Shown: positions 1-64,000 of the stretch, in pieces | How positions within the stretch are numbered: position 1 is the stretch's first letter | Layout: each line of letters opens with the position of its first letter | DNA from: Polynucleobacter alcilacus | Lineage (GTDB): Bacteria; Pseudomonadota; Gammaproteobacteria; Burkholderiales; Burkholderiaceae | Reading direction: 5' to 3' | Assembly: GCF_018881545.1 (NCBI RefSeq) | Contig: NZ_JACVQD010000001.1 | Coordinates: 772,039-836,038, forward strand | Length of the DNA: 64,000 nucleotides | Notes under the pieces: model-generated | What the model was told of the DNA's origin: nothing | Databases searched by the model: none | Seen by the model: only the letters and a program-made list of their open reading frames with translations | Program-made: the position numbers and the translations under genes

Positions 1-214
1 CCACATAAAGTACCGAAAAATCATTGATGTAAAAACTCCACGCTAAGATTCCGAAAGCGATTGCGAGCAAGAAGAAAACTGTTTGGGCAGCGGGTCTGGC
101 TAATACCAGCCATTCACGACGACCCTGATGAGCGCCAATTAGCGGAAGCACTCCCTGAATGCACGCAACACAGAGCGCCAAAATTAATGCGTATTGCCCA
201 AACTCAGGAATCAT
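1..214 (-). CDS. ccmF: Cytochrome c-type biogenesis protein CcmF, N-terminal part (cut by window edge)
   Basis: The reverse strand reads [20 protein letters not shown] and continues for 71 codons to the window edge. This is the first membrane region of the haem lyase subunit CcmF, which with CcmH attaches haem from holo-CcmE to apocytochromes c in the periplasm. The ATG overlaps the ccmE stop codon (ATGA), so it is the last visible gene of the ccmABCDEF operon. The rest of the gene lies left of position 1. The gene is identified from its N-terminal sequence and its operon position. Confidence 0.88.
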
Positions 215-657
215 TTGTTACTTCCATTGTTACTTCCATTTTTTTTTGCTTGATCTAATGCATGCTTTGCCTCAGGAGGCATATAGTTTTCATCATGCTT
301 AGCAAGGACTTCGCTTGCAATAAATTCTCCCTGAGCATCCATACGACCTTGAATCACAGCGCCCTTACCCTCTTTAAATAGATCCGGAAGAATACCTGTA
401 TACGCAACTGGAATATCCTTAACAAGATCAGTAATCACAAAATGGACTGTTAGGCCATCACGCCTTAAGGATCCATCCTTTACCATCCCGCCTATGCGAA
501 AAGCCTGACCTTGCGGAGCTTTACCAGCAGCAACCTCACTAGGCGTGACATACAAAGCAATATTGCTATTCAATGCATTCAAAATTAATAGCGCAGCAAT
601 CCCAATCGCCGCTAAGGCAGCAATAATAATTAAGGCGCGTTTATGTCTAGGCTTCAC
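211..657 (-). CDS. ccmE: Cytochrome c maturation haem chaperone CcmE
   Basis: The 148-residue protein has an N-terminal membrane anchor (about residues 9-27) and a periplasmic OB-fold domain. The conserved haem-binding segment [10 protein letters not shown] places the covalent haem ligand at His121 and the axial tyrosine at Tyr125. CcmE receives haem from the CcmABCD complex and passes it to CcmF. The length is normal for the family. It overlaps ccmD upstream and ccmF downstream by 4 nt, which suggests translational coupling. The low-complexity Asn/Gly/Ser C-terminus is usual for the variable tail. Confidence 0.96.
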
Positions 658-842
658 TTACCACTTTCTTTATCAAACTGCTCTGCTAACTGCTCTTGCT
701 TGAGCCTACGCACAATTGCCTTAAAGCGAGCACGAATAGTTAAAGGTTCCAAGAGCAAAATCAAAGCACAAACTCCAAAGCTACTCCACACATAAAGTGC
801 GTAGCCTCCCATTGCAAAAAATTCAGCCGGGCTATTCCACAT
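654..842 (-). CDS. ccmD: Haem exporter protein CcmD
   Basis: This small single-span protein (62 aa) begins [20 protein letters not shown], the typical CcmD opening, followed by a charged cytoplasmic tail. The reading frame is open further upstream. The start at 842 is chosen because homologues begin there and because its ATG shares bases with the ccmC stop (TAATG). CcmD is needed to release holo-CcmE from the CcmABC complex. Sequence match and position between ccmC and ccmE both support the call. Confidence 0.92.
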
Positions 843-1618
843 TAGTTTTTTACCTCGCTTAATTGTCGCACCCAATCAGCATGAGATTCACGCTCAAGAA
901 TGAGGGTACGAACCCGCATTAAGGCAACTGCAATGGAATACATCCACAAGCACAAAGTCATCAAAAGCATTCCCCAAAGCATGGTTTGAGCCATTGCCGG
1001 AGCTTTGGTTAAAGAAACTGACGCCCCTTGATGCAAGGTATTCCACCATTTAACTGAGAAATAAATAATAGGCACGTTAATTACACCGACTAAAGCCAAA
1101 ATGGCACCTGCTTTATCTGCCCTTCTGGGGTTATCAATCGAAGCCTGTAAAGAAATAAATCCTAAGTACAGGAATAGCAAAATTAACTCTGAAGTTAAGC
1201 GCGCATCCCAAACCCACCATGCACCCCACATCGGCTTGCCCCAAAAGGCTCCAGTCCACAAAGACAGAAACGCCATCCAAGCACCTACTGGCGCTAGGGC
1301 TTGTGCCATCATTGCCGATAGACGGGTATTAAAGATGAGGCCTAGGCCAGCCCATGCCGCCATCATGAGATAAATAAACATCGACATCCAGGAAGTGGGC
1401 ACATGGATAAAAATAATGCGATAGCCCTGACCCTGAACTGCATCAACAGGTGCCACAAAAAAACTCACCCATAAACCAGCAGCGCCAAAAACTAAGGAGA
1501 GCGCCCAAAAAAGAGGAATTAACTTTCCAGCAAGCGGGTAAAAAGTACTCGGACTTGAAAGTCTGAACCAGTTGATCAAGCGGTTATTCGAAAAGGAGGA
1601 ATTATTTGTTTGGCTCAT
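842..1618 (-). CDS. ccmC: Haem exporter/haem handling protein CcmC
   Basis: This is a 258-residue membrane protein with about six predicted spans. The tryptophan-rich haem-binding motif WWVWDARLTSELILLFLYLG is intact at about residues 140-160, with conserved histidines in flanking periplasmic loops. CcmC presents haem to CcmE in the periplasm. The N-terminus carries a short hydrophilic extension (about 25 residues) before the first span. It overlaps ccmB by 4 nt. Confidence 0.95.
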   Translation of the reverse strand: MSQTNNSSFSNNRLINWFRLSSPSTFYPLAGKLIPLFWALSLVFGAAGLWVSFFVAPVDAVQGQGYRIIFIHVPTSWMSMFIYLMMAAWAGLGLIFNTRLSAMMAQALAPVGAWMAFLSLWTGAFWGKPMWGAWWVWDARLTSELILLFLYLGFISLQASIDNPRRADKAGAILALVGVINVPIIYFSVKWWNTLHQGASVSLTKAPAMAQTMLWGMLLMTLCLWMYSIAVALMRVRTLILERESHADWVRQLSEVKN

Positions 1619-2280
1619 TCAATCGCAATCTTTACAGCAGCACTACTTACCCAAGGTACAAATGCTAAGGACAAAATCAATAAGGCCCCTAACAAAGAAA
1701 AGTGTCCGGATGTATCTAGACCCACACTATTGGCATACACCGCCCCCGTACCGAAAATCAGCACGGGAATATATAAAGGCAAAATCAATAAACTCAACAA
1801 TACGCTAGCCCCCCGAACTCCAAGGGTGAGCGCGGCTCCAATAGAGCCCAATAAAGAAAGTACAGGCGTACCTAACAACAGCGTTCCCATTAATACATAT
1901 AAAGAATTGGCGTCTAAATCAAACTGAATCCCAATAATCGGGGCTAATAACACTAGAGGCAAACCACATACTATCCAATGCGCAACGATCTTGCCGGCCA
2001 CTAATAACACCATTGGCCGTGGTGATAAGGCTAATTGCTCCAAAGTACCATCTAGATAGTCTGCAGCAAACATACGATGCAAGCCCAATAAAGTCGATAA
2101 CAAGGCAGCAACCCAAATGACTCCAGGCGCAATTTTTCGTAATAAAGCCGCATCAGACCCAATCCCCAAAGGAAATAAGCTCGTCACAACTACAAAGAAA
2201 AAGAGTGCAGTCAATACCTCACTCTTTCGGCGCATCACTAAAAGCAAATCCCTGCGGACAATGGCAAGCATGGCGCTCAT
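1615..2280 (-). CDS. ccmB: Haem ABC exporter permease CcmB
   Basis: The 221-residue protein is almost entirely hydrophobic, with about six membrane spans, and begins with the family's N-terminal VRRDLLLVMRRKSEVLTALF. With CcmA it forms the ABC unit whose ATPase activity drives release of holo-CcmE from CcmC. Length and operon position are standard. It overlaps both ccmA and ccmC by 4 nt. Confidence 0.94.
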   Translation of the reverse strand: MSAMLAIVRRDLLLVMRRKSEVLTALFFFVVVTSLFPLGIGSDAALLRKIAPGVIWVAALLSTLLGLHRMFAADYLDGTLEQLALSPRPMVLLVAGKIVAHWIVCGLPLVLLAPIIGIQFDLDANSLYVLMGTLLLGTPVLSLLGSIGAALTLGVRGASVLLSLLILPLYIPVLIFGTGAVYANSVGLDTSGHFSLLGALLILSLAFVPWVSSAAVKIAIE

Positions 2281-2924
2281 AAATCTAAGACCTGTACATT
2301 GGGAATATTGATCTCTTGATGGCTGGTTAGAACAACTAGCCCTCCATATTGCAGATGTTCAATAATTAAATTTTGTAGCTCCTCTACAGCCTGGGTATCA
2401 AGCGCATTGAAAGGCTCGTCTAATATCCACAAATTAGCTTGGCGGGTAAGCATACGCGCCATGATGACTCTACGCTTTTGTCCAGCCGATAAGCAATGCA
2501 CCGGTAAATCCTCTCGACCACGAAGACCAAAACGCCAAAGCGCTGATAAGGCTTTATCTTGAGTCAAAGGCACATCATCGAGTGCAGCATACATCTGCAA
2601 ATTTTCTAGGGCAGTGAGATCATCTTTCAGGGCATCTCGATGACCTGAGAATAAAAGAGCCCGTTGATAGGCCAATGGATTCGATGTAATCAACTCCTTA
2701 CACCATAAGACTTGACCGGCTTCTGGTTTGGATAGGCCAGTTAAGAGGCGCAATAGACTGGTTTTGCCGACGCCATTCTCGCCACGAACATGCAGACAAT
2801 TGCCGGAACTAAGCCGCAAATGAAGATCTGCAAATAACTGTCTTTCACCCCGAACACAAGTAAGCCCACGCGCTTCAAGCGCATAGTCTGAGTTTCTGGA
2901 GGCCGAGGAAATATTGTCTGTCAT
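2277..2924 (-). CDS. ccmA: Haem ABC exporter ATP-binding protein CcmA
   Basis: This ABC ATPase (215 aa) has Walker A GENGVGKTS (about residues 49-57), a signature LSAGQKRR and Walker B LWILDEPFNALD. It is the first gene of the ccm operon on the minus strand. The operon promoter should therefore lie in 2925-3087. That gap is AT-rich, and I could not pin a convincing -35/-10 pair in it. Confidence 0.95.
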   Translation of the reverse strand: MTDNISSASRNSDYALEARGLTCVRGERQLFADLHLRLSSGNCLHVRGENGVGKTSLLRLLTGLSKPEAGQVLWCKELITSNPLAYQRALLFSGHRDALKDDLTALENLQMYAALDDVPLTQDKALSALWRFGLRGREDLPVHCLSAGQKRRVIMARMLTRQANLWILDEPFNALDTQAVEELQNLIIEHLQYGGLVVLTSHQEINIPNVQVLDL

Positions 2925-3087
2925 GAAGGCTAATGGCTTGAATCAAACCACCTCAGGCATTGTCCAAGAGCCCTTAGGGGCTGTCAAACGTCAAAAAAGG
3001 GGTATTTAAGGAATATTCTCTTTTAATTCAATTGCTTAGCTAATTATAAGCGGAGAAGGCAATCGCGCCCTTTTCCAGTGGCACTGT

Positions 3088-4059
3088 CTAATCCGGCTGA
3101 ATACCAGCGCTTTTAATAATTTTGCCCCAACGGACTGCTTCTTTCTTTTGGAAGCTACCAAACGCTTCAGGACTCATAGCGTAATACTTGGCTCCTTCTG
3201 ACTCTAGCTTTTTTTGCACTGAGGGTTGCTGCATGATTTTGCTCACTTCAGCATGCAACTTCTTCACCACAGCTGGCGGTGTTCCAGCTGGCGCAAATAA
3301 GCCAATCCAGTTTTTGACATCAAATCCAGGAAGTGTTTCGCTGATGCTCGGCAGATCTGGCATGGATGGATCCCTACCTGCACCTGTCACCGCAAGACCC
3401 CTTAACTTATCACTCTTCACATAGGGAAGAATCGTTGGCATCGTGGCAAACATCACCTGAGTTTGCCCACCAATTAAATCCGTAATTGCCAATGCATTCC
3501 CTTTGTATGGAATATGGACCATATCGACCTTAGTGGTCATCACAAAGAGCTCACCCGCCAAATGACTTGCAGTTCCAATACCTCCTGAGCCATAAGAAAC
3601 TTTGCCAGGATTGGCTTTTAAATAGGTAATAAGCTCACTGACATTTTTCACTGGAAGGCTCGGATTCACAGCCAATAAACCCTCTGCATCTAATACAAAT
3701 ACAACCGGCACAAAGTCCTTGAGCGGGTCATAAGGCATGTTCTTTACAAGAAAGGGATTGACTGCATGGGTACCAATACTGCCCATAATGAGCGTGTAAC
3801 CATCAGCAGGTGATTTAGCAACAAAATCGGCGCCAATATTGCCACCGCCGCCAGTTTTGTTCTCAACAATGACTGGCTGACCAAAAGATTCACTTAGGCC
3901 CTGCGCAATGATCCGAGAAAAACCATCTGCAATACCACCAGTGGCAAATGGAGAGATGATCTTGATTTGGTGGTTGGGGTAATTGTTCGTCTGAGCAAAT
4001 ACATCTTGATGACCTAGAAGTCCAAAGCCTAAAATAAACGTTAGTACAAATGGATTCAT
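3088..4059 (-). CDS. Bug/TctC-family periplasmic solute-binding protein
   Basis: The 323-residue protein has a signal peptide (about 1-22, cleaved after VFAQ or near it). It then shows the Bug-family pattern: NHQIKIISPFATGGIADGFSRIIAQ, GGGGNIGADFVAKSPADGYTL and the late GLFAPAGTPPAVVKKL. These proteins capture carboxylates in the periplasm for tripartite tricarboxylate transporters or for signalling. No TctA/TctB partner is nearby, so the ligand is unknown. It lies 9 nt downstream of another binding protein gene (4069-4812) and is probably cotranscribed with it. Confidence 0.9.
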   Translation of the reverse strand: MNPFVLTFILGFGLLGHQDVFAQTNNYPNHQIKIISPFATGGIADGFSRIIAQGLSESFGQPVIVENKTGGGGNIGADFVAKSPADGYTLIMGSIGTHAVNPFLVKNMPYDPLKDFVPVVFVLDAEGLLAVNPSLPVKNVSELITYLKANPGKVSYGSGGIGTASHLAGELFVMTTKVDMVHIPYKGNALAITDLIGGQTQVMFATMPTILPYVKSDKLRGLAVTGAGRDPSMPDLPSISETLPGFDVKNWIGLFAPAGTPPAVVKKLHAEVSKIMQQPSVQKKLESEGAKYYAMSPEAFGSFQKKEAVRWGKIIKSAGIQPD

Positions 4060-4068
4060 ATTTGATTT

Positions 4069-4812
4069 CTAAGGTTTTTTATGGAGAGGTGCAGGAGATA
4101 AACCCTGTACCTGATATTTTTTGATTAATGCAGCAACTAGACCTGTAGCAATGAAATATTCGACACATTCACTTAAAAATGCAATGGCTTCCAAATGGGA
4201 TTTTTTGGTGGCAATGGCTTGTTGAATCCCAGTAAATTGACCATCCAGTACACGTGATCCAGGAATATTTTGAGAGACAGTGACAAGGCCCGTTTTTAAA
4301 CCGGCCAAAGCATCTAATTTCTCTGTCACAAATAATTCATTGCTCGCACGAACGCTATCCGCATGCACTAAAGTGGCATGCTTCAGGTTACGTTGTAGCC
4401 AATGATCGTAGGCACTCTTATGGAAGGAGGCAATCCGGATTCCAGGCTGGTCTACTTGGGATACTTCTTGTATAGGTGAATCTGCAGGAACCAAATAGCT
4501 TGCCTCAAGCTCAACATAGGCCGGGGTGAATGTCACCTTTTGAGCGCGTGCTGGATCCGACCCCACCAAGGCGATGCCGCATCTCTCGCTAGCAGCAGAA
4601 TCAACAACCTCTTCCTGCGCGTCACACCCCAGTAGATTTAGCTCTACACCTAAACGCTCAGCAACTGCGCGGCAAATATCTGGTGCGATACCAGTAGGCT
4701 CGCCAGTTGGAGAGCGACCAGTAACTAACAAAAAGTTGCCAAGATACACTGCGGCAGAAAGAACGCCATGAGGAGCAAGTTGCTCCCTCACTATGGGCGA
4801 AATAGGATTCAA
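4069..4812 (-). CDS. Amino-acid-type extracellular solute-binding protein (SBP_bac_3), no obvious signal peptide
   Basis: The 247-residue protein matches the family 3 binding-protein pattern: GEPTGIAPDICRAVAERLGVELNLL near the N-terminus, RCGIALVGSDPARAQKVTFTPAYVELEASYLVP in the middle, and a C-terminal helix. It probably binds a polar amino acid or similar solute. No hydrophobic export signal is visible at the N-terminus, and no ABC permease or ATPase is adjacent. It may be cytoplasmic, use an unseen start, or be an orphan sensor. It precedes the Bug protein gene in the same direction. Confidence 0.8.
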   Translation of the reverse strand: MNPISPIVREQLAPHGVLSAAVYLGNFLLVTGRSPTGEPTGIAPDICRAVAERLGVELNLLGCDAQEEVVDSAASERCGIALVGSDPARAQKVTFTPAYVELEASYLVPADSPIQEVSQVDQPGIRIASFHKSAYDHWLQRNLKHATLVHADSVRASNELFVTEKLDALAGLKTGLVTVSQNIPGSRVLDGQFTGIQQAIATKKSHLEAIAFLSECVEYFIATGLVAALIKKYQVQGLSPAPLHKKP

Positions 4813-4858
4813 AAAGGATATCTAGTAATAAATGATTTTGGCAACTTAATATTGTGAT

Positions 4859-5839
4859 TTAAGGAATCATCACAATTGCACCAGAAACTTTTCTGCCTTC
4901 AGCTGCACGATGTGCCTCTGCAGCTTGCTCTAGTGGGAACTTCGCTCCAATTTGCACCTTGACATAGCCTTTTGCGATAGCATCAAATACCGCGCGGGCA
5001 TTTTCTTGCAAGAGTGCAGATGTGGCGTTATGCGGAAATACTGAGGGTCTAGTTAAAAATAAACATCCTTTTTTATTCAGGATCTCAGGTTGGATTTCTG
5101 GGGCAGGCCCAGAAGCAGCACCAAATAGCGCAACCGTAGCAAATGGCGCAGCGCAGTCTAATGATCCGAGGAAAGTATCTTTGGCAACCGAGTCATAAAC
5201 TACGTTTGCTTTCTTACCGCCAGTGGCTTTAATCACCTCTTCAACCCAATTGGGTTTTGAATAATCTACTACCGCATCACATCCCGCTTCTTTAGCAGCA
5301 ACAACTTTTGCTTGCGATCCGACAGTACCAACCACAAATGCACCTAAGGCTTTTGCCCAGCCAGCCAAAATTTGACCAACGCCACCCGCGGCCGCATGAA
5401 CCAGGACTATATCGCCCGCTTTTACTTTGTAAGTTTTTTGTACCAAGTACTGCGCAGTCATCGCCTTAAAGAAAACAGCAGCAGCTACCTCATCAGAAAC
5501 ATCGCTAGGTAATGGCACTACTTTTTCAGCAGAAACATTGCGGGCGCTCGCATAAGCACCGATACCGGCATTCATATAGACAACGCGATCGCCTACTTTT
5601 AGATTGCTGACACCCTCACCCACAGCCTCAACCACACCAGCAGCTTCATGGCCTAAGCCGGTAGGCATCTCTAGGGGATAAACTCCTGAACGCTGGTACA
5701 CATCAATGAAATTGAATCCCACCGCGGTTTGACGAATTTGGACTTCCCCCTTGCCTGGAGCAGCTAGCTCTTTATCAATTAATTTAATTACATCCGCGCT
5801 TCCCAGTTCGGAAAGACTGACTACTCGAGCTTTTGTCAC
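4859..5839 (-). CDS. NAD(P)H-dependent quinone oxidoreductase / zinc-free alcohol dehydrogenase
   Basis: The 326-residue medium-chain dehydrogenase has an N-terminal GroES-like part, the GHEAAGVVEAVGEGV segment, and a Rossmann motif VHAAAGGVGQILAGWAKALGAFVVGTV. The catalytic-zinc cysteines are absent, as in the QOR (zeta-crystallin) branch. It likely reduces quinones with NADPH. It is transcribed alone or with the small gene downstream of the SodC locus; 34 nt separate it from 5874. Confidence 0.9.
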   Translation of the reverse strand: MTKARVVSLSELGSADVIKLIDKELAAPGKGEVQIRQTAVGFNFIDVYQRSGVYPLEMPTGLGHEAAGVVEAVGEGVSNLKVGDRVVYMNAGIGAYASARNVSAEKVVPLPSDVSDEVAAAVFFKAMTAQYLVQKTYKVKAGDIVLVHAAAGGVGQILAGWAKALGAFVVGTVGSQAKVVAAKEAGCDAVVDYSKPNWVEEVIKATGGKKANVVYDSVAKDTFLGSLDCAAPFATVALFGAASGPAPEIQPEILNKKGCLFLTRPSVFPHNATSALLQENARAVFDAIAKGYVKVQIGAKFPLEQAAEAHRAAEGRKVSGAIVMIP

Positions 5840-5873
5840 AGTTCACCTATATTTGTTTTAATGGGAAAAATCA

Positions 5874-6311
5874 TCATACCGTAAGGGCGTTTTCTTCTTC
5901 TATGACTGCCCATGTGCTGTCGCCCAACTTCTTGACCGCCATAGAGTAAGTCCAGGCATCGGGTACGCCACAACTCCACTCTTGAGGCCCGTTCTGGATT
6001 AATACGTTCACTGCATTTCTGCTGTCGTAATACAGATGGTAGATCTTGCCATGAATGGGATTGAAACTAAATTTTGCGCTATGCACCATCTCTGTTGCAT
6101 CTAGTCTAGCTTGCAGAGCACGCGCTTGCTTCATTAATACTTCGGCCTGCTCCATGATGCGTTCATATTCTTGCTTTGCATTCTGGCGCGCAACATTAAC
6201 TGCCTTATCTTTTTCCTCAACTACCTTAATAGGGGCAAATACAGGGGCTCCAACTTCCATTGGATATTCAATTCCAGCGTGTCTTGCTGGATCGCTATCT
6301 TCTATTCTCAT
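5874..6311 (-). CDS. DUF2452 domain protein
   Basis: This is a 145-residue soluble protein with no signal peptide. A helical, charged central segment (about 35-75, likely coiled coil: KAVNVARQNAKQEYERIMEQAEVLMKQARAL) precedes a compact C-terminal part with GKIYHLYYDSRN and the final W-rich strand. This matches the uncharacterised DUF2452 family in size and arrangement. It lies 27 nt downstream of sodC and could share its transcript. Function unknown. Confidence 0.75.
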   Translation of the reverse strand: MRIEDSDPARHAGIEYPMEVGAPVFAPIKVVEEKDKAVNVARQNAKQEYERIMEQAEVLMKQARALQARLDATEMVHSAKFSFNPIHGKIYHLYYDSRNAVNVLIQNGPQEWSCGVPDAWTYSMAVKKLGDSTWAVIEEENALTV

Positions 6312-6338
6312 TGATGTCCCTGCATGCCCTTATTTAAT

Positions 6339-6872
6339 TTACTTGATTAGGCCGCACGCAATACGCGGACCTGAATTCCCTGCTGGCTGAGATTTATAGT
6401 CATCTGGATCTCTATGAATCACCACTGAACGTCCAACGATTCCGGTTGGCCCAGTATTTACAGCAAAATCATGTAACTTTGCCGTATAAGTGGCATTACC
6501 ATTGGCGTCTGACTTGATGTTCGGTAAATCTCCGGCATGATTCATGCCACTATTTGGCATACCGTGTGCTTTAGTCTCAGGATTGAAATGTCCACCTGCA
6601 CTCATCGCATCTGGAGCAGAACAATCGCCTTTTTCATGCACATGGAATCCTTGCTCAGCATTTGGCTTCAAACCAGAAAATTTGCCATTAATCAAAACGT
6701 CGCTGCCTTGCCAAACAAAAATAACTTCACCCTTGGTTTGCGAACCAGATCTTGGTTCTAGATTGGCACTGGCTTTTTGACCTGTGCCTTGCTCCATAGA
6801 TTGACAAGCCACTAATGAAAGCAATCCAAGCGCGGATAGTCCAATCGATATTCTCTTTAAATTTGTATTCAC
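6339..6872 (-). CDS. sodC: Cu/Zn superoxide dismutase, lipoprotein form
   Basis: The 177-residue protein has a lipobox LVAC (Cys23), so it is probably anchored in the periplasm. The SOD core is complete: GFHVHEKGDC (copper His pair and first disulfide Cys), HFNPETKAHGMPN and HAGDLPNI (zinc/copper ligands), and GRSVVIHRDPDDYKSQPAGNSGPRIACG (active-site Arg region and second disulfide Cys). It converts superoxide to H2O2 outside the cytoplasm, which suits a pigmented aerobe. Residues 30-45 form a linker typical of lipoproteins. Confidence 0.96.
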   Translation of the reverse strand: MNTNLKRISIGLSALGLLSLVACQSMEQGTGQKASANLEPRSGSQTKGEVIFVWQGSDVLINGKFSGLKPNAEQGFHVHEKGDCSAPDAMSAGGHFNPETKAHGMPNSGMNHAGDLPNIKSDANGNATYTAKLHDFAVNTGPTGIVGRSVVIHRDPDDYKSQPAGNSGPRIACGLIK

Positions 6873-6945
6873 ATTGATCTCCTAGGTTGTTGTGGCGGTC
6901 TCAGGCGCCTTGAGAGAAAGTGTGACACAAAATACAGACTTATGC

Positions 6946-7497
6946 TTAGCGCTTATAGAAGCTCAAAGTGACCTCCCCTAGGTCAAACCCGAACTTACTC
7001 ATCCTGGCTTTATTTATCATCACTTTGGGGGTTACCAGGTACATCCAATCATTGAATTGGACATGGTAAATGGTGCCGTCCACTGGCAGCGCTAGGGTAT
7101 AGGTCCAATTCAGGGCATTTCCTGCGGAGTCGCCCTGGGCTTCGCCCACGACATCATCTGCGGTGCCAATATATTTTCCAGGGGATTGTTCTGTGAGCTT
7201 CCATATGCGCTTTTGCTTGCTACCGTCTGAGTAATCAAAGCGCTCATCTAAGGTACCCACTTTCTTGCCATTCACTACTTCCCAATTGGCTTTAATGAGT
7301 ACCGTAAAGCGTTTTTTAACCTCACCATTACGGTCAGTAAATATGCCATAGGCATCAATGGTTCCTGAGAAATACTCACTCAAATCCAAATTCGGCTTTT
7401 CGTTAGCATATTGTTGAACTTGAGGACCAGAACAAGCCAATAACAAAGCGCCACAAAAAATAGTCGCGATCAATCTAGTTGAAAAATATCTATTCAC
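6946..7497 (-). CDS. DUF3833 lipoprotein
   Basis: The 183-residue protein has a lipobox LLAC (Cys22). It shows the DUF3833 pattern: LDLSEYFSGTIDAYGIFTDRNGEV, DGTIYHVQFNDWMYLV and KFGFDLGEVTLSFYKR. The fold is probably a lipocalin-like barrel in the periplasm. It directly follows the chalcone-isomerase-like gene with no spacer, and the two belong with the DCC protein gene (8046-8456) in a three-gene operon. Confidence 0.85.
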   Translation of the reverse strand: MNRYFSTRLIATIFCGALLLACSGPQVQQYANEKPNLDLSEYFSGTIDAYGIFTDRNGEVKKRFTVLIKANWEVVNGKKVGTLDERFDYSDGSKQKRIWKLTEQSPGKYIGTADDVVGEAQGDSAGNALNWTYTLALPVDGTIYHVQFNDWMYLVTPKVMINKARMSKFGFDLGEVTLSFYKR

Positions 7498-8049
7498 TTA
7501 ACAAGCCTCATTAAAAAGGGGTGGCGGGCAACTTTGCCCTAATAATTCAGCCCGGAGTTTTGGGGCGCTCGTTTTAGGATCAAGCCAAATCCCAAAAAAG
7601 GCTTTTGAAAAATCTACCCCCGGTATAAGAGCAATTTTCTTGCCTTCATAATAGAAGGTAGTCCCTTGTTTGGGAGCATAAATGGCAGTCAGCGTCTGGC
7701 CAGATTCGACATCAGGCAAAAAGCTAGCAAGCTCCTTGCCCCATAGGGCCGCTTGCATATCAGATGTGCCAATTCTCTTCATCTCATCGGCAGTGCGATT
7801 GGCAATAGAAACACCAGTAAACGATTTGTGATATCGCATATCTAATGCAAATTCAGAAGAAGATAAATTGCCCGATCGATAAAAGGAAGCATCATAAATA
7901 TGAAAACCCCACCAAGTTAATTTGCCGCTACCCTGTAGCTTCGCAGAATTCATTGCGGGGTCCATACTGGCAAAGTCACGAGCAAAGCCAATCGTTGTGG
8001 TGAGATAAAACATGGCAAGCACTGCCATCGGCATCTTGAGAAAGGTCAT
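7498..8049 (-). CDS. Chalcone isomerase-like periplasmic protein
   Basis: The 183-residue protein has a signal peptide (about 1-23, MAVLAMFYLTTTIGFA core). It then shows the bacterial chalcone-isomerase-like pattern: LQGSGKLTWWGFHIYDASFY, ALDMRYHKSFTGVSIANRTADEM and GVDFSKAFFGIWLDPKTSAPKLRAELLG. No flavonoid pathway is present, so isomerase activity is unlikely; homologues may bind fatty acids. It overlaps the DCC gene start by 4 nt and abuts the DUF3833 lipoprotein gene. Confidence 0.85.
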   Translation of the reverse strand: MTFLKMPMAVLAMFYLTTTIGFARDFASMDPAMNSAKLQGSGKLTWWGFHIYDASFYRSGNLSSSEFALDMRYHKSFTGVSIANRTADEMKRIGTSDMQAALWGKELASFLPDVESGQTLTAIYAPKQGTTFYYEGKKIALIPGVDFSKAFFGIWLDPKTSAPKLRAELLGQSCPPPLFNEAC

Positions 8050-8456
8050 TTACTACCCTTAGATGATGTAGCTTTAACTAATCCTAAAGCTGTCGGGCCA
8101 AATAGTCTCGAAATCGCATGTCTATTTTTTGCAAAAAACCGATAGGCTACCTGCAATAAAGGTTGTAAGGCTTTTCGAGAAAAGACCCATGCTAGATAAG
8201 GTAGCCCAGCGCGACGATAAGCCTCCGGGAAGACGCTAACCCCTTGTATGAGGGTGCCATCGGCAAATTGTCCATACATTGCTGCCAAGGCTTGATCACA
8301 GGAAACCCCAATTTTTTCGGGATCAAAGAGCGCAGAATGAATATCTACGAAGGCGAGTTGATCAGCCTGGCTTCTGCGGGACAAAAACAGAATCTCCGCC
8401 TGACACAAAGGACAAGTTCCGTCGTAGAACAGAGTTAATTTTTCAAGCTGGCTCAT
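8046..8456 (-). CDS. DCC-family thiol-disulfide oxidoreductase-like protein (DUF393)
   Basis: The protein has 136 residues. The DCC motif FYDGTCPLCQAEI at about residues 10-22 carries the CPLC redox pair, followed by the family's FVDIHSALFDPEKIGV and YRRAGLPYLAWVF segments. It is predicted to be a cytoplasmic or membrane-associated thiol redox protein of unknown substrate. It is first in the operon with the chalcone-isomerase-like and DUF3833 genes, and is divergent from the DUF2237 gene across 62 nt. Confidence 0.85.
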   Translation of the reverse strand: MSQLEKLTLFYDGTCPLCQAEILFLSRRSQADQLAFVDIHSALFDPEKIGVSCDQALAAMYGQFADGTLIQGVSVFPEAYRRAGLPYLAWVFSRKALQPLLQVAYRFFAKNRHAISRLFGPTALGLVKATSSKGSK

Positions 8457-8518
8457 TGCCGTGCAAGTTTAAGCCTTATTGAATAAACTGGCTGATGACA
8501 ACTCTATTAAAGGTTTTT

Positions 8519-8893
8519 ATGCAAAAAGAAGTGGCTTTAAATGTCTTTGGTGAACCCCTAATCCCCTGTTCCTTTGACCCCCTCACCGGCTTCTTTAGGG
8601 ACGGCTGCTGCAAAACAAATGAGGAAGATGTCGGTAGTCATCTCGTGTGTGCGGTAGTGACAAAGCAATTTTTGCAATTTAGCCTAGAAAAAGGAAATGA
8701 CCTCATTACCCCTAGACCTGAATATCAATTTCCGGGGCTAGTTGCTGGCGATCAATGGTGTCTGTGCATTAATCGCTGGGTCGAAGCTGCCAGCGCGAAT
8801 TGTGCGCCACTGATTAAATTAGAAAGTACTCATATCCACGCTTTAGAAACTGTCGCATTAGATGTTTTGAAGCAATATTCGAGTGAAGTTTGA
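8519..8893 (+). CDS. DUF2237 family protein
   Basis: From the ATG at 8519 the product is 124 aa: MQKEVALNVFGEPLIPCSFD, then TGFFRDGCCKTNEEDVGSHLVCAVVT, FLQFSLEKGNDLITPRPEYQFPGL and GDQWCLCINRW. This matches the DUF2237 family, with conserved cysteines (CC and CLC). An upstream in-frame ATG at 8495 exists, but homologues begin near 8519. It overlaps the deacetylase gene by 4 nt, so the two are translationally coupled. Function unknown. Confidence 0.85.
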   Translation: MQKEVALNVFGEPLIPCSFDPLTGFFRDGCCKTNEEDVGSHLVCAVVTKQFLQFSLEKGNDLITPRPEYQFPGLVAGDQWCLCINRWVEAASANCAPLIKLESTHIHALETVALDVLKQYSSEV

Positions 8894-9789
8894 AAGCATT
8901 TTATACAGACCACTTTGTTTTACCTTTACCAGCAGGACATCGCTTCCCGATGGAGAAATATTCTCGCTTGCGGGATTTAGTCAGTGATTTAAATGGGGTA
9001 GAACTAATTGAAGCACCCGCTGCAAGCGACACCCAGATTCTTTATGCGCATGATCCCAGCTATCTCATCAAAGTGATCGAAGGAAAACTGTCTTCTCAAG
9101 AACAAAAAGAGATCGGCTTTCCCTGGAGCGAAAAAATGGTGGAACGCTCGAGACGCTCCGCAGGCGCAACTGTCGCTGCTGCAAAGATCGCCTTTGAAGA
9201 AGGGCTTGCCATAAACCTGGCGGGTGGCACCCATCACGCTTATCGTGACATGGGTAGCGGGTTTTGTGTTTTTAATGACTCTGCGATTGCAGCTAGAGCA
9301 CTGCAAAAAGAAATTAGCTCAAAACTGCAGCTTGCCATCATCGATTTGGATGTTCACCAGGGTAACGGTACGGCATCTATTCTGCAAAATGATGCTTCGA
9401 TTTTTACCCTATCGATCCATGGAGAAAATAACTTTCCCTTTAAAAAAGAAGTGAGCGACCTAGACTTGGGGCTTGCAGATGGGTGTGATGATCATGCTTA
9501 TTTAAGGGCCCTTACCGAGTCCTTAAATACCCTACACGAACGATTTAAGGCTGACTTTGTGATTTATCTTGCTGGCGCCGACCCTCATGAGGGCGATCGA
9601 TTGGGTAGGCTGAAGCTCAGCAAAGAAGGTATGCGTCTGAGAGATGAAATAGTATTTAAGTACGCACTGGACAGAAAGTTGCCGGTAGCTGTCTCCATGG
9701 CGGGCGGCTACGGCAAGGAAATTGGATCCACAGTTGATATCCATTTTCAAACCATTCAAACCGCCCTGGATTTCCAAAAGAAATACTAA
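8890..9789 (+). CDS. Histone deacetylase / AcuC / APAH family deacetylase
   Basis: The 299-residue arginase-fold zinc hydrolase has the motifs LAGGTHHAYRDMGSGFCVFND (catalytic His pair), IDLDVHQGNGTA (zinc Asp and His) and YLAGADPHEGDRLGRL (zinc Asp). It likely deacetylates a small amide or acetyl-lysine. The TTG start at 8890 is preferred because the conserved N-terminal FYTDHFVLPLPAGHRFPMEKY needs it; the next ATG falls inside that motif. The start overlaps the stop of the DUF2237 gene. Confidence 0.92.
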   Translation: MKAFYTDHFVLPLPAGHRFPMEKYSRLRDLVSDLNGVELIEAPAASDTQILYAHDPSYLIKVIEGKLSSQEQKEIGFPWSEKMVERSRRSAGATVAAAKIAFEEGLAINLAGGTHHAYRDMGSGFCVFNDSAIAARALQKEISSKLQLAIIDLDVHQGNGTASILQNDASIFTLSIHGENNFPFKKEVSDLDLGLADGCDDHAYLRALTESLNTLHERFKADFVIYLAGADPHEGDRLGRLKLSKEGMRLRDEIVFKYALDRKLPVAVSMAGGYGKEIGSTVDIHFQTIQTALDFQKKY

Positions 9790-9791
9790 GG

Positions 9792-10337
9792 CTACTTTTT
9801 GCTAACCCCTTTAGGATTAGCAAGATTATTGACGTTCTCAACGCTTTTTTCAAAATTCGCAAATGAGTCCACCATCGTAGCGCGGATCAATTCGAAATTT
9901 TGGAGCGCATTATTAAATGAAGTCTTGAACACAGAGACATAGGCTTCACTACCGATGGGTGCGTTATTAGTGGCATCATTCACAAAGTGGATGAGGTCCG
10001 CCTTAGATTCCTGAATCATCGCCTCAGCAATATCTGCAAGCTCCTTATTACCCGTTTTGAGAACCTCAAGTAACTGATGATGGTAATGCGTTACTTCTTT
10101 TGCAGCATCTTGCAATACTTCGGCATGAACGTATTCAAAGGCCGAACGGGGATCTTGGGTTTTCATGAGATCAGAAACCCGCTTCTGAATCAGCGTAGCC
10201 AATTCTTGGGTAGCCTGTTGATTAATCTGCGCAATCGCTTGTGCGCTCTCTGCAGCGATACGCCCCGCTACCTTCGTCGCATCTATGGCCCTCTGCTGAT
10301 TGGGCATAGAACTAACATTAAATGGATTCTTACTCAT
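9792..10337 (-). CDS. Phasin family protein
   Basis: The 181-residue, largely helical, soluble protein has the phasin-type amphipathic pattern (AAESAQAIAQINQQATQELATLIQKRV; FKTSFNNALQNFELIRATMVDSFANFEKS). Phasins coat polyhydroxyalkanoate granules. The start at 10337 has an upstream GAGAGGG ribosome site; the frame is open a further 27 nt. It converges on the deacetylase gene with only 2 nt between stops. No PHA synthase is in the window. Confidence 0.75.
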   Translation of the reverse strand: MSKNPFNVSSMPNQQRAIDATKVAGRIAAESAQAIAQINQQATQELATLIQKRVSDLMKTQDPRSAFEYVHAEVLQDAAKEVTHYHHQLLEVLKTGNKELADIAEAMIQESKADLIHFVNDATNNAPIGSEAYVSVFKTSFNNALQNFELIRATMVDSFANFEKSVENVNNLANPKGVSKK

Positions 10338-10460
10338 GTAGACCCTCTCAGATAGTGAAGACACCTTCCAATCTACTCTCGTTTTAGGGGGTTTCTATAG
10401 AGGAAAACCAGTAGATTTCAGGGTCAGTCACCAAAATCACTCAGCACAGGAACCGCCTCA

Positions 10461-10598
10461 CTAAGCCCAGTATGAAATTGCACCCAATACTGAAACATTA
10501 GCTTCAGGGGGAATTGTCATTAGATATGCGGCAACACAAGCTGCGGCGATCAATAAAAGACCAACTACCAGCCCCCAATTCCGTATATTCGTTCGCAA
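10461..10598 (-). CDS. Predicted 45-residue single-span membrane peptide
   Basis: A TTG at 10598 follows an AGGAGAAAG ribosome site with good spacing. The reading gives RTNIRNWGLVVGLLLIAAAC and then VAAYLMTIPPEANVSVLGAI, stopping at 10461. This is a short basic N-terminus, one membrane helix (about residues 8-27) and a periplasmic tail of about 18 residues. I do not recognise a family. It sits in the gap between the phasin and DUF1345 genes. The strong Shine-Dalgarno sequence and helix argue for a real gene; its small size and non-ATG start keep confidence moderate. Confidence 0.5.
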   Translation of the reverse strand: MRTNIRNWGLVVGLLLIAAACVAAYLMTIPPEANVSVLGAISYWA

Positions 10599-10675
10599 TA
10601 CTTTCTCCTATTGGTTTACTTCACGTATTTTTCTTTGATCACAGGTGAACACCCCCTGAACATCCTTAAGCGTCT

Positions 10676-11365
10676 ATGATTATGCCTATGAAAACCATTC
10701 ACTGGACCCAGCACTGGCATCACATTAGCGCTAGCTTTCGACTCCTGATTATCTGTATTGCAGGTACTGCCGCTTTTTTCTTGTTCTCAACCGCCCCCTC
10801 ACTTCCAGTTCGCCTGACCCTCTCCTGGAGTATTGCAGGTAGCTTATATCTCCTACTGTCTTATTCCATGATGTATTTCTCAAATGAAGAAAACATCTTT
10901 AGTCTTTCTCAAAAAGAAGATGATGGCGCACCCATCATCCTACTGATCACCGTACTAGCTTCAGTTGCCAGCTTAGTAGCGATTGTGATCATTCTTTCTA
11001 ACATTAAATCGCCAACGATGACAGAGCCTATTAGAAGCATCGCCTTGGTTTTGCTCACCTATATTATTTCTTGGTTATTAGTTCACACAGCATTCGCGCT
11101 GCACTATGCACAAGCTTATTATCAAGACCTCGAGAAAACAAAAAAACCTGCTTTAATTTTTCCAGAGAAATTAAAACCAACCTATGTAGATTTTCTGTAT
11201 TTCTCGATGGTGATTGGTATGACCTGCCAAACGGCTGATGTGAATATTGCCAGCTCTAGAATGCGCTATTTAGTGATGGTCCAAGGCATGATTGCATTTA
11301 TCTTCAACGCAACCTTACTGGCAATGGCAATCAATATTATTTCTGGGGTAGTTGCACTAAATTGA
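10676..11365 (+). CDS. DUF1345 family membrane protein
   Basis: The 229-residue protein has about six membrane spans. It includes the family's conserved WLLVHTAFALHYAQAYYQ and the later YVDFLYFSMVIGMTCQTADVNI, which mark DUF1345. It is an inner-membrane protein of unknown function. In-frame ATGs occur at 10676, 10682 and 10688; the last (MKTIHW) is a plausible start, and no clear ribosome site settles it. It stands alone on the plus strand. Confidence 0.85.
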   Translation: MIMPMKTIHWTQHWHHISASFRLLIICIAGTAAFFLFSTAPSLPVRLTLSWSIAGSLYLLLSYSMMYFSNEENIFSLSQKEDDGAPIILLITVLASVASLVAIVIILSNIKSPTMTEPIRSIALVLLTYIISWLLVHTAFALHYAQAYYQDLEKTKKPALIFPEKLKPTYVDFLYFSMVIGMTCQTADVNIASSRMRYLVMVQGMIAFIFNATLLAMAINIISGVVALN

Positions 11366-11389
11366 TCGCATAGGCCGACCATAGCCATT

Positions 11390-12358
11390 TTATTGGGGCT
11401 TAATACCGGCATTTTTCATCGCTACCTTCCACCTCTCTATATCCGACAGTAGGAATTTGGAAGTGTAAGTAGGATTTGCGGTTTCAGGGCCTGCAACAGA
11501 GGCATCCATCTCGCTATAACGGCGAATCAATAAAGGATCCTTAAGGGCATTATTTAATGATTTCGTCAATCGATCAACGGTCGCCTTCGGGGTATCCTTA
11601 GGTGCGTATAAAGCGTGCCATACAGTTAATTGAAAGCCAGGAATTCCGGACTGACTAAAGGTAGGAGTAGTAGGCATAGAGCTAATTCTGTCTTTACTAG
11701 CCACCGCAAGGGCTTTTAAATTACCAGCACGAATATGTTGCAAAGTACTCGCTGGTTGATCGCAGATCACATCCACTTGACCTGCTAATAAATCATTCAA
11801 AGCCGGTCCAGTGCCCTTGTATGACACAGAGGTCCAGGAGGCTGACAGCGTGGACTTCATTAAGGATTCGCACAAATTGGTTGTTGAGCCAATACCGGCG
11901 TTGGCGAAGTTGATCTTGCCAGGGTTCGCCCTGACGTAATCGATAAATCCCTGTAACGTCTCTGCGGGAAAGTCTTTTCGTGCAACCAATACCATGGGTA
12001 CATCTGTCACCATACCGATCGGTATAAAGTCTGTTCCAGGGTCATAGATTAATTTTGCATACAAAGCTGGTGCTGCTGCTTGAGCCATATTATGAAAAAG
12101 AATCGTGTAACCATCGGGATTTGCTTTGGCTACCCTAGCAGAACCAATAGTCCCACCCGCTCCCCCAGTATTTTCAACAATCACTGTTTGCCCTAAATCT
12201 TTGGACATCACTTGAGCAAGAATTCTTCCCAATACATCAGTTGATCCAGCTGGAGCATAGGGGACCACCATTACTATTTGTTTATCAGGATAGGCAGCGA
12301 AGACGAGAGACACTGAATAACATGCGAATGCCAAAAATATTTTTTGAATAAATTTCAT
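11390..12358 (-). CDS. Bug/TctC-family periplasmic solute-binding protein
   Basis: The 322-residue protein has a signal peptide (about 1-21, FLAFACYSVSLVFAA). It shows the Bug motifs PDKQIVMVVPYAPAGSTDVLGRILA, GGAGGTIGSARVAKANPDGYTI and ALYAPKDTPKATVDRL. It probably binds a carboxylic acid. It is the third gene of a minus-strand unit with a carboxymuconolactone-decarboxylase-like gene and a hydroxyacid dehydrogenase, so its ligand may be the substrate of those enzymes. No TctAB genes are adjacent. Confidence 0.9.
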   Translation of the reverse strand: MKFIQKIFLAFACYSVSLVFAAYPDKQIVMVVPYAPAGSTDVLGRILAQVMSKDLGQTVIVENTGGAGGTIGSARVAKANPDGYTILFHNMAQAAAPALYAKLIYDPGTDFIPIGMVTDVPMVLVARKDFPAETLQGFIDYVRANPGKINFANAGIGSTTNLCESLMKSTLSASWTSVSYKGTGPALNDLLAGQVDVICDQPASTLQHIRAGNLKALAVASKDRISSMPTTPTFSQSGIPGFQLTVWHALYAPKDTPKATVDRLTKSLNNALKDPLLIRRYSEMDASVAGPETANPTYTSKFLLSDIERWKVAMKNAGIKPQ

Positions 12359-12388
12359 GACTTTTCCATGGTTACAAGATTAGAAGAG

Positions 12389-13288
12389 TTACTGCTTTTG
12401 AGATCTCACATAGTCATACATCGCTGTATGGTCCGCGCCTTTACCCAACTTCTGGTCTGCTTCCTTGGCGGTCGCTACACATTGTTGGGCTAAATGGGCA
12501 TAACAATTCATATCCTGAATAAACTTCAGGGCGATCTGCACATCCTTACTCATTAAAGCCAGCGAGAATCCAGAATTGAAGGCGTCATTCAACATGAAGT
12601 TCTCAACCTTATTCTCTGTTGTATTGTTTTTACCTGTAGAGGCGTTGAACACAGAATTGACTACATGGGTATCCAGGCCGAACTCGGCTGCAGCATTGAG
12701 AGCTTCACTTGCAGCGATTAAACCCGCTGCAGATACATAATTATTTAATGCTTTCACTGCATGTGCCGCACCAGCATCGCCTACATGAAGAATGCTCTTA
12801 CCCATATACCCTAGCAATGGGATAACTTCTTCAAAATGTAATTTCTGGCCACCCACAATAATTGAAAGAGATCCATCGATTGCCTTTTTAACTCCCCCAG
12901 ATACTGGAGCATCAATAAACTTGATTCCCAATTGCGCTAATTTTTTGTTATTTTCTTTAGAAGAAGTTGGGCTCGAAGAGCTCATATCAATAAGATAGCT
13001 ATTTTTTGGCAACTTTTCAGCAATCCCTGCTTGGCCAGCACTACCCCAAAGCAAGGAATCAATGATGGTGCTATCAGGCAGCATCAGTATGGTTACATCA
13101 GCATCCTGAATGGCCTGCTCAGGACTTGAGACAAACTTAAATCCTTTATCGTCTACAAATTTTGCAGCGACATCTTTATTTAGATCAAACCCAGCAAGCT
13201 CATATCCCGCTTTGAGTAAGTTCTGCGCCATGGGAACACCCATGAGCCCTAAACCTACAAAGGCGATTTTTGTGTCTGCTGGCTTCAT
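12389..13288 (-). CDS. NAD(P)-dependent beta-hydroxyacid dehydrogenase (3-hydroxyisobutyrate dehydrogenase family)
   Basis: The 299-residue protein has Rossmann motif VGLGLMGVPMAQNLLKAGYEL at residues 11-31. The substrate-binding signature FIDAPVSGGVKKAIDGSLSIIVGG follows, with the catalytic lysine in AVKALNNYVSAA (about residue 175). It should oxidise a beta-hydroxyacid such as 3-hydroxyisobutyrate, tartronate semialdehyde or a relative. Its start abuts the stop of the upstream decarboxylase-like gene, and the Bug protein gene follows after 30 nt. The exact substrate cannot be read from sequence alone. Confidence 0.9.
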   Translation of the reverse strand: MKPADTKIAFVGLGLMGVPMAQNLLKAGYELAGFDLNKDVAAKFVDDKGFKFVSSPEQAIQDADVTILMLPDSTIIDSLLWGSAGQAGIAEKLPKNSYLIDMSSSSPTSSKENNKKLAQLGIKFIDAPVSGGVKKAIDGSLSIIVGGQKLHFEEVIPLLGYMGKSILHVGDAGAAHAVKALNNYVSAAGLIAASEALNAAAEFGLDTHVVNSVFNASTGKNNTTENKVENFMLNDAFNSGFSLALMSKDVQIALKFIQDMNCYAHLAQQCVATAKEADQKLGKGADHTAMYDYVRSQKQ

Positions 13289-13665
13289 TAGATTCCCATT
13301 TCCTTGAACACTTCCTTGGCCACTCGAAAACTATCAATAGCAGCTGGGACGCCACAGTAAATGGCAACTTGCAAAAAGACTTCTCTAATTTCTTCTTTGG
13401 TAAGGCCATTATTAATGGCACCTCGTACATGAAGCTTAAGTTCATGTGGGCGATTCAATGCTGCGATCATAGCCAAGTTCAAAAAGCTGCGCGTTTTTCT
13501 TTCTAAGCCAGGGCGATTCCAGATTTCATGCCAACAATACTCTGTAACCAACTCTTGCATGGGCATGTTGAAATCATCTGCATTCTTTAATGAATTCTCT
13601 ACATACTCATCTCCAAGAACTTCTTTACGTGTTTTTAGGCCTTTTTCAAATGACTCGCGATTCAT
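13288..13665 (-). CDS. Carboxymuconolactone decarboxylase family protein
   Basis: The 125-residue all-helical protein resembles PcaC: FEKGLKTRKEVLGDEYVENSL near the N-terminus, then EYCWHEIWNRPGLERKTRSFLNLAMIAALNRPHELKLHVRGA and the C-terminal EVFLQVAIYCGVPAAIDSFR. Real PcaC converts 4-carboxymuconolactone in aromatic degradation. No other pca genes are present, so this member may act on another lactone or have a different role. It is first in a three-gene operon behind a good candidate promoter. Confidence 0.85.
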   Translation of the reverse strand: MNRESFEKGLKTRKEVLGDEYVENSLKNADDFNMPMQELVTEYCWHEIWNRPGLERKTRSFLNLAMIAALNRPHELKLHVRGAINNGLTKEEIREVFLQVAIYCGVPAAIDSFRVAKEVFKEMGI

Positions 13666-13693
13666 GTCTCTTCCCCATCATTGGTAAATTATT

Positions 13694-13724
13694 TTTATAT
13701 ATATTTGCTAATGGAGGCTTGCAA
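13694..13724 (-). promoter_or_regulatory. Candidate sigma70 promoter for the 13665-11390 operon
   Basis: On the minus strand TTGCAA (13724-13719) is followed after 17 nt by TATATA, which overlaps a TATAAA two bases further downstream. It lies about 30-60 nt upstream of the ATG at 13665, which has a GGGGAAGAG ribosome site. Confidence 0.45.
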
Positions 13725-13838
13725 CCCCGCATCAGACGATAAATACTACCGCTTTTTGGGGTTCGGGGCTGGAACTGAATCTGGACTAAGCGTTAATACC
13801 TATGAAAGGTCTGGCCAGATAATCAGAAAGCTGGTTGA

Positions 13839-15299
13839 TTAATCCGTACTAAAGAAGAATTTGAAAATTTTCTGCGCCAATGCCTTGACGCGATTCAGTC
13901 TTGAGTCTGGATCTTCTTCAAGTGAACCAGCCTTTTCATTCTTCGATTTTCGATCTGCAAGTACTTGTGAAATTTTCTCAATTAATTGAGGTGACGCCTC
14001 AAAGAATGGCGCCAGACTCTCTTTGGTAATTTCTAGTAAAACACCGCTAGATTTAGCGTATACATTAGCTGAACGTGGTTCACCAGTTAACAAAGACATT
14101 TCTCCTACACAGTCTCCAGGCCACAAGGTAGCAACAATGAGTTCCTTACCTTCTTTGCCAGGAATACCAACCTCTAGATGACCTTCTGAAATGAAATACA
14201 TGCTTTGAGCATGCTCTCCCAGCTTGATCACATGGTCTCCGGCCTCAAAGCGGACTAGGTTGACGTTTGCAGACAATTCCTGCATTTGATTATCATCAAG
14301 CACCTTCAGAATACTGGATCGGTAAATGTCTAACAAGCGATGCATCGCATCAGTTGCGATGGGAATATATTTATAAATTGCGATATCAGAATTAATATTA
14401 ATGGCAGCTGCATTAAAAATGTGTAGCATTGCCTCATTTACTAAATGACTGGAACCATAGTGGTTCAGGCTCGGATCACATTCATAGCTGATGCCATAAG
14501 TAAATGCTCCGCCAGTGACTGCTTCAAGTTCGCAAGAATAGCCTGCGTAAAAGCGCTCATCTTTATTTACCAAATATTGCATACCGTTATTCATCATGCT
14601 TAAGACTCTATTACTATTATTATGAGTCGTTAAGGTAAATGTACAGCGACGTTTAGCGCCCCGCTTACTTGGCTGCTTAGTGATATTGATGTATTTCCAG
14701 TTTAAAAACTGGCGAGTTGGAATTCTTAATAAAAAGTGGTACTTGTCCTCAAGCGTGATCATGCGATGATCAATTTGGGTAACCCTATATACGTCTTTTT
14801 CGCCCACAATCTCAATATAGTCATTAATACTAGCCAGGTGATCAGTCTGAATCTGCATACTGGCAGTGATATCAGCAATCGGCTCTCGAAATGCATAGGC
14901 TGCACCCAGGCCGACCGCACCTGCAGCAGCCAAAATATGGGAAAGGCTATGGTCATATAACAGAATGAAACCGAGTAAACCAATAATTCCATAAGTCGCA
15001 ATCGTCATTGCCATGACCATAATCGCGGGAACTTGGAATTCCTTTAATTTGCTATTGATAGACGTTACAAAGGTACGAATTGTCATATCAATACTTAGGC
15101 CAAACAGCGCAAATTGAATGACTGCCAATAATGTCGCTAAGTTGAAACTTAAGTCAGCCGATAAATCAACTACTGTCCATCCCCAATAACTACCAATCTT
15201 TTGATTAAGCCACCAAGCAAAAATAACATTGGATACAAGCAAGATCGCTAATACCGACTTTGGTAGAGCAAAGAATTTGTGGTGGTTCATATTAGACAT
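13839..15299 (-). CDS. MscS-type mechanosensitive channel with C-terminal cyclic-nucleotide-binding domain
   Basis: The 486-residue protein has about four spans in residues 15-150. The pore/beta domain includes ILAAAGAVGLGAAYAFREPIADI and the region around VTQIDHRMITLEDKYHFLLRIPTRQFLNWKY. The final 140 residues are a CAP-like cyclic nucleotide domain: VRFEAGDHVIKLGEHAQSMYF, GDCVGEMSLLTGEPRSANVYA. Such proteins are ligand-modulated small-conductance channels that respond to osmotic pressure and/or cNMP. It is monocistronic, with large gaps on both sides. Confidence 0.9.
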   Translation of the reverse strand: MSNMNHHKFFALPKSVLAILLVSNVIFAWWLNQKIGSYWGWTVVDLSADLSFNLATLLAVIQFALFGLSIDMTIRTFVTSINSKLKEFQVPAIMVMAMTIATYGIIGLLGFILLYDHSLSHILAAAGAVGLGAAYAFREPIADITASMQIQTDHLASINDYIEIVGEKDVYRVTQIDHRMITLEDKYHFLLRIPTRQFLNWKYINITKQPSKRGAKRRCTFTLTTHNNSNRVLSMMNNGMQYLVNKDERFYAGYSCELEAVTGGAFTYGISYECDPSLNHYGSSHLVNEAMLHIFNAAAININSDIAIYKYIPIATDAMHRLLDIYRSSILKVLDDNQMQELSANVNLVRFEAGDHVIKLGEHAQSMYFISEGHLEVGIPGKEGKELIVATLWPGDCVGEMSLLTGEPRSANVYAKSSGVLLEITKESLAPFFEASPQLIEKISQVLADRKSKNEKAGSLEEDPDSRLNRVKALAQKIFKFFFSTD

Positions 15300-15615
15300 A
15301 TTTATATTTTTTCCAAATACCGTACGTTCTATTCATTAGATCTGCTGCTACAAACTATTCATCTAGCATGCAACATAGTATCAGAGCTTAATTACGGTCC
15401 AAAGCCGGAAACATCTTTTCGCATCCTGCAATGGAGATTGCCCTAGATTACTTATATAGCCATTATTTTTGCCCTAAAACCAAAGCTAGCGGACATTATT
15501 GGTCTACTTTCCCTGGCTCGGCCCCCAAACAGGGGCCTCATTCGACTCAGCTATAAAAACTCAATTCCACTAAAATAGATACACTTTTATACCAATCAAA
15601 AATAGGAAAACGGGA
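15300..15615. other. Intergenic region between divergent genes, with GC-rich hairpin
   Basis: This 316-nt gap carries the divergent promoters of the MscS-like channel and the nitroreductase. It holds one perfect 6-bp GC stem, GGCCCC-CAAACA-GGGGCC (15520-15537), without a T tract on either strand. No further ORF with a ribosome site was found. An AT-rich stretch at 15560-15600 probably contains the nitroreductase promoter, but the hexamers are not decisive. Confidence 0.4.
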
Positions 15616-16251
15616 ATGAGTCTGCTAGATAAGCTGCAATGGCGCTATGCCACCAAAAAGATGGATCCATTAAAAGCAGTTCCACAAGACAAAGTAGAGC
15701 AAATTCTTGAAGCAATTCGTCTAACAGCCAGTTCTAGTGGACTACTGCCCTATGAAGTCCTGGTCATTACCAATAAAGAAGTTCGCGCCAAAATTCTACC
15801 TATAGCCAATGGCCAATCTCAGATAACGGATTGCTCTCATTTACTTGTTTTTGCCGCCTGGGACACCTACACTGCACAGCGAATTAATGATGCATTTGAT
15901 ATGACCGAAAGTATTCGTAATTTCACAAGTGAATCTGGTACCGCCTATCGTCAAATGCTATTAAAGGTTTATCCAAGCAGAGATGCCGAAGTCAATTTCA
16001 CCCATGCCGCAAAACAAGCGTATATCGGCCTAGGGACCGCATTGATTGCCGCTGCTTATGAACAGGTCGATAGCACCCCAATGGAAGGTTTTGACCCCGG
16101 TGCATTGGATGCGGTGTTAAATCTCAAAGAAAAAGGATTGCGCAGTGTAGTCATGCTTCCTCTTGGCTATCGTAAAACTGATGAAGACTGGTTAGCAAGT
16201 CTACAGAAAGTCAGGCGCGCTAAAGATCACTTTATCAGCTGGATCAATTAG
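15616..16251 (+). CDS. Nitroreductase family NAD(P)H-dependent oxidoreductase
   Basis: The 211-residue flavoprotein of the NfsB/FRase I type begins SLLDKLQWRYATKKMDP. It has the FMN-contacting SSSGLLPYEVLVI and the C-terminal NLKEKGLRSVVMLPLGYRKTDEDW. It probably reduces quinones, nitro compounds or flavin with NAD(P)H. AGGAAAACGGGA upstream serves as a ribosome site. It is a single gene ended by a clear hairpin terminator at 16276. Confidence 0.9.
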   Translation: MSLLDKLQWRYATKKMDPLKAVPQDKVEQILEAIRLTASSSGLLPYEVLVITNKEVRAKILPIANGQSQITDCSHLLVFAAWDTYTAQRINDAFDMTESIRNFTSESGTAYRQMLLKVYPSRDAEVNFTHAAKQAYIGLGTALIAAAYEQVDSTPMEGFDPGALDAVLNLKEKGLRSVVMLPLGYRKTDEDWLASLQKVRRAKDHFISWIN

Positions 16252-16275
16252 CAAGATCTCCACTTCTTCAAAAAG

Positions 16276-16303
16276 CCAGTAAGCCACCTCAGCAGCTTAC
16301 TGG
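16276..16303. terminator. Bidirectional rho-independent terminator
   Basis: CCAGTAAGC and GCTTACTGG form a perfect 9-bp stem with a 10-nt loop. On the plus strand TTAATTTATTT follows, and on the minus strand CTTTTTG follows. It lies between convergent genes ending at 16251 (plus) and 16309 (minus) and can serve both. Confidence 0.8.
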
Positions 16304-16308
16304 TTAAT

Positions 16309-17430
16309 TTATTTCAACAGTTGCGCTGTTAAGTCATTTTGCGGGTAAGGTAATTTATCAATTGGCCAGGTCATCGATTTTCCAGTTTTAAATACCTGAT
16401 TAAGGTCAAGTTCGATAAAGTTAGTACGGTTTGCATAGTTTGCAATTTTCAGACGATTATTTTTTAAATCCTTCAGGGTTACCCACTGTGTGTAATCAGA
16501 AACAACCTGCTTACCGTCTGTCGAACGAGCCACGCCCACTGGAATGTCGACATTATTCAAAAGGTGATCGACTAATTGAATAGCTTCGCTACTATTATTC
16601 GGTTTATCTGCAAAATACTTCAGATAAGTTGCCCTGACAAAACGAGATGGTGGAGTGTAATCAGCAGGCAATCCCACTAAGCCACCGCCCTGGCCTAATT
16701 CAGTAACGTTACTTCCATTTACAACAACAGAAGGTGTGGCTGTAGCTGTAAGCGATAAATAGTTTCGAACATTATTGAGATGCCAGTCATAAGTTGGCGA
16801 ATTAGTTAAAACGCCCGCTACATTTTCATAAATGACCATTTGACCCTTGACGAACTCCACAACAATGCTGTCACCACTTCGGTCTGTTAACACATAGTGC
16901 AACCAAGGTGGAGTGGGTATACCTTTGACCTCACTTGGGTCATACCAAACCTTATATTTGGGAAGTTCAGCTCGTAACTCTTTCACAGATCCGAACATGC
17001 CTAAAACAAAACTACCAAAGTTGACTACCGAAACATATTGTTTATCTTGTGGAGTTACGGTTTGATACTCAGTAAAACCCGGTAAAAAGTTTCCACTGAG
17101 GCCAAGGCCCACTTCGTTTTGTCCTTCCAAATACGCGGCAGATCCCTGTAAAACGCCGGGTGCAATTCCTATAAAAGCATATTTGCTAGAAAGTTTTGTG
17201 GCGGGCAAACGCAAAGAAGCAGGTGCCGTCATCGCAATCGAAGTCCCTTTGGGGTTAGAAACCAAAGCCCATTTCATATCGAAAGACCATTCCATTGTCC
17301 TACCAGCGATAACCCCGCCATCTTTTGCGATCACATTGATAGCGGTACAGGTATTACCCACTAAGGGAGCGAATGCTAAGGTAGCCGAAACTGTAGCAGC
17401 CACTATTTTTTTGATTGTTTGTTGTTTCAC
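16309..17430 (-). CDS. Linear amide C-N hydrolase (choloylglycine hydrolase / penicillin V acylase family)
   Basis: The 373-residue Ntn-hydrolase has a signal peptide (about 1-27). Cleavage before Cys28 in GNTCTAINV would expose the catalytic N-terminal cysteine. AGRTMEWSFD carries the conserved Arg and Asp region, and NEVGLGLSGNFLPG and VLTNSPTYDWHLNN are family segments. Periplasmic members hydrolyse amides such as bile-salt conjugates, penicillin V or acyl-homoserine lactones. The substrate here is unknown; in a freshwater bacterium AHL or peptide amides are more plausible than bile salts. It starts with GTG behind AAAGGAAA. Confidence 0.88.
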   Translation of the reverse strand: MKQQTIKKIVAATVSATLAFAPLVGNTCTAINVIAKDGGVIAGRTMEWSFDMKWALVSNPKGTSIAMTAPASLRLPATKLSSKYAFIGIAPGVLQGSAAYLEGQNEVGLGLSGNFLPGFTEYQTVTPQDKQYVSVVNFGSFVLGMFGSVKELRAELPKYKVWYDPSEVKGIPTPPWLHYVLTDRSGDSIVVEFVKGQMVIYENVAGVLTNSPTYDWHLNNVRNYLSLTATATPSVVVNGSNVTELGQGGGLVGLPADYTPPSRFVRATYLKYFADKPNNSSEAIQLVDHLLNNVDIPVGVARSTDGKQVVSDYTQWVTLKDLKNNRLKIANYANRTNFIELDLNQVFKTGKSMTWPIDKLPYPQNDLTAQLLK

Positions 17431-17495
17431 TGTTTTTCCTTTGAATAGCTCAATTGAAGTTCCGATACCTTAGTTAATAAGATCTGTAAAGATGA

Positions 17496-17627
17496 TTAGA
17501 ATCGGAATGCTGCTGATAATTGCGGGCCTTGAAAGGTCGTCTTTTGGAGTAGGCCCCTGATCGGCATGCACTACGCCAATAGACGCAAGCAATGCGCAAC
17601 TAGATAGAAGCACTACCCGTTCGAGTG
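17496..17627 (-). pseudogene. Remnant of an outer-membrane beta-barrel protein gene
   Basis: Reading on the minus strand gives a signal-peptide-like stretch, VVLLSSCALLASIGVVHADQ, immediately downstream of the 17628-18044 gene and lacking a good start codon. Shifted by one base, the sequence continues QKTTFQGPQLSAAFRF and stops. The ending, with a terminal phenylalanine, is typical of a last barrel strand. The two halves in different frames suggest an internally deleted and frameshifted gene. This interpretation is mine and rests on short matches. Confidence 0.35.
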
Positions 17628-18044
17628 TTATTTCACTTTTTTCAGTTGGGTACAGCTTGCCCTGTTTTTAGTTGTTAACACACTAGCGCTACAAAACTCC
17701 ATCTCATCATTTGCAACATAACCTGTACCTACTCCAACATCACTAGAAAAAGTGAGCGTTTTTCCGTCTCTATGAAATACTCCCGATACGAGATTTTTTA
17801 ATCCATCCTTCCATGTTGTCTCACCCTGGAAGGCTGCGCCATCTTGAGTAGAAATCGTAAACTTCAGAATTGCCGCATCCTTTTTATTGGATAAAACTGA
17901 GCGTGACTGTTTATCTTCTGTTCCACCAGCTGAGCTTACAGCGGATACCACCTCCCAGGTTCCAAGAATATTAGGAGCGGTTTGCGCATACGCAGAACTC
18001 GCAAACATTACCGTAAGAATAAGTAAGCATTTTTTGATCATCAT
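17628..18044 (-). CDS. Small secreted protein, lipocalin-like size, unknown function
   Basis: The 138-residue protein has a clear signal peptide (ILTVMFASSAYA, about 1-20). The mature part (ILGTWEVVSAVSSAGG, FQGETTWKDGLKNLVSGVFHRDGKTLTFS, EFCSASVLTTKNRASCTQLKKVK) looks like a small beta-rich domain with two cysteines that could form a disulfide. The opening GTWEVVS resembles lipocalin-type openings, but I do not recognise a family. It is a separate gene 78 nt below acetolactate decarboxylase. Confidence 0.6.
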   Translation of the reverse strand: MMIKKCLLILTVMFASSAYAQTAPNILGTWEVVSAVSSAGGTEDKQSRSVLSNKKDAAILKFTISTQDGAAFQGETTWKDGLKNLVSGVFHRDGKTLTFSSDVGVGTGYVANDEMEFCSASVLTTKNRASCTQLKKVK

Positions 18045-18122
18045 CTTTTTTCCTTTTTAATCATCTTAAAAATTACTATTCAATACTTCAAAATTCAGTC
18101 CTTAAATCTATGTCTTGCCAAA

Positions 18123-18824
18123 CTAATGCTCAGCCTTATTTAAATCGGCAGAGTTATCTTGATCTAAGTTAGCGTGCAAATACTCAATGGTATGAGGCAA
18201 ATCTAAACTTAGCTGATCCAAGGGTTGTAGTGAGACTTCTCCCTCTTCTATTAAAAAATCGAGCACATGACCGCCATGACTCTTATCTGCACTCAAAAAA
18301 TGCAAGTGAAATCCTGGAACAGAAATAGAGTGCATAAAATCGGGGGTCCAAAAACCCACTAACTGGCCAGCAATACCTTCATAGTTAAATTCTTTCTGGT
18401 CCCCAGCAACCTCGACTAAGGGCCGATAGGCATCCTGCTTGGGTACAGAGCGAAGTCGAATCTTTGTAAAAGTACCTTCTATTCGGATAGCGTATACAAG
18501 ATTACTCGACAGCATGGACTTGCTGATGGCTTGCTGTAAGTCAGAATAAGTTACCTGCTTGGGCGCCTCAAAGGAATTGACTGGCTTGAACTGAGTAACG
18601 CAGGCGTAAGGCGTCCCCAGATTTAAATCTGGGATTAAGACCGAACCATCTGATCTTAATTGGTAAAAGATGCCATCTGCAAGCACCATTTCACCGTCAA
18701 GATCGTTGAAGGTTCCTAGGCCAAAATTGCCATGTCTCAGCACTTGTTTAAGAGTCTTATCTTCTCTCAAAATGCCTTGAACTAGAGCATTTACTGGCGA
18801 AGAAACGTAGAGAGAATTAGTCAT
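18123..18824 (-). CDS. budA: Alpha-acetolactate decarboxylase
   Basis: From the ATG at 18824 the product is 233 aa: SLYVSSPVNALVQGIL, then GTFNDLDGEMVLADGIFYQ, and the zinc site GFHLHFLSADKSHGGHVLDF, where the His residues and the GGHVLDF tail are diagnostic. It converts acetolactate to acetoin. No acetolactate synthase or butanediol dehydrogenase is adjacent. The frame is open to a TTG at 18854 that overlaps the upstream gene's stop, an alternative coupled start. It may be a late member of the 19674-18123 unit. Confidence 0.9.
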   Translation of the reverse strand: MTNSLYVSSPVNALVQGILREDKTLKQVLRHGNFGLGTFNDLDGEMVLADGIFYQLRSDGSVLIPDLNLGTPYACVTQFKPVNSFEAPKQVTYSDLQQAISKSMLSSNLVYAIRIEGTFTKIRLRSVPKQDAYRPLVEVAGDQKEFNYEGIAGQLVGFWTPDFMHSISVPGFHLHFLSADKSHGGHVLDFLIEEGEVSLQPLDQLSLDLPHTIEYLHANLDQDNSADLNKAEH

Positions 18825-18850
18825 TATTAAAGTATATGGATTAATTAAGC

Positions 18851-19237
18851 TCAAGCTTTATTTTTGCAGGGCCACTTTACTATCAAAGCATCAAAAACTA
18901 GAGAGGCGAAAGCTTCGTTCATTCTTTTAGGCTGGGTAGAGACATAATCTCTCACAGTAAGGACTCGCTCCCGAAGGCTAACATTGTTGGGTACGCAGAT
19001 TTTTTTATCATAACGCGCATTATCTTCGACCCCTAAGATAATCCCGATACAAAGCCCCTGGCTAAAATTTGTCTCCTGTAATTTACCCTCTATAAACGCA
19101 CTACACTCTCGATTTAGCTTGGCAGTTGTCAAATCGGGCAGGTCCATGGTCTTAGTGTCCGCAAAGGCTAGGTTTAAATGGGTAGCTAACAAGACAAATA
19201 ATATTGCTAAAGCTGGCTTGCGTATATTTAAATTCAC
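18851..19237 (-). CDS. Rap1a/Tai-type periplasmic protein
   Basis: The 128-residue protein has a signal peptide (about 1-26, LFVLLATHLNLAFA). The domain ECSAFIEG...GLCIGIILGVEDNARYDKKICVP...RVLTVRDYVSTQPKRMNEAFASLVFDALIVKWPC matches the Rap1a/Tai fold, with its four conserved cysteines and terminal WPC. Founding members are immunity proteins to type VI effectors, but many homologues are orphan. No effector or T6SS gene is nearby, so immunity is not claimed. It lies 8 nt after the cysteine-rich gene. Confidence 0.75.
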   Translation of the reverse strand: MNLNIRKPALAILFVLLATHLNLAFADTKTMDLPDLTTAKLNRECSAFIEGKLQETNFSQGLCIGIILGVEDNARYDKKICVPNNVSLRERVLTVRDYVSTQPKRMNEAFASLVFDALIVKWPCKNKA

Positions 19238-19245
19238 AGAAAAAT

Positions 19246-19674
19246 CTAGCGACTATTTTTTAAAATAGTACCCCAGTCCTTTATCCAAGCATTGCTAGTT
19301 GCGTCAACTTTGGGGACCCGAATTTGTTGGTCATTTGGGAGCCAATACTCACTTGAACTCCGTAGACCCTTTGCGTGACATTCTGTTTTTTGCTCACACA
19401 AATCGTCTTTACAACCCGACTGCCATGCATCTCCATAGATCTTTTTTATACTAAAACCAGAGCAAGCCTGTTGAGCTGAACATTGACTAAGACACTCACG
19501 AATAGAAGAATTTGTCCAAGTACCATCCGCTAATGCATATTCATTCGGAATTAATTTTCCCGGCAGCCAAACATAGCCACTGTTTACTACCGCAGCCTGG
19601 GATTGCGCCATAGCAGTCACCGCATAGAAAGTGAGAGTCAAAAATGTTGCCAGAATTCCGGTTGCTTTATACAC
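19246..19674 (-). CDS. Cysteine-rich secreted protein, PAN/apple-like, unknown function
   Basis: The 142-residue protein has a signal peptide (about 1-23, cleaved near AMAQS). The mature part carries six cysteines: IRECLSQCSAQQACSGFSIKK, then GCKDDLCEQKTECHAKG. The spacing recalls PAN/apple domains (C-x3-C, ACSGFS), which bind protein or sugar. It starts with GTG at 19674 behind GGAGAG. First gene of a likely three-gene unit with the Rap1a-like and budA genes. Confidence 0.6.
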   Translation of the reverse strand: MYKATGILATFLTLTFYAVTAMAQSQAAVVNSGYVWLPGKLIPNEYALADGTWTNSSIRECLSQCSAQQACSGFSIKKIYGDAWQSGCKDDLCEQKTECHAKGLRSSSEYWLPNDQQIRVPKVDATSNAWIKDWGTILKNSR

Positions 19675-19983
19675 AATGCTCTCCAGACGGTGTCATGAGT
19701 GGTTTAACCATAAAGCACAAACTAACATACCTTTTGAGGAAGATGTCAGTTCCAAAATACTTTTTAAGCCATCGACAAGATTGACCCAAGAATAAACATT
19801 GGAATTAGATTAGTACTTATATACCAGATAAGTGGCTTAAAAAAATCTCCCCCCTTAATAAAGAAAATAATTTTTTTGAATCTCAAAAACTCATCTAAAC
19901 TGTTTTCGATTAAATGCGCAGATCAAAATAATTTCTAGCAGCACAAACCATTCATCATCGCCTCATTCCAATTTGGACCACCT
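19675..19983. other. Intergenic region, 309 nt, no gene seen
   Basis: This AT-rich gap separates divergent genes. I found no ORF longer than a dozen codons with a ribosome site and no convincing hairpin terminator. It presumably holds the promoters of the 19674 unit and of the DUF4239 gene. Confidence 0.5.
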
Positions 19984-20802
19984 ATGTTGAACTATTTTCT
20001 CAATGCGAATACCGGCTTTCAAAGCATCATTCTTAGCCTCCTTTGTTTATCCTTTTCCTTGGTGACCCTCTATTTACTCAGAAAGATATGGCCAATAGAA
20101 GATCGCCATAAAATATTAGACGTCCATGGTCATATGTTCGGCGTTATTGGCATTGTTTATGCGGTATTGGTTGGTGCAGTCGCAATAGGCTCTTGGGAGA
20201 AATTTGATCATGCCGATATTGTGGTGATTAAAGAAGCTTCGAGCGCTATCAACATTTATAACTCAGCCCCTGGTCTAGGAAATAATGAAGCTAAAGAGGT
20301 GCAAGCTTTCATCAAACACTATCTTGAAGATGCTATTCAAAATGAATGGCCAAAGATGAAAAAAAATATTCCTCCAGAAATGAATGAGGCAAATATAACT
20401 GCATTAACCAAACGCTTGACCCAAATTGAACCGAAAACTAAATCTCAAGAATTATTTATACCGATTGTGATTCAAGAAGTGAACTATTTGAGAATGATTA
20501 GAGAAGAACGTCTCTTTCTGGCAGAATCAGGCCTGAATGGGGCAATCTTACAATTGGTATTCCTAGGGGGGTGTTTAACTCTATTGGCCTGTATATTCTT
20601 GGAGTCTGAATCATCGAAATTCAATAGCGCTATTTTTCTCTCGCTTCTATCGATACTCATAGGCCTAGTACTCTCTGCAATCATCGGCTTGGATCATCCC
20701 TTTCAGGGTGATATCAGTATTTCGTCTCGCCCTCTTGAGTCTGCACTGAACTATATTAATAGTGAGGGTGAATTAGTAATGCCTACGAAGAACCCTAAAT
20801 AA
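19984..20802 (+). CDS. DUF4239 (bestrophin-like) membrane protein
   Basis: The 272-residue protein has two N-terminal spans, a soluble middle (about 85-180) and two C-terminal spans. The conserved DVHGHMFGVIGIVYAVLVGAVAIGSWEKFDHAD followed by EASSAINIYNSAPGL identifies DUF4239, a bestrophin-like family of unknown function. Transport of small anions has been suggested for related folds, but that is inference. The next plus-strand gene follows after 58 nt. Confidence 0.8.
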   Translation: MLNYFLNANTGFQSIILSLLCLSFSLVTLYLLRKIWPIEDRHKILDVHGHMFGVIGIVYAVLVGAVAIGSWEKFDHADIVVIKEASSAINIYNSAPGLGNNEAKEVQAFIKHYLEDAIQNEWPKMKKNIPPEMNEANITALTKRLTQIEPKTKSQELFIPIVIQEVNYLRMIREERLFLAESGLNGAILQLVFLGGCLTLLACIFLESESSKFNSAIFLSLLSILIGLVLSAIIGLDHPFQGDISISSRPLESALNYINSEGELVMPTKNPK

Positions 20803-20860
20803 TCCTGAGTTTTTTAAATGATGCATACAATTACGAGTAATCATATCCAAGGAGATCCCT

Positions 20861-21334
20861 ATGCGAATACTTAAAATTATTCTCGTTTCAGTAGGTCTAT
20901 TTTCGGCAAGCCTATCTTTAGCCGATACAAAAATCATCGTTACCCACCCCGAAGTGCCGCCCGCGACTTTTCTTGATTTCGGCAAAGCAGGTCAATCTAT
21001 TGGCGATGTACGGATTTGGCATTTTGATGCAAAAGCAGATAATGGCAGCAAGCTCACAACCGACTGGATCTTAACTACCACTGGGTTGGTTGCAGATAAA
21101 GGTATTGAATACCGCATTACTTCTGCTGTATTTTCTTTCGATGATGGCACTAAAGATCAGATAGTCATTCAAGGTGTAGCTAAATACGCCAGTGCAAAGG
21201 CTACGTTAGAGGAATCTACCAGCACCCGAAGAGCTATCACAGGTGGAACGGGGAAATTTGCTGGCATTGGTGGATGGGTTGAAACTATCCATCTTGCAGA
21301 TGGTTCCTGGCAACATACACTCTATATTAAATAG
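20861..21334 (+). CDS. Secreted allene-oxide-cyclase-barrel-like / dirigent-like protein
   Basis: The 157-residue protein has a signal peptide (about 1-21, ending SLADT). The mature beta-rich domain ends in RRAITGGTGKFAGIGGWVETIHLADGSWQHTLYIK. The GGTGKFAG turn and barrel pattern are characteristic of the allene oxide cyclase/dirigent fold found in many uncharacterised bacterial proteins. It has a strong AAGGAGAT ribosome site. No metabolic role can be assigned. Confidence 0.65.
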   Translation: MRILKIILVSVGLFSASLSLADTKIIVTHPEVPPATFLDFGKAGQSIGDVRIWHFDAKADNGSKLTTDWILTTTGLVADKGIEYRITSAVFSFDDGTKDQIVIQGVAKYASAKATLEESTSTRRAITGGTGKFAGIGGWVETIHLADGSWQHTLYIK

Positions 21335-21383
21335 ACCTCATTTGAAATACGGCTGGGAGCCTCCTCTTGAGCCGTTAATGCAT

Positions 21384-21414
21384 TAGTGAGCCGCAAAGAC
21401 TTGAACCCGTGACC
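21384..21414 (-). other. tRNA 3'-end-like remnant (possible att scar)
   Basis: Read on the minus strand, GGTCACGGGTTCAAGTC is followed by TTTGCGGCTCACTA. This resembles the T-arm (GGTTCAAGTC) and acceptor end of a tRNA, with CTA in place of CCA. The T stem does not pair properly and no matching 5' half was found, so it is not a working tRNA. Such 3' fragments are left by integration at tRNA genes, but a chance match is possible. Confidence 0.25.
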
Positions 21415-21441
21415 AAAGAATGATGACATCTTGTCACCTAT

Positions 21442-22752
21442 TTAATAAGATTTCTTAACCTCATTGAGGGCCTTACCTTGAGGCCCGAAATGCTGATACA
21501 TGATCAAGACCATTGCTAAAAAGACCGTTGTACCAAAACCAATAATGATGAGAGGCAAACTGAGATTTAGCCATAAGAGTATGGAATAGACGAGGAGCAT
21601 GAACAATACTGCCAAATTCTCACTAAAGCCTTGAACAGCAATAGATTGGCCGGTTGCCATCAAGGAATAACCCCGATGTTGTAACAAAGCATTCATTGGC
21701 ACCACAAAATAGCCTGATAACCAGCCTAAGAGTATTAATAAAAAATAGGCGGGGAAATCATTTAGGGTTAATTGGATTGAGTGCATTTGCAAGAGAACGA
21801 TTGGCGGTAAAAGTTCATCGTTATACATTCCCATTAAACAGACTACTAAGCCCATCAGCGCGCCATAAGGCAATACATTAGCTGAATCCTTCAAAGAAAC
21901 TTTACAAGCTGCATAAACAGCTCCCGCAGCAACGCCTATTGCAGAAACAGCCTGTAAAGCAGCGCTCTCCGAGAGGTTCATATGCAAAGCATATTCAGCC
22001 CATTTCAGCATAATGAATTGAAGGGTTGCTCCAGCCCCCCAAAATAGCGTAGTTACAGTTAGTGAGAGCTTACCAAGGCGATCTCGCCACAAGCTCACAA
22101 AACAGGTAGAAAAATCTCGCACTAGATTGCCGCAATGCAAGTTCAATTTTTGATAACAAACTCCCACCTTTAATAGGGGTACGTTGAGTAAGGCAGCTAT
22201 TGCATAGATGGCCGAGATCAAATAAATAGCCAGCGCTGCAAAACGAGGAATATCGCCTCTTATGAAATCTAGATTGAATTGTTGAAAAGCATGATACAGA
22301 AAATCACTAATAAGAAAGCCACCCAATAAGGTGCCAAAAATAATCGAAGCAATAATGAGGCCCTCCATCCAACCATTGGCTGCTACTAACTTATCCGATG
22401 GTAGTAGCTCAGTCAAAATTCCATATTTTGCAGGGGCATATAAGGCTGCACCAATGCCAACGATGCCATACCCCAATAATGGATGTAAGCCAAGAAGCAT
22501 CAGGCCGCACCCGCTAGCTTTAAGCACGTTAGAAATCAACATCACTTGGCCTTTAGGCCTAGAGTCTGCAAAAGCGCCTACAAACGGCGCAAAAAGAACG
22601 TAAGGGATGACAAAAGAAATCTTAAGTAAAGGCGAAACCCAATCGGGCTCTTGCATTGAAACCAGGAGCGCAATCGATACGATCAGTAAGGCGTTATCCG
22701 CTAATGATGATAAAAACTGTGAGAATGCGATCGTATAGAAAATACGATTCAT
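21442..22752 (-). CDS. lplT: LplT-like lysophospholipid transporter (MFS)
   Basis: The 436-residue protein has about 12 spans. The N-terminus FSQFLSSLADNALLIVSIALL and the loop AFADSRPKGQVMLISNVLKASGCGLMLLG followed by GIGAALYAPAKYGILTELLPSDKLVAANGWMEG are typical of LplT. LplT flips lysophospholipids inward for reacylation. In many proteobacteria it is fused to or next to an acyltransferase/acyl-ACP synthetase; here it overlaps a GT4 glycosyltransferase gene by 4 nt instead, suggesting a different lipid context. Confidence 0.88.
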   Translation of the reverse strand: MNRIFYTIAFSQFLSSLADNALLIVSIALLVSMQEPDWVSPLLKISFVIPYVLFAPFVGAFADSRPKGQVMLISNVLKASGCGLMLLGLHPLLGYGIVGIGAALYAPAKYGILTELLPSDKLVAANGWMEGLIIASIIFGTLLGGFLISDFLYHAFQQFNLDFIRGDIPRFAALAIYLISAIYAIAALLNVPLLKVGVCYQKLNLHCGNLVRDFSTCFVSLWRDRLGKLSLTVTTLFWGAGATLQFIMLKWAEYALHMNLSESAALQAVSAIGVAAGAVYAACKVSLKDSANVLPYGALMGLVVCLMGMYNDELLPPIVLLQMHSIQLTLNDFPAYFLLILLGWLSGYFVVPMNALLQHRGYSLMATGQSIAVQGFSENLAVLFMLLVYSILLWLNLSLPLIIIGFGTTVFLAMVLIMYQHFGPQGKALNEVKKSY

Positions 22753-23990
22753 TGCTTAATAAAAATTTTTCTTAAAGCAGGTGATGAAGCCAATTTATCT
22801 TTTAAATGGGAATTGAGTATTAAATCGTGATAGTTATTTTCTAATTTTTTAGTAACTTTATCCCATGAAATTTCTAAGGTAGTTTGCCTTGCATGTGTTC
22901 TCAGATTTTGAATATCACAATTCTCTTTCATGAGCTCAAGGCCTTGATTAACGAATGAGTTGGCCTCATTTGGGTCAGCCAAGAAACCATTGACACCATG
23001 ATCAATAAATTGCCGAGCTGCTGCATAGTCATACGCCAATACAGCCAAGCCACTAGCCATCGCCTCTAGGGTGACATTCCCAAAAGTCTCACTTAGGCTT
23101 GAGAATAAAAATAGATCACCACTCGCATAGTGTGTTGCTAGAGCCTCCCCGGTCTGCACACCTGTAAAGATGCTATTGGGGCAGCTCAACTTCAAAGCCC
23201 CTTTTTGAGGGCCATCACCCACCCAGACCATTTTTAAATTGGGATTGACTTGCAACATTGCCCTAAAAGTATCTACTGTGACTTGGAGATTTTTCTCTGA
23301 TGCAAGTCTGCCAACATACAAGACTACTTTTTGGTGATCTTTTACTCCCCATTGATTTCGTAATTCATGGGAACGTTTTGAGGGATTGAATAATTCCGTA
23401 TCAATTCCTCTTGCCAGCACTCTCAGCCTTTCAAATCCGTGACTCAGTAACTGATTTTTAAGAGCCTGGGTTGGCACCATTGTGAAGTGACTATTGTTAT
23501 GAAAGTAACGCAGATACCTTTGGATCGGGCTTTTGAGACAACTCAAACCGTAATGGGTTGAGTAGGCATCAAAATTGGTGCGGAAATCAGAGCAAACAGG
23601 AATGTTTAATTTTTTAGCTGCCTCTAGAGCCGACCAACCCAAGGGACCTTCAGTAACGATATGGACAAGGCTAGGTCTATCGGTAGACCATTGCTTAATC
23701 AACCTATTTTTTTGCGGGATTCCCATCCGCAATGCACTGTATCCCGGAATAGGAATTCCTACTGTCAGTATTTCTTTGAAATGCGATTCATTTTTGGGTT
23801 TATCTTTTAAACCCTGACGCGGCCGGATGAGAGTAATGTCATGCCCAAGCTCGGCCAAACCCTGTATGAAGCGCGCTATCGTACTAGCTACCCCATTGAC
23901 CTCTGGAGGATATGTCTCCGTAACAATAGCAACTTTAACTGAGGCATTCAGATTGATTTCGCTAGTATTTCCCAGGTTATTTAAAGTCAT
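22749..23990 (-). CDS. GT4 glycosyltransferase, lipid-mannosyl/sulfoquinovosyl-transferase-like
   Basis: The 413-residue GT-B enzyme has N-terminal VAIVTETYPPEVNGVASTIARFIQGLAELGHDITLIRP and VHIVTEGPLGWSALEAAKKLNIPVCSDFRTNFDAYSTHYG. The C-terminal donor site is ETFGNVTLEAMASGLAVLAYDYAAARQFI (E-x7-E). This pattern is close to diacylglycerol glycosyltransferases of the MgtA/SQD2 type that make membrane glycolipids. The acceptor and sugar are inferred, not shown. It is cotranscribed with the LplT-like gene and divergent from 24134. Confidence 0.82.
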   Translation of the reverse strand: MTLNNLGNTSEINLNASVKVAIVTETYPPEVNGVASTIARFIQGLAELGHDITLIRPRQGLKDKPKNESHFKEILTVGIPIPGYSALRMGIPQKNRLIKQWSTDRPSLVHIVTEGPLGWSALEAAKKLNIPVCSDFRTNFDAYSTHYGLSCLKSPIQRYLRYFHNNSHFTMVPTQALKNQLLSHGFERLRVLARGIDTELFNPSKRSHELRNQWGVKDHQKVVLYVGRLASEKNLQVTVDTFRAMLQVNPNLKMVWVGDGPQKGALKLSCPNSIFTGVQTGEALATHYASGDLFLFSSLSETFGNVTLEAMASGLAVLAYDYAAARQFIDHGVNGFLADPNEANSFVNQGLELMKENCDIQNLRTHARQTTLEISWDKVTKKLENNYHDLILNSHLKDKLASSPALRKIFIKQ

Positions 23991-24133
23991 TGCCCATGAG
24001 TATTCTTGAAAAAAATAACAGTTTTATGACAATGCGAATATTTTCTTGACATGAAATTGTCACAAAAAAATTGTAAATATTAGGGACGTTCATATTTGTG
24101 TAATATAAAAACCTAATATTCAGAGGATTAAAA

Positions 24134-24778
24134 TTGATTCAATTTCTTGAAACCCTAAAAAAACAGCGCTGGGATGATCATCGTTACTATCATCACAGCC
24201 GCATCAATCAATCGCTACACTTTGTTAGCGCTCTGAGTTTCTTGACTGCTTACTTTTTACTGTTTACCGACCCTATCGCAGCCTCATTATTGGCTTGGTT
24301 GGTTGCCATGACTACGCGTCAAAGTGGCCACTTCTTCTTTGAGCCCAAAGGATATGATGAGGTGAATAAAGCCACTCATGAATACAAAGAAGAAATCAAA
24401 GTTGGCTATAACCTCAATAGAAAAGTTGTTCTTTTATCGATTTGGGCGGCAATTCCAGTCTTGGTTTATGTTAACCCCCTGTTCTTGCAAAAATTTGTTG
24501 CTTTGAATACCTTCACAGATACCGAAGGTTTTATCCGTCAAACTGGTCTTTTATGGCTTTGGCTGGGTGTTGGTGGCGTGCTTTTCCGCACTTTCCATCT
24601 CTTTTTCATTCATGACGTTCAAGCAGCCCTGGCCTGGATGACAAAAATTCTCACAGACCCATTTCACGATGCAAAAATTTATGCGACCGCCCCACTGTAT
24701 TTATTACGCGGGCAACTCATTGATCCGATGGATCACCTTGAACTCACCGAAGAAAATCTGGGCTCAGTCAACACTTAG
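24134..24778 (+). CDS. Membrane protein resembling Mpo1/DUF962
   Basis: The 214-residue protein has about four spans. HHSRINQSLHFVSALSFL near the N-terminus and TRQSGHFFFEPKGYDEV after the second span resemble the two His motifs (H-x3-N-x3-H and GH-x2-FE) of Mpo1/DUF962. Yeast Mpo1 is a 2-hydroxy-fatty-acid dioxygenase. It starts with TTG behind AGAGGA; no ATG occurs before the motifs. The assignment is tentative, but the motifs and a setting among lipid genes agree. It ends at a strong hairpin. Confidence 0.55.
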   Translation: MIQFLETLKKQRWDDHRYYHHSRINQSLHFVSALSFLTAYFLLFTDPIAASLLAWLVAMTTRQSGHFFFEPKGYDEVNKATHEYKEEIKVGYNLNRKVVLLSIWAAIPVLVYVNPLFLQKFVALNTFTDTEGFIRQTGLLWLWLGVGGVLFRTFHLFFIHDVQAALAWMTKILTDPFHDAKIYATAPLYLLRGQLIDPMDHLELTEENLGSVNT

Positions 24779-24790
24779 TACAGATAGGGC

Positions 24791-24822
24791 AGAGATGCTA
24801 TTTTTTGCTAAATAGCATCTCT
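24791..24822 (+). terminator. Hairpin terminator overlapping the end of the aminotransferase gene
   Basis: AGAGATGCTATTT and AAATAGCATCTCT form a perfect 13-bp stem with a 6-nt loop, followed on the plus strand by TTTAATAATTT. It should end the plus-strand transcript from 24134. The hairpin overlaps the last codons of the convergent gene that stops at 24798. Confidence 0.75.
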
Positions 24823-26447
24823 TTAATAATTTGACGTTTGATCGCTTTATTACTCAGGCTGTTTCCATTCCACCACCAAGCATCTTGTTTCATGGACTGT
24901 GCTGCAGCAATGAAGCGTTCTTGAACGGCTAGCATGTCTGAATCGCTGTAGTTCAGACTGAAAATAAATCTTCCCGTACCAATCCAACTAAGCGCTAGTC
25001 CTTGCTCCTTTAAGTAATACTGAAACATCCAGTTGTAGCGGCTTGGCTCAGTGAAATTGATGGTCCAGATACTCGACATATTTGCGACCCTGACCGGCAA
25101 GTCTAAAGAAATCAGTTGTTCATTCAAACTATTGGCGCGCTGGTTCCAAACTTGGTCTAAATCCACATACATTTTTTTGATTTCGGGGGTTTCTAGTTGT
25201 TCTAGAAATACCTGCATTGCCCCCATCACATAGGGATGTGAGTTAAACGTCCCGCGTGCAAAACAGATGTCGGCAGGTTTTTCATCCCTAAAGCGCTTCA
25301 TTAAATCACTACGTCCGCACACTACGCCTATCGGCAAGCCACCGCCTAAGGTTTTACCGTAGGTCACCATATCGGCCCTTACGCCAAAATATTCTTGGGC
25401 ACCACCCTGAGCCAAACGGAATCCTACAAATACCTCATCAAAAATCAACACAATGCCATTCTGTGTACAGACTTCTCTGAGCTCTTTGAGCCATTTGGTA
25501 TATGCGGCACGATCATAATGCGCAGTACGTGAGCTATCCAATAGAGATGAGTCGCTGGGGGCCCCTTTATTGGGATGTATTGCTTGCAATGGATTTACTA
25601 ATACGCAGGCAATATCTTTCCGCTTGCGCAGTACCCGTAAAGTATCTTGATCCATGTCTTTTAATGTGTAGGTTTCTCTCGGTGGAAGGGGGTTACCTAT
25701 GCCGGGCTGAACATCTTCCCACCAGCCGTGATACGCCCCGTTAAACCGGACTACATGGCTTCGCTTGGTATGGTAGCGAGCTAGGCGTACTGCCTGCATC
25801 ACAGCCTCTGTACCAGACATATGGAAGGAAATTTCATCTAACCCTGAAATAACTTCTAAACGCTTCACATTGTCAGCAACGATGGGGTGATAAAACCCTA
25901 GAACAGGACCAAGCTCAGATACGCGCCTAGCACCCTCTTCAATCGATCTTTTATAAAAATCGTATCCGAGCACATTGACGCCATAGGATCCAGTTAAGTC
26001 ATAAAAAGTATTGCCATCCAAATCAGTCAATGTGACCCCTGATGAAGACTGCATAAAGCTACCTGATTTCAAGTGCTCACTGACAATTTGGCTAAATTGA
26101 AAGGGCACGCGATACCTGCCTGTAAATTGCAAATCAGAGATGTTTTGTGCTGCCTGATTTGTCAAACTCACTGATTTTGCAAATCGCTCTTGATAGATAT
26201 GCGCTAGGCGCATGAAGCCAGCTTCTCTTAAGGAGGCGATATTGTCTGGCGCCCCATCGACCTTAAAAAAGGAATCTCGATTAAAGGAATAAAAAGGAAT
26301 TAAACGGGCTACCCTCTTTGCCATGCGTGAGTGGCCAGCTAATGAAGGGTGCTTGGCCTTAGATAGTTGCAATCTGGTGTAGAGCTTTCTAACTAACCAC
26401 ACTCCCAACCCTGCACCGAATATACTGAATACGATCCAACTATCCAT
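24798..26447 (-). CDS. Membrane-anchored class III aminotransferase (glutamate-1-semialdehyde-aminomutase-like)
   Basis: The 549-residue protein has one N-terminal membrane helix (about 3-20). A linker of about 110 residues is followed by a complete fold-type I class III aminotransferase: GSYGVNVLGYDFY, SGTEAVMQAVRLARYHTKRSHVVRFNGAYHGWW, LIFDEVFVGFR and the PLP lysine in MVTYGKTLGGGLPIG (about residue 366). It is too long and divergent for HemL. The membrane anchor and its divergent Psd-like neighbour suggest a lipid or lipid-headgroup substrate. This is inference. Confidence 0.82.
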   Translation of the reverse strand: MDSWIVFSIFGAGLGVWLVRKLYTRLQLSKAKHPSLAGHSRMAKRVARLIPFYSFNRDSFFKVDGAPDNIASLREAGFMRLAHIYQERFAKSVSLTNQAAQNISDLQFTGRYRVPFQFSQIVSEHLKSGSFMQSSSGVTLTDLDGNTFYDLTGSYGVNVLGYDFYKRSIEEGARRVSELGPVLGFYHPIVADNVKRLEVISGLDEISFHMSGTEAVMQAVRLARYHTKRSHVVRFNGAYHGWWEDVQPGIGNPLPPRETYTLKDMDQDTLRVLRKRKDIACVLVNPLQAIHPNKGAPSDSSLLDSSRTAHYDRAAYTKWLKELREVCTQNGIVLIFDEVFVGFRLAQGGAQEYFGVRADMVTYGKTLGGGLPIGVVCGRSDLMKRFRDEKPADICFARGTFNSHPYVMGAMQVFLEQLETPEIKKMYVDLDQVWNQRANSLNEQLISLDLPVRVANMSSIWTINFTEPSRYNWMFQYYLKEQGLALSWIGTGRFIFSLNYSDSDMLAVQERFIAAAQSMKQDAWWWNGNSLSNKAIKRQIIKEMLFSKK

Positions 26448-26501
26448 AGATACTCCAATGATTTATTCATTACACTTTTACTTCATTTATTTGACATAAT
26501 T

Positions 26502-27392
26502 ATGTCAATGAAAAAAACGATCCAAAACATCCTATCCCAAGAGGATCTCAATTTTCTTCTAACTAACCGCATTCCTCGTAATGCGCTCACTCGCTTTATT
26601 GGCTGGTTTAGCCAAATTGAGAACCCAGTGATTGCTTTTGTCTCCATTCAGGTTTGGAAGTTCTTTTCTGCGCTGGATTTATCAGAAGCGAAAAATCAGC
26701 ACTTTAAAAGTATGCATGCGTGTTTTACACGGGAACTCAAGCCTAACGCTAGACTAATTAATCAAGGCTTAAGTTATCTTGTAAGTCCGTGTGACGCTCT
26801 AATTGGGGCGTTCGGTCAAGTCAGAAATGGAGAAGTTTTTCAAGCCAAAGGCTTTCCTTATGCCTTAGATGATCTGATACCCAACAAAATCTTAGCCAAA
26901 AGCTATGAGGGGTGTGAATACGTAACCTTGCGCCTGACCTCAAGCATGTACCACCGGTTTCATGCGCCAGCTGCCATGCGGATTAGAAAAATCACTTATA
27001 TCTCTGGCGATACTTGGAATGTAAATCCGATCGCACTCAAACGAGTTGAAAGACTGTTTTGTAAAAATGAGAGGGCTGTGATTGAATGTGAAATTGATCA
27101 CGCAGACAAAGAGATGCCGAATGCTACCCTGACTCTGGTGCCTGTAGCAGCCATTCTTGTTGCCAGCATTCGCATGCACTGTATCAATCTACTCTTCCAT
27201 CTACGGTATCAAGGCCCTAATGAAATTGAGTGCAATGTAGCCGTTCATCGTGGTGAAGAGCTAGGCTGGTTTCAACACGGCTCCACTATTATTGTTTTTG
27301 CCCCAAAAAATTATCGATTACTACCAAGCTTAAATCTTGGCGACAATATTCGGATGGGTGAGGCTTTATTTGAAAACACTGCATCAACTTAA
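26502..27392 (+). CDS. psd: Phosphatidylserine decarboxylase family protein
   Basis: The 296-residue protein has SPCDALIGAFGQV (Asp of the self-cleavage triad), SMYHRFHAPAAMRI (His) and WFQHGSTIIVFAP. Cleavage between Gly260 and Ser261 should give the pyruvoyl group. The usual Leu before Gly-Ser-Thr is His here. The membrane-associating N-terminal helix is present. Standard Psd makes phosphatidylethanolamine from phosphatidylserine; this copy may act on that or a related serine lipid. It is divergent from the aminotransferase gene across 54 nt, in a lipid-gene neighbourhood. Confidence 0.85.
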   Translation: MSMKKTIQNILSQEDLNFLLTNRIPRNALTRFIGWFSQIENPVIAFVSIQVWKFFSALDLSEAKNQHFKSMHACFTRELKPNARLINQGLSYLVSPCDALIGAFGQVRNGEVFQAKGFPYALDDLIPNKILAKSYEGCEYVTLRLTSSMYHRFHAPAAMRIRKITYISGDTWNVNPIALKRVERLFCKNERAVIECEIDHADKEMPNATLTLVPVAAILVASIRMHCINLLFHLRYQGPNEIECNVAVHRGEELGWFQHGSTIIVFAPKNYRLLPSLNLGDNIRMGEALFENTAST

Positions 27393-27393
27393 G

Positions 27394-27960
27394 CTATTTA
27401 CAGGCTAAGCTCAGAGTATCTTTGCTGCGCTCCATTCCCTCGGCCATCATTTCAAAACCTCGGCGAATATTATTTCTTAAGAAATACTCGATGATTCCAT
27501 TTGGAATCAGGGAATTAGGCTCGATGATGCTGGAATATCGCACCAGCGCGCCCTTCTCATTGGCTTGTACTCGCCACGTCCCAGAATAGGATTTGTTGTC
27601 GCCTTTAGTCTGAATAAAATTAAGTCCCTGATGTGGGAACTCCGTAAACTCCACTTCTGACCGAAACTGAATCGGGAATAATAAAATTCGCTCCTCGACC
27701 ATTCTATCTACAGTTACCTTATTACCATTCCTTTTGCGCACTTTTGACTCAACAATTCCAGGGATGGTTTTCGTATCCTCATAATCTGTCAAAAAAGTAT
27801 ATGCCTCGCACTGACTCACGGGAGCGATATAGCTGGCCTGCACCTGAAAACCTGCCCCAGATTTTGCTACAGCTACTTCTAGATCATAGGGAGTTAGCTC
27901 AGCAATCGCAAAGCTAGATTCAGAGCCTATCAAGAGGCATAAAAGGAATGCTCGTTTCAT
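27394..27960 (-). CDS. SRPBCC/START-like secreted protein
   Basis: From the ATG at 27960 the 188-residue product has a signal peptide (about 1-20). It then shows the polyketide-cyclase/START pattern: APVSQCEAYTFLTDYEDTKTIPGIVESKVRKRNG, EERILLFPIQFRSEVEF and the C-terminal amphipathic helix IIEYFLRNNIRRGFEMMAEGM. These domains bind hydrophobic ligands. It ends 1 nt from the convergent psd-like gene, so a role in lipid handling is plausible. The frame is open another 42 nt upstream. Confidence 0.75.
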   Translation of the reverse strand: MKRAFLLCLLIGSESSFAIAELTPYDLEVAVAKSGAGFQVQASYIAPVSQCEAYTFLTDYEDTKTIPGIVESKVRKRNGNKVTVDRMVEERILLFPIQFRSEVEFTEFPHQGLNFIQTKGDNKSYSGTWRVQANEKGALVRYSSIIEPNSLIPNGIIEYFLRNNIRRGFEMMAEGMERSKDTLSLACK

Positions 27961-27998
27961 AATAGAAGCTCTCAATCGTAATAATGCATCAGGAATCA

Positions 27999-28241
27999 TC
28001 AATACTCTTCTTCCACATTTAGATCAAGAAATAGGAGTGATTCCGCATCGGCTAACTCCGCACACTCTACTCCATTCATTTGATCATCGAAAGAGAGTTG
28101 CGCAAAACGTTCAGCAGCTAATAAATCATTCTTCTGATAATGATCTAAGGCTAATAACTGATTCCATGCGGCTTTTTGAAAATACTCAGCAGCTCTTCTT
28201 CTTAAATGTATCACCTTGTCATTTAAGTGTTGATCTAGCAT
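27999..28241 (-). CDS. Small helical protein, unknown function
   Basis: From the ATG at 28241, with GGAGAGACAAAG upstream, the product is 80 aa. It is hydrophilic and predicted helical (VIHLRRRAAEYFQKAAWNQL followed by LALDHYQKNDLLAAERFAQL), with a very acidic tail. The pattern resembles a single TPR-like helix pair. I do not recognise it. It precedes the START-like gene on the same strand by 38 nt. Confidence 0.55.
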   Translation of the reverse strand: MLDQHLNDKVIHLRRRAAEYFQKAAWNQLLALDHYQKNDLLAAERFAQLSFDDQMNGVECAELADAESLLFLDLNVEEEY

Positions 28242-28510
28242 CTTTGTCTCTCCATCAGTTTGGCATTGAACTTGACTGTGATGCTCCACCTTTTACATGA
28301 CGTTTATATGAATTTTATCAACCGTCTTGGTCACATTTAAGGCCGATCTATCAAGCCAAAATAGAACAATTTCACTATTTAAAATAAATTAAAATTATTT
28401 CAATTCATGATAGAGATGTCATATTCATTCATTGAAAATGAGATCTACTTATGGGAGATGAAGAGCAATTCTACTCCTTACTGGATACTCTCAGTTTGTT
28501 CTAACAGCCC

Positions 28511-28526
28511 ATAGGTAACCACCTAT
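28511..28526. repeat. Short inverted repeat upstream of the 60-residue protein gene
   Basis: ATAGGT-AACC-ACCTAT is a perfect 6-bp inverted repeat placed 20 nt before the start at 28547. It could be an operator or a small leader hairpin. The rest of the 28290-28546 gap is AT-rich with no other gene seen. Confidence 0.35.
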
Positions 28527-28546
28527 TGTCTCAATTGGGGAGAGCT

Positions 28547-28729
28547 ATGATGACCACCTTTACAAGTGAAGATCGTGAGCATGCTGAAAAGGAGCCAATA
28601 CCCTTTTACGGCTATTGCTACTTAACTGACCCGTCCGCGCATGATACAAATCCACCCTTAAATGCCATACTCAAAAAATTGAAGGTGGAATATCGAATCG
28701 ATGATAGTAGTGAGGATTTAGAGGAGTAG
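28547..28729 (+). CDS. Small acidic protein, unknown function
   Basis: TTGGGGAGAGCT lies just before ATGATG at 28547, a strong ribosome site, giving 60 residues. It contains EPIPFYGYCYLTDPSAHDT and ends with an acidic IDDSSEDLEE. No signal peptide or membrane helix. I do not recognise a family. The ribosome site and isolated position behind an inverted repeat support a real small gene. Confidence 0.5.
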   Translation: MMTTFTSEDREHAEKEPIPFYGYCYLTDPSAHDTNPPLNAILKKLKVEYRIDDSSEDLEE

Positions 28730-28812
28730 CGCTCACAAATAGGGGATCTGTGGGCGGCGTGTAGCAGTGCATAGCAAGTAAGCGCGCTTTGAATCACCCC
28801 TAGAAGTAGCTA

Positions 28813-29970
28813 TCAAATATAGCAAGGCCCATCAATCAAAGGATGATCTTTGATAAAATCTAGATTGATTTTCATTCCGATACCTATACCATCATATGGT
28901 TTTACATAACCCTCAGCATCAAGTTCATAGGCAGCTTTATCCATCATCTCGTCCCTAAAGGGATTTAATGAAGTAACGTCTCCCTCAAAATATCCTGGAT
29001 TATCTATAGCAGAAAGAAAATGGATTGTTGTTCCCATATTGATTGCGGTAGCAGAAGTGTGGGGATTAATCGTTAACTTATTGGCACTCGCCATTGCTGC
29101 AATTCTCATAGCTTCAGTAACGCCACCAGTCTTTGATAAATCAGGCTGAATGAATTGAACATCTCCATCATCCAATAGGGTTGAGAAATCATAGCGGGTA
29201 TAGTGATTCTCTCCAGCCGCAAATGGGACTCGACCTAAGCTACGAGCCATATGGTATGCCTTGCGATCCTGAGGTGGAAATGGCTCCTCTAGCCAACTCA
29301 CACCAGCTTCATCAAAGGCGGGCATTACCTTGCGGACATCTGCCAATGTGTAGTTCGTATTGGCATCCACCAATATATCGATATCACTGCCTACCGCATG
29401 ACGAACTGCCTGCACCCTTTCGATATCTTTCTCAGCGGTATCTCCCACGCGTAGCTTTAATGCTCGGTACCCAGTAGCAATATGCTCTTGTGCCTCTTTT
29501 ACCAAAGATACTGGTTCTTGCCATCCCAAGGCAATACCACCTGCGTATGCCTTAATCTTTTTGGAGGCACCACCCAACATGCGATATAAAGGTTGTTGCA
29601 TGATCTGAGAACGTATATCCCAGAGCGCGATATCAATGCCGCTCAAAGCCAATACGGCAGCTGCACCCATTCCATGGCTTGAGATTTGCATTTTGTAAAC
29701 GCGTGCCCAAATACCATTAATATCCATGGCATCGCTATTGAGAACCAACTCTCGCATAGTCGTATCAATTAACTTTGCAATTGCACCTGGAGCACGTCCA
29801 TGATGTGCCTCGCCCCAGCCAATATGGCCATCCTCTGTTTCGATGCGTACGAGTACTGAATCGCGCTTCACACATTTACCAATACCCAGTCGAACAGACT
29901 TATTCTCAGGAACGGGAAACGAAATAGGAACAGCCTCTAACTTTACGATACGCATTGGATTACTTGTCAT
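28813..29970 (-). CDS. Mandelate racemase/muconate lactonizing enzyme family protein (second enolase of the operon)
   Basis: The 385-residue enolase-superfamily enzyme has YRALKLRVGD (K-x-R on strand 2), metal ligands in DILVDANTNY, SWLEEPFPPQD and AAGENHYTR, and a general-base His in TINPHTSATAINMGTT. It probably dehydrates or epimerises an acid sugar or hydroxyacid. It is the last gene of the operon that starts at 33999. Having a second, clearly different enolase homologue in the same operon (31852-32994) suggests two successive or alternative substrates. Confidence 0.88.
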   Translation of the reverse strand: MTSNPMRIVKLEAVPISFPVPENKSVRLGIGKCVKRDSVLVRIETEDGHIGWGEAHHGRAPGAIAKLIDTTMRELVLNSDAMDINGIWARVYKMQISSHGMGAAAVLALSGIDIALWDIRSQIMQQPLYRMLGGASKKIKAYAGGIALGWQEPVSLVKEAQEHIATGYRALKLRVGDTAEKDIERVQAVRHAVGSDIDILVDANTNYTLADVRKVMPAFDEAGVSWLEEPFPPQDRKAYHMARSLGRVPFAAGENHYTRYDFSTLLDDGDVQFIQPDLSKTGGVTEAMRIAAMASANKLTINPHTSATAINMGTTIHFLSAIDNPGYFEGDVTSLNPFRDEMMDKAAYELDAEGYVKPYDGIGIGMKINLDFIKDHPLIDGPCYI

Positions 29971-29981
29971 GTTTTTCTCAA

Positions 29982-30938
29982 TTAAAGAAATACGTCTGGA
30001 TTAACAATATTTTCAGGGCGCTCGCCATTAAGAATGGCAAGAATAGTCTTTACGGACCCCTCGCTCATGCCTTTCATACTGCTAGCAGTAATGGATGCAA
30101 TATGGGGAGTAAGTAATAAATTTGGGCAATCAAAAATCTGCTCAGCTCCAGTCAGAGGTTGCTGATCATGCACATCCATCGCTGCACCAGCAATATCTCC
30201 CGCTTTTAAGGCCTTGATAATTGCTTGCGTATCTATTACTGGTCCGCGAGCAATATTTATCAGAATGGCATTTGGCTTCATCATTGAGATTGAAGCTTGG
30301 TCAACTATTCCGCGGGTCCTCTCATTCAAAGGGCAGCACACAACTATCACATCTGATTCAGAAAATAGTTCTGTTTTTGTAGCGGCACGAATTCCGCTCG
30401 GGAGTGTCTCTGGGCGTCTAGTAAGCGCGATAGTTTTCATTTGTAGGCCACTCGCCGCATTTGCTAATTTGCTACCTATAGCCCCAAACCCAATAATTCC
30501 CAAGGTAGTAGCTGCTATCTCGTTTGAGGGATCGGCCAGCGGTCGAGCTTTTGCCCATCCCTGACTTCGCAATTGTGTATCAATTAAAGCTAAGCGGCGC
30601 CGGAAGTAAAAAATGACAGCCAAGCAATACTCAACCACAGCATTCGTATTCGAACCTGGTAAGTTAGCAACAGGTATCCCTTTTTGGGTAGCGGTATCGA
30701 CTGGAATAAAATCCAATCCCACACCATGACGTACGACTGCTTTTAATTGCAGGGCATCAGCAAAAATATCTTGAGGCAACTGACAGCGAACAATCAAACC
30801 GTCACAGTCTGAAATCAGTCCTTTTAAGGTCTCAGGCTTTATATCCGGAGCAAGCACCACGTCGCACTCTCTCATCAGTGCTTGCTGGCACTCCGGATGT
30901 ATAGGATTAGTTAAAAGAACTTTAAATCTTTTACTCAA
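29982..30938 (-). CDS. D-isomer-specific 2-hydroxyacid dehydrogenase
   Basis: The 318-residue NAD-dependent dehydrogenase has the cofactor site TTLGIIGFGAIGSKLANAASGLQMKTIAL and the catalytic Arg in ILINIARGPVIDTQAI. The Glu/Asp and His positions lie in AAMDVHDQQPL and LLLTPHIASIT. It oxidises or reduces a 2-hydroxyacid, probably the product of one of the neighbouring enolase-type dehydratases. It lies 11 nt before the last enolase gene and overlaps the FAH-family gene by 8 nt. Confidence 0.9.
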   Translation of the reverse strand: MSKRFKVLLTNPIHPECQQALMRECDVVLAPDIKPETLKGLISDCDGLIVRCQLPQDIFADALQLKAVVRHGVGLDFIPVDTATQKGIPVANLPGSNTNAVVEYCLAVIFYFRRRLALIDTQLRSQGWAKARPLADPSNEIAATTLGIIGFGAIGSKLANAASGLQMKTIALTRRPETLPSGIRAATKTELFSESDVIVVCCPLNERTRGIVDQASISMMKPNAILINIARGPVIDTQAIIKALKAGDIAGAAMDVHDQQPLTGAEQIFDCPNLLLTPHIASITASSMKGMSEGSVKTILAILNGERPENIVNPDVFL

Positions 30939-31842
30939 GAAATGGTACTCCCTTTTTAATTGGGTTATTGAGCACTCCTAACCCTTTTAGCTCTACACGA
31001 ACAGTTTGCCCTGGTTCAAGCCATGCAGTTGGCTGATGCATCATTGCCAAGCCCGCTGGAGTACCTGTCGCAATAATATCCCCAGGCTCAAGTGGCATTT
31101 GCTTAGAAATATAGGAGATTAATTCTGCTATTTTAAAAAGCATTGTGCCTGTTGTGCCATCCTGCAATGGTCTGCCATCCACGTCTAGTGTAATTTGAAT
31201 GGCATATGGATCCGCGACCTCATCAGTAGTGACTAAAAAAGGGCCAAAGGGGGCAGAAGCAGGCATATTCTTACCGCGGACAAAGTTACCTTTATCTTGC
31301 TTAATCATGCCGCTGCCACTGACATCGTTATGCACTGTATAACCCACAACATAGTCCATCGCACCCTCCGGATCTATAAACAATGCGCGTTTTCCAATAA
31401 TTACCGCTAGCTCCGCTTCATAGCCTACGTTACCAACATCTGGCGGAATTAGGATGGGATCATTTGGTCCTATAACGGTACTTCCAGAACGAATAAAAAT
31501 AACTGGCTCTGCTGGGTATGGCATAGAACGCTCATCTAATGCATCTGTAAAGTTATATGCAGCGCCCACAATCTTTCCAGGATTGAGAATTGGGGAGCAA
31601 ATTGTAATGTCATTGATGCTCACTACAGCATCCTGATGATAGTTTCCACCCTCAATTTTGGATGCGATTTTCTGAGTAATGGAGAGTAAGCCTGCTTCTA
31701 TCATCTTAAGCATGCTGTGACTTTCATTTCCCATGATGTCACTAAAGCTTTGATGAGAGAGATCTAGTACACGCAAAGAGTCACTCAGTAGCACCCCTAC
31801 TCTAGGCGCCCTCCCACTTGGCATAAATGTTAAGTAACGCAT
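30931..31842 (-). CDS. Fumarylacetoacetate hydrolase family protein
   Basis: The 303-residue protein has the FAH core IVGAAYNFTDALDERSMPYPAEPVIFIRSGSTVIGPNDPI. Metal ligands are in NVGYEAELAVIIGKRA and VHNDVSGSGM, with a C-terminal GDIIATGTPAGLAMM. The family cleaves or decarboxylates 2-oxo/diketo acids such as 2,4-diketo-3-deoxy sugar acids. That fits a route of dehydration by the enolase, oxidation by the dehydrogenase and cleavage here. The order of steps is inferred. Confidence 0.88.
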   Translation of the reverse strand: MRYLTFMPSGRAPRVGVLLSDSLRVLDLSHQSFSDIMGNESHSMLKMIEAGLLSITQKIASKIEGGNYHQDAVVSINDITICSPILNPGKIVGAAYNFTDALDERSMPYPAEPVIFIRSGSTVIGPNDPILIPPDVGNVGYEAELAVIIGKRALFIDPEGAMDYVVGYTVHNDVSGSGMIKQDKGNFVRGKNMPASAPFGPFLVTTDEVADPYAIQITLDVDGRPLQDGTTGTMLFKIAELISYISKQMPLEPGDIIATGTPAGLAMMHQPTAWLEPGQTVRVELKGLGVLNNPIKKGVPFLE

Positions 31843-31851
31843 AGCTGCAAT

Positions 31852-32994
31852 CTATGCGACTCGAAATTGATCAAGGATATGACGGTTAATCTCAATACCA
31901 AGACCCGGTCCTGTTGGTACGCTTACCTTACCATTACGCTGAATAATAGGATCAACTGATAACAAATCACGGAATGGATTCTCACACTGCTCAAACTCGA
32001 ATAAGGGTGGATTCCCTTTAAAGCTAGGCGGCTGATCCGGAAGCGCTGCTAAAAAATGTAAAGTTGCAGCGACCCCAATCACCGATCCCCACGCATGCGG
32101 AACGCACTCTACACCGTGGGCGCTAGCAAGGGTAGCGATCTTACGACATTCGCTAATACCGCCGGCAGCACAAACGTCCGGCTGCACAATGTCCATCGCC
32201 TTACGCACCACAATATCTCTAAATCCCCATCGGGTAAATTCATTCTCACCACCAGCTACAGCCATATCCAGCGCACGAGTCACCTCAACATAGCCATCTA
32301 AATCCTCAGGGGAGATCGGCTCCTCAAACCATTCAATATCTAACTTCTCAAGCTCTCGGCCAATCTTGATGGCCTGGGGTACCGTAAAACAATGGTTAGC
32401 ATCAACCATCAGGCGCATATCATCCCCCACTGCCTTGCGGACTGCCTCAACTCGCCGAATATCTAACTTTAAATCGCCTAAGCCAATTTTCATTTTGATA
32501 GCAGTAAAGCCGTTTTCCTTAAATTCAATAGCCTCTTCAACCGCCTCTTCAATTAAGCGATCCATATCAATAAAATATAGGCCTGTGGCATAAGGTGTTA
32601 CTTCCTCACGATAAGAACCGCCAATCAATTTATGGATTGGCTTTCCACAAGATTTACCAATGATGTCCCATAAGGCAATATCAATTCCGCTGATAGCAGA
32701 AATTGCCATACCTTTAGTACCATAGTCCTTGATACGATTATATAAATCTTCCCAGATTACTTCTATGTCAAACGGGTCCCTACCGATAATGCGAGGGCCA
32801 AATTGAGTATCAATAAACGCTTTTGATACCGCCGAAGGCCCGTAACACTCTCCCCAGCCCACTATGCCATCACTTGTTTCAATTTCGACAATGCAAGAGC
32901 CCCTCGTTTTATAAATCCAACCCCTGGAAGAGGTAAATGGCTTTTCTACAGGAGCAGAGACGACATGGCAATTTACTTTTTTGATTTGACTCAT
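31852..32994 (-). CDS. Mandelate racemase/enolase-superfamily dehydratase (first enolase of the operon)
   Basis: The 380-residue enzyme has FTAIKMKIGLGD (K-x-K base), RLMVDANHCF, EWFEEPISPED and AGGENEFTR as metal ligands, and CVPHAWGSVIG with a catalytic His. This is the mandelate-racemase-type layout typical of acid-sugar dehydratases. It is the gene next after the Bug binding protein, so the imported ligand is probably its substrate. It differs from the 28813 enzyme in the strand-2 motif (K-x-K versus K-x-R). Confidence 0.88.
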   Translation of the reverse strand: MSQIKKVNCHVVSAPVEKPFTSSRGWIYKTRGSCIVEIETSDGIVGWGECYGPSAVSKAFIDTQFGPRIIGRDPFDIEVIWEDLYNRIKDYGTKGMAISAISGIDIALWDIIGKSCGKPIHKLIGGSYREEVTPYATGLYFIDMDRLIEEAVEEAIEFKENGFTAIKMKIGLGDLKLDIRRVEAVRKAVGDDMRLMVDANHCFTVPQAIKIGRELEKLDIEWFEEPISPEDLDGYVEVTRALDMAVAGGENEFTRWGFRDIVVRKAMDIVQPDVCAAGGISECRKIATLASAHGVECVPHAWGSVIGVAATLHFLAALPDQPPSFKGNPPLFEFEQCENPFRDLLSVDPIIQRNGKVSVPTGPGLGIEINRHILDQFRVA

Positions 32995-33018
32995 TACTAT
33001 TCTTTCAACACAGATTAT

Positions 33019-33999
33019 TTATTTTTTCTCAGAAAATACTTTTTTTCCAACAACTGCTAAGGTGTTTGTCACGGCGGTAATTTCAGCACCCAAAGCTTTA
33101 CCGGTAAGGCTATCAACCCTTGCGCCGCCATCTTCAGATGCGGCCTTAAAACGTGGATCCTGGATAGCCTTGTTAAAAATTGCAATTAATTTTTCTTGAA
33201 TATCTGGCGGAGTCTTTGCAGGAGCTGCAAGATATGCCATTTGTACTAGTGGTCCATATGGAAAAACGTTATACCCCTTCTCTTTAAAAGTAGGAATATT
33301 GGGCATTGATTTAATTCGCTCATTTGCAAATACACCCAAAGGCATCACCATATTGGAATCCATCTGCGCTTTACTCTCAGATGGCTTTAGTACTGCTGCA
33401 TCAAGCTGCTTGCCAGCTAGATCAATAATCACCTTAGCACCCCCAGTATATGGAACAGTAATAATTTCGGAGTTAACAACATTACCCGTCATCACTGCAA
33501 AAATATGATTTAAATTATTACTGCCTGGTGTACCAATGGATATTTTTCCTGGCTTCTTTTTAACCATTGCTTCAAATGCATCAAGATCTTTTGTTGGACT
33601 ATCCTTCGGCACAAGTAGCAACAATTGATCGGTTGTTACGCGTGCTATCGGAGCAAACTGCTCATTCCTTAGCGGTGTTAAACCCTGCGCAATCATTGCC
33701 ATAGTAGAGCTAGTACCCATGCCAATGGTGTAGCCGTCTGGTTCTGCATTAGCAACCTTTGCCATACCAATGGTTCCTGTCGCCCCCGCAACGTTATCTA
33801 CTACTACTATAATTCCTTCATCGGCCAAAATTTTTGAAATTAATCTAGCCGAAATATCATTTGATCCGCCAACATTCCAAGGCACCACCAACTTTATCTC
33901 CCTTGTTGGAAAATCAGCGGCTACAGCAGAGCTAAAGGCTACTAAAACCCCCAGGCTGGTAGCCGCCATCGCACTTACTACTGCTTTAAATGTGTTCAT
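33019..33999 (-). CDS. Bug/TctC-family periplasmic solute-binding protein
   Basis: From the ATG at 33999, with AAGGAG upstream, the 326-residue product has a signal peptide (about 1-28, SAVAADF). It shows the Bug pattern: TREIKLVVPWNVGGSNDISARLISK, VAGATGTIGMAKVANAEPDGYTI and YLAAPAKTPPDIQEKLIAIF. It is first in the catabolic operon behind a TATAAT box and a GntR-type palindrome, so its ligand is probably the inducer or substrate of the pathway. Confidence 0.9.
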   Translation of the reverse strand: MNTFKAVVSAMAATSLGVLVAFSSAVAADFPTREIKLVVPWNVGGSNDISARLISKILADEGIIVVVDNVAGATGTIGMAKVANAEPDGYTIGMGTSSTMAMIAQGLTPLRNEQFAPIARVTTDQLLLLVPKDSPTKDLDAFEAMVKKKPGKISIGTPGSNNLNHIFAVMTGNVVNSEIITVPYTGGAKVIIDLAGKQLDAAVLKPSESKAQMDSNMVMPLGVFANERIKSMPNIPTFKEKGYNVFPYGPLVQMAYLAAPAKTPPDIQEKLIAIFNKAIQDPRFKAASEDGGARVDSLTGKALGAEITAVTNTLAVVGKKVFSEKK

Positions 34000-34019
34000 A
34001 TCAACTCCTTTAAGCACGA

Positions 34020-34048
34020 ATTATACTAATGTTATAACAAATAACATT
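34020..34048 (-). promoter_or_regulatory. Operon promoter with GntR-type operator
   Basis: AATGTTAT-AACAA-ATAACATT (34028-34048) is a perfect 8-bp inverted repeat. Immediately downstream on the minus strand lies TATAAT (34025-34020), about 20 nt from the start of the Bug gene. The repeat covers the -10/-35 spacer, as expected for repression. It lies between the gntR gene and the operon it probably controls. Confidence 0.65.
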
Positions 34049-34090
34049 CATTTTAGAGAACAAATATCAACCCTAATTTGAACCACGAAT

Positions 34091-34771
34091 TTAATCTAGC
34101 AAATTACAGATATCGTGTCGAGCACTATCAATGTCGGCACGGATTGCTTGAGCAACCCCTATACCATCACCCTTTTTTAAGGCATTCAAGGCAGCCAGAT
34201 GATGTTTATGTCTTTTTTGCCCGGGCTTGTACTCGGGTAATGCCAGATTTAAAGTTGGTCCACAACGAAGCCAAGCACCTTCAATAGCCTGAAGCAAAAT
34301 AGATTGGTTAGCCAATTTGTAAATCCCAAAATGAAACTTGTAGTGGGCGTCTAAGTAAGAAGCTAGATTTCCAGTTTCAGCTAAATCTCTCATTTGAGTC
34401 AGCAGTTCTGCTATTTCAGTAATTTCTGCTTTATTTGCGTTTTTAGCGGCTGCCTCAGCAGCTAATGGTTCTAGGCTACTGCGTATCGACATCAATTGAT
34501 CAAACTCATGAGCATTCAAAAGCGGTACCGAGGCACCACCGCCTTGCCCAACACCGCCCCTCTCAAGCACATTTTCAGCGGCCAAACGATTGATGGCATC
34601 GCGAACTGGGGTAAGACTAATCCCCAGATCCTGAGCAACTTTTCTCAAAATGATTCGCTCGCCAGGAACAAACTTGCCAGCCAGCAATGCGCTTCGCAAG
34701 GAGAAATACGCCTTATCCCAAAGGGTATCCTTATTAATTAGCTTAAGACCGCCCTTCGAATTGCTTGACAT
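34091..34771 (-). CDS. GntR-family (FadR/FCD subfamily) transcriptional regulator
   Basis: From the ATG at 34771 the 226-residue product has an N-terminal winged helix: LRSALLAGKFVPGERIILRKVAQDLGISLTPVRDAINRLAAENVLE. An all-helical FCD effector domain follows, with the metal-binding pattern DAHYKFHFGIYKLANQ and HKHHLAALNAL. It sits upstream of and in line with the catabolic operon, whose promoter bears a palindrome next to the -10 box; repression relieved by the substrate is the likely logic. The frame is open 72 nt further upstream without a good ribosome site. Confidence 0.88.
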   Translation of the reverse strand: MSSNSKGGLKLINKDTLWDKAYFSLRSALLAGKFVPGERIILRKVAQDLGISLTPVRDAINRLAAENVLERGGVGQGGGASVPLLNAHEFDQLMSIRSSLEPLAAEAAAKNANKAEITEIAELLTQMRDLAETGNLASYLDAHYKFHFGIYKLANQSILLQAIEGAWLRCGPTLNLALPEYKPGQKRHKHHLAALNALKKGDGIGVAQAIRADIDSARHDICNLLD

Positions 34772-35005
34772 TGGTGAGTTTTCGAAAATGAATGTAGAAC
34801 TTAATATAAAGCAAAAATCTTTGGGGCAATAATCTAAACACATCGTTGCTCCAAAGTACTTTATGGATGATTAAGCATTACTTAAAGCAAAGGTAAAAGT
34901 CCTACTCCCTCATTAACGAGCTCTGCTACGCATATCTGCATAAAAGCTTTGGTATCGCAGGGGATACACAATAACCAGCACACGCCTCCAGCCACTATGC
35001 CGCCC
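34772..35005. other. Intergenic region between gntR and hemE, 234 nt
   Basis: This stretch separates the catabolic operon from the photosynthesis cluster, both on the minus strand. It should contain the gntR promoter and the end of the hemE transcript. I saw no clear hairpin with a T tract, no second copy of the GntR palindrome and no ORF with support. Confidence 0.4.
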
Positions 35006-36127
35006 CTAAACCTTGCTGAACCTAAAATCAGTTGAACACTGGCGGACCTTGGAGACTAGTGCAGCAATATTTTCAGGGGGCGTAAATTGGCTAATACCAT
35101 GGCCCAGATTAAAAATATGCCCGTCTAGTGGGTCTCCCTCTGCCAATTTGACATTAGATAAATCTTCAAAACATTGCTGAACTCTTTTTTCAATCTCTTT
35201 TGGATTGGATAGAAGGATGGATGGATCTAGATTTCCTTGTATCGCTAAATGCTTGCTCGTTGCTTGATTAATTACCTCTCGCGCCCTAGCCAAATTGATG
35301 GTCCAGTCTATGCCCAACACATCGGCTCCTGATTTAGCAATATCACTTAACCAAATCCCACCTCCCTTGGTAAACAAGATGATGGGTACTGTTGTGTATT
35401 TTGGATGACTACGTATGTCTTTAATAATCTTAGTCATAGGCTGGAGGGAATATTGCAAATAATCCTCTGAAGTTAATAAACCACCCCAGGTATCAAATAT
35501 CATCACAGCCTGTGCACCCGCATCTATCTGTAAGCGCAAATATTCACTAACTGACTGAATATTGATATCTAGTATTTTTTGCAAAAGATCGGGGCGCTCA
35601 TACAACATCTTCTTAGCCAAGGAAAAATCGCGAGAGCCTGAGCCTTCAATCATGTAGCAAGCTAAGGTCCAAGGACTCCCAGAAAATCCAATTAAAGGTA
35701 CTTGCTGCTTTCCATTTGAGGTAAGTGCCTTTGCAATTGAGCTTACCGCATCAAAAACATAACGCAATTGCTCCATATTGGCTATACATAATTGGTTCAC
35801 CTCACGCTCAGAAGTTAAGGGCTTAGCAAACCGTGGGCCGTCGCCATTCTCAAAAGATAGCTCTAAGCCCATAGCATCGGGAATGGTTAAGATGTCTGAA
35901 AATAAAATTGCCGCATCTAAGCCAAAACGATCAATGGGTTGGAGTGTTACTTCGGTAGCAAAATCGGGGCTTTTGGCCAGGTCCAAGAAACTTCCTGCCT
36001 TAGATCTGGTATTTCGATACTCAGGCAAATATCTTCCAGCCTGACGCATTAGCCAAACAGGCGTTCTATCTGTTTTGCGACAAAAACAAGCTTTGATGAA
36101 TAAATCGTTTTCTAGCTGGACTGCCAT
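35006..36127 (-). CDS. hemE: Uroporphyrinogen decarboxylase
   Basis: The 373-residue protein has the N-terminal signature CFCRKTDRTPVWLMRQAGRYLPEYR, with the substrate-binding Arg residues. It also has ILFSDILTIPDAMGLEL (conserved Asp), IGFSGSPWTLACYMIEG and the C-terminal FNLGHGISQFTPPENI. It makes coproporphyrinogen III for haem and bacteriochlorophyll. It follows the AerR-like gene by 17 nt and is the last gene of the PGC block. This may be the only hemE or a cluster-specific copy; the window cannot tell. Confidence 0.95.
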   Translation of the reverse strand: MAVQLENDLFIKACFCRKTDRTPVWLMRQAGRYLPEYRNTRSKAGSFLDLAKSPDFATEVTLQPIDRFGLDAAILFSDILTIPDAMGLELSFENGDGPRFAKPLTSEREVNQLCIANMEQLRYVFDAVSSIAKALTSNGKQQVPLIGFSGSPWTLACYMIEGSGSRDFSLAKKMLYERPDLLQKILDINIQSVSEYLRLQIDAGAQAVMIFDTWGGLLTSEDYLQYSLQPMTKIIKDIRSHPKYTTVPIILFTKGGGIWLSDIAKSGADVLGIDWTINLARAREVINQATSKHLAIQGNLDPSILLSNPKEIEKRVQQCFEDLSNVKLAEGDPLDGHIFNLGHGISQFTPPENIAALVSKVRQCSTDFRFSKV

Positions 36128-36144
36128 AGATAAACATTAATGAT

Positions 36145-37113
36145 TTAGCGCAATCGCTCAACATAAAAGCTTGCTTTTTCAAGCGCGTCCTCAGCATCCA
36201 TGCCAACCATATCTGCCCCAAGATCAGCCACAAGCTCCGGAAATTGATTAAATACGGGACTACCGATGATGACGCCTACCTTAGGATTTTTGGACTTAGC
36301 CTTAATGCTCTTAATTAATTCCTTCAGTTGTGGAAATTGCTCTCGAACACTGGCTGATAAACCGACAACATCGAACCATTCGTTTGCAGCCATGGAGATA
36401 ATGTCTTCCTCGGTGGCAGCCAATTCACCCCATATGCGCCATCCCGCTTTTGCAAAAAATTCAGAGACCATAAAAAGGCCTAAGTTATGTTGGGAGCCAG
36501 GCAATGGCACTAACATAATGCTGGAGCCGGCTTTACCCTGATCAGAATACTGTTGAAAAATGGGGCTTAAGTCATACATTAATTGCTTGATCCGCCAAAG
36601 CGCTATGGTTACCTCTGTAAAGCTAGATTCATCCTCATCCCACATTGTCCCTAATTTTCTTGCCACTGGAGTGAGCAGAAGCAAATAAATATCTTCTAAA
36701 GTAGTTCCAGAGGTATGCATCTCTTTTACGTAGTCAACGGAAATACGAGCATCTTCTTGTAACACTAACTTGGTTAAATCATCCACAGCTTTTTGATCAA
36801 TGATTTGCTTGACTGGCAACAGCGCAGGAATCGATGACTCTAAGTGTTGCTCAATCATCAAAGGAAGAATATTTCCCTCAATGGTTTTCACGAGAGATTC
36901 AAGATACTCACCTTCGGTACAGGCTTTTTCTATTGGATGAGTTTTTTTGTCTTGCTCAAATGTTGATTTTGTGGGCGCATTAGATACTAAGCAGTCCTCC
37001 CACATGTCATTCGACGCTTTGGTCGTCTGTTGTTGATCTAAATTGAAATCGTCACGAGTAGATTTCTTTTTGAGCCCAGTAATGCTCACTAGCCTGGATA
37101 AATTCATGAACAT
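36145..37113 (-). CDS. AerR/PpaA-like B12-binding regulator (copy with N-terminal extension)
   Basis: The 322-residue protein (ATG at 37113; a second ATG lies at 37107) has a disordered N-terminus (about 1-80) and a helical cap, EDARISVDYVKEMHTSGTTLEDIYLLLLTPVARKLGTMWDED. A cobalamin-binding Rossmann domain follows, with VPLPGSQHNLGLFMVSEFFAKAGW and VGVIIGSPVFNQFPELVADLGAD. The canonical D-x-H-x2-G appears as S-Q-H-N-L-G, as in AerR/PpaA, light/B12 antirepressors of CrtJ/PpsR. It precedes hemE and has an FNR-type box about 90-100 nt upstream. It is paralogous to 61182-62009. Confidence 0.8.
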   Translation of the reverse strand: MFMNLSRLVSITGLKKKSTRDDFNLDQQQTTKASNDMWEDCLVSNAPTKSTFEQDKKTHPIEKACTEGEYLESLVKTIEGNILPLMIEQHLESSIPALLPVKQIIDQKAVDDLTKLVLQEDARISVDYVKEMHTSGTTLEDIYLLLLTPVARKLGTMWDEDESSFTEVTIALWRIKQLMYDLSPIFQQYSDQGKAGSSIMLVPLPGSQHNLGLFMVSEFFAKAGWRIWGELAATEEDIISMAANEWFDVVGLSASVREQFPQLKELIKSIKAKSKNPKVGVIIGSPVFNQFPELVADLGADMVGMDAEDALEKASFYVERLR

Positions 37114-37202
37114 CACTTGATCAAGACACGGTCTCAAAAGAGTTTTTTGAAAAATACCGTGGCTGCCTAAGAGCCTCTTTATTGGAATATTTACTTTATA
37201 AA

Positions 37203-37216
37203 TTGATTTAGATCAA
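37203..37216. promoter_or_regulatory. FNR/FnrL-type binding box
   Basis: TTGAT-TTAG-ATCAA matches the FNR consensus TTGAT-N4-ATCAA exactly. It lies 17 nt past the bciB stop and about 90 nt before the AerR-like start. Activation at -41.5 would put the start site near 37168, which has a possible AATAAA -10 at 37183-37178. It is the likely oxygen-responsive control point for aerR-like and hemE. Confidence 0.65.
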
Positions 37217-37233
37217 ATCACAAAGACTTATTT

Positions 37234-38445
37234 CTAGGTGCTTTCCCTAGAGCCTTTAGTTTCATCATTTTGAGGCTCTAAACCATATCTTTTCGTTAGC
37301 CTCCATACATGGTCGGGGACCATATTCTTTATTTTGTGCGGCGCAGTATTTCGTAAATGAACAATAGATTCGATTGCCTTCATCTCAATTCTCGCTTTTG
37401 CGAACTCAAGACCACGAGGTCCAAACCGCGGCATTACCCAGGCAAATATTCCTCTTAAAAAATTTGGCATTCTTTGCAATGGCAACCCGCCGGCTGCTAA
37501 CTCCACATTCTTCATAAAACCCTTTACAGGACTTAAGCGATTACCGGCAGAAGTTACAGGCTCTAAAACAAGCTCTGCCGCAAGTAAGCTCGCTAAACCC
37601 TTTCCTTTTACATTGCGAATAATGACCCACTGCTCGCCTGTGCCTGCCATATACCCAACCGTAATATCAGAAAGTGAATTGACATAGTCAACACACGTCT
37701 TGCAGGTTGTAGGGAAAAAATCTGCAGGTAAATTTGATAGGGGCAGCTTTAAAAAAGGTATTTCTTGTTTTTGGCCATTCTCAAAGCGAATCTCAACGTG
37801 ATAATCCGCTCTAAACTCCAGATAAGAAATCGTTTCCGGCTTTTCGGAAAGTAGGCCTAAGAATTGATGAAAATGTTCGGTAGTCGTGTTATCGGAACAA
37901 GGCGAGCCAATAATCAATAATTTCTCAAAGTCCAATTCTTGTTCGAGTGCTCTTGCAGCATAGACCTGACATGGAATACCCACCATGGCTACTTTTTTAT
38001 ACCCCAGATCTTTTGCTTGCTCAAGGTATTGAATAATTGGGGCATAGCCCATCTTCATACCCCTACATTGCGCCATATCCTGAGATCTCGTCACGATCAC
38101 CGGAACTGGTTTCCAGCGATCATTAGGGTCTGAGCTCATGGTAATCACCGCCTCAACAATCCCCTGCTCCAGTAACACCTCACACAGTCGCGTGATAATT
38201 CCGGTCCACTGAGCACCCTTTAATGGCGTCTTTAACCTGGCCCTAAACATTTCTAAATAGGGGCCAAAGAAGATCTCGTCAGAACCATCTTGAACACGCT
38301 CTCTACCGTGAGCTAATGTTTCAAATTTAGGGTAATTAGGCTGAATAAACTGACAGGCAGTTGCGCATCGTTTGGGCTGCGTAGTTCGAGATACGCCGCA
38401 ATCGGTACATAAATCACGAAATGGGGCAATCTCAATTGACTCCAC
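37234..38445 (-). CDS. bciB: Ferredoxin-dependent divinyl (proto)chlorophyllide 8-vinyl reductase BciB
   Basis: The 403-residue protein of the F420-hydrogenase beta-subunit family has N-terminal cysteine clusters CTDCGVS and KRCATACQ, a central MVGIPCQVYAARALEQEL and SPCSDNTTTEHFHQFL, and CKTCVDYVNSLSDITVGYM. These supply Fe-S and flavin sites. BciB reduces the C8 vinyl group of chlorophyll precursors. The identification fits the family and the position among bch genes. It is 13 nt downstream of dxs. Confidence 0.88.
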   Translation of the reverse strand: MESIEIAPFRDLCTDCGVSRTTQPKRCATACQFIQPNYPKFETLAHGRERVQDGSDEIFFGPYLEMFRARLKTPLKGAQWTGIITRLCEVLLEQGIVEAVITMSSDPNDRWKPVPVIVTRSQDMAQCRGMKMGYAPIIQYLEQAKDLGYKKVAMVGIPCQVYAARALEQELDFEKLLIIGSPCSDNTTTEHFHQFLGLLSEKPETISYLEFRADYHVEIRFENGQKQEIPFLKLPLSNLPADFFPTTCKTCVDYVNSLSDITVGYMAGTGEQWVIIRNVKGKGLASLLAAELVLEPVTSAGNRLSPVKGFMKNVELAAGGLPLQRMPNFLRGIFAWVMPRFGPRGLEFAKARIEMKAIESIVHLRNTAPHKIKNMVPDHVWRLTKRYGLEPQNDETKGSREST

Positions 38446-38458
38446 TATTCATCAGGCC

Positions 38459-40345
38459 TTATAAAAAACGGGCCAAAACTCTTTGTTTAATCTTTTCCTT
38501 AGACAGACCATAGCTATCTAAAAGTAAATTAAGCTCACCATGCTCTACATACTCATCTGGCAGTCCCACTAATAAAGATTGAATATGGACATTGTTATCC
38601 GATAGCACTTCTAAACAAGCACTACCAGCGCCGCCCTTAATCGCGCTATCTTCAACAAAAACAAGTCCATCATGAGTGCTTGCAATTTCTAGCAATAATT
38701 TCTCATCCAAAGGCTTCACAAAGCGCATATCTACCACGGTGGCGTTGATTTCTTGCGCTACGGCAAGAGCGCTGTAGAGTAATGGCCCAAAACAAATAAA
38801 AGCAATTCTTTTCTTTAGAGGCGAAGTCACCTCTATTTTGCGTACTACGAGCCCTTTACCAATTGGCAATGTTTCTAAGGGCTTGCCTACTGTCTCTAGT
38901 CCTGCTCCAGAACCTCGTGGATAACGGACTGCTGCTGGACCATTGTGTTTAAAGGCGGTAGTTAGCATTGCTCGGCATTCTTGCTCGTTTGAAGGCGTCA
39001 TGAGTAATAAGTTTGGCAAGCAGCGCAAGAATGCAATATCAAATACTCCCGCATGGGTTGCTCCATCCGCACCCACCATACCTGCTCGATCAATAGCAAA
39101 TACGATCGGCAAGTTTTGTAAAGTCACATCATGTATCAACTGGTCATAGCCGCGCTGCAAGAAAGTTGAATAGATCGCAACTACTGGTTTAAGCCCTTCG
39201 CATGCAATGCCAGCTGCAAAGGTAACGGCGTGTTGCTCCGCTATCCCCACATCGTGATATCGATCCGGAAAGCGTTTTTCAAACTCTACTAATCCCGAGC
39301 CCTCGCGCATGGCAGGAGTAATGGCGATCAAGCGCTCATCCACCTCTGCCATATTGCATAACCACTCACCAAATACTTGGGTGTAGGTTTTCTTAGCCAC
39401 TGACTTTGTCACAATCCCTACTAACGGGTCAAATGGACTTGGACCATGATAGGCAATTGGGTCTTGCTCTGCTAATGAATATCCTTTGCCTTTTTTAGTA
39501 ATGATATGAAGGAACTGGGGTCCCTCCGTTTGAGCAAGGGTTTTAATGTTTTGTAGGGTCGAAATTAATACTTCTAAATTATGGCCATCAATTGGACCGT
39601 AATAGTCAAACCCAAACTCTTCAAAAATAGTTGCAGGACCTACCATTCCCTTAGCATGCCCTTCTAATCTTTTTGCAAATTCGCGAATGGGTGGCGCTAC
39701 AGAGAGCACTTTATCAATACCCCGTTTAGTGGCCGCGTACATAGAACCAGAAATTAACTTCACTAGATAGCGGTTCAGCGCGCCTACTGCTGGTGAAATT
39801 GACATCTCGTTGTCATTCAGAATCACAATAAGCGGTACTTTTTTATTCACGCCAGCATTATTCATCGCTTCAAATGCCATGCCAGCACTCATTGCACCAT
39901 CACCAATAATGGCTACTACATTACGTTTCTCATTTTTTGTCTTAGCAGCGACCGCCATCCCCAATGCTGCCGAAATACTGGTCGATGAATGAGCCGTTCC
40001 AAATGCGTCGTATTCACTTTCACTACGCTTAGGAAACCCTGAAATACCGCCGAATTGCCTTAGACCCGACATCGCATCCCTGCGACCTGTAAGTACTTTA
40101 TGAGCGTAGCTTTGGTGGCCCACATCCCAAACTAAACGGTCATAAGGCGTATCAAAGACATAATGCAATGCGATGGCGAGCTCTACAGTTCCCAAGTTAG
40201 ATGAAAGATGTCCTCCAGTGCTTGAAACCGAGCTCAATATAAAGTTTCGCAACTCTCGCGCAATCTGGGGAAGCTTAGATACCTCATGCTCCCTCAAGTC
40301 TTGCGGGTTAGATATGGTTTCAAGGAGGTTAGTCATTTTGAGCAT
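38459..40345 (-). CDS. dxs: 1-deoxy-D-xylulose-5-phosphate synthase
   Basis: The 628-residue thiamine-diphosphate enzyme has [17 protein letters not shown], the TPP motif [20 protein letters not shown]...ILNDNEMSI, the [23 protein letters not shown] segment and a transketolase-C end. It catalyses the first step of the MEP isoprenoid pathway, supplying phytyl/geranylgeranyl tails and carotenoids. The start at 40345 has a GAGGTGGCT ribosome site; the open frame extends upstream into hemA. The gene follows hemA after 7 nt. Confidence 0.95.
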
Positions 40346-40352
40346 AGCCACC

Positions 40353-41654
40353 TCATTTCGATGAGTAGATTTTAGATATGATTTTTTTATATTCTTCCAA
40401 ATTGGCATCGGAAGACTGCTTCAAAGCATGTATTGGGGCATGCATAAACTTATTCGCAAGTGCTATTGCCATATGTGAAAGTACAACCATAGGGTCATCA
40501 CCATTTGCAAGTCTTCTGCTTGCTTTTTCTAGCTCAATCTTTTGATATTGCTCCCCTACATCTTGGATTGACTTAATGATAGGAACAACCGCTCTCTTCC
40601 CTAGGGTTTCATAAAACTCCACAACCCCTTTTTCAATAATTTTCTCTGCTTCGCCAATAGATTCAAGGCGGTTTGCTTTTCCAGCATTGACTATTTCACC
40701 TAGATCATCAACAGAGTAAAGGTAAGCATTTTTTAAACTCTTAATTTCTGGTTCAAAATCTCTTGGCACGGCTAAGTCGATCAAAACTAAAGGGCGAGAC
40801 TGACGAGTCTTGAGTGCTGTTTTAACCATTCCCATACCTACAATCGGTAAGGAACTCGCCGTACAAGAAACAATCACGTCGTATTGACTTAAGTGCTGCG
40901 GTAAATCTGCTAAAGGAAAGACTTCTGTCTGCAAATTTTGGCTAGCAAATGTCTGAATTAATGCACTACCTCGATCAATTGTTCGATTAGAGATAGCAAT
41001 CTTTTTGGGGTTCTTGCTGGCAAAATGATTTGCGCAAAGACCAATCATCTCACCGGCACCAATAAATAAAACATTGCAATCACTAATTTTTCCAAAGATG
41101 CGCTCAACTAACTTGATAGAGGCGCCCGCCATCGATACTGAATGGGCCCCAATTTTCGTATTACCTCGAACCACTTTGGCTACTGAAAATGTTTTATCAA
41201 ATAAAGGCTTCAAGTAAGTACCTAATGTACCTACTTGATTAGCATTTTCGATTGCCTTTTTCATTTGCCCTAGGATTTGGGTTTCTCCTAGAACCATAGA
41301 ATCTAAACCACTACCCACCCTGAAGGCATGCTTGACTGCATCGCTTTCCTTTGCCGAATAGATATAGGGGCGTAATTCGTTTTTATGAACATTGTTTTGA
41401 GCGGCCAACCATTCAAAAGCGCGGCTTTCTAAATGATGATCCTCATACTCAACATCATTGGCAGCACAATAGATTTCCATCCGATTACAGGTTGACAGAA
41501 TAGCCACCTCTGGCTGATTCTCGGCATCTTCTCTTTGTAGATATTTACGTAAATCTATTAAAGAGTCGTGCAAAACCTCAGGCGCAACCGCCACACTCTC
41601 CCGAATATCAATAGGAGCTGTATGGTGATTGACACCAAGGTTGAGCAATTTCAT
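40353..41654 (-). CDS. hemA: Glutamyl-tRNA reductase
   Basis: The protein has 433 residues from the ATG at 41654 ([18 protein letters not shown]). The catalytic Cys lies in [12 protein letters not shown], the NADPH-binding site is [32 protein letters not shown], and the C-terminal dimerisation helix is present. It makes glutamate-1-semialdehyde, the first committed step of C5-type tetrapyrrole synthesis. In-frame ATG at 41663 and GTG at 41678 are alternatives. It overlaps or nearly abuts tspO. Placement in the PGC ties ALA supply to pigment synthesis. Confidence 0.94.
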
Positions 41655-41667
41655 ACTTGACATATGT

Positions 41668-42153
41668 CTAGTAAGCACCTGGATTCAAAACAAGCGTATC
41701 CCAATTTAGGCACATCGCAATCGTGACCCAAATGAGATATGGCAGCATGAGATACGCAGCAATTCTCCGTATTGGCCACATCACTAAAATAATGGCAAGT
41801 ACAGAACCCCACAGAAAAAAAGCCTCTACTAACGACCAATCAGGATGTTGCATGCGGAAATAAAACATACTCCAAAGTACATTTAAAAAACCATTTAGCA
41901 CAAAAAGAAAGGTGATTTTATTTTTCTGCGATGGTGTTGGGTTGCTATTAAAAGAAATCATCCATGCCAATGCAGACAAAATAAAAATAATGGTCCAAAT
42001 GACTCCAAATGACCAATCTGGTGGTTTCCAAGGAGGCTGAATCAAGGAAAAGTACCAAGGGCCCAGCTTTGTGGCCATACCACCCAAGATGGATGTAGCA
42101 ACCATCCAAGCTGCAATCATCCAGAGGTACTTATGTTGAAAAAAGAGCTTCAT
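41668..42153 (-). CDS. tspO: Tryptophan-rich sensory protein TspO/MBR
   Basis: The 161-residue protein has five membrane spans: KLGPWYFSLIQPPWKPPDWSFGVIWTIIFILSALAW, then NVLWSMFYFRMQHPDWSLVEAFFLW and VTIAMCLNWDTLVLNP. The Trp pattern and the WKPPDW motif are diagnostic. In Rhodobacter TspO adjusts photosynthesis gene expression and porphyrin traffic in response to oxygen. It is coupled to bchP by a 4-nt overlap, as in other PGCs. Confidence 0.94.
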   Translation of the reverse strand: MKLFFQHKYLWMIAAWMVATSILGGMATKLGPWYFSLIQPPWKPPDWSFGVIWTIIFILSALAWMISFNSNPTPSQKNKITFLFVLNGFLNVLWSMFYFRMQHPDWSLVEAFFLWGSVLAIILVMWPIRRIAAYLMLPYLIWVTIAMCLNWDTLVLNPGAY

Positions 42154-43355
42154 ACCTTAGCCAAGCCTAAAAGATGCCCCATATCTTTGATAAAGATTTT
42201 GAAGTGTGCGAGAGGCTTTTTACGAACTAACTTTTTATTCATATAAGACTCAAAGGTCAATCTTTGAACGTCTTTGTCTTCGCACATCTTGACAAAGCTC
42301 TCACGTCTTTTATCGGTTGAATACCAAAAATATTGCATGATGCCTAAGACTAAAAAGGTCATGCGGTGTTCTTTCATAAAACGCTTACGGGCCAACTGGA
42401 GTTTTGCGGGATCCTTGCTCTCGATAAACTCAGCAACGGCTTCACCAGCCAATTGACCGCCGAGCATGGCGTAATATATGCCCTCACCTGAAGCCGGAGC
42501 AACAACACCTGCAGCATCGCCAGCCAAAACTACTTGCTGCCCATCATCCCATTTCTTCAAGGGCTTCATCGGTAATGGTGCCCCTTCATGGCGAATGAGT
42601 TCCGCTCCCTCTAAGCCGATATCTGCGCGCAGCTTGGCAACTGCATTTCTAAGAGAGAAGCCTTTATCTGCACTTCCCGTGCCAATACTAATAGTGTCGC
42701 CATGTGGAAATACCCAACCATAAAAATCTGGGGATACTGGCTTTTGATATAAGACATCACAGCGACTGCTATCAAATGAAAGTGGTTTATCAGATGGAGT
42801 TTTAATAATTTCGTGATAAGCAAACACATAATTTGCTTCAGCACATCCTTTTACACCTGCGCTTCTACCAACTTGTGATTTAGCGCCATCAGCACCTACC
42901 ACTGCTTTTGCCAATACACTCTTCACCGCGCCCTGGTCGCCATCAAGCGCTCCTCGTGTGCGATAGTAAATGCGGACGTTGGCACCTTCTCGCTGAAGGG
43001 TTTCAAATAGTCCATCCTCACGAACTGCTCCTGCTGCAACTGCGCGCTTCCTTAGCCATTCATCAAACTGGGCCCGATCAACCATTCCTACAAAACCATT
43101 TTCAATAGGGATGTCTACCGTTTTTCCTAGAGGCGAAACCATCCGAGCTGATTTTGCTTTAGCAACCAACAACTCATCTGGAATCTGAAAATCTTTGATT
43201 AGACGTGGTGGTATTGCTCCACCACAGGGTTTAATGCGTCCGCGCTTATCTAATAGCAAGACATGCTTGCCCTTTTGAGCAAGCGTTTGAGCTGCAGTAG
43301 CACCTGCGGGTCCACCGCCAACGACTACTGCATCATAAATAAATTCTGTTGTCAT
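42150..43355 (-). CDS. bchP: Geranylgeranyl diphosphate/geranylgeranyl-bacteriochlorophyll reductase BchP
   Basis: The 401-residue flavoprotein has the FAD motif DAVVVGGGPAGATAAQTLAQKGKHVLLLDKRG. KPCGGAIPPRLI and VVLAGDAAGVVAPASGEGIYYAMLGGQLAGEAV are characteristic of ChlP/BchP. It saturates the geranylgeranyl tail to phytyl. It sits between tspO (4-nt overlap) and the bch2/pucC-family transporter (3-nt gap), the usual bchG-bch2-bchP order. Confidence 0.95.
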   Translation of the reverse strand: MTTEFIYDAVVVGGGPAGATAAQTLAQKGKHVLLLDKRGRIKPCGGAIPPRLIKDFQIPDELLVAKAKSARMVSPLGKTVDIPIENGFVGMVDRAQFDEWLRKRAVAAGAVREDGLFETLQREGANVRIYYRTRGALDGDQGAVKSVLAKAVVGADGAKSQVGRSAGVKGCAEANYVFAYHEIIKTPSDKPLSFDSSRCDVLYQKPVSPDFYGWVFPHGDTISIGTGSADKGFSLRNAVAKLRADIGLEGAELIRHEGAPLPMKPLKKWDDGQQVVLAGDAAGVVAPASGEGIYYAMLGGQLAGEAVAEFIESKDPAKLQLARKRFMKEHRMTFLVLGIMQYFWYSTDKRRESFVKMCEDKDVQRLTFESYMNKKLVRKKPLAHFKIFIKDMGHLLGLAKV

Positions 43356-43358
43356 GTT

Positions 43359-44687
43359 TTACCTCGCTCCACTAGCGCTACTTTGTTTACTTTCAACCAG
43401 AGATGCCATATAAGCAGAAGCAATAAATAGAATTGCTTCAATAAAAAAGACTGAAGAATATGCCCAGGCTGGATTGGTAAAAATAGAGCGTGCAAGATCA
43501 CTTGCTCCAGCTCCCAAAAGACCACCCAAGCCAAAAGCAATCGCTTGCGCTCCTCCCCATAAACCTATTCGGACCCCCTCTTTGCCCCCTCCACCAACAA
43601 CCGCTAAGCGCATCATGGATGCGATTGCTGCAATAGAGAAGGCGCCGTTGGCAAGACCCAAAATGAATACATTCTGTTTTAGTGGCCAGTCTCCCTCGAC
43701 GATTCCAGCAATCACCAAACCAAACATTGCCAACGCTGAGGCCAGGCAGCCATAGATCATCCAAGATCTGAGTGAGCCAAAATAACGCCTTAGTCTGCTA
43801 GAACCACAAACTGCCACCAAAAGCATGCCAGTGAGCACTCCAGAGTGTTGAATCCCTGATAGGCTGGTTGTCTCACCTATAGAGTATTTAAAAATCATTC
43901 CGGCAAACGGCTCCAAAATTAAATCCTGTGCACTGAACGCAAACATCGACAGAAAAATAAAGATGGTAAATTTTCTAGTGTCTGGATCAGCCAGAATGTC
44001 GGTCAATGCTGTTCTAAAAGGAATTTTTTGAGCAGCACCAACACGTTTATTTTCTAGCGCATCGCCCTCAAGCCGATATAAAGCCAACACAGCAATCATG
44101 CAGGCAGCAGATGAAATAATTCCTGAAATCAGGATGACCTTCTCTGGCGAATAGGGGTCTAAATACTTTCCTGCAATACCACTAGTCAGAGCAAATCCAA
44201 AAATCATCATGAGCCAAACTGTTGTAGCCGCAGCCGCCCTTCTCTCATCACTTACCCCCTTAGCGAGCAGAGCTAGCAATGAAGTCCCGCTGATACTAAC
44301 GCCAATACCAATCAAGAAGAAAGCGACGATTGCTGCTGCAATACCAAGCATTAAATGAAAGCCCATCAGGGTTGTAGCGATTGCAGCACCAAAGCCCCCT
44401 AAGGCCAGCAAACTGATGCCACCGATAATCCATGGCGTTCTTTTGCCGCCAATATCAGACTCAAATCCCATACGAGGCCTGATGACCTGAACAAAGTAAT
44501 GAATTGCGACCAATAAGCCAGGAAGGCTTGCAGGCAAAGCCAACTCAACAACCATAATGCGATTTAAGGTAGAAGTTGTCATGACAACAATGGCCCCGAT
44601 AGCTGCTTGCACCAAGCCCAGACGCACAATACTGATCCACCCAAATGTGGATGATTGAAAGAGCGGCTGGGTCAAGGTGATACTCAT
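43359..44687 (-). CDS. bch2: BCD/PucC-family MFS transporter between bchG and bchP
   Basis: The 442-residue protein has 12 predicted spans. N-terminal VRLGLVQAAIGAIVVMTTSTLNRIMVVELALPASLPGLLVAIHYFVQVIRPRMGFESDIGGKRTPWI is typical of the PucC/LhaA family. It is the member found between bchG and bchP in most PGCs (often called bch2 or orf428), with a presumed role in pigment delivery or light-harvesting assembly. It is related to lhaA at 50732. It overlaps bchG by 4 nt. Confidence 0.9.
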   Translation of the reverse strand: MSITLTQPLFQSSTFGWISIVRLGLVQAAIGAIVVMTTSTLNRIMVVELALPASLPGLLVAIHYFVQVIRPRMGFESDIGGKRTPWIIGGISLLALGGFGAAIATTLMGFHLMLGIAAAIVAFFLIGIGVSISGTSLLALLAKGVSDERRAAAATTVWLMMIFGFALTSGIAGKYLDPYSPEKVILISGIISSAACMIAVLALYRLEGDALENKRVGAAQKIPFRTALTDILADPDTRKFTIFIFLSMFAFSAQDLILEPFAGMIFKYSIGETTSLSGIQHSGVLTGMLLVAVCGSSRLRRYFGSLRSWMIYGCLASALAMFGLVIAGIVEGDWPLKQNVFILGLANGAFSIAAIASMMRLAVVGGGGKEGVRIGLWGGAQAIAFGLGGLLGAGASDLARSIFTNPAWAYSSVFFIEAILFIASAYMASLVESKQSSASGAR

Positions 44688-45568
44688 GACTCCAAGCCCA
44701 GGCTATTCACTGCAAAAGCAGCTACCATCATTCCGGAAACCAATAGAGGCACTCCAAAGCCGCTATAAAAAAGTGCTTTCTCAATCGGTCTTTTTAAAAA
44801 ATCACGCAATAAGATAATTTGTCCAATCATCAACGCACCAATTACTATTGCGTAGTTCTGCTTATCCCACATGAGAAGCAAAAGTAAAACGATCACTTGC
44901 GGAAGTAACATAAAGGCGGCAGAAACTTGAGCCGCTCTGATTGCGCCAAGCTGAACAGGCAGTGATCGCACTCCCATTTGTCGATCACCCTCGATTGCCT
45001 TGAAATCATTTAAGGTCATGATGCCGTGAGCACTTGCGCTATATAAACCTGCAAGTAAAAGAGATGGCTTACTCGGCACCACTCCACCAGACAACAACGC
45101 AGCGCCAGTTACCCAAGCCAAGCCTTCGTAACTTACACCGCAAGCAAGATTACCCAGCCAACCATTATTTTTAAAGCGAATAGGTGGCATGCTATAGAAC
45201 CATGCCAACACTAAAGCTAGTGCGGTTGCCAGAAATCCAATTGGACCTAAGAAGCTTCCGACCCATAAAGAAATCAATGACCAAATCACGGCGATATAAA
45301 GGCCCCATCTCCCAGGAATGCGACCAGAAGGAATGGGTCGATTTGGCTCGTTAATTGCATCGACATGTCTGTCATACCAATCATTCACTGCTTGGCTTGA
45401 AGCACACACCAGAGGACCAGTCAGCGCCAAACCGAGAAAAAATATCGGGAGGTTCTCAACAATTTTTTCGCTGCCAGTAATCGATCCACAAGCAAATGCC
45501 CACATGGGCGGAAACCATGTAATAGGCTTTAAAAGCGTCAAAATTGCTCTTGGTTCTGGCAGATTCAT
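44684..45568 (-). CDS. bchG: Bacteriochlorophyll synthase (esterifying) BchG
   Basis: The 294-residue UbiA-type prenyltransferase has about nine spans. The metal-diphosphate motif is SQAVNDWYDRHVDAINEPNRPIPSGRI, and FKAIEGDRQMGVRSLPVQLG forms the second Asp motif. It esterifies bacteriochlorophyllide with the C20 alcohol in the membrane. It is first of the bchG-bch2-bchP-tspO-hemA-dxs-bciB run. No Shine-Dalgarno sequence precedes the ATG, which lies 7 nt after a promoter -10 box, so the message may be leaderless. Confidence 0.95.
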   Translation of the reverse strand: MNLPEPRAILTLLKPITWFPPMWAFACGSITGSEKIVENLPIFFLGLALTGPLVCASSQAVNDWYDRHVDAINEPNRPIPSGRIPGRWGLYIAVIWSLISLWVGSFLGPIGFLATALALVLAWFYSMPPIRFKNNGWLGNLACGVSYEGLAWVTGAALLSGGVVPSKPSLLLAGLYSASAHGIMTLNDFKAIEGDRQMGVRSLPVQLGAIRAAQVSAAFMLLPQVIVLLLLLMWDKQNYAIVIGALMIGQIILLRDFLKRPIEKALFYSGFGVPLLVSGMMVAAFAVNSLGLES

Positions 45569-45575
45569 GTAAATG

Positions 45576-45604
45576 ATTTTGTCATTGACATATTAAAGTG
45601 TCAA
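45576..45604 (-). promoter_or_regulatory. bchG promoter (extended -10, consensus -35)
   Basis: On the minus strand TTGACA (45604-45599) is followed after 17 nt by CAAAAT (45581-45576), preceded by TGA (extended -10 TG). Only 7 nt (CATTTAC) separate the -10 from the bchG ATG, so transcription should begin at or very near the A of the start codon. The -35 is part of the adjacent palindrome. Confidence 0.6.
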
Positions 45605-45620
45605 TTAAATTTGACACTTT
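45595..45620. promoter_or_regulatory. PpsR/CrtJ operator, perfect palindrome
   Basis: The core TGTCAATTAAATTTGACA (45599-45616) fits the PpsR consensus TGT-N12-ACA in its best form TGTCA-N8-TGACA. The symmetry extends to 10-bp arms, AAAGTGTCAA and TTGACACTTT, around TTAAAT. It overlaps the bchG -35. The same hairpin could end the ispH transcript: on the minus strand an A tract precedes it and CTTTAAT follows. Both roles are possible. Confidence 0.7.
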
Positions 45621-45679
45621 TTTAGCCTGTTTTTACCAGTGAAAACCCTTATATATCAAGGGAAAGGGGGGATTTAACC

Positions 45680-46621
45680 CTAAGCTGCCTTCAATAAGCC
45701 TTTTGGAAGGGAAAAGCTGATGGTTTCTTCGATTCCCGGCATAGGTACAACTGAACCCCTGTAACGGGAATTGATCGCATCAATGATTTCGCTGGTTAAA
45801 GACTCTGGCGCTGAGGCACCAGCTGTAACCCCAATATTCTTCACCGACTTAAACCACTCTGATTTGATCTGACTAGGATCATCCACTAAGAATGCTGGCA
45901 CCTGCAAGCTGCTCGCCAACTCTTGTAGTCGCTTGGAATTAGAGCTATTTTGACTACCGACCACAATGACGATATCCACGTGAGGAATCATTGCTTTGAC
46001 GGCATCTTGTCGATTTTGAGTGGCATAACAAATATCCTGCCTCTTGGGAGCATGAATCTGTGGATATTTTTTTATTAATGCAGCAGTAATTTCTTGCGTC
46101 TCATCAACCGACAAAGTTGTTTGAGTAACATAAGCAAGTAATTCATCTTTATCAAAAGTAAGCTGATCAACATCTGGTACATGCTCAATTAAATGAATCG
46201 ATGAATCAACTTGCCCCATAGTACCCTCAACCTCCGGATGCCCGCGATGACCGATCATAATAATTTGAAAGCCCCGCTCTTTCAGGCTGACTACTTCTGC
46301 ATGAACTTTCGCAACCAAGGGGCAGGTGGCATCAAATACCTGAAATTGGCGTTCATCTGCTTCATAACGAACCGCTTTAGAGACTCCATGTGCACTAAAA
46401 ATCAGAATAGCACCCTTGGGCACCTTATCTAACTGATTAATAAATACCACTCCACGCGATTCAAAATCTTTCACAACGTAGGCGTTATGAATAATTTCAT
46501 GTCGAACATAAATTGGCGCACCATATTTCTTTAACGCTTCTTCCACTATAAGAATAGCCCTCTCCACGCCGGCACAAAAGCCTCGTGGTTGAGCTAGATA
46601 GATAGTTTTTTTTGAAAGCAT
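45680..46621 (-). CDS. ispH: 4-hydroxy-3-methylbut-2-enyl diphosphate reductase
   Basis: The 313-residue protein has the three Fe-S cysteines in AQPRGFCAGVERAI, FDATCPLVAKVH and DICYATQNRQDAV. Substrate-binding motifs are MIGHRGHPEVEGTMGQ and TAGASAPESL. It carries out the last MEP-pathway step, giving IPP and DMAPP. It is the last gene of the long bchF-to-ispH run and follows puhE by 13 nt, so isoprenoid output is tied to reaction-centre expression. Confidence 0.95.
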   Translation of the reverse strand: MLSKKTIYLAQPRGFCAGVERAILIVEEALKKYGAPIYVRHEIIHNAYVVKDFESRGVVFINQLDKVPKGAILIFSAHGVSKAVRYEADERQFQVFDATCPLVAKVHAEVVSLKERGFQIIMIGHRGHPEVEGTMGQVDSSIHLIEHVPDVDQLTFDKDELLAYVTQTTLSVDETQEITAALIKKYPQIHAPKRQDICYATQNRQDAVKAMIPHVDIVIVVGSQNSSNSKRLQELASSLQVPAFLVDDPSQIKSEWFKSVKNIGVTAGASAPESLTSEIIDAINSRYRGSVVPMPGIEETISFSLPKGLLKAA

Positions 46622-46634
46622 GAGGTACTGTTAC

Positions 46635-47393
46635 TTAACGATGATTTTTATAGCCCCATTTCCACAATAACTCACTAGGAAATGGCATCACAAGAAATAA
46701 ATGCTCCAACAATCCAAGTGCTAATAGCGTACCCAACAATGCTGATGATGTGATTTCATAAGCAGAAGAATCGGAAGCTGCATGCGACCAAATAGGCACT
46801 AAAAAGAGCACTGAAACCAAAATTGAGAATGGCATCAAAAGATTCATTGCCTTACGTCTAAAGTAAGTAATGAGATATTTCAAATGCTGTGGCAAGAAGG
46901 CTTCATTAAAATTGAGTACACCCAAGAAAACATTAATCTTGGTGCTTTGTCGCATTCCCCAGAGGATGATATACGTCCAAAAACCGGTGTGATTCACGGC
47001 ATCGATATTCATGAGGAAGATGAGGACGCCCAGAGTGAGCAAGGTCATCTCGTGATAGTTGATCGTCTGAAAGGCATACCAAGCTCGTCTTAGTCCGCCA
47101 AGCCCATGCGGGCAATCTGTCCGCCTTGATCCGGTAATATAGCCCAGTAAAAAAGCAAGTTCTTGCCAACCCCAAATAATGATTGCACAGGTAAATGAAC
47201 AATATGCTCCAGCCACTGTTGCCTGTTGGCTAGAAATTCCCAGCCCCCAAAAGGCAAACAGTAAAACGATCAAGGAGAAAGTGAAAATTGCCTTGAAATA
47301 CCGCTTAGGCAAGCCATTTATTTTTAGGATAAGGCCCGTGCTGAACCACCATACAAAGATGGTAAAAATGAGAGGGCTTATCCAAAAATACAT
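46635..47393 (-). CDS. puhE: Photosynthetic complex assembly protein PuhE
   Basis: The 252-residue protein has about seven spans. PuhE-type segments are IIWGWQELAFLLGYITGSRRTDCPHGLGGLRRAWYAFQTINYHE, GMRQSTKINVFLGVLNFNEAFLPQHLKYL and LLEHLFLVMPFPSELLWKWG. PuhE affects reaction-centre/LH1 assembly and bacteriochlorophyll content. Its place after acsF is standard in purple-bacterial clusters. Confidence 0.9.
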   Translation of the reverse strand: MYFWISPLIFTIFVWWFSTGLILKINGLPKRYFKAIFTFSLIVLLFAFWGLGISSQQATVAGAYCSFTCAIIIWGWQELAFLLGYITGSRRTDCPHGLGGLRRAWYAFQTINYHEMTLLTLGVLIFLMNIDAVNHTGFWTYIILWGMRQSTKINVFLGVLNFNEAFLPQHLKYLITYFRRKAMNLLMPFSILVSVLFLVPIWSHAASDSSAYEITSSALLGTLLALGLLEHLFLVMPFPSELLWKWGYKNHR

Positions 47394-47399
47394 AATGGC

Positions 47400-48476
47400 T
47401 TACCAAACAGGCGCTAAGCGTATATCAACCGGCAGCTCATTGGGAACTACTGGCAATAAATAAATGTGCACAAAGGTTGCCGCAGCACTAACAGCTAAAG
47501 CACCACGCTTGATCGTAGATAAGAGTCCACCTTTTAGCTTAAGCTCCTCAACCTCATCAGAAATCTTTCTCAGCTTTTCAAATCCCTCCCAAATCCTAGG
47601 ATCATCCAGATTGATGGTGAAGGGGAAAACTTGCTTGGAAATGTCGGAGGTGATTTTCAGTACCTGACGATCATAGTCCGTAGGCGATATTCCAAGAGCC
47701 TTATGAAATTCAGGCCTTGAATGGTCTCTTACATACATGGTTGCATAAACCGCGATAAGGAAAAAGCGTATCCATAGACGATTCACACCACTGAGTAATT
47801 TTGGATTAGAGCGCATTAATAATGCAAAGGCCTCACCATGACGGAATTCATCGTTACACCATTTCTCAAACCATAAGAAGATCGGGTGAAAACGTAACTC
47901 CGGTTTTTTCTGAATGATGCGAAAAATCATGATGTAGCGCGCATAACCAATCTTCTCAGAAAGATAGGTTGCATAAAAAATAAACTTTGGCTTAAAGAAG
48001 GTATATTTTTTAGTTCTTGCTAAAAATCCCAAATCAACGCCAATACCAAAATCTTTGAGCCACTGATTAATAAAGCCAGCATGTCTACTTTCATCACGGG
48101 CCATATAAGAGAACAGGTTTTTTAGCTCGGGATTATTGATGGATTTCTTAATTTCTGAATACAGTACACAGCCAGAGAATTCAGAAGTAATTGAGCTAAT
48201 CAAAAAATCAAGGAATTCTTGGTATAGGCCCTCTGGAAGATGTGAGTAATCCTTTGACATATCTTCAGGCCGCTGAAAGTGAGCCTGATTAATATCTTGG
48301 TCAAACTCTTGCATCAATCGATCCCATTCAGGCTTTACAGATGAGACATCAAAACGATCCATCTCATCAAAGTCGGTGGTATAAAAGCGCGGACTGAGGA
48401 TCGTATTTTCAAGAGCGCGATCGGTTGACTCATTTACTGGACGCCCCATTGGCATTGTTGGCGCACTGGTGCTCAT
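47400..48476 (-). CDS. acsF: Aerobic Mg-protoporphyrin IX monomethyl ester (oxidative) cyclase AcsF
   Basis: The 358-residue di-iron protein has iron-ligand segments [45 protein letters not shown] and [19 protein letters not shown] (two E/D-x2-H motifs). It uses O2 to close ring E on the way to divinyl-protochlorophyllide. The O2-independent enzyme BchE is not present in this window. It overlaps the preceding orf by 4 nt. Confidence 0.96.
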
Positions 48477-48826
48477 ACTTTTACTCCTTCATGCAAAATA
48501 ATAGGGGTAGCCTTTTTCATAGGAGCCGGCCTAGGGTATTTCTTAGCCTTACTAAATCGAGTAGTCGAAAAGCTCACCTCATAAAGCATAGTGACCTCTA
48601 GTCTTGCTGTGAGATACACCCATAATCGCGAAAAAATGCCCGCCTTAGAAACCGTAGCAGTTCGATCGTAACTGAGCACTTCGCCAAAATTGATGTCAAC
48701 GATGGGATCATGAACTAAGACCTGGTCTCCTGGTCCAACTTGCACTCCACTCAAATCAACATGAGCATAAAGAAATTCAGAGGTATTGGACATATCGACA
48801 TGACAAGGCACTGTTTGTTTTGACAT
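48473..48826 (-). CDS. Conserved small protein between puhC and acsF
   Basis: The 117-residue protein is mostly beta strand: [46 protein letters not shown], then [21 protein letters not shown]. No signal peptide or clear membrane helix. A small orf at this place occurs in other betaproteobacterial PGCs, but I cannot name a function. The 2-nt gap to puhC and 4-nt overlap with acsF make it part of the operon; a role in reaction-centre assembly or cyclase function is plausible. Confidence 0.7.
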
Positions 48827-48828
48827 AG

Positions 48829-49272
48829 TTATCTCGCAATAGTTAAAAATGCAGCAAATTCAGCTGCGTTATCTTTTCCGAATGACTCTAAATCTATTCG
48901 ATGATTGGTTGCTAAATCAATCAGGGTTAACCTTCCATCCGAGCGACTAACCAATTCAAAGGCATCATCACTAGATATTTGACGCATACGGCGATCACGA
49001 GCCATTGCCCTCAAAATACCCCTGATAAAACCAGCCTGCCCCTCAACTTGGGCAATCATTTGTCCGTTATCTGCAGAAATCACGCCTACTGCCCCGCTAG
49101 GTAGATCTCTAAAATGCAATGTTTTCTTGGCAACGATGCTGGCATCTGCTTGATGCTCTAGTTTGCCAGATCGAACAAAGCTGCCAACGAGCAGAATGAC
49201 AACCGCTAGCAGTGAAACAATAATCAATGCAATATAGTTTTGCATCTGAATAGTGTTCATACGCAAGATCAT
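48829..49272 (-). CDS. puhC: Photosynthetic complex assembly protein PuhC
   Basis: The 147-residue protein has one N-terminal span (about 12-30) and a periplasmic domain: LHFRDLPSGAVGVISADNGQMIAQVEGQAGFIRGILRAMARDRRM, then GRLTLIDLATNHRIDLESFGKDNAAEFAAFL. This is the standard PuhC pattern. It supports reaction-centre and LH1 assembly. It overlaps puhB by 4 nt. Confidence 0.93.
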   Translation of the reverse strand: MILRMNTIQMQNYIALIIVSLLAVVILLVGSFVRSGKLEHQADASIVAKKTLHFRDLPSGAVGVISADNGQMIAQVEGQAGFIRGILRAMARDRRMRQISSDDAFELVSRSDGRLTLIDLATNHRIDLESFGKDNAAEFAAFLTIAR

Positions 49273-49949
49273 GCTATTTCTGCCTCTGAGTAAGGGCTTT
49301 TTGCATCCACCGACATGCGCTCGTTTGCATGTACTGTACGTGCGATGACATTATTTTCTATTGCCCACGCATCCACCAAAATTTGCGCCACTTCTGCACA
49401 GTTTTTGATTCCCCTTAAAGTCGGCTGGGGAATAGCCCACTTACCAGGTCTTGCATGTGGCCATAAATGAAATATGGCAATTTTGGTTCCCTTGCTTAAC
49501 TTCAAATAAATATCACCAGCACCTTCTTTAGTAAATCCACAATCTGCTGACTCAATCATTTTCAAGGGAAAATTAAAAGTCATATTGAGCACAATTCCAA
49601 TTCGCATCACTACGCGCTTATTGGTAATGGTGTAAACCGCCGTTGAAGAGATCAAATAAGCGATAAGTCCAACTAGGCCAAGGCCTAAGCTAGATAAAGC
49701 CAGGATAGTAAGCGCTGAATACAAGATAGCTGTTACAGGTTCGCCATCACTAAAGCCAGTCACTAAACGATAAGCCAATAGCAATCCAAAATAAATGCCC
49801 AATAGTTTGATATAAAAGACCTTCGATAGGATAGTTTTTGTGTCAGGTGATCCCTGCCACAAAATACGCTCACCCTTTGGCAATTTCTCAGGCAGGCCAA
49901 ATTCAGCCTCAAACTCATGCTCTGGACTGTTATGGATATCGAGACTCAT
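49269..49949 (-). CDS. puhB: Photosynthetic complex assembly protein PuhB
   Basis: The 226-residue protein opens with FGLPEKLPKGERILWQGSPDTKTI. It has two or three spans, then a PH-like domain with YTITNKRVVMRIGIVLNMTFNFPLKMIESADCGF and FHLWPHARPGKWAIPQPTLRGI. PuhB is a dimeric chaperone for reaction-centre assembly. It overlaps both puhA and puhC by 4 nt. Confidence 0.95.
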   Translation of the reverse strand: MSLDIHNSPEHEFEAEFGLPEKLPKGERILWQGSPDTKTILSKVFYIKLLGIYFGLLLAYRLVTGFSDGEPVTAILYSALTILALSSLGLGLVGLIAYLISSTAVYTITNKRVVMRIGIVLNMTFNFPLKMIESADCGFTKEGAGDIYLKLSKGTKIAIFHLWPHARPGKWAIPQPTLRGIKNCAEVAQILVDAWAIENNVIARTVHANERMSVDAKSPYSEAEIA

Positions 49950-50710
49950 GCTAATGGCTCCTGACGCTCAGGTGTTGCGTATAAAGTACCCGCACCAAAG
50001 TACGCCATAATCTTTTCTTCTTCTAGCAAGGTCACTTCTTCTGGGTGCTTTGTTTTTGGCACCTGAGAAAATTGATCTGACAAGATAGATTGCACTTGAA
50101 TATTGTGCTTGCCAATACGAGAAAAGTTCATTGGAAGCAACACTTTATTGCCATTCACATCTACCTCAAGGTAACGAATGATCATTTCCATATGGTCTAC
50201 CCATACATCCGTCACCCTGCCGCCTTTATTGCCATCCGCACCGATTACCTCCAAACCAATTGGATTAATATCAATTTCTGAGATAGAAATTTTTGGCAGA
50301 TTTCTTAATGGGCGAATACGTGCATGACCCTCTAAGTCGTAATCGACATGATCGGCACGATTTGCATAGGAGCCTGGGCCAACACCCGCTAATAGCGGAT
50401 TACCAACTGGCGCTAAAGGCGCTCCGTTCCAAGGATGTATCGGAACTGCAGAAACTTTTTCTGGCTCTGGAGGCGTTTGCAGTGGCGCGTAATAGGTTTT
50501 ACCAAACTCTGTCACAAATTTTTTCACTCTTGGCATACCCAAGATGCCATCTTCACGACGCACCTGTCCAAAGCGCTCAGTTTCCAATGGAAATCCCTCA
50601 CGTTTACTTTCCAATGTGAGATAGATCACTAACCCAACAAAGAAAAGTAAGAATAAATAAAACACGACTTGAGCTACGTCGATATATTGTGTAATTGCAC
50701 CTGTACCCAT
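49946..50710 (-). CDS. puhA: Photosynthetic reaction centre H subunit
   Basis: The 254-residue protein has a single N-terminal membrane helix (DVAQVVFYLFLLFFVGLVIYLTLESKREGFPLE). The periplasm-distal PRC-barrel domain follows, with PKISISEIDINPIGLEVIGADGNKGGRVTDVWVDHMEMIIRYLEVDVNG and a MAYFGAGTLYATPERQEP tail. It caps the L/M core and helps proton delivery to QB. pufLM are not in the window. Confidence 0.97.
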   Translation of the reverse strand: MGTGAITQYIDVAQVVFYLFLLFFVGLVIYLTLESKREGFPLETERFGQVRREDGILGMPRVKKFVTEFGKTYYAPLQTPPEPEKVSAVPIHPWNGAPLAPVGNPLLAGVGPGSYANRADHVDYDLEGHARIRPLRNLPKISISEIDINPIGLEVIGADGNKGGRVTDVWVDHMEMIIRYLEVDVNGNKVLLPMNFSRIGKHNIQVQSILSDQFSQVPKTKHPEEVTLLEEEKIMAYFGAGTLYATPERQEPLA

Positions 50711-50731
50711 ATTTCTCCCCTTCCTTAAAAA

Positions 50732-52162
50732 CTAGCCTGGAAAATCAGCTAGGCCAAACTTACTCGTTTTTGAAACACCCAAAACAGTCCTTTTGGCTAC
50801 CAAAGGACCTAATGCAACTAAAGTAATAAACAATAAATAAATTTCAATGTGATAAACAAAGCTATACCCAGTTGCTGGATTCATTAATGCAGAGCCAATC
50901 GCTCCACTCGTAGCCAATTGGCCGACGAGATCTCTAATTGCACCACCCAATAACATACCGATTCCAGAACAAGTGGCAGTAACTGCCCCCCAGGCCCCAA
51001 TGACCATGCCGCTCGTATTTTCTTGGTCCATGCTCATTGCAATTGTTAAGGTGCTGACTGCAAACAAGCCACCGCTAAAGCCAATTAAGAGCGCGCCTAA
51101 TCTGAATAAATTTGGAGAGCCCATAGGCTCAGAGAAGATGACCATGGTAAAGGCAATTAAACCCAGTAATAAACCTAGCGCAGCGATTCTATGCGCGTTA
51201 AACCCACGACCGAGCCATCTTGCTGACAGTGAAAATGCCAATAAAGATCCAAAAGCAATTAAGGCTGTTAGGAAACTGGTCGCAGAAACATCGAGTTGCA
51301 AAATCTCGCCACCATAGGGCTCCAAAATAATGTCTTGCATGCTAAAACCAGTAGTACCAAGGCCAAGCATGATTAAAAAACGACGTACATTGGGTTTTTT
51401 GATGAATCCATTCCAACTCTGGGTGAATTTAGGTTGAGGAATATCAGGAGAGGTATTTCTAGGTTGCCGAACTTCCTGCTTCCATAAGGCAAAGAGGTTC
51501 AGAAACAGAGTCAGGATGGCGACACCCTGTATTACTCTGATTAATTGCATTGGACTAAAGGGATTCAAAAATAGACTGAAGATAATTCCGCTTAACACCA
51601 TACCCACTAGCAACATGACATACATCATGGCGACAACACGTGGTCTATTTTTTTCATCCGCTAAGTCAGTTGCAAGAGCCAAGCCAGCAGTTTGAGTGGT
51701 TTGCATACCAGCGCCTACCAATAAAAATGCCAATGTACTGCCAAGATAGCTAAACCAGATAGGCCAGTGAGTGTCGCCAGATAACAAGATCAATGCGAAC
51801 GGCATGATGGCAAGACCGCCAAACTGCAACCAAGTCCCCAGCCAGATATAAGGAACTCTTTTCCAGCCCAAGATGGAGCGATGTGTATCAGACTTATGAC
51901 CAATCAACGCCCTAAACGGGGCAAAGACTAAAGGTAATGCCACCATTAAGGCTACTATCCATGCGTCTATGTTCATCTCCACAATCATCACGCGATTGAG
52001 AGTGCCGACGAGCAATGAAGTAGCCATACCAACAGAAACTTGAAACAAAGATAACCTGAGGAGACGTCCTAAAGGTAAATCAGGAGTTGCCACGTCTGCA
52101 AAAGGCAAAAAGCGAGGATGAATCCTCGTCCAAGCTTTTGCAATTCGCGCCATGTTCATCAT
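50732..52162 (-). CDS. lhaA: Light-harvesting 1 assembly MFS protein LhaA
   Basis: The 476-residue BCD/PucC-family protein has 12 spans. It begins LLRLSLFQVSVGMATSLLVGTLNRVMIVEMNIDAWIVALMVALPLVFAPFRALIGHKSDTHRS. It is longer than the bch2 paralogue at 43359 and lies in the conserved place between bchM and puhA. It is needed for LH1 assembly, probably by handling bacteriochlorophyll. It overlaps bchM by 4 nt and precedes puhA by 21 nt. Confidence 0.93.
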   Translation of the reverse strand: MMNMARIAKAWTRIHPRFLPFADVATPDLPLGRLLRLSLFQVSVGMATSLLVGTLNRVMIVEMNIDAWIVALMVALPLVFAPFRALIGHKSDTHRSILGWKRVPYIWLGTWLQFGGLAIMPFALILLSGDTHWPIWFSYLGSTLAFLLVGAGMQTTQTAGLALATDLADEKNRPRVVAMMYVMLLVGMVLSGIIFSLFLNPFSPMQLIRVIQGVAILTLFLNLFALWKQEVRQPRNTSPDIPQPKFTQSWNGFIKKPNVRRFLIMLGLGTTGFSMQDIILEPYGGEILQLDVSATSFLTALIAFGSLLAFSLSARWLGRGFNAHRIAALGLLLGLIAFTMVIFSEPMGSPNLFRLGALLIGFSGGLFAVSTLTIAMSMDQENTSGMVIGAWGAVTATCSGIGMLLGGAIRDLVGQLATSGAIGSALMNPATGYSFVYHIEIYLLFITLVALGPLVAKRTVLGVSKTSKFGLADFPG

Positions 52163-52860
52163 GATTGTTTTTTCAACTCCATGAGTTGAGATTTATAAAA
52201 GCCGCTTGACACCAACTGGGTAAATGGGGTTTCCCAATCAACGAACCAAGGTGACTGATGAATCGATTGATGTAGCTTTGCATGACTAATCGGCTCAATA
52301 AATGGTGCTCTATCTTTTCTTGGGAACAGACGACCAACCCGAATCATCAATTCCAGGGGTAATGTGCTGGGAGCAAAAGTAAATAGTATTTTTTCAGATA
52401 CACGAGGAGATAACTTCTCCAACACCACCAACATGTCTTTTGCACAGTAGTGAATCATGGAGTCCATGCCGATGACATAATCGAAATCACCATAAGCCTC
52501 ATCTAGCATATCGCCAGAATGAAACTGGATATTTTGACGCTCAGTCTCAGGGATTCTGCTTTTAGCAAGTTCTATTAAATTAGGCGAGAGATCCACTGCG
52601 GTAACTAAAGCCCCTTTTTTAGCCAATTCAAGCGCTACGGCACCGGTTCCACAACCTGCATCTAGAACTCTTTTACCAGTCAGATTTTCCGGTAATCGAC
52701 TGATAATACTGTTGCGCATTTGATCGCGCCCTGCTCTCACAGTTGCACGAATACCGCTGACTGGTGCATCTGATGTCAGCTTTGCCCAAGCATCGTTGGC
52801 AGTACGATCAAAATAGTTCTGCAGCTTACTGCGTCTATCTAAATATGAAATAGCATCCAT
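52159..52860 (-). CDS. bchM: Mg-protoporphyrin IX O-methyltransferase BchM
   Basis: The 233-residue SAM-dependent methyltransferase has motif I GKRVLDAGCGTGAVALELAKKGALVTAVDLSPNLIELAK. DYVIGMDSMIHYCAKDMLVVLEKLSPRVSEKILFTFAPS is characteristic of BchM. It methylates the ring-C propionate after Mg insertion. It lies 2 nt below bchL in the bchH-L-M order. Confidence 0.95.
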   Translation of the reverse strand: MDAISYLDRRSKLQNYFDRTANDAWAKLTSDAPVSGIRATVRAGRDQMRNSIISRLPENLTGKRVLDAGCGTGAVALELAKKGALVTAVDLSPNLIELAKSRIPETERQNIQFHSGDMLDEAYGDFDYVIGMDSMIHYCAKDMLVVLEKLSPRVSEKILFTFAPSTLPLELMIRVGRLFPRKDRAPFIEPISHAKLHQSIHQSPWFVDWETPFTQLVSSGFYKSQLMELKKQS

Positions 52861-52862
52861 GA

Positions 52863-57569
<4,707 letters not shown>

Positions 57570-57580
<11 letters not shown>

Positions 57581-59198
57581 AGTGAGCCTTAGCATCGTAG
57601 AGGGTTTCGATCGTTATTTGGCTGATGCCATGCTCTACTGCAAACTTCTCAGTGTTACGCCGCGCTTTTCCTCTTACAAAGAACGGGATTTTTCCCAATT
57701 CTTTTTCAGCAGCAGCATCCCAAAGATTGGCTGGATTAGCACCATTAAAGAGTTCAGCATTAACCTGGGTCGCTTGAGCAACAGCAGCATCGCTTGTTTG
57801 AGTTACAGCTAGAGTGTGCTCTTTTGCACTTGAACTTCCATGACCTAGGTGAGATGGCGCTGCTTTAGCACTAAATTCAAAGTCATCACGGAACATCATG
57901 ATGAGATGCTCCTCTAGACCCATCATCAGTGGATGAATCCAGGTGTCAAACAACACATTAGCACCTTCAAAACCCATTTGAGGTGAGTAGCGTGCAGGGA
58001 AATCTTGAACGTGTACTGGCGCTGAAATGACTGCGCAAGGAATACCTAATCTCTTGGCAATATGGCGCTCCATCTGAGTTCCCAAAACTAAGTCTGGACT
58101 TAACTCAGCAACCTTTTGCTCAACTTCGAGGTAGTCATCAGTAATCAGTGCCTCTACATCATATAACTTTGCAGCCTCACGGACTTCACGCGCAAATTCA
58201 CGGCTATAGGTTCCTAGACCAACTACTTTGAAGCCAATTTCTTCTGCTGCTACCTTAGCAACTGCGATGACATGACTTGCATCACCAAAGATAAACACTC
58301 TTTTATCAGTCAAATAAGTAGAGTCAACTGATTTTGCATACCAGCGCGCCCGCTCCTCTTGATTCTCTAAAGTAGTCTCAGGATTCAGGTTAGCAAGCTG
58401 CGCTACCTCTTCAATAAATACCTTAGTCGCTTTAGTGCCAATCGGAATGATTTTTGTAAATGGCTGACCAAACGTTTTATTCAACCAAGTACAAGTGAGT
58501 TGACTGATTTCGGGATAGAGCGACACATTGAAGTCTGCTTCTGGGATCTTGCTGAGGTCAGCTACAGAAGCATTTAAGGGTGCCACCACCCTTACTTCTA
58601 TACCCATCGATTCAAGTAAGCCACGAATCTCTTGAACATCGTCCCGATTTCGAAAACCTAAAGCGGTTGCCCCCAAAATATTGCAACTGGGATTTTGACC
58701 TTCTTGCTTGCTAGCTGCCAGCTTCTCTTGATACTGTTGTGCTGAGATAGATTTATCTACGCTGACTAAACCACGAACAATGTGATAGAAAGTTTCTGAA
58801 GCACCCCAATTTTCTTTTTTCTGATACGAAGGTAATTCCAGTGGGATGACTGGAATGGGCAAACTCAATGCTCTTGCCAAACCGCCTGGATCATCTTGAA
58901 TCAACTCAGCAGTACAGGAGGCACCAACAATCATTGCTTTTGGTTTAAAGCGTTGATACGCATCATTTACCGAATCCTGAAATAACTGTGCTGTGTCGCC
59001 ACCCAAATCTCTTGCCTGAAATGTGGTGTAAGTCACTGGAGGACGCTTACGTGAACGTCCGATCATCGTAAATAGAAGATCTGCGTAGGTATCACCCTGA
59101 GGTGAATGCAGAACATAGTGCAAGTCCGTCATGGAAGTAGCAATACGCATTGCTCCAATATGTGGAGGACCTTCGTATGTCCATAGCGTTAATTGCAT
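57570..59198 (-). CDS. bchB: Light-independent protochlorophyllide reductase subunit B
   Basis: The 542-residue protein begins [20 protein letters not shown]. Asp36 in [12 protein letters not shown] is the unusual Asp ligand of the shared [4Fe-4S] cluster. [67 protein letters not shown] and the C-terminal PCP_red domain ([28 protein letters not shown]) are all present. With BchN it reduces protochlorophyllide in the dark. Confidence 0.97.
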
Positions 59199-59207
59199 CT
59201 GCTTCCC

Positions 59208-60970
<1,763 letters not shown>

Positions 60971-60997
60971 TTTTTTGAGGCTGCCCTGTTGGCTATG

Positions 60998-61015
60998 TGT
61001 AAACAAAACTTTACG
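60998..61015. promoter_or_regulatory. PpsR/CrtJ-type site, bchF-proximal (one mismatch)
   Basis: TGTAAACAAAACTTTACG fits TGTAA-N8-TTACA except for the final base. It lies 27 nt upstream of the bchF ATG and downstream of the bchF -10 box, where binding would block transcription. It has the same half-site type as the site at 61119. Confidence 0.5.
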
Positions 61016-61063
61016 CCAAAAATCCTCTACAAAAACTAGTATTTTCCCTGATATGAGGGGATA

Positions 61064-61092
61064 TTTATAAGTATTAACCCTAGTTAATACAA
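61064..61092 (-). promoter_or_regulatory. bchF promoter with internal inverted repeat
   Basis: On the minus strand TTGTAT (61092-61087) is followed after 17 nt by TATAAA (61069-61064). The spacer contains the perfect inverted repeat GTATTAA-CCCTAG-TTAATAC (61071-61090), which could be an operator for an unidentified regulator. Confidence 0.55.
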
Positions 61093-61118
61093 ATATATTG
61101 CTTTAAATTGATCATAAG

Positions 61119-61136
61119 TGTAATAATTATTTTACA
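61119..61136. promoter_or_regulatory. PpsR/CrtJ-type site, ppaA-proximal
   Basis: TGTAATAATTATTTTACA matches TGT-N12-ACA exactly with symmetric TGTAA-N8-TTACA half-sites. It overlaps a candidate plus-strand promoter, TTGCTT (61098-61103)-N17-TAATAA (61121-61126). With the site at 60998 it brackets the bchF promoter (centres 121 bp apart). A second plus-strand pair, TTGTCA-N16-TATCAT (61142-61169), lies closer to the GTG start. Confidence 0.6.
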
Positions 61137-61181
61137 TTTAATTGTCATTTAATTGGCAGGCACTATCATAAGGGCTATTTA

Positions 61182-62009
61182 GTGAATTCATTAGCTAAAA
61201 AAGAACTCATCAGAGATGTAGTCAGCACTCAGTTACCAGACTTAATTGGGGTGATTGAACGCAAAGTAGATGTCTTGGCATCTAGGACCTCCTCTAATCA
61301 AAATTGGGTTCAACCGCCCCGCCTCAAACAAGATCAATATCGCCATACGCTAGATGAAGAAGAAATCAACAAACTCACCAATCTTTTACTAGATACTGAA
61401 GAAGGTTCATTTGAACTCGCAATCACCGTACTCAAAACTCATGGTGCCTCAATTGATTACATTGTCTTAGACCTAATCCCAGCAATCGCTAGAAAGTTAG
61501 GTAAACAATGGGAAGACGATAGCCTTAGCTTTGCAGACGTATCCATTGGGGTAAATAAACTAGAAAGGGTTATTCATAAGCTTGATTACCTCTTTCAGGC
61601 GAACCAATTAGATCGACAGCAAAACAAAGCCATTTTTATTACTGTATTTCCAGGCTCACAGCACAGTTTAGGCAGTCTCATTTTTGCCAATTTTCTAACA
61701 TTTACCGGTTGGCAAGTGCATCGTCCAAATCAAGTCAATCTAGACGCTATTGTCTACGGAGTATCTTCAAGAATGCTCCAGGCAATTGCTATTTCGGTTT
61801 CAACCCATGAGCAACTTGAACGGCTTCCAAACTTGATTGATTTAATTAGACAAAAATCTCAGAACCCCAAAATCATTGTTCTTATTGGTGGTCCGCTTTA
61901 TAATAAGGCGCCCGATGCATTCGATCACATTCAGGCAGAAGTTAAGGCTTTTAGTCCTGAGGAATCCGTTCAGAAACTTGAGCAACATCTCAGCCAATTA
62001 GAAAAATAA
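61182..62009 (+). CDS. ppaA: AerR/PpaA antirepressor, B12-binding
   Basis: The 275-residue protein has a helical domain (EGSFELAITVLKTHGASIDYIVLDLIPAIARKLGKQWEDDSLSF). The cobalamin fold follows, with ITVFPGSQHSLGSLIFANFLTFTGW and IIVLIGGPLYNKAPDAFDHIQAEV. The His of S-Q-H-S-L-G corresponds to the AerR ligand for the light-sensitive cobalamin. AerR/PpaA modulates PpsR/CrtJ. GTG start behind AAGGGC. It precedes ppsR by 29 nt, the classic pairing. Confidence 0.88.
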   Translation: MNSLAKKELIRDVVSTQLPDLIGVIERKVDVLASRTSSNQNWVQPPRLKQDQYRHTLDEEEINKLTNLLLDTEEGSFELAITVLKTHGASIDYIVLDLIPAIARKLGKQWEDDSLSFADVSIGVNKLERVIHKLDYLFQANQLDRQQNKAIFITVFPGSQHSLGSLIFANFLTFTGWQVHRPNQVNLDAIVYGVSSRMLQAIAISVSTHEQLERLPNLIDLIRQKSQNPKIIVLIGGPLYNKAPDAFDHIQAEVKAFSPEESVQKLEQHLSQLEK

Positions 62010-62038
62010 TACTTAGATAAGTGAGTAAAAAATAAAAC

Positions 62039-63463
62039 GTGACCAAAATTTATCATTTAGATACTTCTGCATTAAATACCTTAGATGTGAATTTTGTAGC
62101 TGAGCTCTTGGCTCTGTCAGTAGATTTAACACTCATCGTTAATGAATCTGGCGTGATTGAAAAAGTAGTTGATGGCTCAAAACCCGTTGCAGCAGATACA
62201 TCCGCTCTAGTTGGGAAAAAATGGCTTGATACTGTGGCCATTGATAGCCAGCCAAAAGTCAATGCACTACTCAAGACACGTGAAGATCAGGATGAACAAA
62301 AATGGCGTCAAGTAAATCAAGAAATTAATGGGACAACTTCACTTCCCATTCAATACAGTACTATCTTTTTTCCCAAACAAAATAAGTTAGTCGCAATTGG
62401 CAAAGATCTCAGCAGTATCTCTATGCTGCAACAAAAATTAGTTGAATCCCAGCAAGAAATTGAGCGTGATTATGCGAATCTTCATGCTATTCAAAATCGC
62501 TACTTACAACTCTTTAATAGTATTGATCAAGCCTATCTGATTGTGGATAGTCAGACTTTAAAGATTATTGAAGTGAATAAGTCAGCTGGTTTTTTAGTGG
62601 GTGATCTGAAAAAAATTCAAGGTAAACTTTTTGTTAATCTATTTCCTGTAAAAGATCATGAGGCTATTCAGAGTTACCTCATGGAGTCTAAATCTGGAAT
62701 ACTGCAGTCCTCTATTCAAACGACGCTAGAAAATCTGAAAGAGAATGTGGAAATTTCGAGTACGATTTTGCGTGAAGGAAATCAAAACGTCTGCTTGGTC
62801 TCTATTAAGTCAAAGTCTCAAACTGCGAATCTCGGCACAGTAAATGAGCAAGCTGCACTACTCTCTCAAGCTATGGAAGATTTCCAGGATGGCTTTATTG
62901 TCTGTAGTAGCAACGGAATCATCCTCACAAGCAATAATACGTTTGTCTCGATGTCGCAATCGACACAAAAAGAGAGCGTCTTAGGCAAATCATTAGAGAT
63001 ATGGCTTGGAAGAGCCAGTGTTGATCTCAAAATTCTATTGGGTACAGTACGTGAACATGGTTCTATTAAGGACTATGCGAGTACCATCACGGCAGATGAT
63101 GGCAGTTCGCCTATGGATGTCCGAATTTCTGCTATTGGTTTTAATAGCGCCAAGCTTTCATTGGTTGCTATTGGTATTCATTCAATTTCTAAGGCCTCAA
63201 CTCAACCGGCAGATAAGCCTGACAATCTTGGCAAGAACGCTAAAGAGCTCACGCAATTGGTGGGCAAGGTGCCCCTCAAACAAATCGTGACTGAGACTAC
63301 TGACATTATTGAAAAATTATGTATCTTGGCTGCGCTTGATCTGACGATGTCCAATAGAGCATCTGCAGCCGAGCTACTGGGCCTATCAAGACAAGGTCTC
63401 TATATTAAAATGAGACGGTTTGGCATTGTGGATAGTAACCCCACAGATGATATTGATGCCTAA
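62039..63463 (+). CDS. ppsR: PpsR/CrtJ photosynthesis repressor
   Basis: The 474-residue protein has an N-terminal domain (about 15-140), a helical Q-linker (about 140-160), two PAS domains (NRYLQLFNSIDQAYLIVDSQTLKIIEVNKSAGFLV; AMEDFQDGFIVCSSNGIILTSNNTFVSM) and a C-terminal Fis-type helix-turn-helix, LTMSNRASAAELLGLSRQGLYIKMRRFGI. A Cys in EKLCILAALDLT matches the redox cysteine of the DNA-binding region; another lies in NVCLVSIKS. It represses bch/crt/puc genes at TGT-N12-ACA sites, found here upstream of bchF and bchG. GTG start with a weak ribosome site. Confidence 0.95.
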   Translation: MTKIYHLDTSALNTLDVNFVAELLALSVDLTLIVNESGVIEKVVDGSKPVAADTSALVGKKWLDTVAIDSQPKVNALLKTREDQDEQKWRQVNQEINGTTSLPIQYSTIFFPKQNKLVAIGKDLSSISMLQQKLVESQQEIERDYANLHAIQNRYLQLFNSIDQAYLIVDSQTLKIIEVNKSAGFLVGDLKKIQGKLFVNLFPVKDHEAIQSYLMESKSGILQSSIQTTLENLKENVEISSTILREGNQNVCLVSIKSKSQTANLGTVNEQAALLSQAMEDFQDGFIVCSSNGIILTSNNTFVSMSQSTQKESVLGKSLEIWLGRASVDLKILLGTVREHGSIKDYASTITADDGSSPMDVRISAIGFNSAKLSLVAIGIHSISKASTQPADKPDNLGKNAKELTQLVGKVPLKQIVTETTDIIEKLCILAALDLTMSNRASAAELLGLSRQGLYIKMRRFGIVDSNPTDDIDA

Positions 63464-63469
63464 GTTGCA

Positions 63470-64000
63470 ATGAATGATCAGACAGCAGTATTAGGTTTAA
63501 TTGATATTGCTTCACACTCCAGAGCATGGGGGTTCTTAAGATACATCCTTGGCAAGTCTCCTTTTCAACATACTCCAGGTCTGCAGTTTTGCAAAGTACT
63601 AGGTTCTGGCTACAACGGCGGGTTTAGTACTAAACCTAGCCTCACCAAACAAGGCTTTTTTTGCGTCTTTAATAGCGCTGACAATGCTGCCCATTTCGCA
63701 GAATCTTCTTCTATCGTCAAGGCTTATCAAGATCACGCTCGTGAATTCTTTTTAGCAAGCGTACAGCCCTACTCTAGTCGGGGTTCTTGGTCTGGTTTTT
63801 CCATGGAGTGCGCAGATCCAAGCCCGCCAATCAATGCTCCTATTGCATCTTTAACTCGAGCATCTATTCGCCCAAGCAAGGCAAGGCAATTTTGGGCGAA
63901 AGCAAAACCTGCGGAAGATGCCATTGTTTTAGCATCGGGGAAAATTCTGACTGCAGGCGTTGGAGAGGCACCCTACTTTCGTCAAGCAACCTTCACCATC
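63470..64000 (+). CDS. crtA: Spheroidene monooxygenase CrtA, N-terminal part (cut by window edge)
   Basis: An ATG 6 nt after the ppsR stop opens 177 codons to the window edge. The sequence includes IASHSRAWGFLRYILGKSPF, TPGLQFCKVLGSGYNGGFS and ASLTRASIRPSKARQFWAKA, the CrtA pattern. CrtA adds the 2-keto group to spheroidene under oxygen, giving red spheroidenone. This implies that the crt gene group continues beyond the window. The internal frame is intact. Confidence 0.9.
   Translation, partial: MNDQTAVLGLIDIASHSRAWGFLRYILGKSPFQHTPGLQFCKVLGSGYNGGFSTKPSLTKQGFFCVFNSADNAAHFAESSSIVKAYQDHAREFFLASVQPYSSRGSWSGFSMECADPSPPINAPIASLTRASIRPSKARQFWAKAKPAEDAIVLASGKILTAGVGEAPYFRQATFTI

Follow-up and report, generated by a model that had tools for sequence, protein, structure and literature searches.

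Gene organization of the locus

The window is the whole 64,000-nt stretch of Polynucleobacter alcilacus DNA that was analyzed. All six neighboring genes claimed in a preliminary description of this DNA are present as open reading frames (Table 1), and the LplT-like gene overlaps the GT4 gene by 4 nt, as had been described. Gene starts in the wider set of loci (below) come from a simple codon-usage caller and may be off. The aminotransferase (AT) and Psd-like genes are separated by 54 nt (26448-26501). This gap had been read as a divergent promoter region; the gap itself is there, but sigma-70-like sites are not in excess over shuffled sequence (13 found in the region versus 17.1 expected), and the promoter and terminator scan of the region gave no counts above those of the shuffles.

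Table 1 Genes and candidate regulatory sites of the Polynucleobacter locus
Feature	Position in window	Strand	Assignment
LplT-like	21442-22752	-	LplT-family transporter, accessory; NCBIfam NF008397
GT4	22749-23990	-	GT4 glycosyltransferase; PF00534 and PF13439 passed
Pho-box-like site TTGTCATAAAACTGTTAT	24015..24032	-	2/14 mismatches, 24 nt upstream of GT4
Weaker Pho-box-like site TTGACATGAAATTGTCAC	24046..24063	+	Faces Mpo1-like; 4/14 mismatches, weak alone
Mpo1-like	24134-24778	+	DUF962 membrane protein, core member; PF06127 sub-threshold
AT	24798-26447	-	Core member: aminotransferase of class III (HemL/MycA-like) bearing an N-terminal helix; PF00202 passed
Perfect inverted repeat TTGACATAATTATGTCAA	26491..26508		AT/Psd gap; also weakly Pho-box-like
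Psd-like	26502-27392	+	Core member: pyruvoyl decarboxylase, possibly starting at 26508; PF02666 and TIGR00163
START-like	27394-28002	-	START/SRPBCC-like, lineage-specific accessory; PF03364 and PF10604 passed
96-aa protein	27999..28289	-	Overlaps START gene; family-less, lineage-specific

Co-inheritance and distribution of the module

GT4 and Mpo1-like genes share one set of 13 of the 121 genus genomes. AT is found in 12 of these 13 and so is Psd-like; the two gaps are contig ends. In a wider scan, the best 80 AT loci were kept from at least 572 confirmed relatives. Among these best 80 loci, Psd-like adjoins AT in 80, Mpo1-like adjoins it in 78, and some GT4 is a neighbor in 73 (36 at an identity of at least 44% and 37 at 26-35%). 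LplT is present at 16 of the same 80, START is matched in 5, all Polynucleobacter-type, and the 96-aa protein is present in 5 of the wider loci; START is found in 11 of 12 Polynucleobacter stretches. The phylum sample yielded 27 AT matches, 16 of which were retrieved as loci, and 15 of these 16 also carry Psd-like and Mpo1-like. The co-occurrence counts in the genus and in the best AT loci argue that the gene grouping is not due to chance. GT4, Mpo1-like, AT, and Psd-like are a real, collinear, co-inherited module. Co-conservation is strong for four of the six genes that had been proposed to form one pathway. A single six-gene pathway is not supported, given the few matches to START and LplT, the latter a fragment or absent in 3 of the 13 module genomes.

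The module occurs in 27 of 397 sampled Pseudomonadota genomes (~7%). AT was present in 2 of 150 family genomes, both of the genus; carriers outside the genus include many other Alpha- and Betaproteobacteria, and among the matches listed the module is common in Bradyrhizobium. AT, Psd-like, and Mpo1-like are kept together across three distinct arrangements, and their divergence is correlated (Spearman 0.60-0.79, shuffled maximum 0.30, 49 dereplicated loci), a correlation also expected from common descent. Lipid genes independent of one another, moving as a loose and drifting cluster but sharing no pathway, would fit the sporadic spread and the differing chromosomal contexts. The persistence of the three genes through rearrangement, their correlated divergence, and the Pho boxes they share (below) make such a cluster very improbable. 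The locus is best explained as the Polynucleobacter copy of a widespread but sporadic lipid module with a core of AT, Psd-like, and Mpo1-like, usually joined by GT4.

The window also holds bacteriochlorophyll genes. bchL is present in 10 of 13 module genomes versus 34 of 108 other genus genomes (p = 0.002). The module genomes without bchL are the near-complete G033 and G166 and the 80% complete G196, and in other genomes the module is located away from bchL. A link to photosynthesis was rejected, and the association probably reflects clade structure. A recent island was also rejected: the module genes have 39-45% G+C, resembling the 43% of the window, and in the stretch compared with G194, the closest bchL relative without AT, only photosynthesis genes are shared and no empty site was seen.

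Pho boxes upstream of the module genes

Upstream regions were scanned for the PhoB box consensus CTGTCAT-N4-CTGTCAT, with at most 3/14 mismatches scored as a match. Counts were taken from the 85 and 89 of 96 AT loci that have a divergent Psd-like neighbor or a callable Mpo1-like gene, respectively. A box is present in 43/85 AT/Psd intergenic regions and in 37/89 regions upstream of Mpo1-like, compared with 19/505 other upstream regions at the same loci. Counted by clade, the AT/Psd region has a box in 15 of 44 (decoy mean 1.2) and the region upstream of Mpo1-like in 23 of 46 (decoy mean 2.5), leaving 29/44 and 23/46 clades without one at this threshold. One of 150 decoy motifs beat the real box upstream of Mpo1-like. 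The best box-like sites of the f42 and f49 copies have 4-6 mismatches, and of 7 operons that run in one direction, 2 come down to 3 mismatches upstream of AT.

Of 12 Polynucleobacter intergenic regions between GT4 and Mpo1, 11 contain a box with no more than 3 mismatches, and the window's genome matches TGTCATNNNNCTGTYA exactly at a single place, the site upstream of GT4. The inverted repeat in the AT/Psd gap has 4/14 Pho-box mismatches on either strand and extends over the earliest candidate start codon of Psd-like. There is no excess of box-like sites over the whole window (4 found versus 6 expected), and no pst or pho gene was recognized by eye alongside the other box matches in the window's genome. 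The box counts indicate that the module is likely under PhoB control in low phosphate. They back the earlier hunch that phosphate limitation matters here; the boxes themselves are new relative to the preliminary description.

Accessory proteins and neighboring lipid genes

The LplT-like protein scores 511.3 bits against NF008397 (cut-off 297). Another LplT copy in the same genome, at G000:C1:278609, is 58% identical to it; the module LplT is a second copy in this genus, and a divergent one in the window. LplT is a recurrent accessory member and a putative lysophospholipid transporter. The top NCBIfam models for GT4 are lipid glycosyltransferases, with scores under their cut-offs (NF053787, 155.7 versus 480; NF049988, 133.4 versus 400). 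At some module copies GT4 is fused to a PHP-like domain, a label that comes from motifs read by eye; the N-terminal half of these long proteins gave no Pfam family over cut-off in the four copies scanned and no solved relative in the one copy searched. The START-like protein scores 30.1 bits against PF03364 (cut-off 23.4) and, with the sequence judged by eye, is probably exported. The 96-aa protein has no Pfam or NCBIfam match.

A PmtA-like methyltransferase, in an alphaproteobacterial version of the module, is found in 32 of the best 80 AT loci from at least 572 relatives. The top NCBIfam model for the PmtA-like L090 protein is NF045882, at 153.2 versus a cut-off of 390. The Pmt enzymes of Bradyrhizobium are reportedly the topic of a 2008 paper by Hacker et al., in which this neighbor may be named. 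Within the same best 80, a PlcP-like phosphoesterase lies beside 9 AT loci and a GDPD beside 3. No PlcP-like gene was found by the window copy among the ORFs at 17-33 kb, by profile scan with the unscanned ORFs read by eye.

Core enzymes and their substrates

Psd-like passes TIGR00163 (141.2 bits, cut-off 111.75) and PF02666 (178.3, cut-off 22). Residues D98, H151, H154, and HGST 259-262 are kept in 94/94 homologues. They comprise the GST self-cleavage site and the catalytic D/H residues. These matches and residues are shared with phosphatidylserine decarboxylase (Psd), in which the usual residue ahead of GST is L; Psd-like has H. The FxHGST motif, present in 94/94 homologues, marks the Psd-like proteins by sequence as a separate subfamily, which also differs from ordinary Psd in its tie to AT and Mpo1-like and in the second, short Psd in the window's genome. 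The TIGR00163 pass favors ordinary phosphatidylserine as the substrate. Psd-like would then be a true Psd and AT would interconvert phosphatidylserine and its keto analogue. The module, induced by starvation, would salvage PE or make it by another route (and PC via PmtA-like), with no new lipid class. The retained cleavage site and the PmtA-like neighbor fit such a route. It is nevertheless rather unlikely, given that the genome already has another Psd, that the FxHGST proteins are a separate subfamily, that no pss gene was seen adjoining Psd-like in the window, and that phospholipid synthesis saves no phosphate, yet the boxes point to phosphate starvation.

AT had no score at or above cut-off for any of the 25 NCBIfam models listed, out of 67; the HemL models gave 183.8 versus 398 and 181.1 versus 527.3. 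Its closest solved relative is 6kfm, the aminotransferase domain of mycosubtilin synthase. H240, D337, and K365 are kept in 97/97 homologues. AT shares fold and PLP residues with HemL and the mycosubtilin synthase domain and differs from both by an N-terminal helix and ~100 extra residues ahead of the fold. The helix spans residues 2-31 in the AT model, which drew on 41 of 44 diverse homologues (L106, L123, and L143 were dropped), and is of borderline hydrophobicity (best 19-residue mean 1.6). An N-terminal mean of at least 1.6 is found in 39/97 homologues, a count that is low partly because the called start codons are unreliable. The preliminary description had a class III aminotransferase anchored by an N-terminal helix; the class assignment stands, and membrane anchoring by the helix is plausible.

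Mpo1-like scores 21.9 bits against PF06127 (cut-off 24) and is 214 aa long compared with a 95-position profile, which sets it apart from Mpo1, the DUF962 2-hydroxy fatty acid dioxygenase. The His/Asp/Glu-rich N-terminal part is shared with Mpo1, and 40 of 41 relatives match PF06127 at E ≤ 0.01. The fold gave no Foldseek match below E = 1.7, and a second look was uninformative (best Z 4.9). By its family name, the yeast Mpo1 enzyme has a 2-hydroxy fatty acid as substrate, and the substrate of the mycosubtilin synthase aminotransferase domain is a beta-ketoacyl chain. Both would suit a route in which AT, Mpo1-like, and Psd-like work on alpha- or beta-oxidized fatty acyl chains to form a long-chain amine or amino-acyl lipid that GT4 may glycosylate. 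The best score of Psd-like is to a glycerophospholipid headgroup decarboxylase and the PmtA-like neighbor suggests a headgroup amine, so that an acyl-chain route is quite unlikely.

Proposed function

In waters and soils poor in phosphate, bacteria able to replace phospholipids with other lipids are favored; to our knowledge, genes are known for few of these pathways. Because four genes are co-inherited in many aquatic and soil bacteria and often carry phosphate-starvation control sites, the module probably makes a substitute membrane lipid when phosphate is short. We assign a probability of roughly 0.5 to the full mechanism, a phosphate-starvation lipid-remodeling module with a glycolipid arm and an amine-lipid arm that together replace phospholipid.

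Under phosphate starvation PhoB would turn the module on. In the first arm, GT4 would glycosylate diacylglycerol. Phospholipid breakdown may supply this substrate, as some copies have a PlcP-like gene, a GDPD, or the GT4-joined PHP-like domain alongside. In the second arm, a membrane AT would aminate a keto-lipid or keto-acid headgroup, the Psd-like pyruvoyl enzyme would strip the alpha-carboxylate to leave an amine, and Mpo1-like would catalyze a reaction requiring oxygen, with an alpha-hydroxy acid or an acyl chain as substrate. The PmtA-like enzyme would N-methylate the amine in alphaproteobacteria. The predicted product is an amine lipid in place of PE (or, when methylated, PC), most likely phosphorus-free and hence a surrogate for these phospholipids. 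LplT may recycle or flip lyso-lipids freed during the exchange.

A more specific version is offered tentatively: in BtaA-less bacteria, an undescribed pathway under PhoB control would make an amine lipid free of phosphorus that replaces PE/PC in phosphate starvation. The aminotransferase, bound to the membrane, would form a relay with the pyruvoyl decarboxylase and the DUF962 oxygenase on a lipid-bound substrate, yielding the free amine in betaproteobacteria and, through the PmtA-like enzyme, the N-methylated one in alphaproteobacteria. The two-arm explanation draws on co-inheritance and collinearity, the box enrichment, the neighboring lipid genes (LplT, PmtA-like, PlcP-like, and GDPD), the conserved catalytic residues, the kinship of AT to a beta-ketoacyl aminotransferase domain, and the lack of BtaA in the module genomes examined. 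Points counted against it are the boxless clades, the poorer boxes of the f42 and f49 copies and of most one-direction operons, the one stronger decoy motif, the lack of a window-wide box excess, the lack of a recognized pst or pho gene beside the other box matches in the genome, the TIGR00163 pass, the BtaA statistic (below), and the sub-threshold Mpo1 label. The module, likely under PhoB control, may explain some of the unidentified lipids seen in environmental lipidomes.

Comparison with known lipid-remodeling systems

No description of the module was found among the open-access PMC full-text matches listed, a body that most subscription papers lie outside; in the paper matched for bacterial DUF962, the term is an entry of an expression table. 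Two known systems are close parallels. The plcP-agt phosphate-starvation remodeling cluster (PMC4796936) has Pho boxes and a GT4-type lipid glycosyltransferase. The module resembles it in both respects and in the PlcP-like gene beside some of its loci, and differs in the AT, Psd-like, and Mpo1-like core and in the absence of PlcP-like beside the window copy. The BtaAB betaine-lipid pathway uses different enzymes, and BtaA (PF11899) is found in 0/20 module genomes; in the phylum sample BtaA and AT do not overlap, which is not significant (p = 0.15). The module resembles the BtaAB pathway in its putative phosphate-starvation role and, in the alphaproteobacterial version, in an N-methyltransferase that would act on a lipid amine.

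Genes of the module and their distribution in Polynucleobacter

All six lipid-related open reading frames of the preliminary description were found, and the ORF map reproduced both the overlap of the LplT and GT4 genes and the 54-nt gap between the aminotransferase (AT) and Psd-like genes. LplT matched NF008397 at 511 bits (NCBIfam cut-off 297), and the GT4, class III aminotransferase and START/SRPBCC assignments of the window ORFs were backed by Pfam/NCBIfam. The Psd-like protein matched PF02666 and scored above the TIGR00163 cut-off. The Mpo1-like protein of the window was sub-threshold (21.9 bits versus a cut-off of 24), and 40 of 41 relatives carried the Mpo1 label at E ≤ 0.01. The best NCBIfam model for AT was HemL, at a score far under the HemL cut-off; none of the 25 NCBIfam models examined (of 67) attained its own cut-off.

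Features of the window and of fetched loci (L numbers)
Feature	Sequence	Position	Strand
LplT	window	21442-22752	-
GT4	window	22749-23990	-
Mpo1-like	window	24134-24778	+
AT	window	24798-26447	-
Inverted repeat	window	26491-26508	
Psd-like	window	26502-27392	+
START	window	27394-28002	-
96-aa protein	window	27999-28289	-
Photosynthesis gene cluster	window	36145-63463	
Stretch compared with G194	window	36146-52922	
BchL-type gene	window	52863-53774	
GDPD gene	L041	4570-5787	
Second START-like protein	L048	4844-5434	
LplT overlapping Psd-like	Sulfuricella L059	6408-8485	
OlsF/GlsA-resembling acyltransferase	Methylocapsa L071	7054-8019	
Long protein with C-terminal GT4	L147	3677-6355	

The genus set of 121 genomes was searched at E ≤ 1e-40 for AT, 1e-20 for Psd-like, 1e-10 for Mpo1-like and 1e-50 for GT4. 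AT and Psd-like were found in 12 genomes each and Mpo1-like and GT4 in 13 each, all within the same 13 genomes; the other 108 gave no match to any of the four at these thresholds. AT is missing only from genome G196, where the module is divided between contigs C17 and C34, and Psd-like only from G174, where AT reaches the contig end. Gene order was identical in 12 module stretches, to the extent of the contigs, in several chromosomal contexts. START was present in 11 of these 12, the remaining one being a 3.6-kb contig. An LplT match occurs in 118 of the 121 genomes, and the module copy is a second, divergent LplT. This copy is intact, or cut by a contig end only, in 10 of the 13 genomes that have the module. 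In G248 it is a fragment containing a stop, and in G204 a fragment of 105 aa; at the G211 locus it was not found. A GDPD gene lies downstream of LplT in L041, L042 and L045 (Pfam run on L041 only), and L048-L050 have a second START-like protein downstream of the LplT or GT4 end.

By inspection, the window also holds a bacteriochlorophyll/photosynthesis gene cluster; bchL was found in 44 of the 121 genomes. The fetched stretch of G194 (L159-L161) has the photosynthesis genes in common with the window and not the flank, so this cluster, like the module, is differently placed across the genus.

The module beyond the genus

A draw of 150 genomes from the family gave AT (1e-60) in two, both Polynucleobacter. 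A phylum draw gave AT in 27 of 397 genomes (11 of 222 genera, 54-100% identity); 16 of these 27 were fetched, and Psd-like and Mpo1-like were each present in 15 of the 16 loci (the exception is a 4.4-kb contig) and PmtA-like in 6. In a wider scan with one genome per species, the best 80 of at least 572 confirmed AT relatives were analyzed. These came from Betaproteobacteria (Sulfuricella, Propionivibrio, Dechloromonas, Paucibacter, Ideonella, Zoogloea and Variovorax) and from Bradyrhizobium, Nitrobacter, Methylocapsa, Acidisphaera and others. The AT neighbors in these best 80 loci were Psd-like in 80, Mpo1-like in 78 and GT4 in 73. Thirty-six of the GT4s had ≥44% identity; the other 37 had just 26-35%, so they are other kinds of GT4. 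The GT4 match of L078 lies at a distance of about 6.5 kb. Among the same best 80, GDPD and the 96-aa protein occurred in 3 and 5 loci, a methyltransferase adjoined Mpo1-like in 32, which are the alphaproteobacterial loci, and a metallophosphoesterase named PlcP-like by resemblance was present in 9. The one methyltransferase tested scored best against phospholipid N-methyltransferase PmtA (153 bits versus a cut-off of 390).

Co-conservation of all six genes, as a single pathway would have it, was borne out for AT, Psd-like, Mpo1-like and GT4 by the shared 13 of 121 genomes; it did not extend to LplT (16 of the best 80 loci) or START (5 of 80, for which the search relied solely on similarity to the window's copy). 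AT, Psd-like and Mpo1-like showed correlated pairwise divergences over 49 dereplicated loci from 87 usable (Spearman 0.79, 0.60 and 0.63; label-shuffled maximum 0.30), which would also be expected from common descent.

Three arrangements were distinguished. In the first, Psd and AT are divergent and Mpo1-like is convergent; the second combines PmtA-like, Mpo1-like, AT and Psd-like, and in some cases GT4; in the third, AT, a long protein with GT4 at its C terminus (about 890-960 aa), Psd-like and Mpo1-like make up a one-direction operon. The long proteins (L145-L148, L150 and L151) have PHP-like metal motifs in the N-terminal half by inspection, and no Pfam family scored above cut-off there in the four copies scanned; they are possibly joined phosphoesterase-glycosyltransferases. 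The acyltransferase in Methylocapsa (under cut-offs) adjoins the Psd-like gene. The Sulfuricella LplT has the same direction as Psd-like, a placement unlike that of other loci, which suggests repeated recruitment of LplT. Loci L065, L104, L106 and L075 have MAG titles such as Bordetella parapertussis and Chitinophaga pinensis and modules resembling freshwater betaproteobacterial ones; these names may be wrong.

Catalytic residues and predicted folds

Psd-like residues D98, H151, H154 and H259-G260-S261-T262 were kept in 94/94 proteins, with the cleavage motif always in the context FxHGST. The window's genome has a further, short Psd (open frame of 222 residues). AT residues H240, D337 and K365 were kept in 97/97. 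The closest solved structure to AT by both sequence and predicted fold (pLDDT 87) was the mycosubtilin synthase aminotransferase domain, followed by HemL. The mycosubtilin synthase domain aminates a β-ketoacyl chain, which by analogy makes a lipid-like keto compound a plausible AT substrate. Mpo1-like residues D14, D15, H16, H20, H29, H66, E70 and D75 were kept in 41/41, and the Mpo1-like model (pLDDT 89.5) had no convincing counterpart among solved structures.

PhoB-type boxes at the module promoters

PMC3465305 gives the PhoB consensus as CTGTCAT-A(AT)A(TA)-CTGT(CA)A(CT) and the Escherichia coli pstS site as CTGTCATAAAACTGTCAT. A box-like site, TTGTCATAAAACTGTTAT, lies 24 nt upstream of the window GT4. 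Mismatches were counted over the 14 positions of CTGTCAT-N4-CTGTCAT, and a site with ≤3 was present in 11 of 12 regions between GT4 and Mpo1 in Polynucleobacter (counting that of the window), at a different offset in three of the 11 (1-2 mismatches). Box-like sites showed no excess across the whole window (4 found, 6 expected), so position and conservation carry the PhoB argument. The module site was the sole exact match to a shortened pattern in the window's genome, where 12 of 15 matches at ≤1 mismatch fell inside predicted genes and a reversed control pattern gave 8 matches. No pst or pho regulon gene was recognized by inspection downstream of the other pattern matches. The perfect 18-nt inverted repeat TTGACATAATTATGTCAA overlaps a possible Psd start and may be the target of a non-PhoB regulator.

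Across the wider loci, a box with ≤3 mismatches was found in the AT/Psd intergenic region in 43/85 (Markov-shuffle expectation 1.1) and within 300 nt upstream of Mpo1-like in 37/89 (expectation 1.65), compared to 19/505 among the remaining upstream regions of these loci. Two of these 505 control regions were within one mismatch, and one of the two precedes the PlcP-like gene in L078. Counted by clade (AT linkage at 82% identity), 15/44 were box-positive at AT/Psd versus a decoy mean of 1.2, and 23/46 upstream of Mpo1-like versus 2.5. The real clade count was attained by 0 and 1 of 150 permuted motifs, respectively, and one decoy motif occurred upstream of Mpo1-like in 41 loci. Bradyrhizobium boxes (e.g. 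CTGTCATGAATCTGTCAG) are located between AT and Psd and Paucibacter-type boxes (e.g. CTGTCATCGAACTGTTAT) upstream of Mpo1-like; thus, the box is placed at differing promoters of one module in different clades. The f49 and f42 copies have sites of 4-6 mismatches only. In the one-direction operons, 2/7 attain three mismatches upstream of AT, and the region upstream of Mpo1-like falls inside the operon.

A proposed role and comparison with known systems

We propose that the module would serve membrane remodeling in phosphate starvation. This role would account for the way the module is regulated and for the presence of the GT4, the lyso-lipid transporter and nearby phosphodiesterases. The core genes would synthesize or convert an amine lipid through the aminotransferase and a decarboxylase from a family whose substrate is an α-amino acid, joined in alphaproteobacteria by an N-methyltransferase. 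The favored product is an analogue of PE (or PC) that contains no phosphorus, because additional phospholipid gives no phosphate saving. We infer the substrate, the sequence of steps and the reaction of the Mpo1-like protein.

A search for BtaA, the enzyme known for betaine-lipid synthesis, gave 0/20 module genomes, and the 27 AT and 33 BtaA carriers of the 397-genome sample had an overlap of 0, which is not significant (p = 0.15). No description of the module was found in searches of open-access full texts, and there is a fair chance that it is a new lipid pathway. The plcP-agt and plcP-btaAB clusters are known phosphate-starvation systems (PMC4796936). Compared with these clusters, as the available part of that source presents them, the module is alike in its type of regulation, which is a known one, but its core enzymes are not those of the known clusters.
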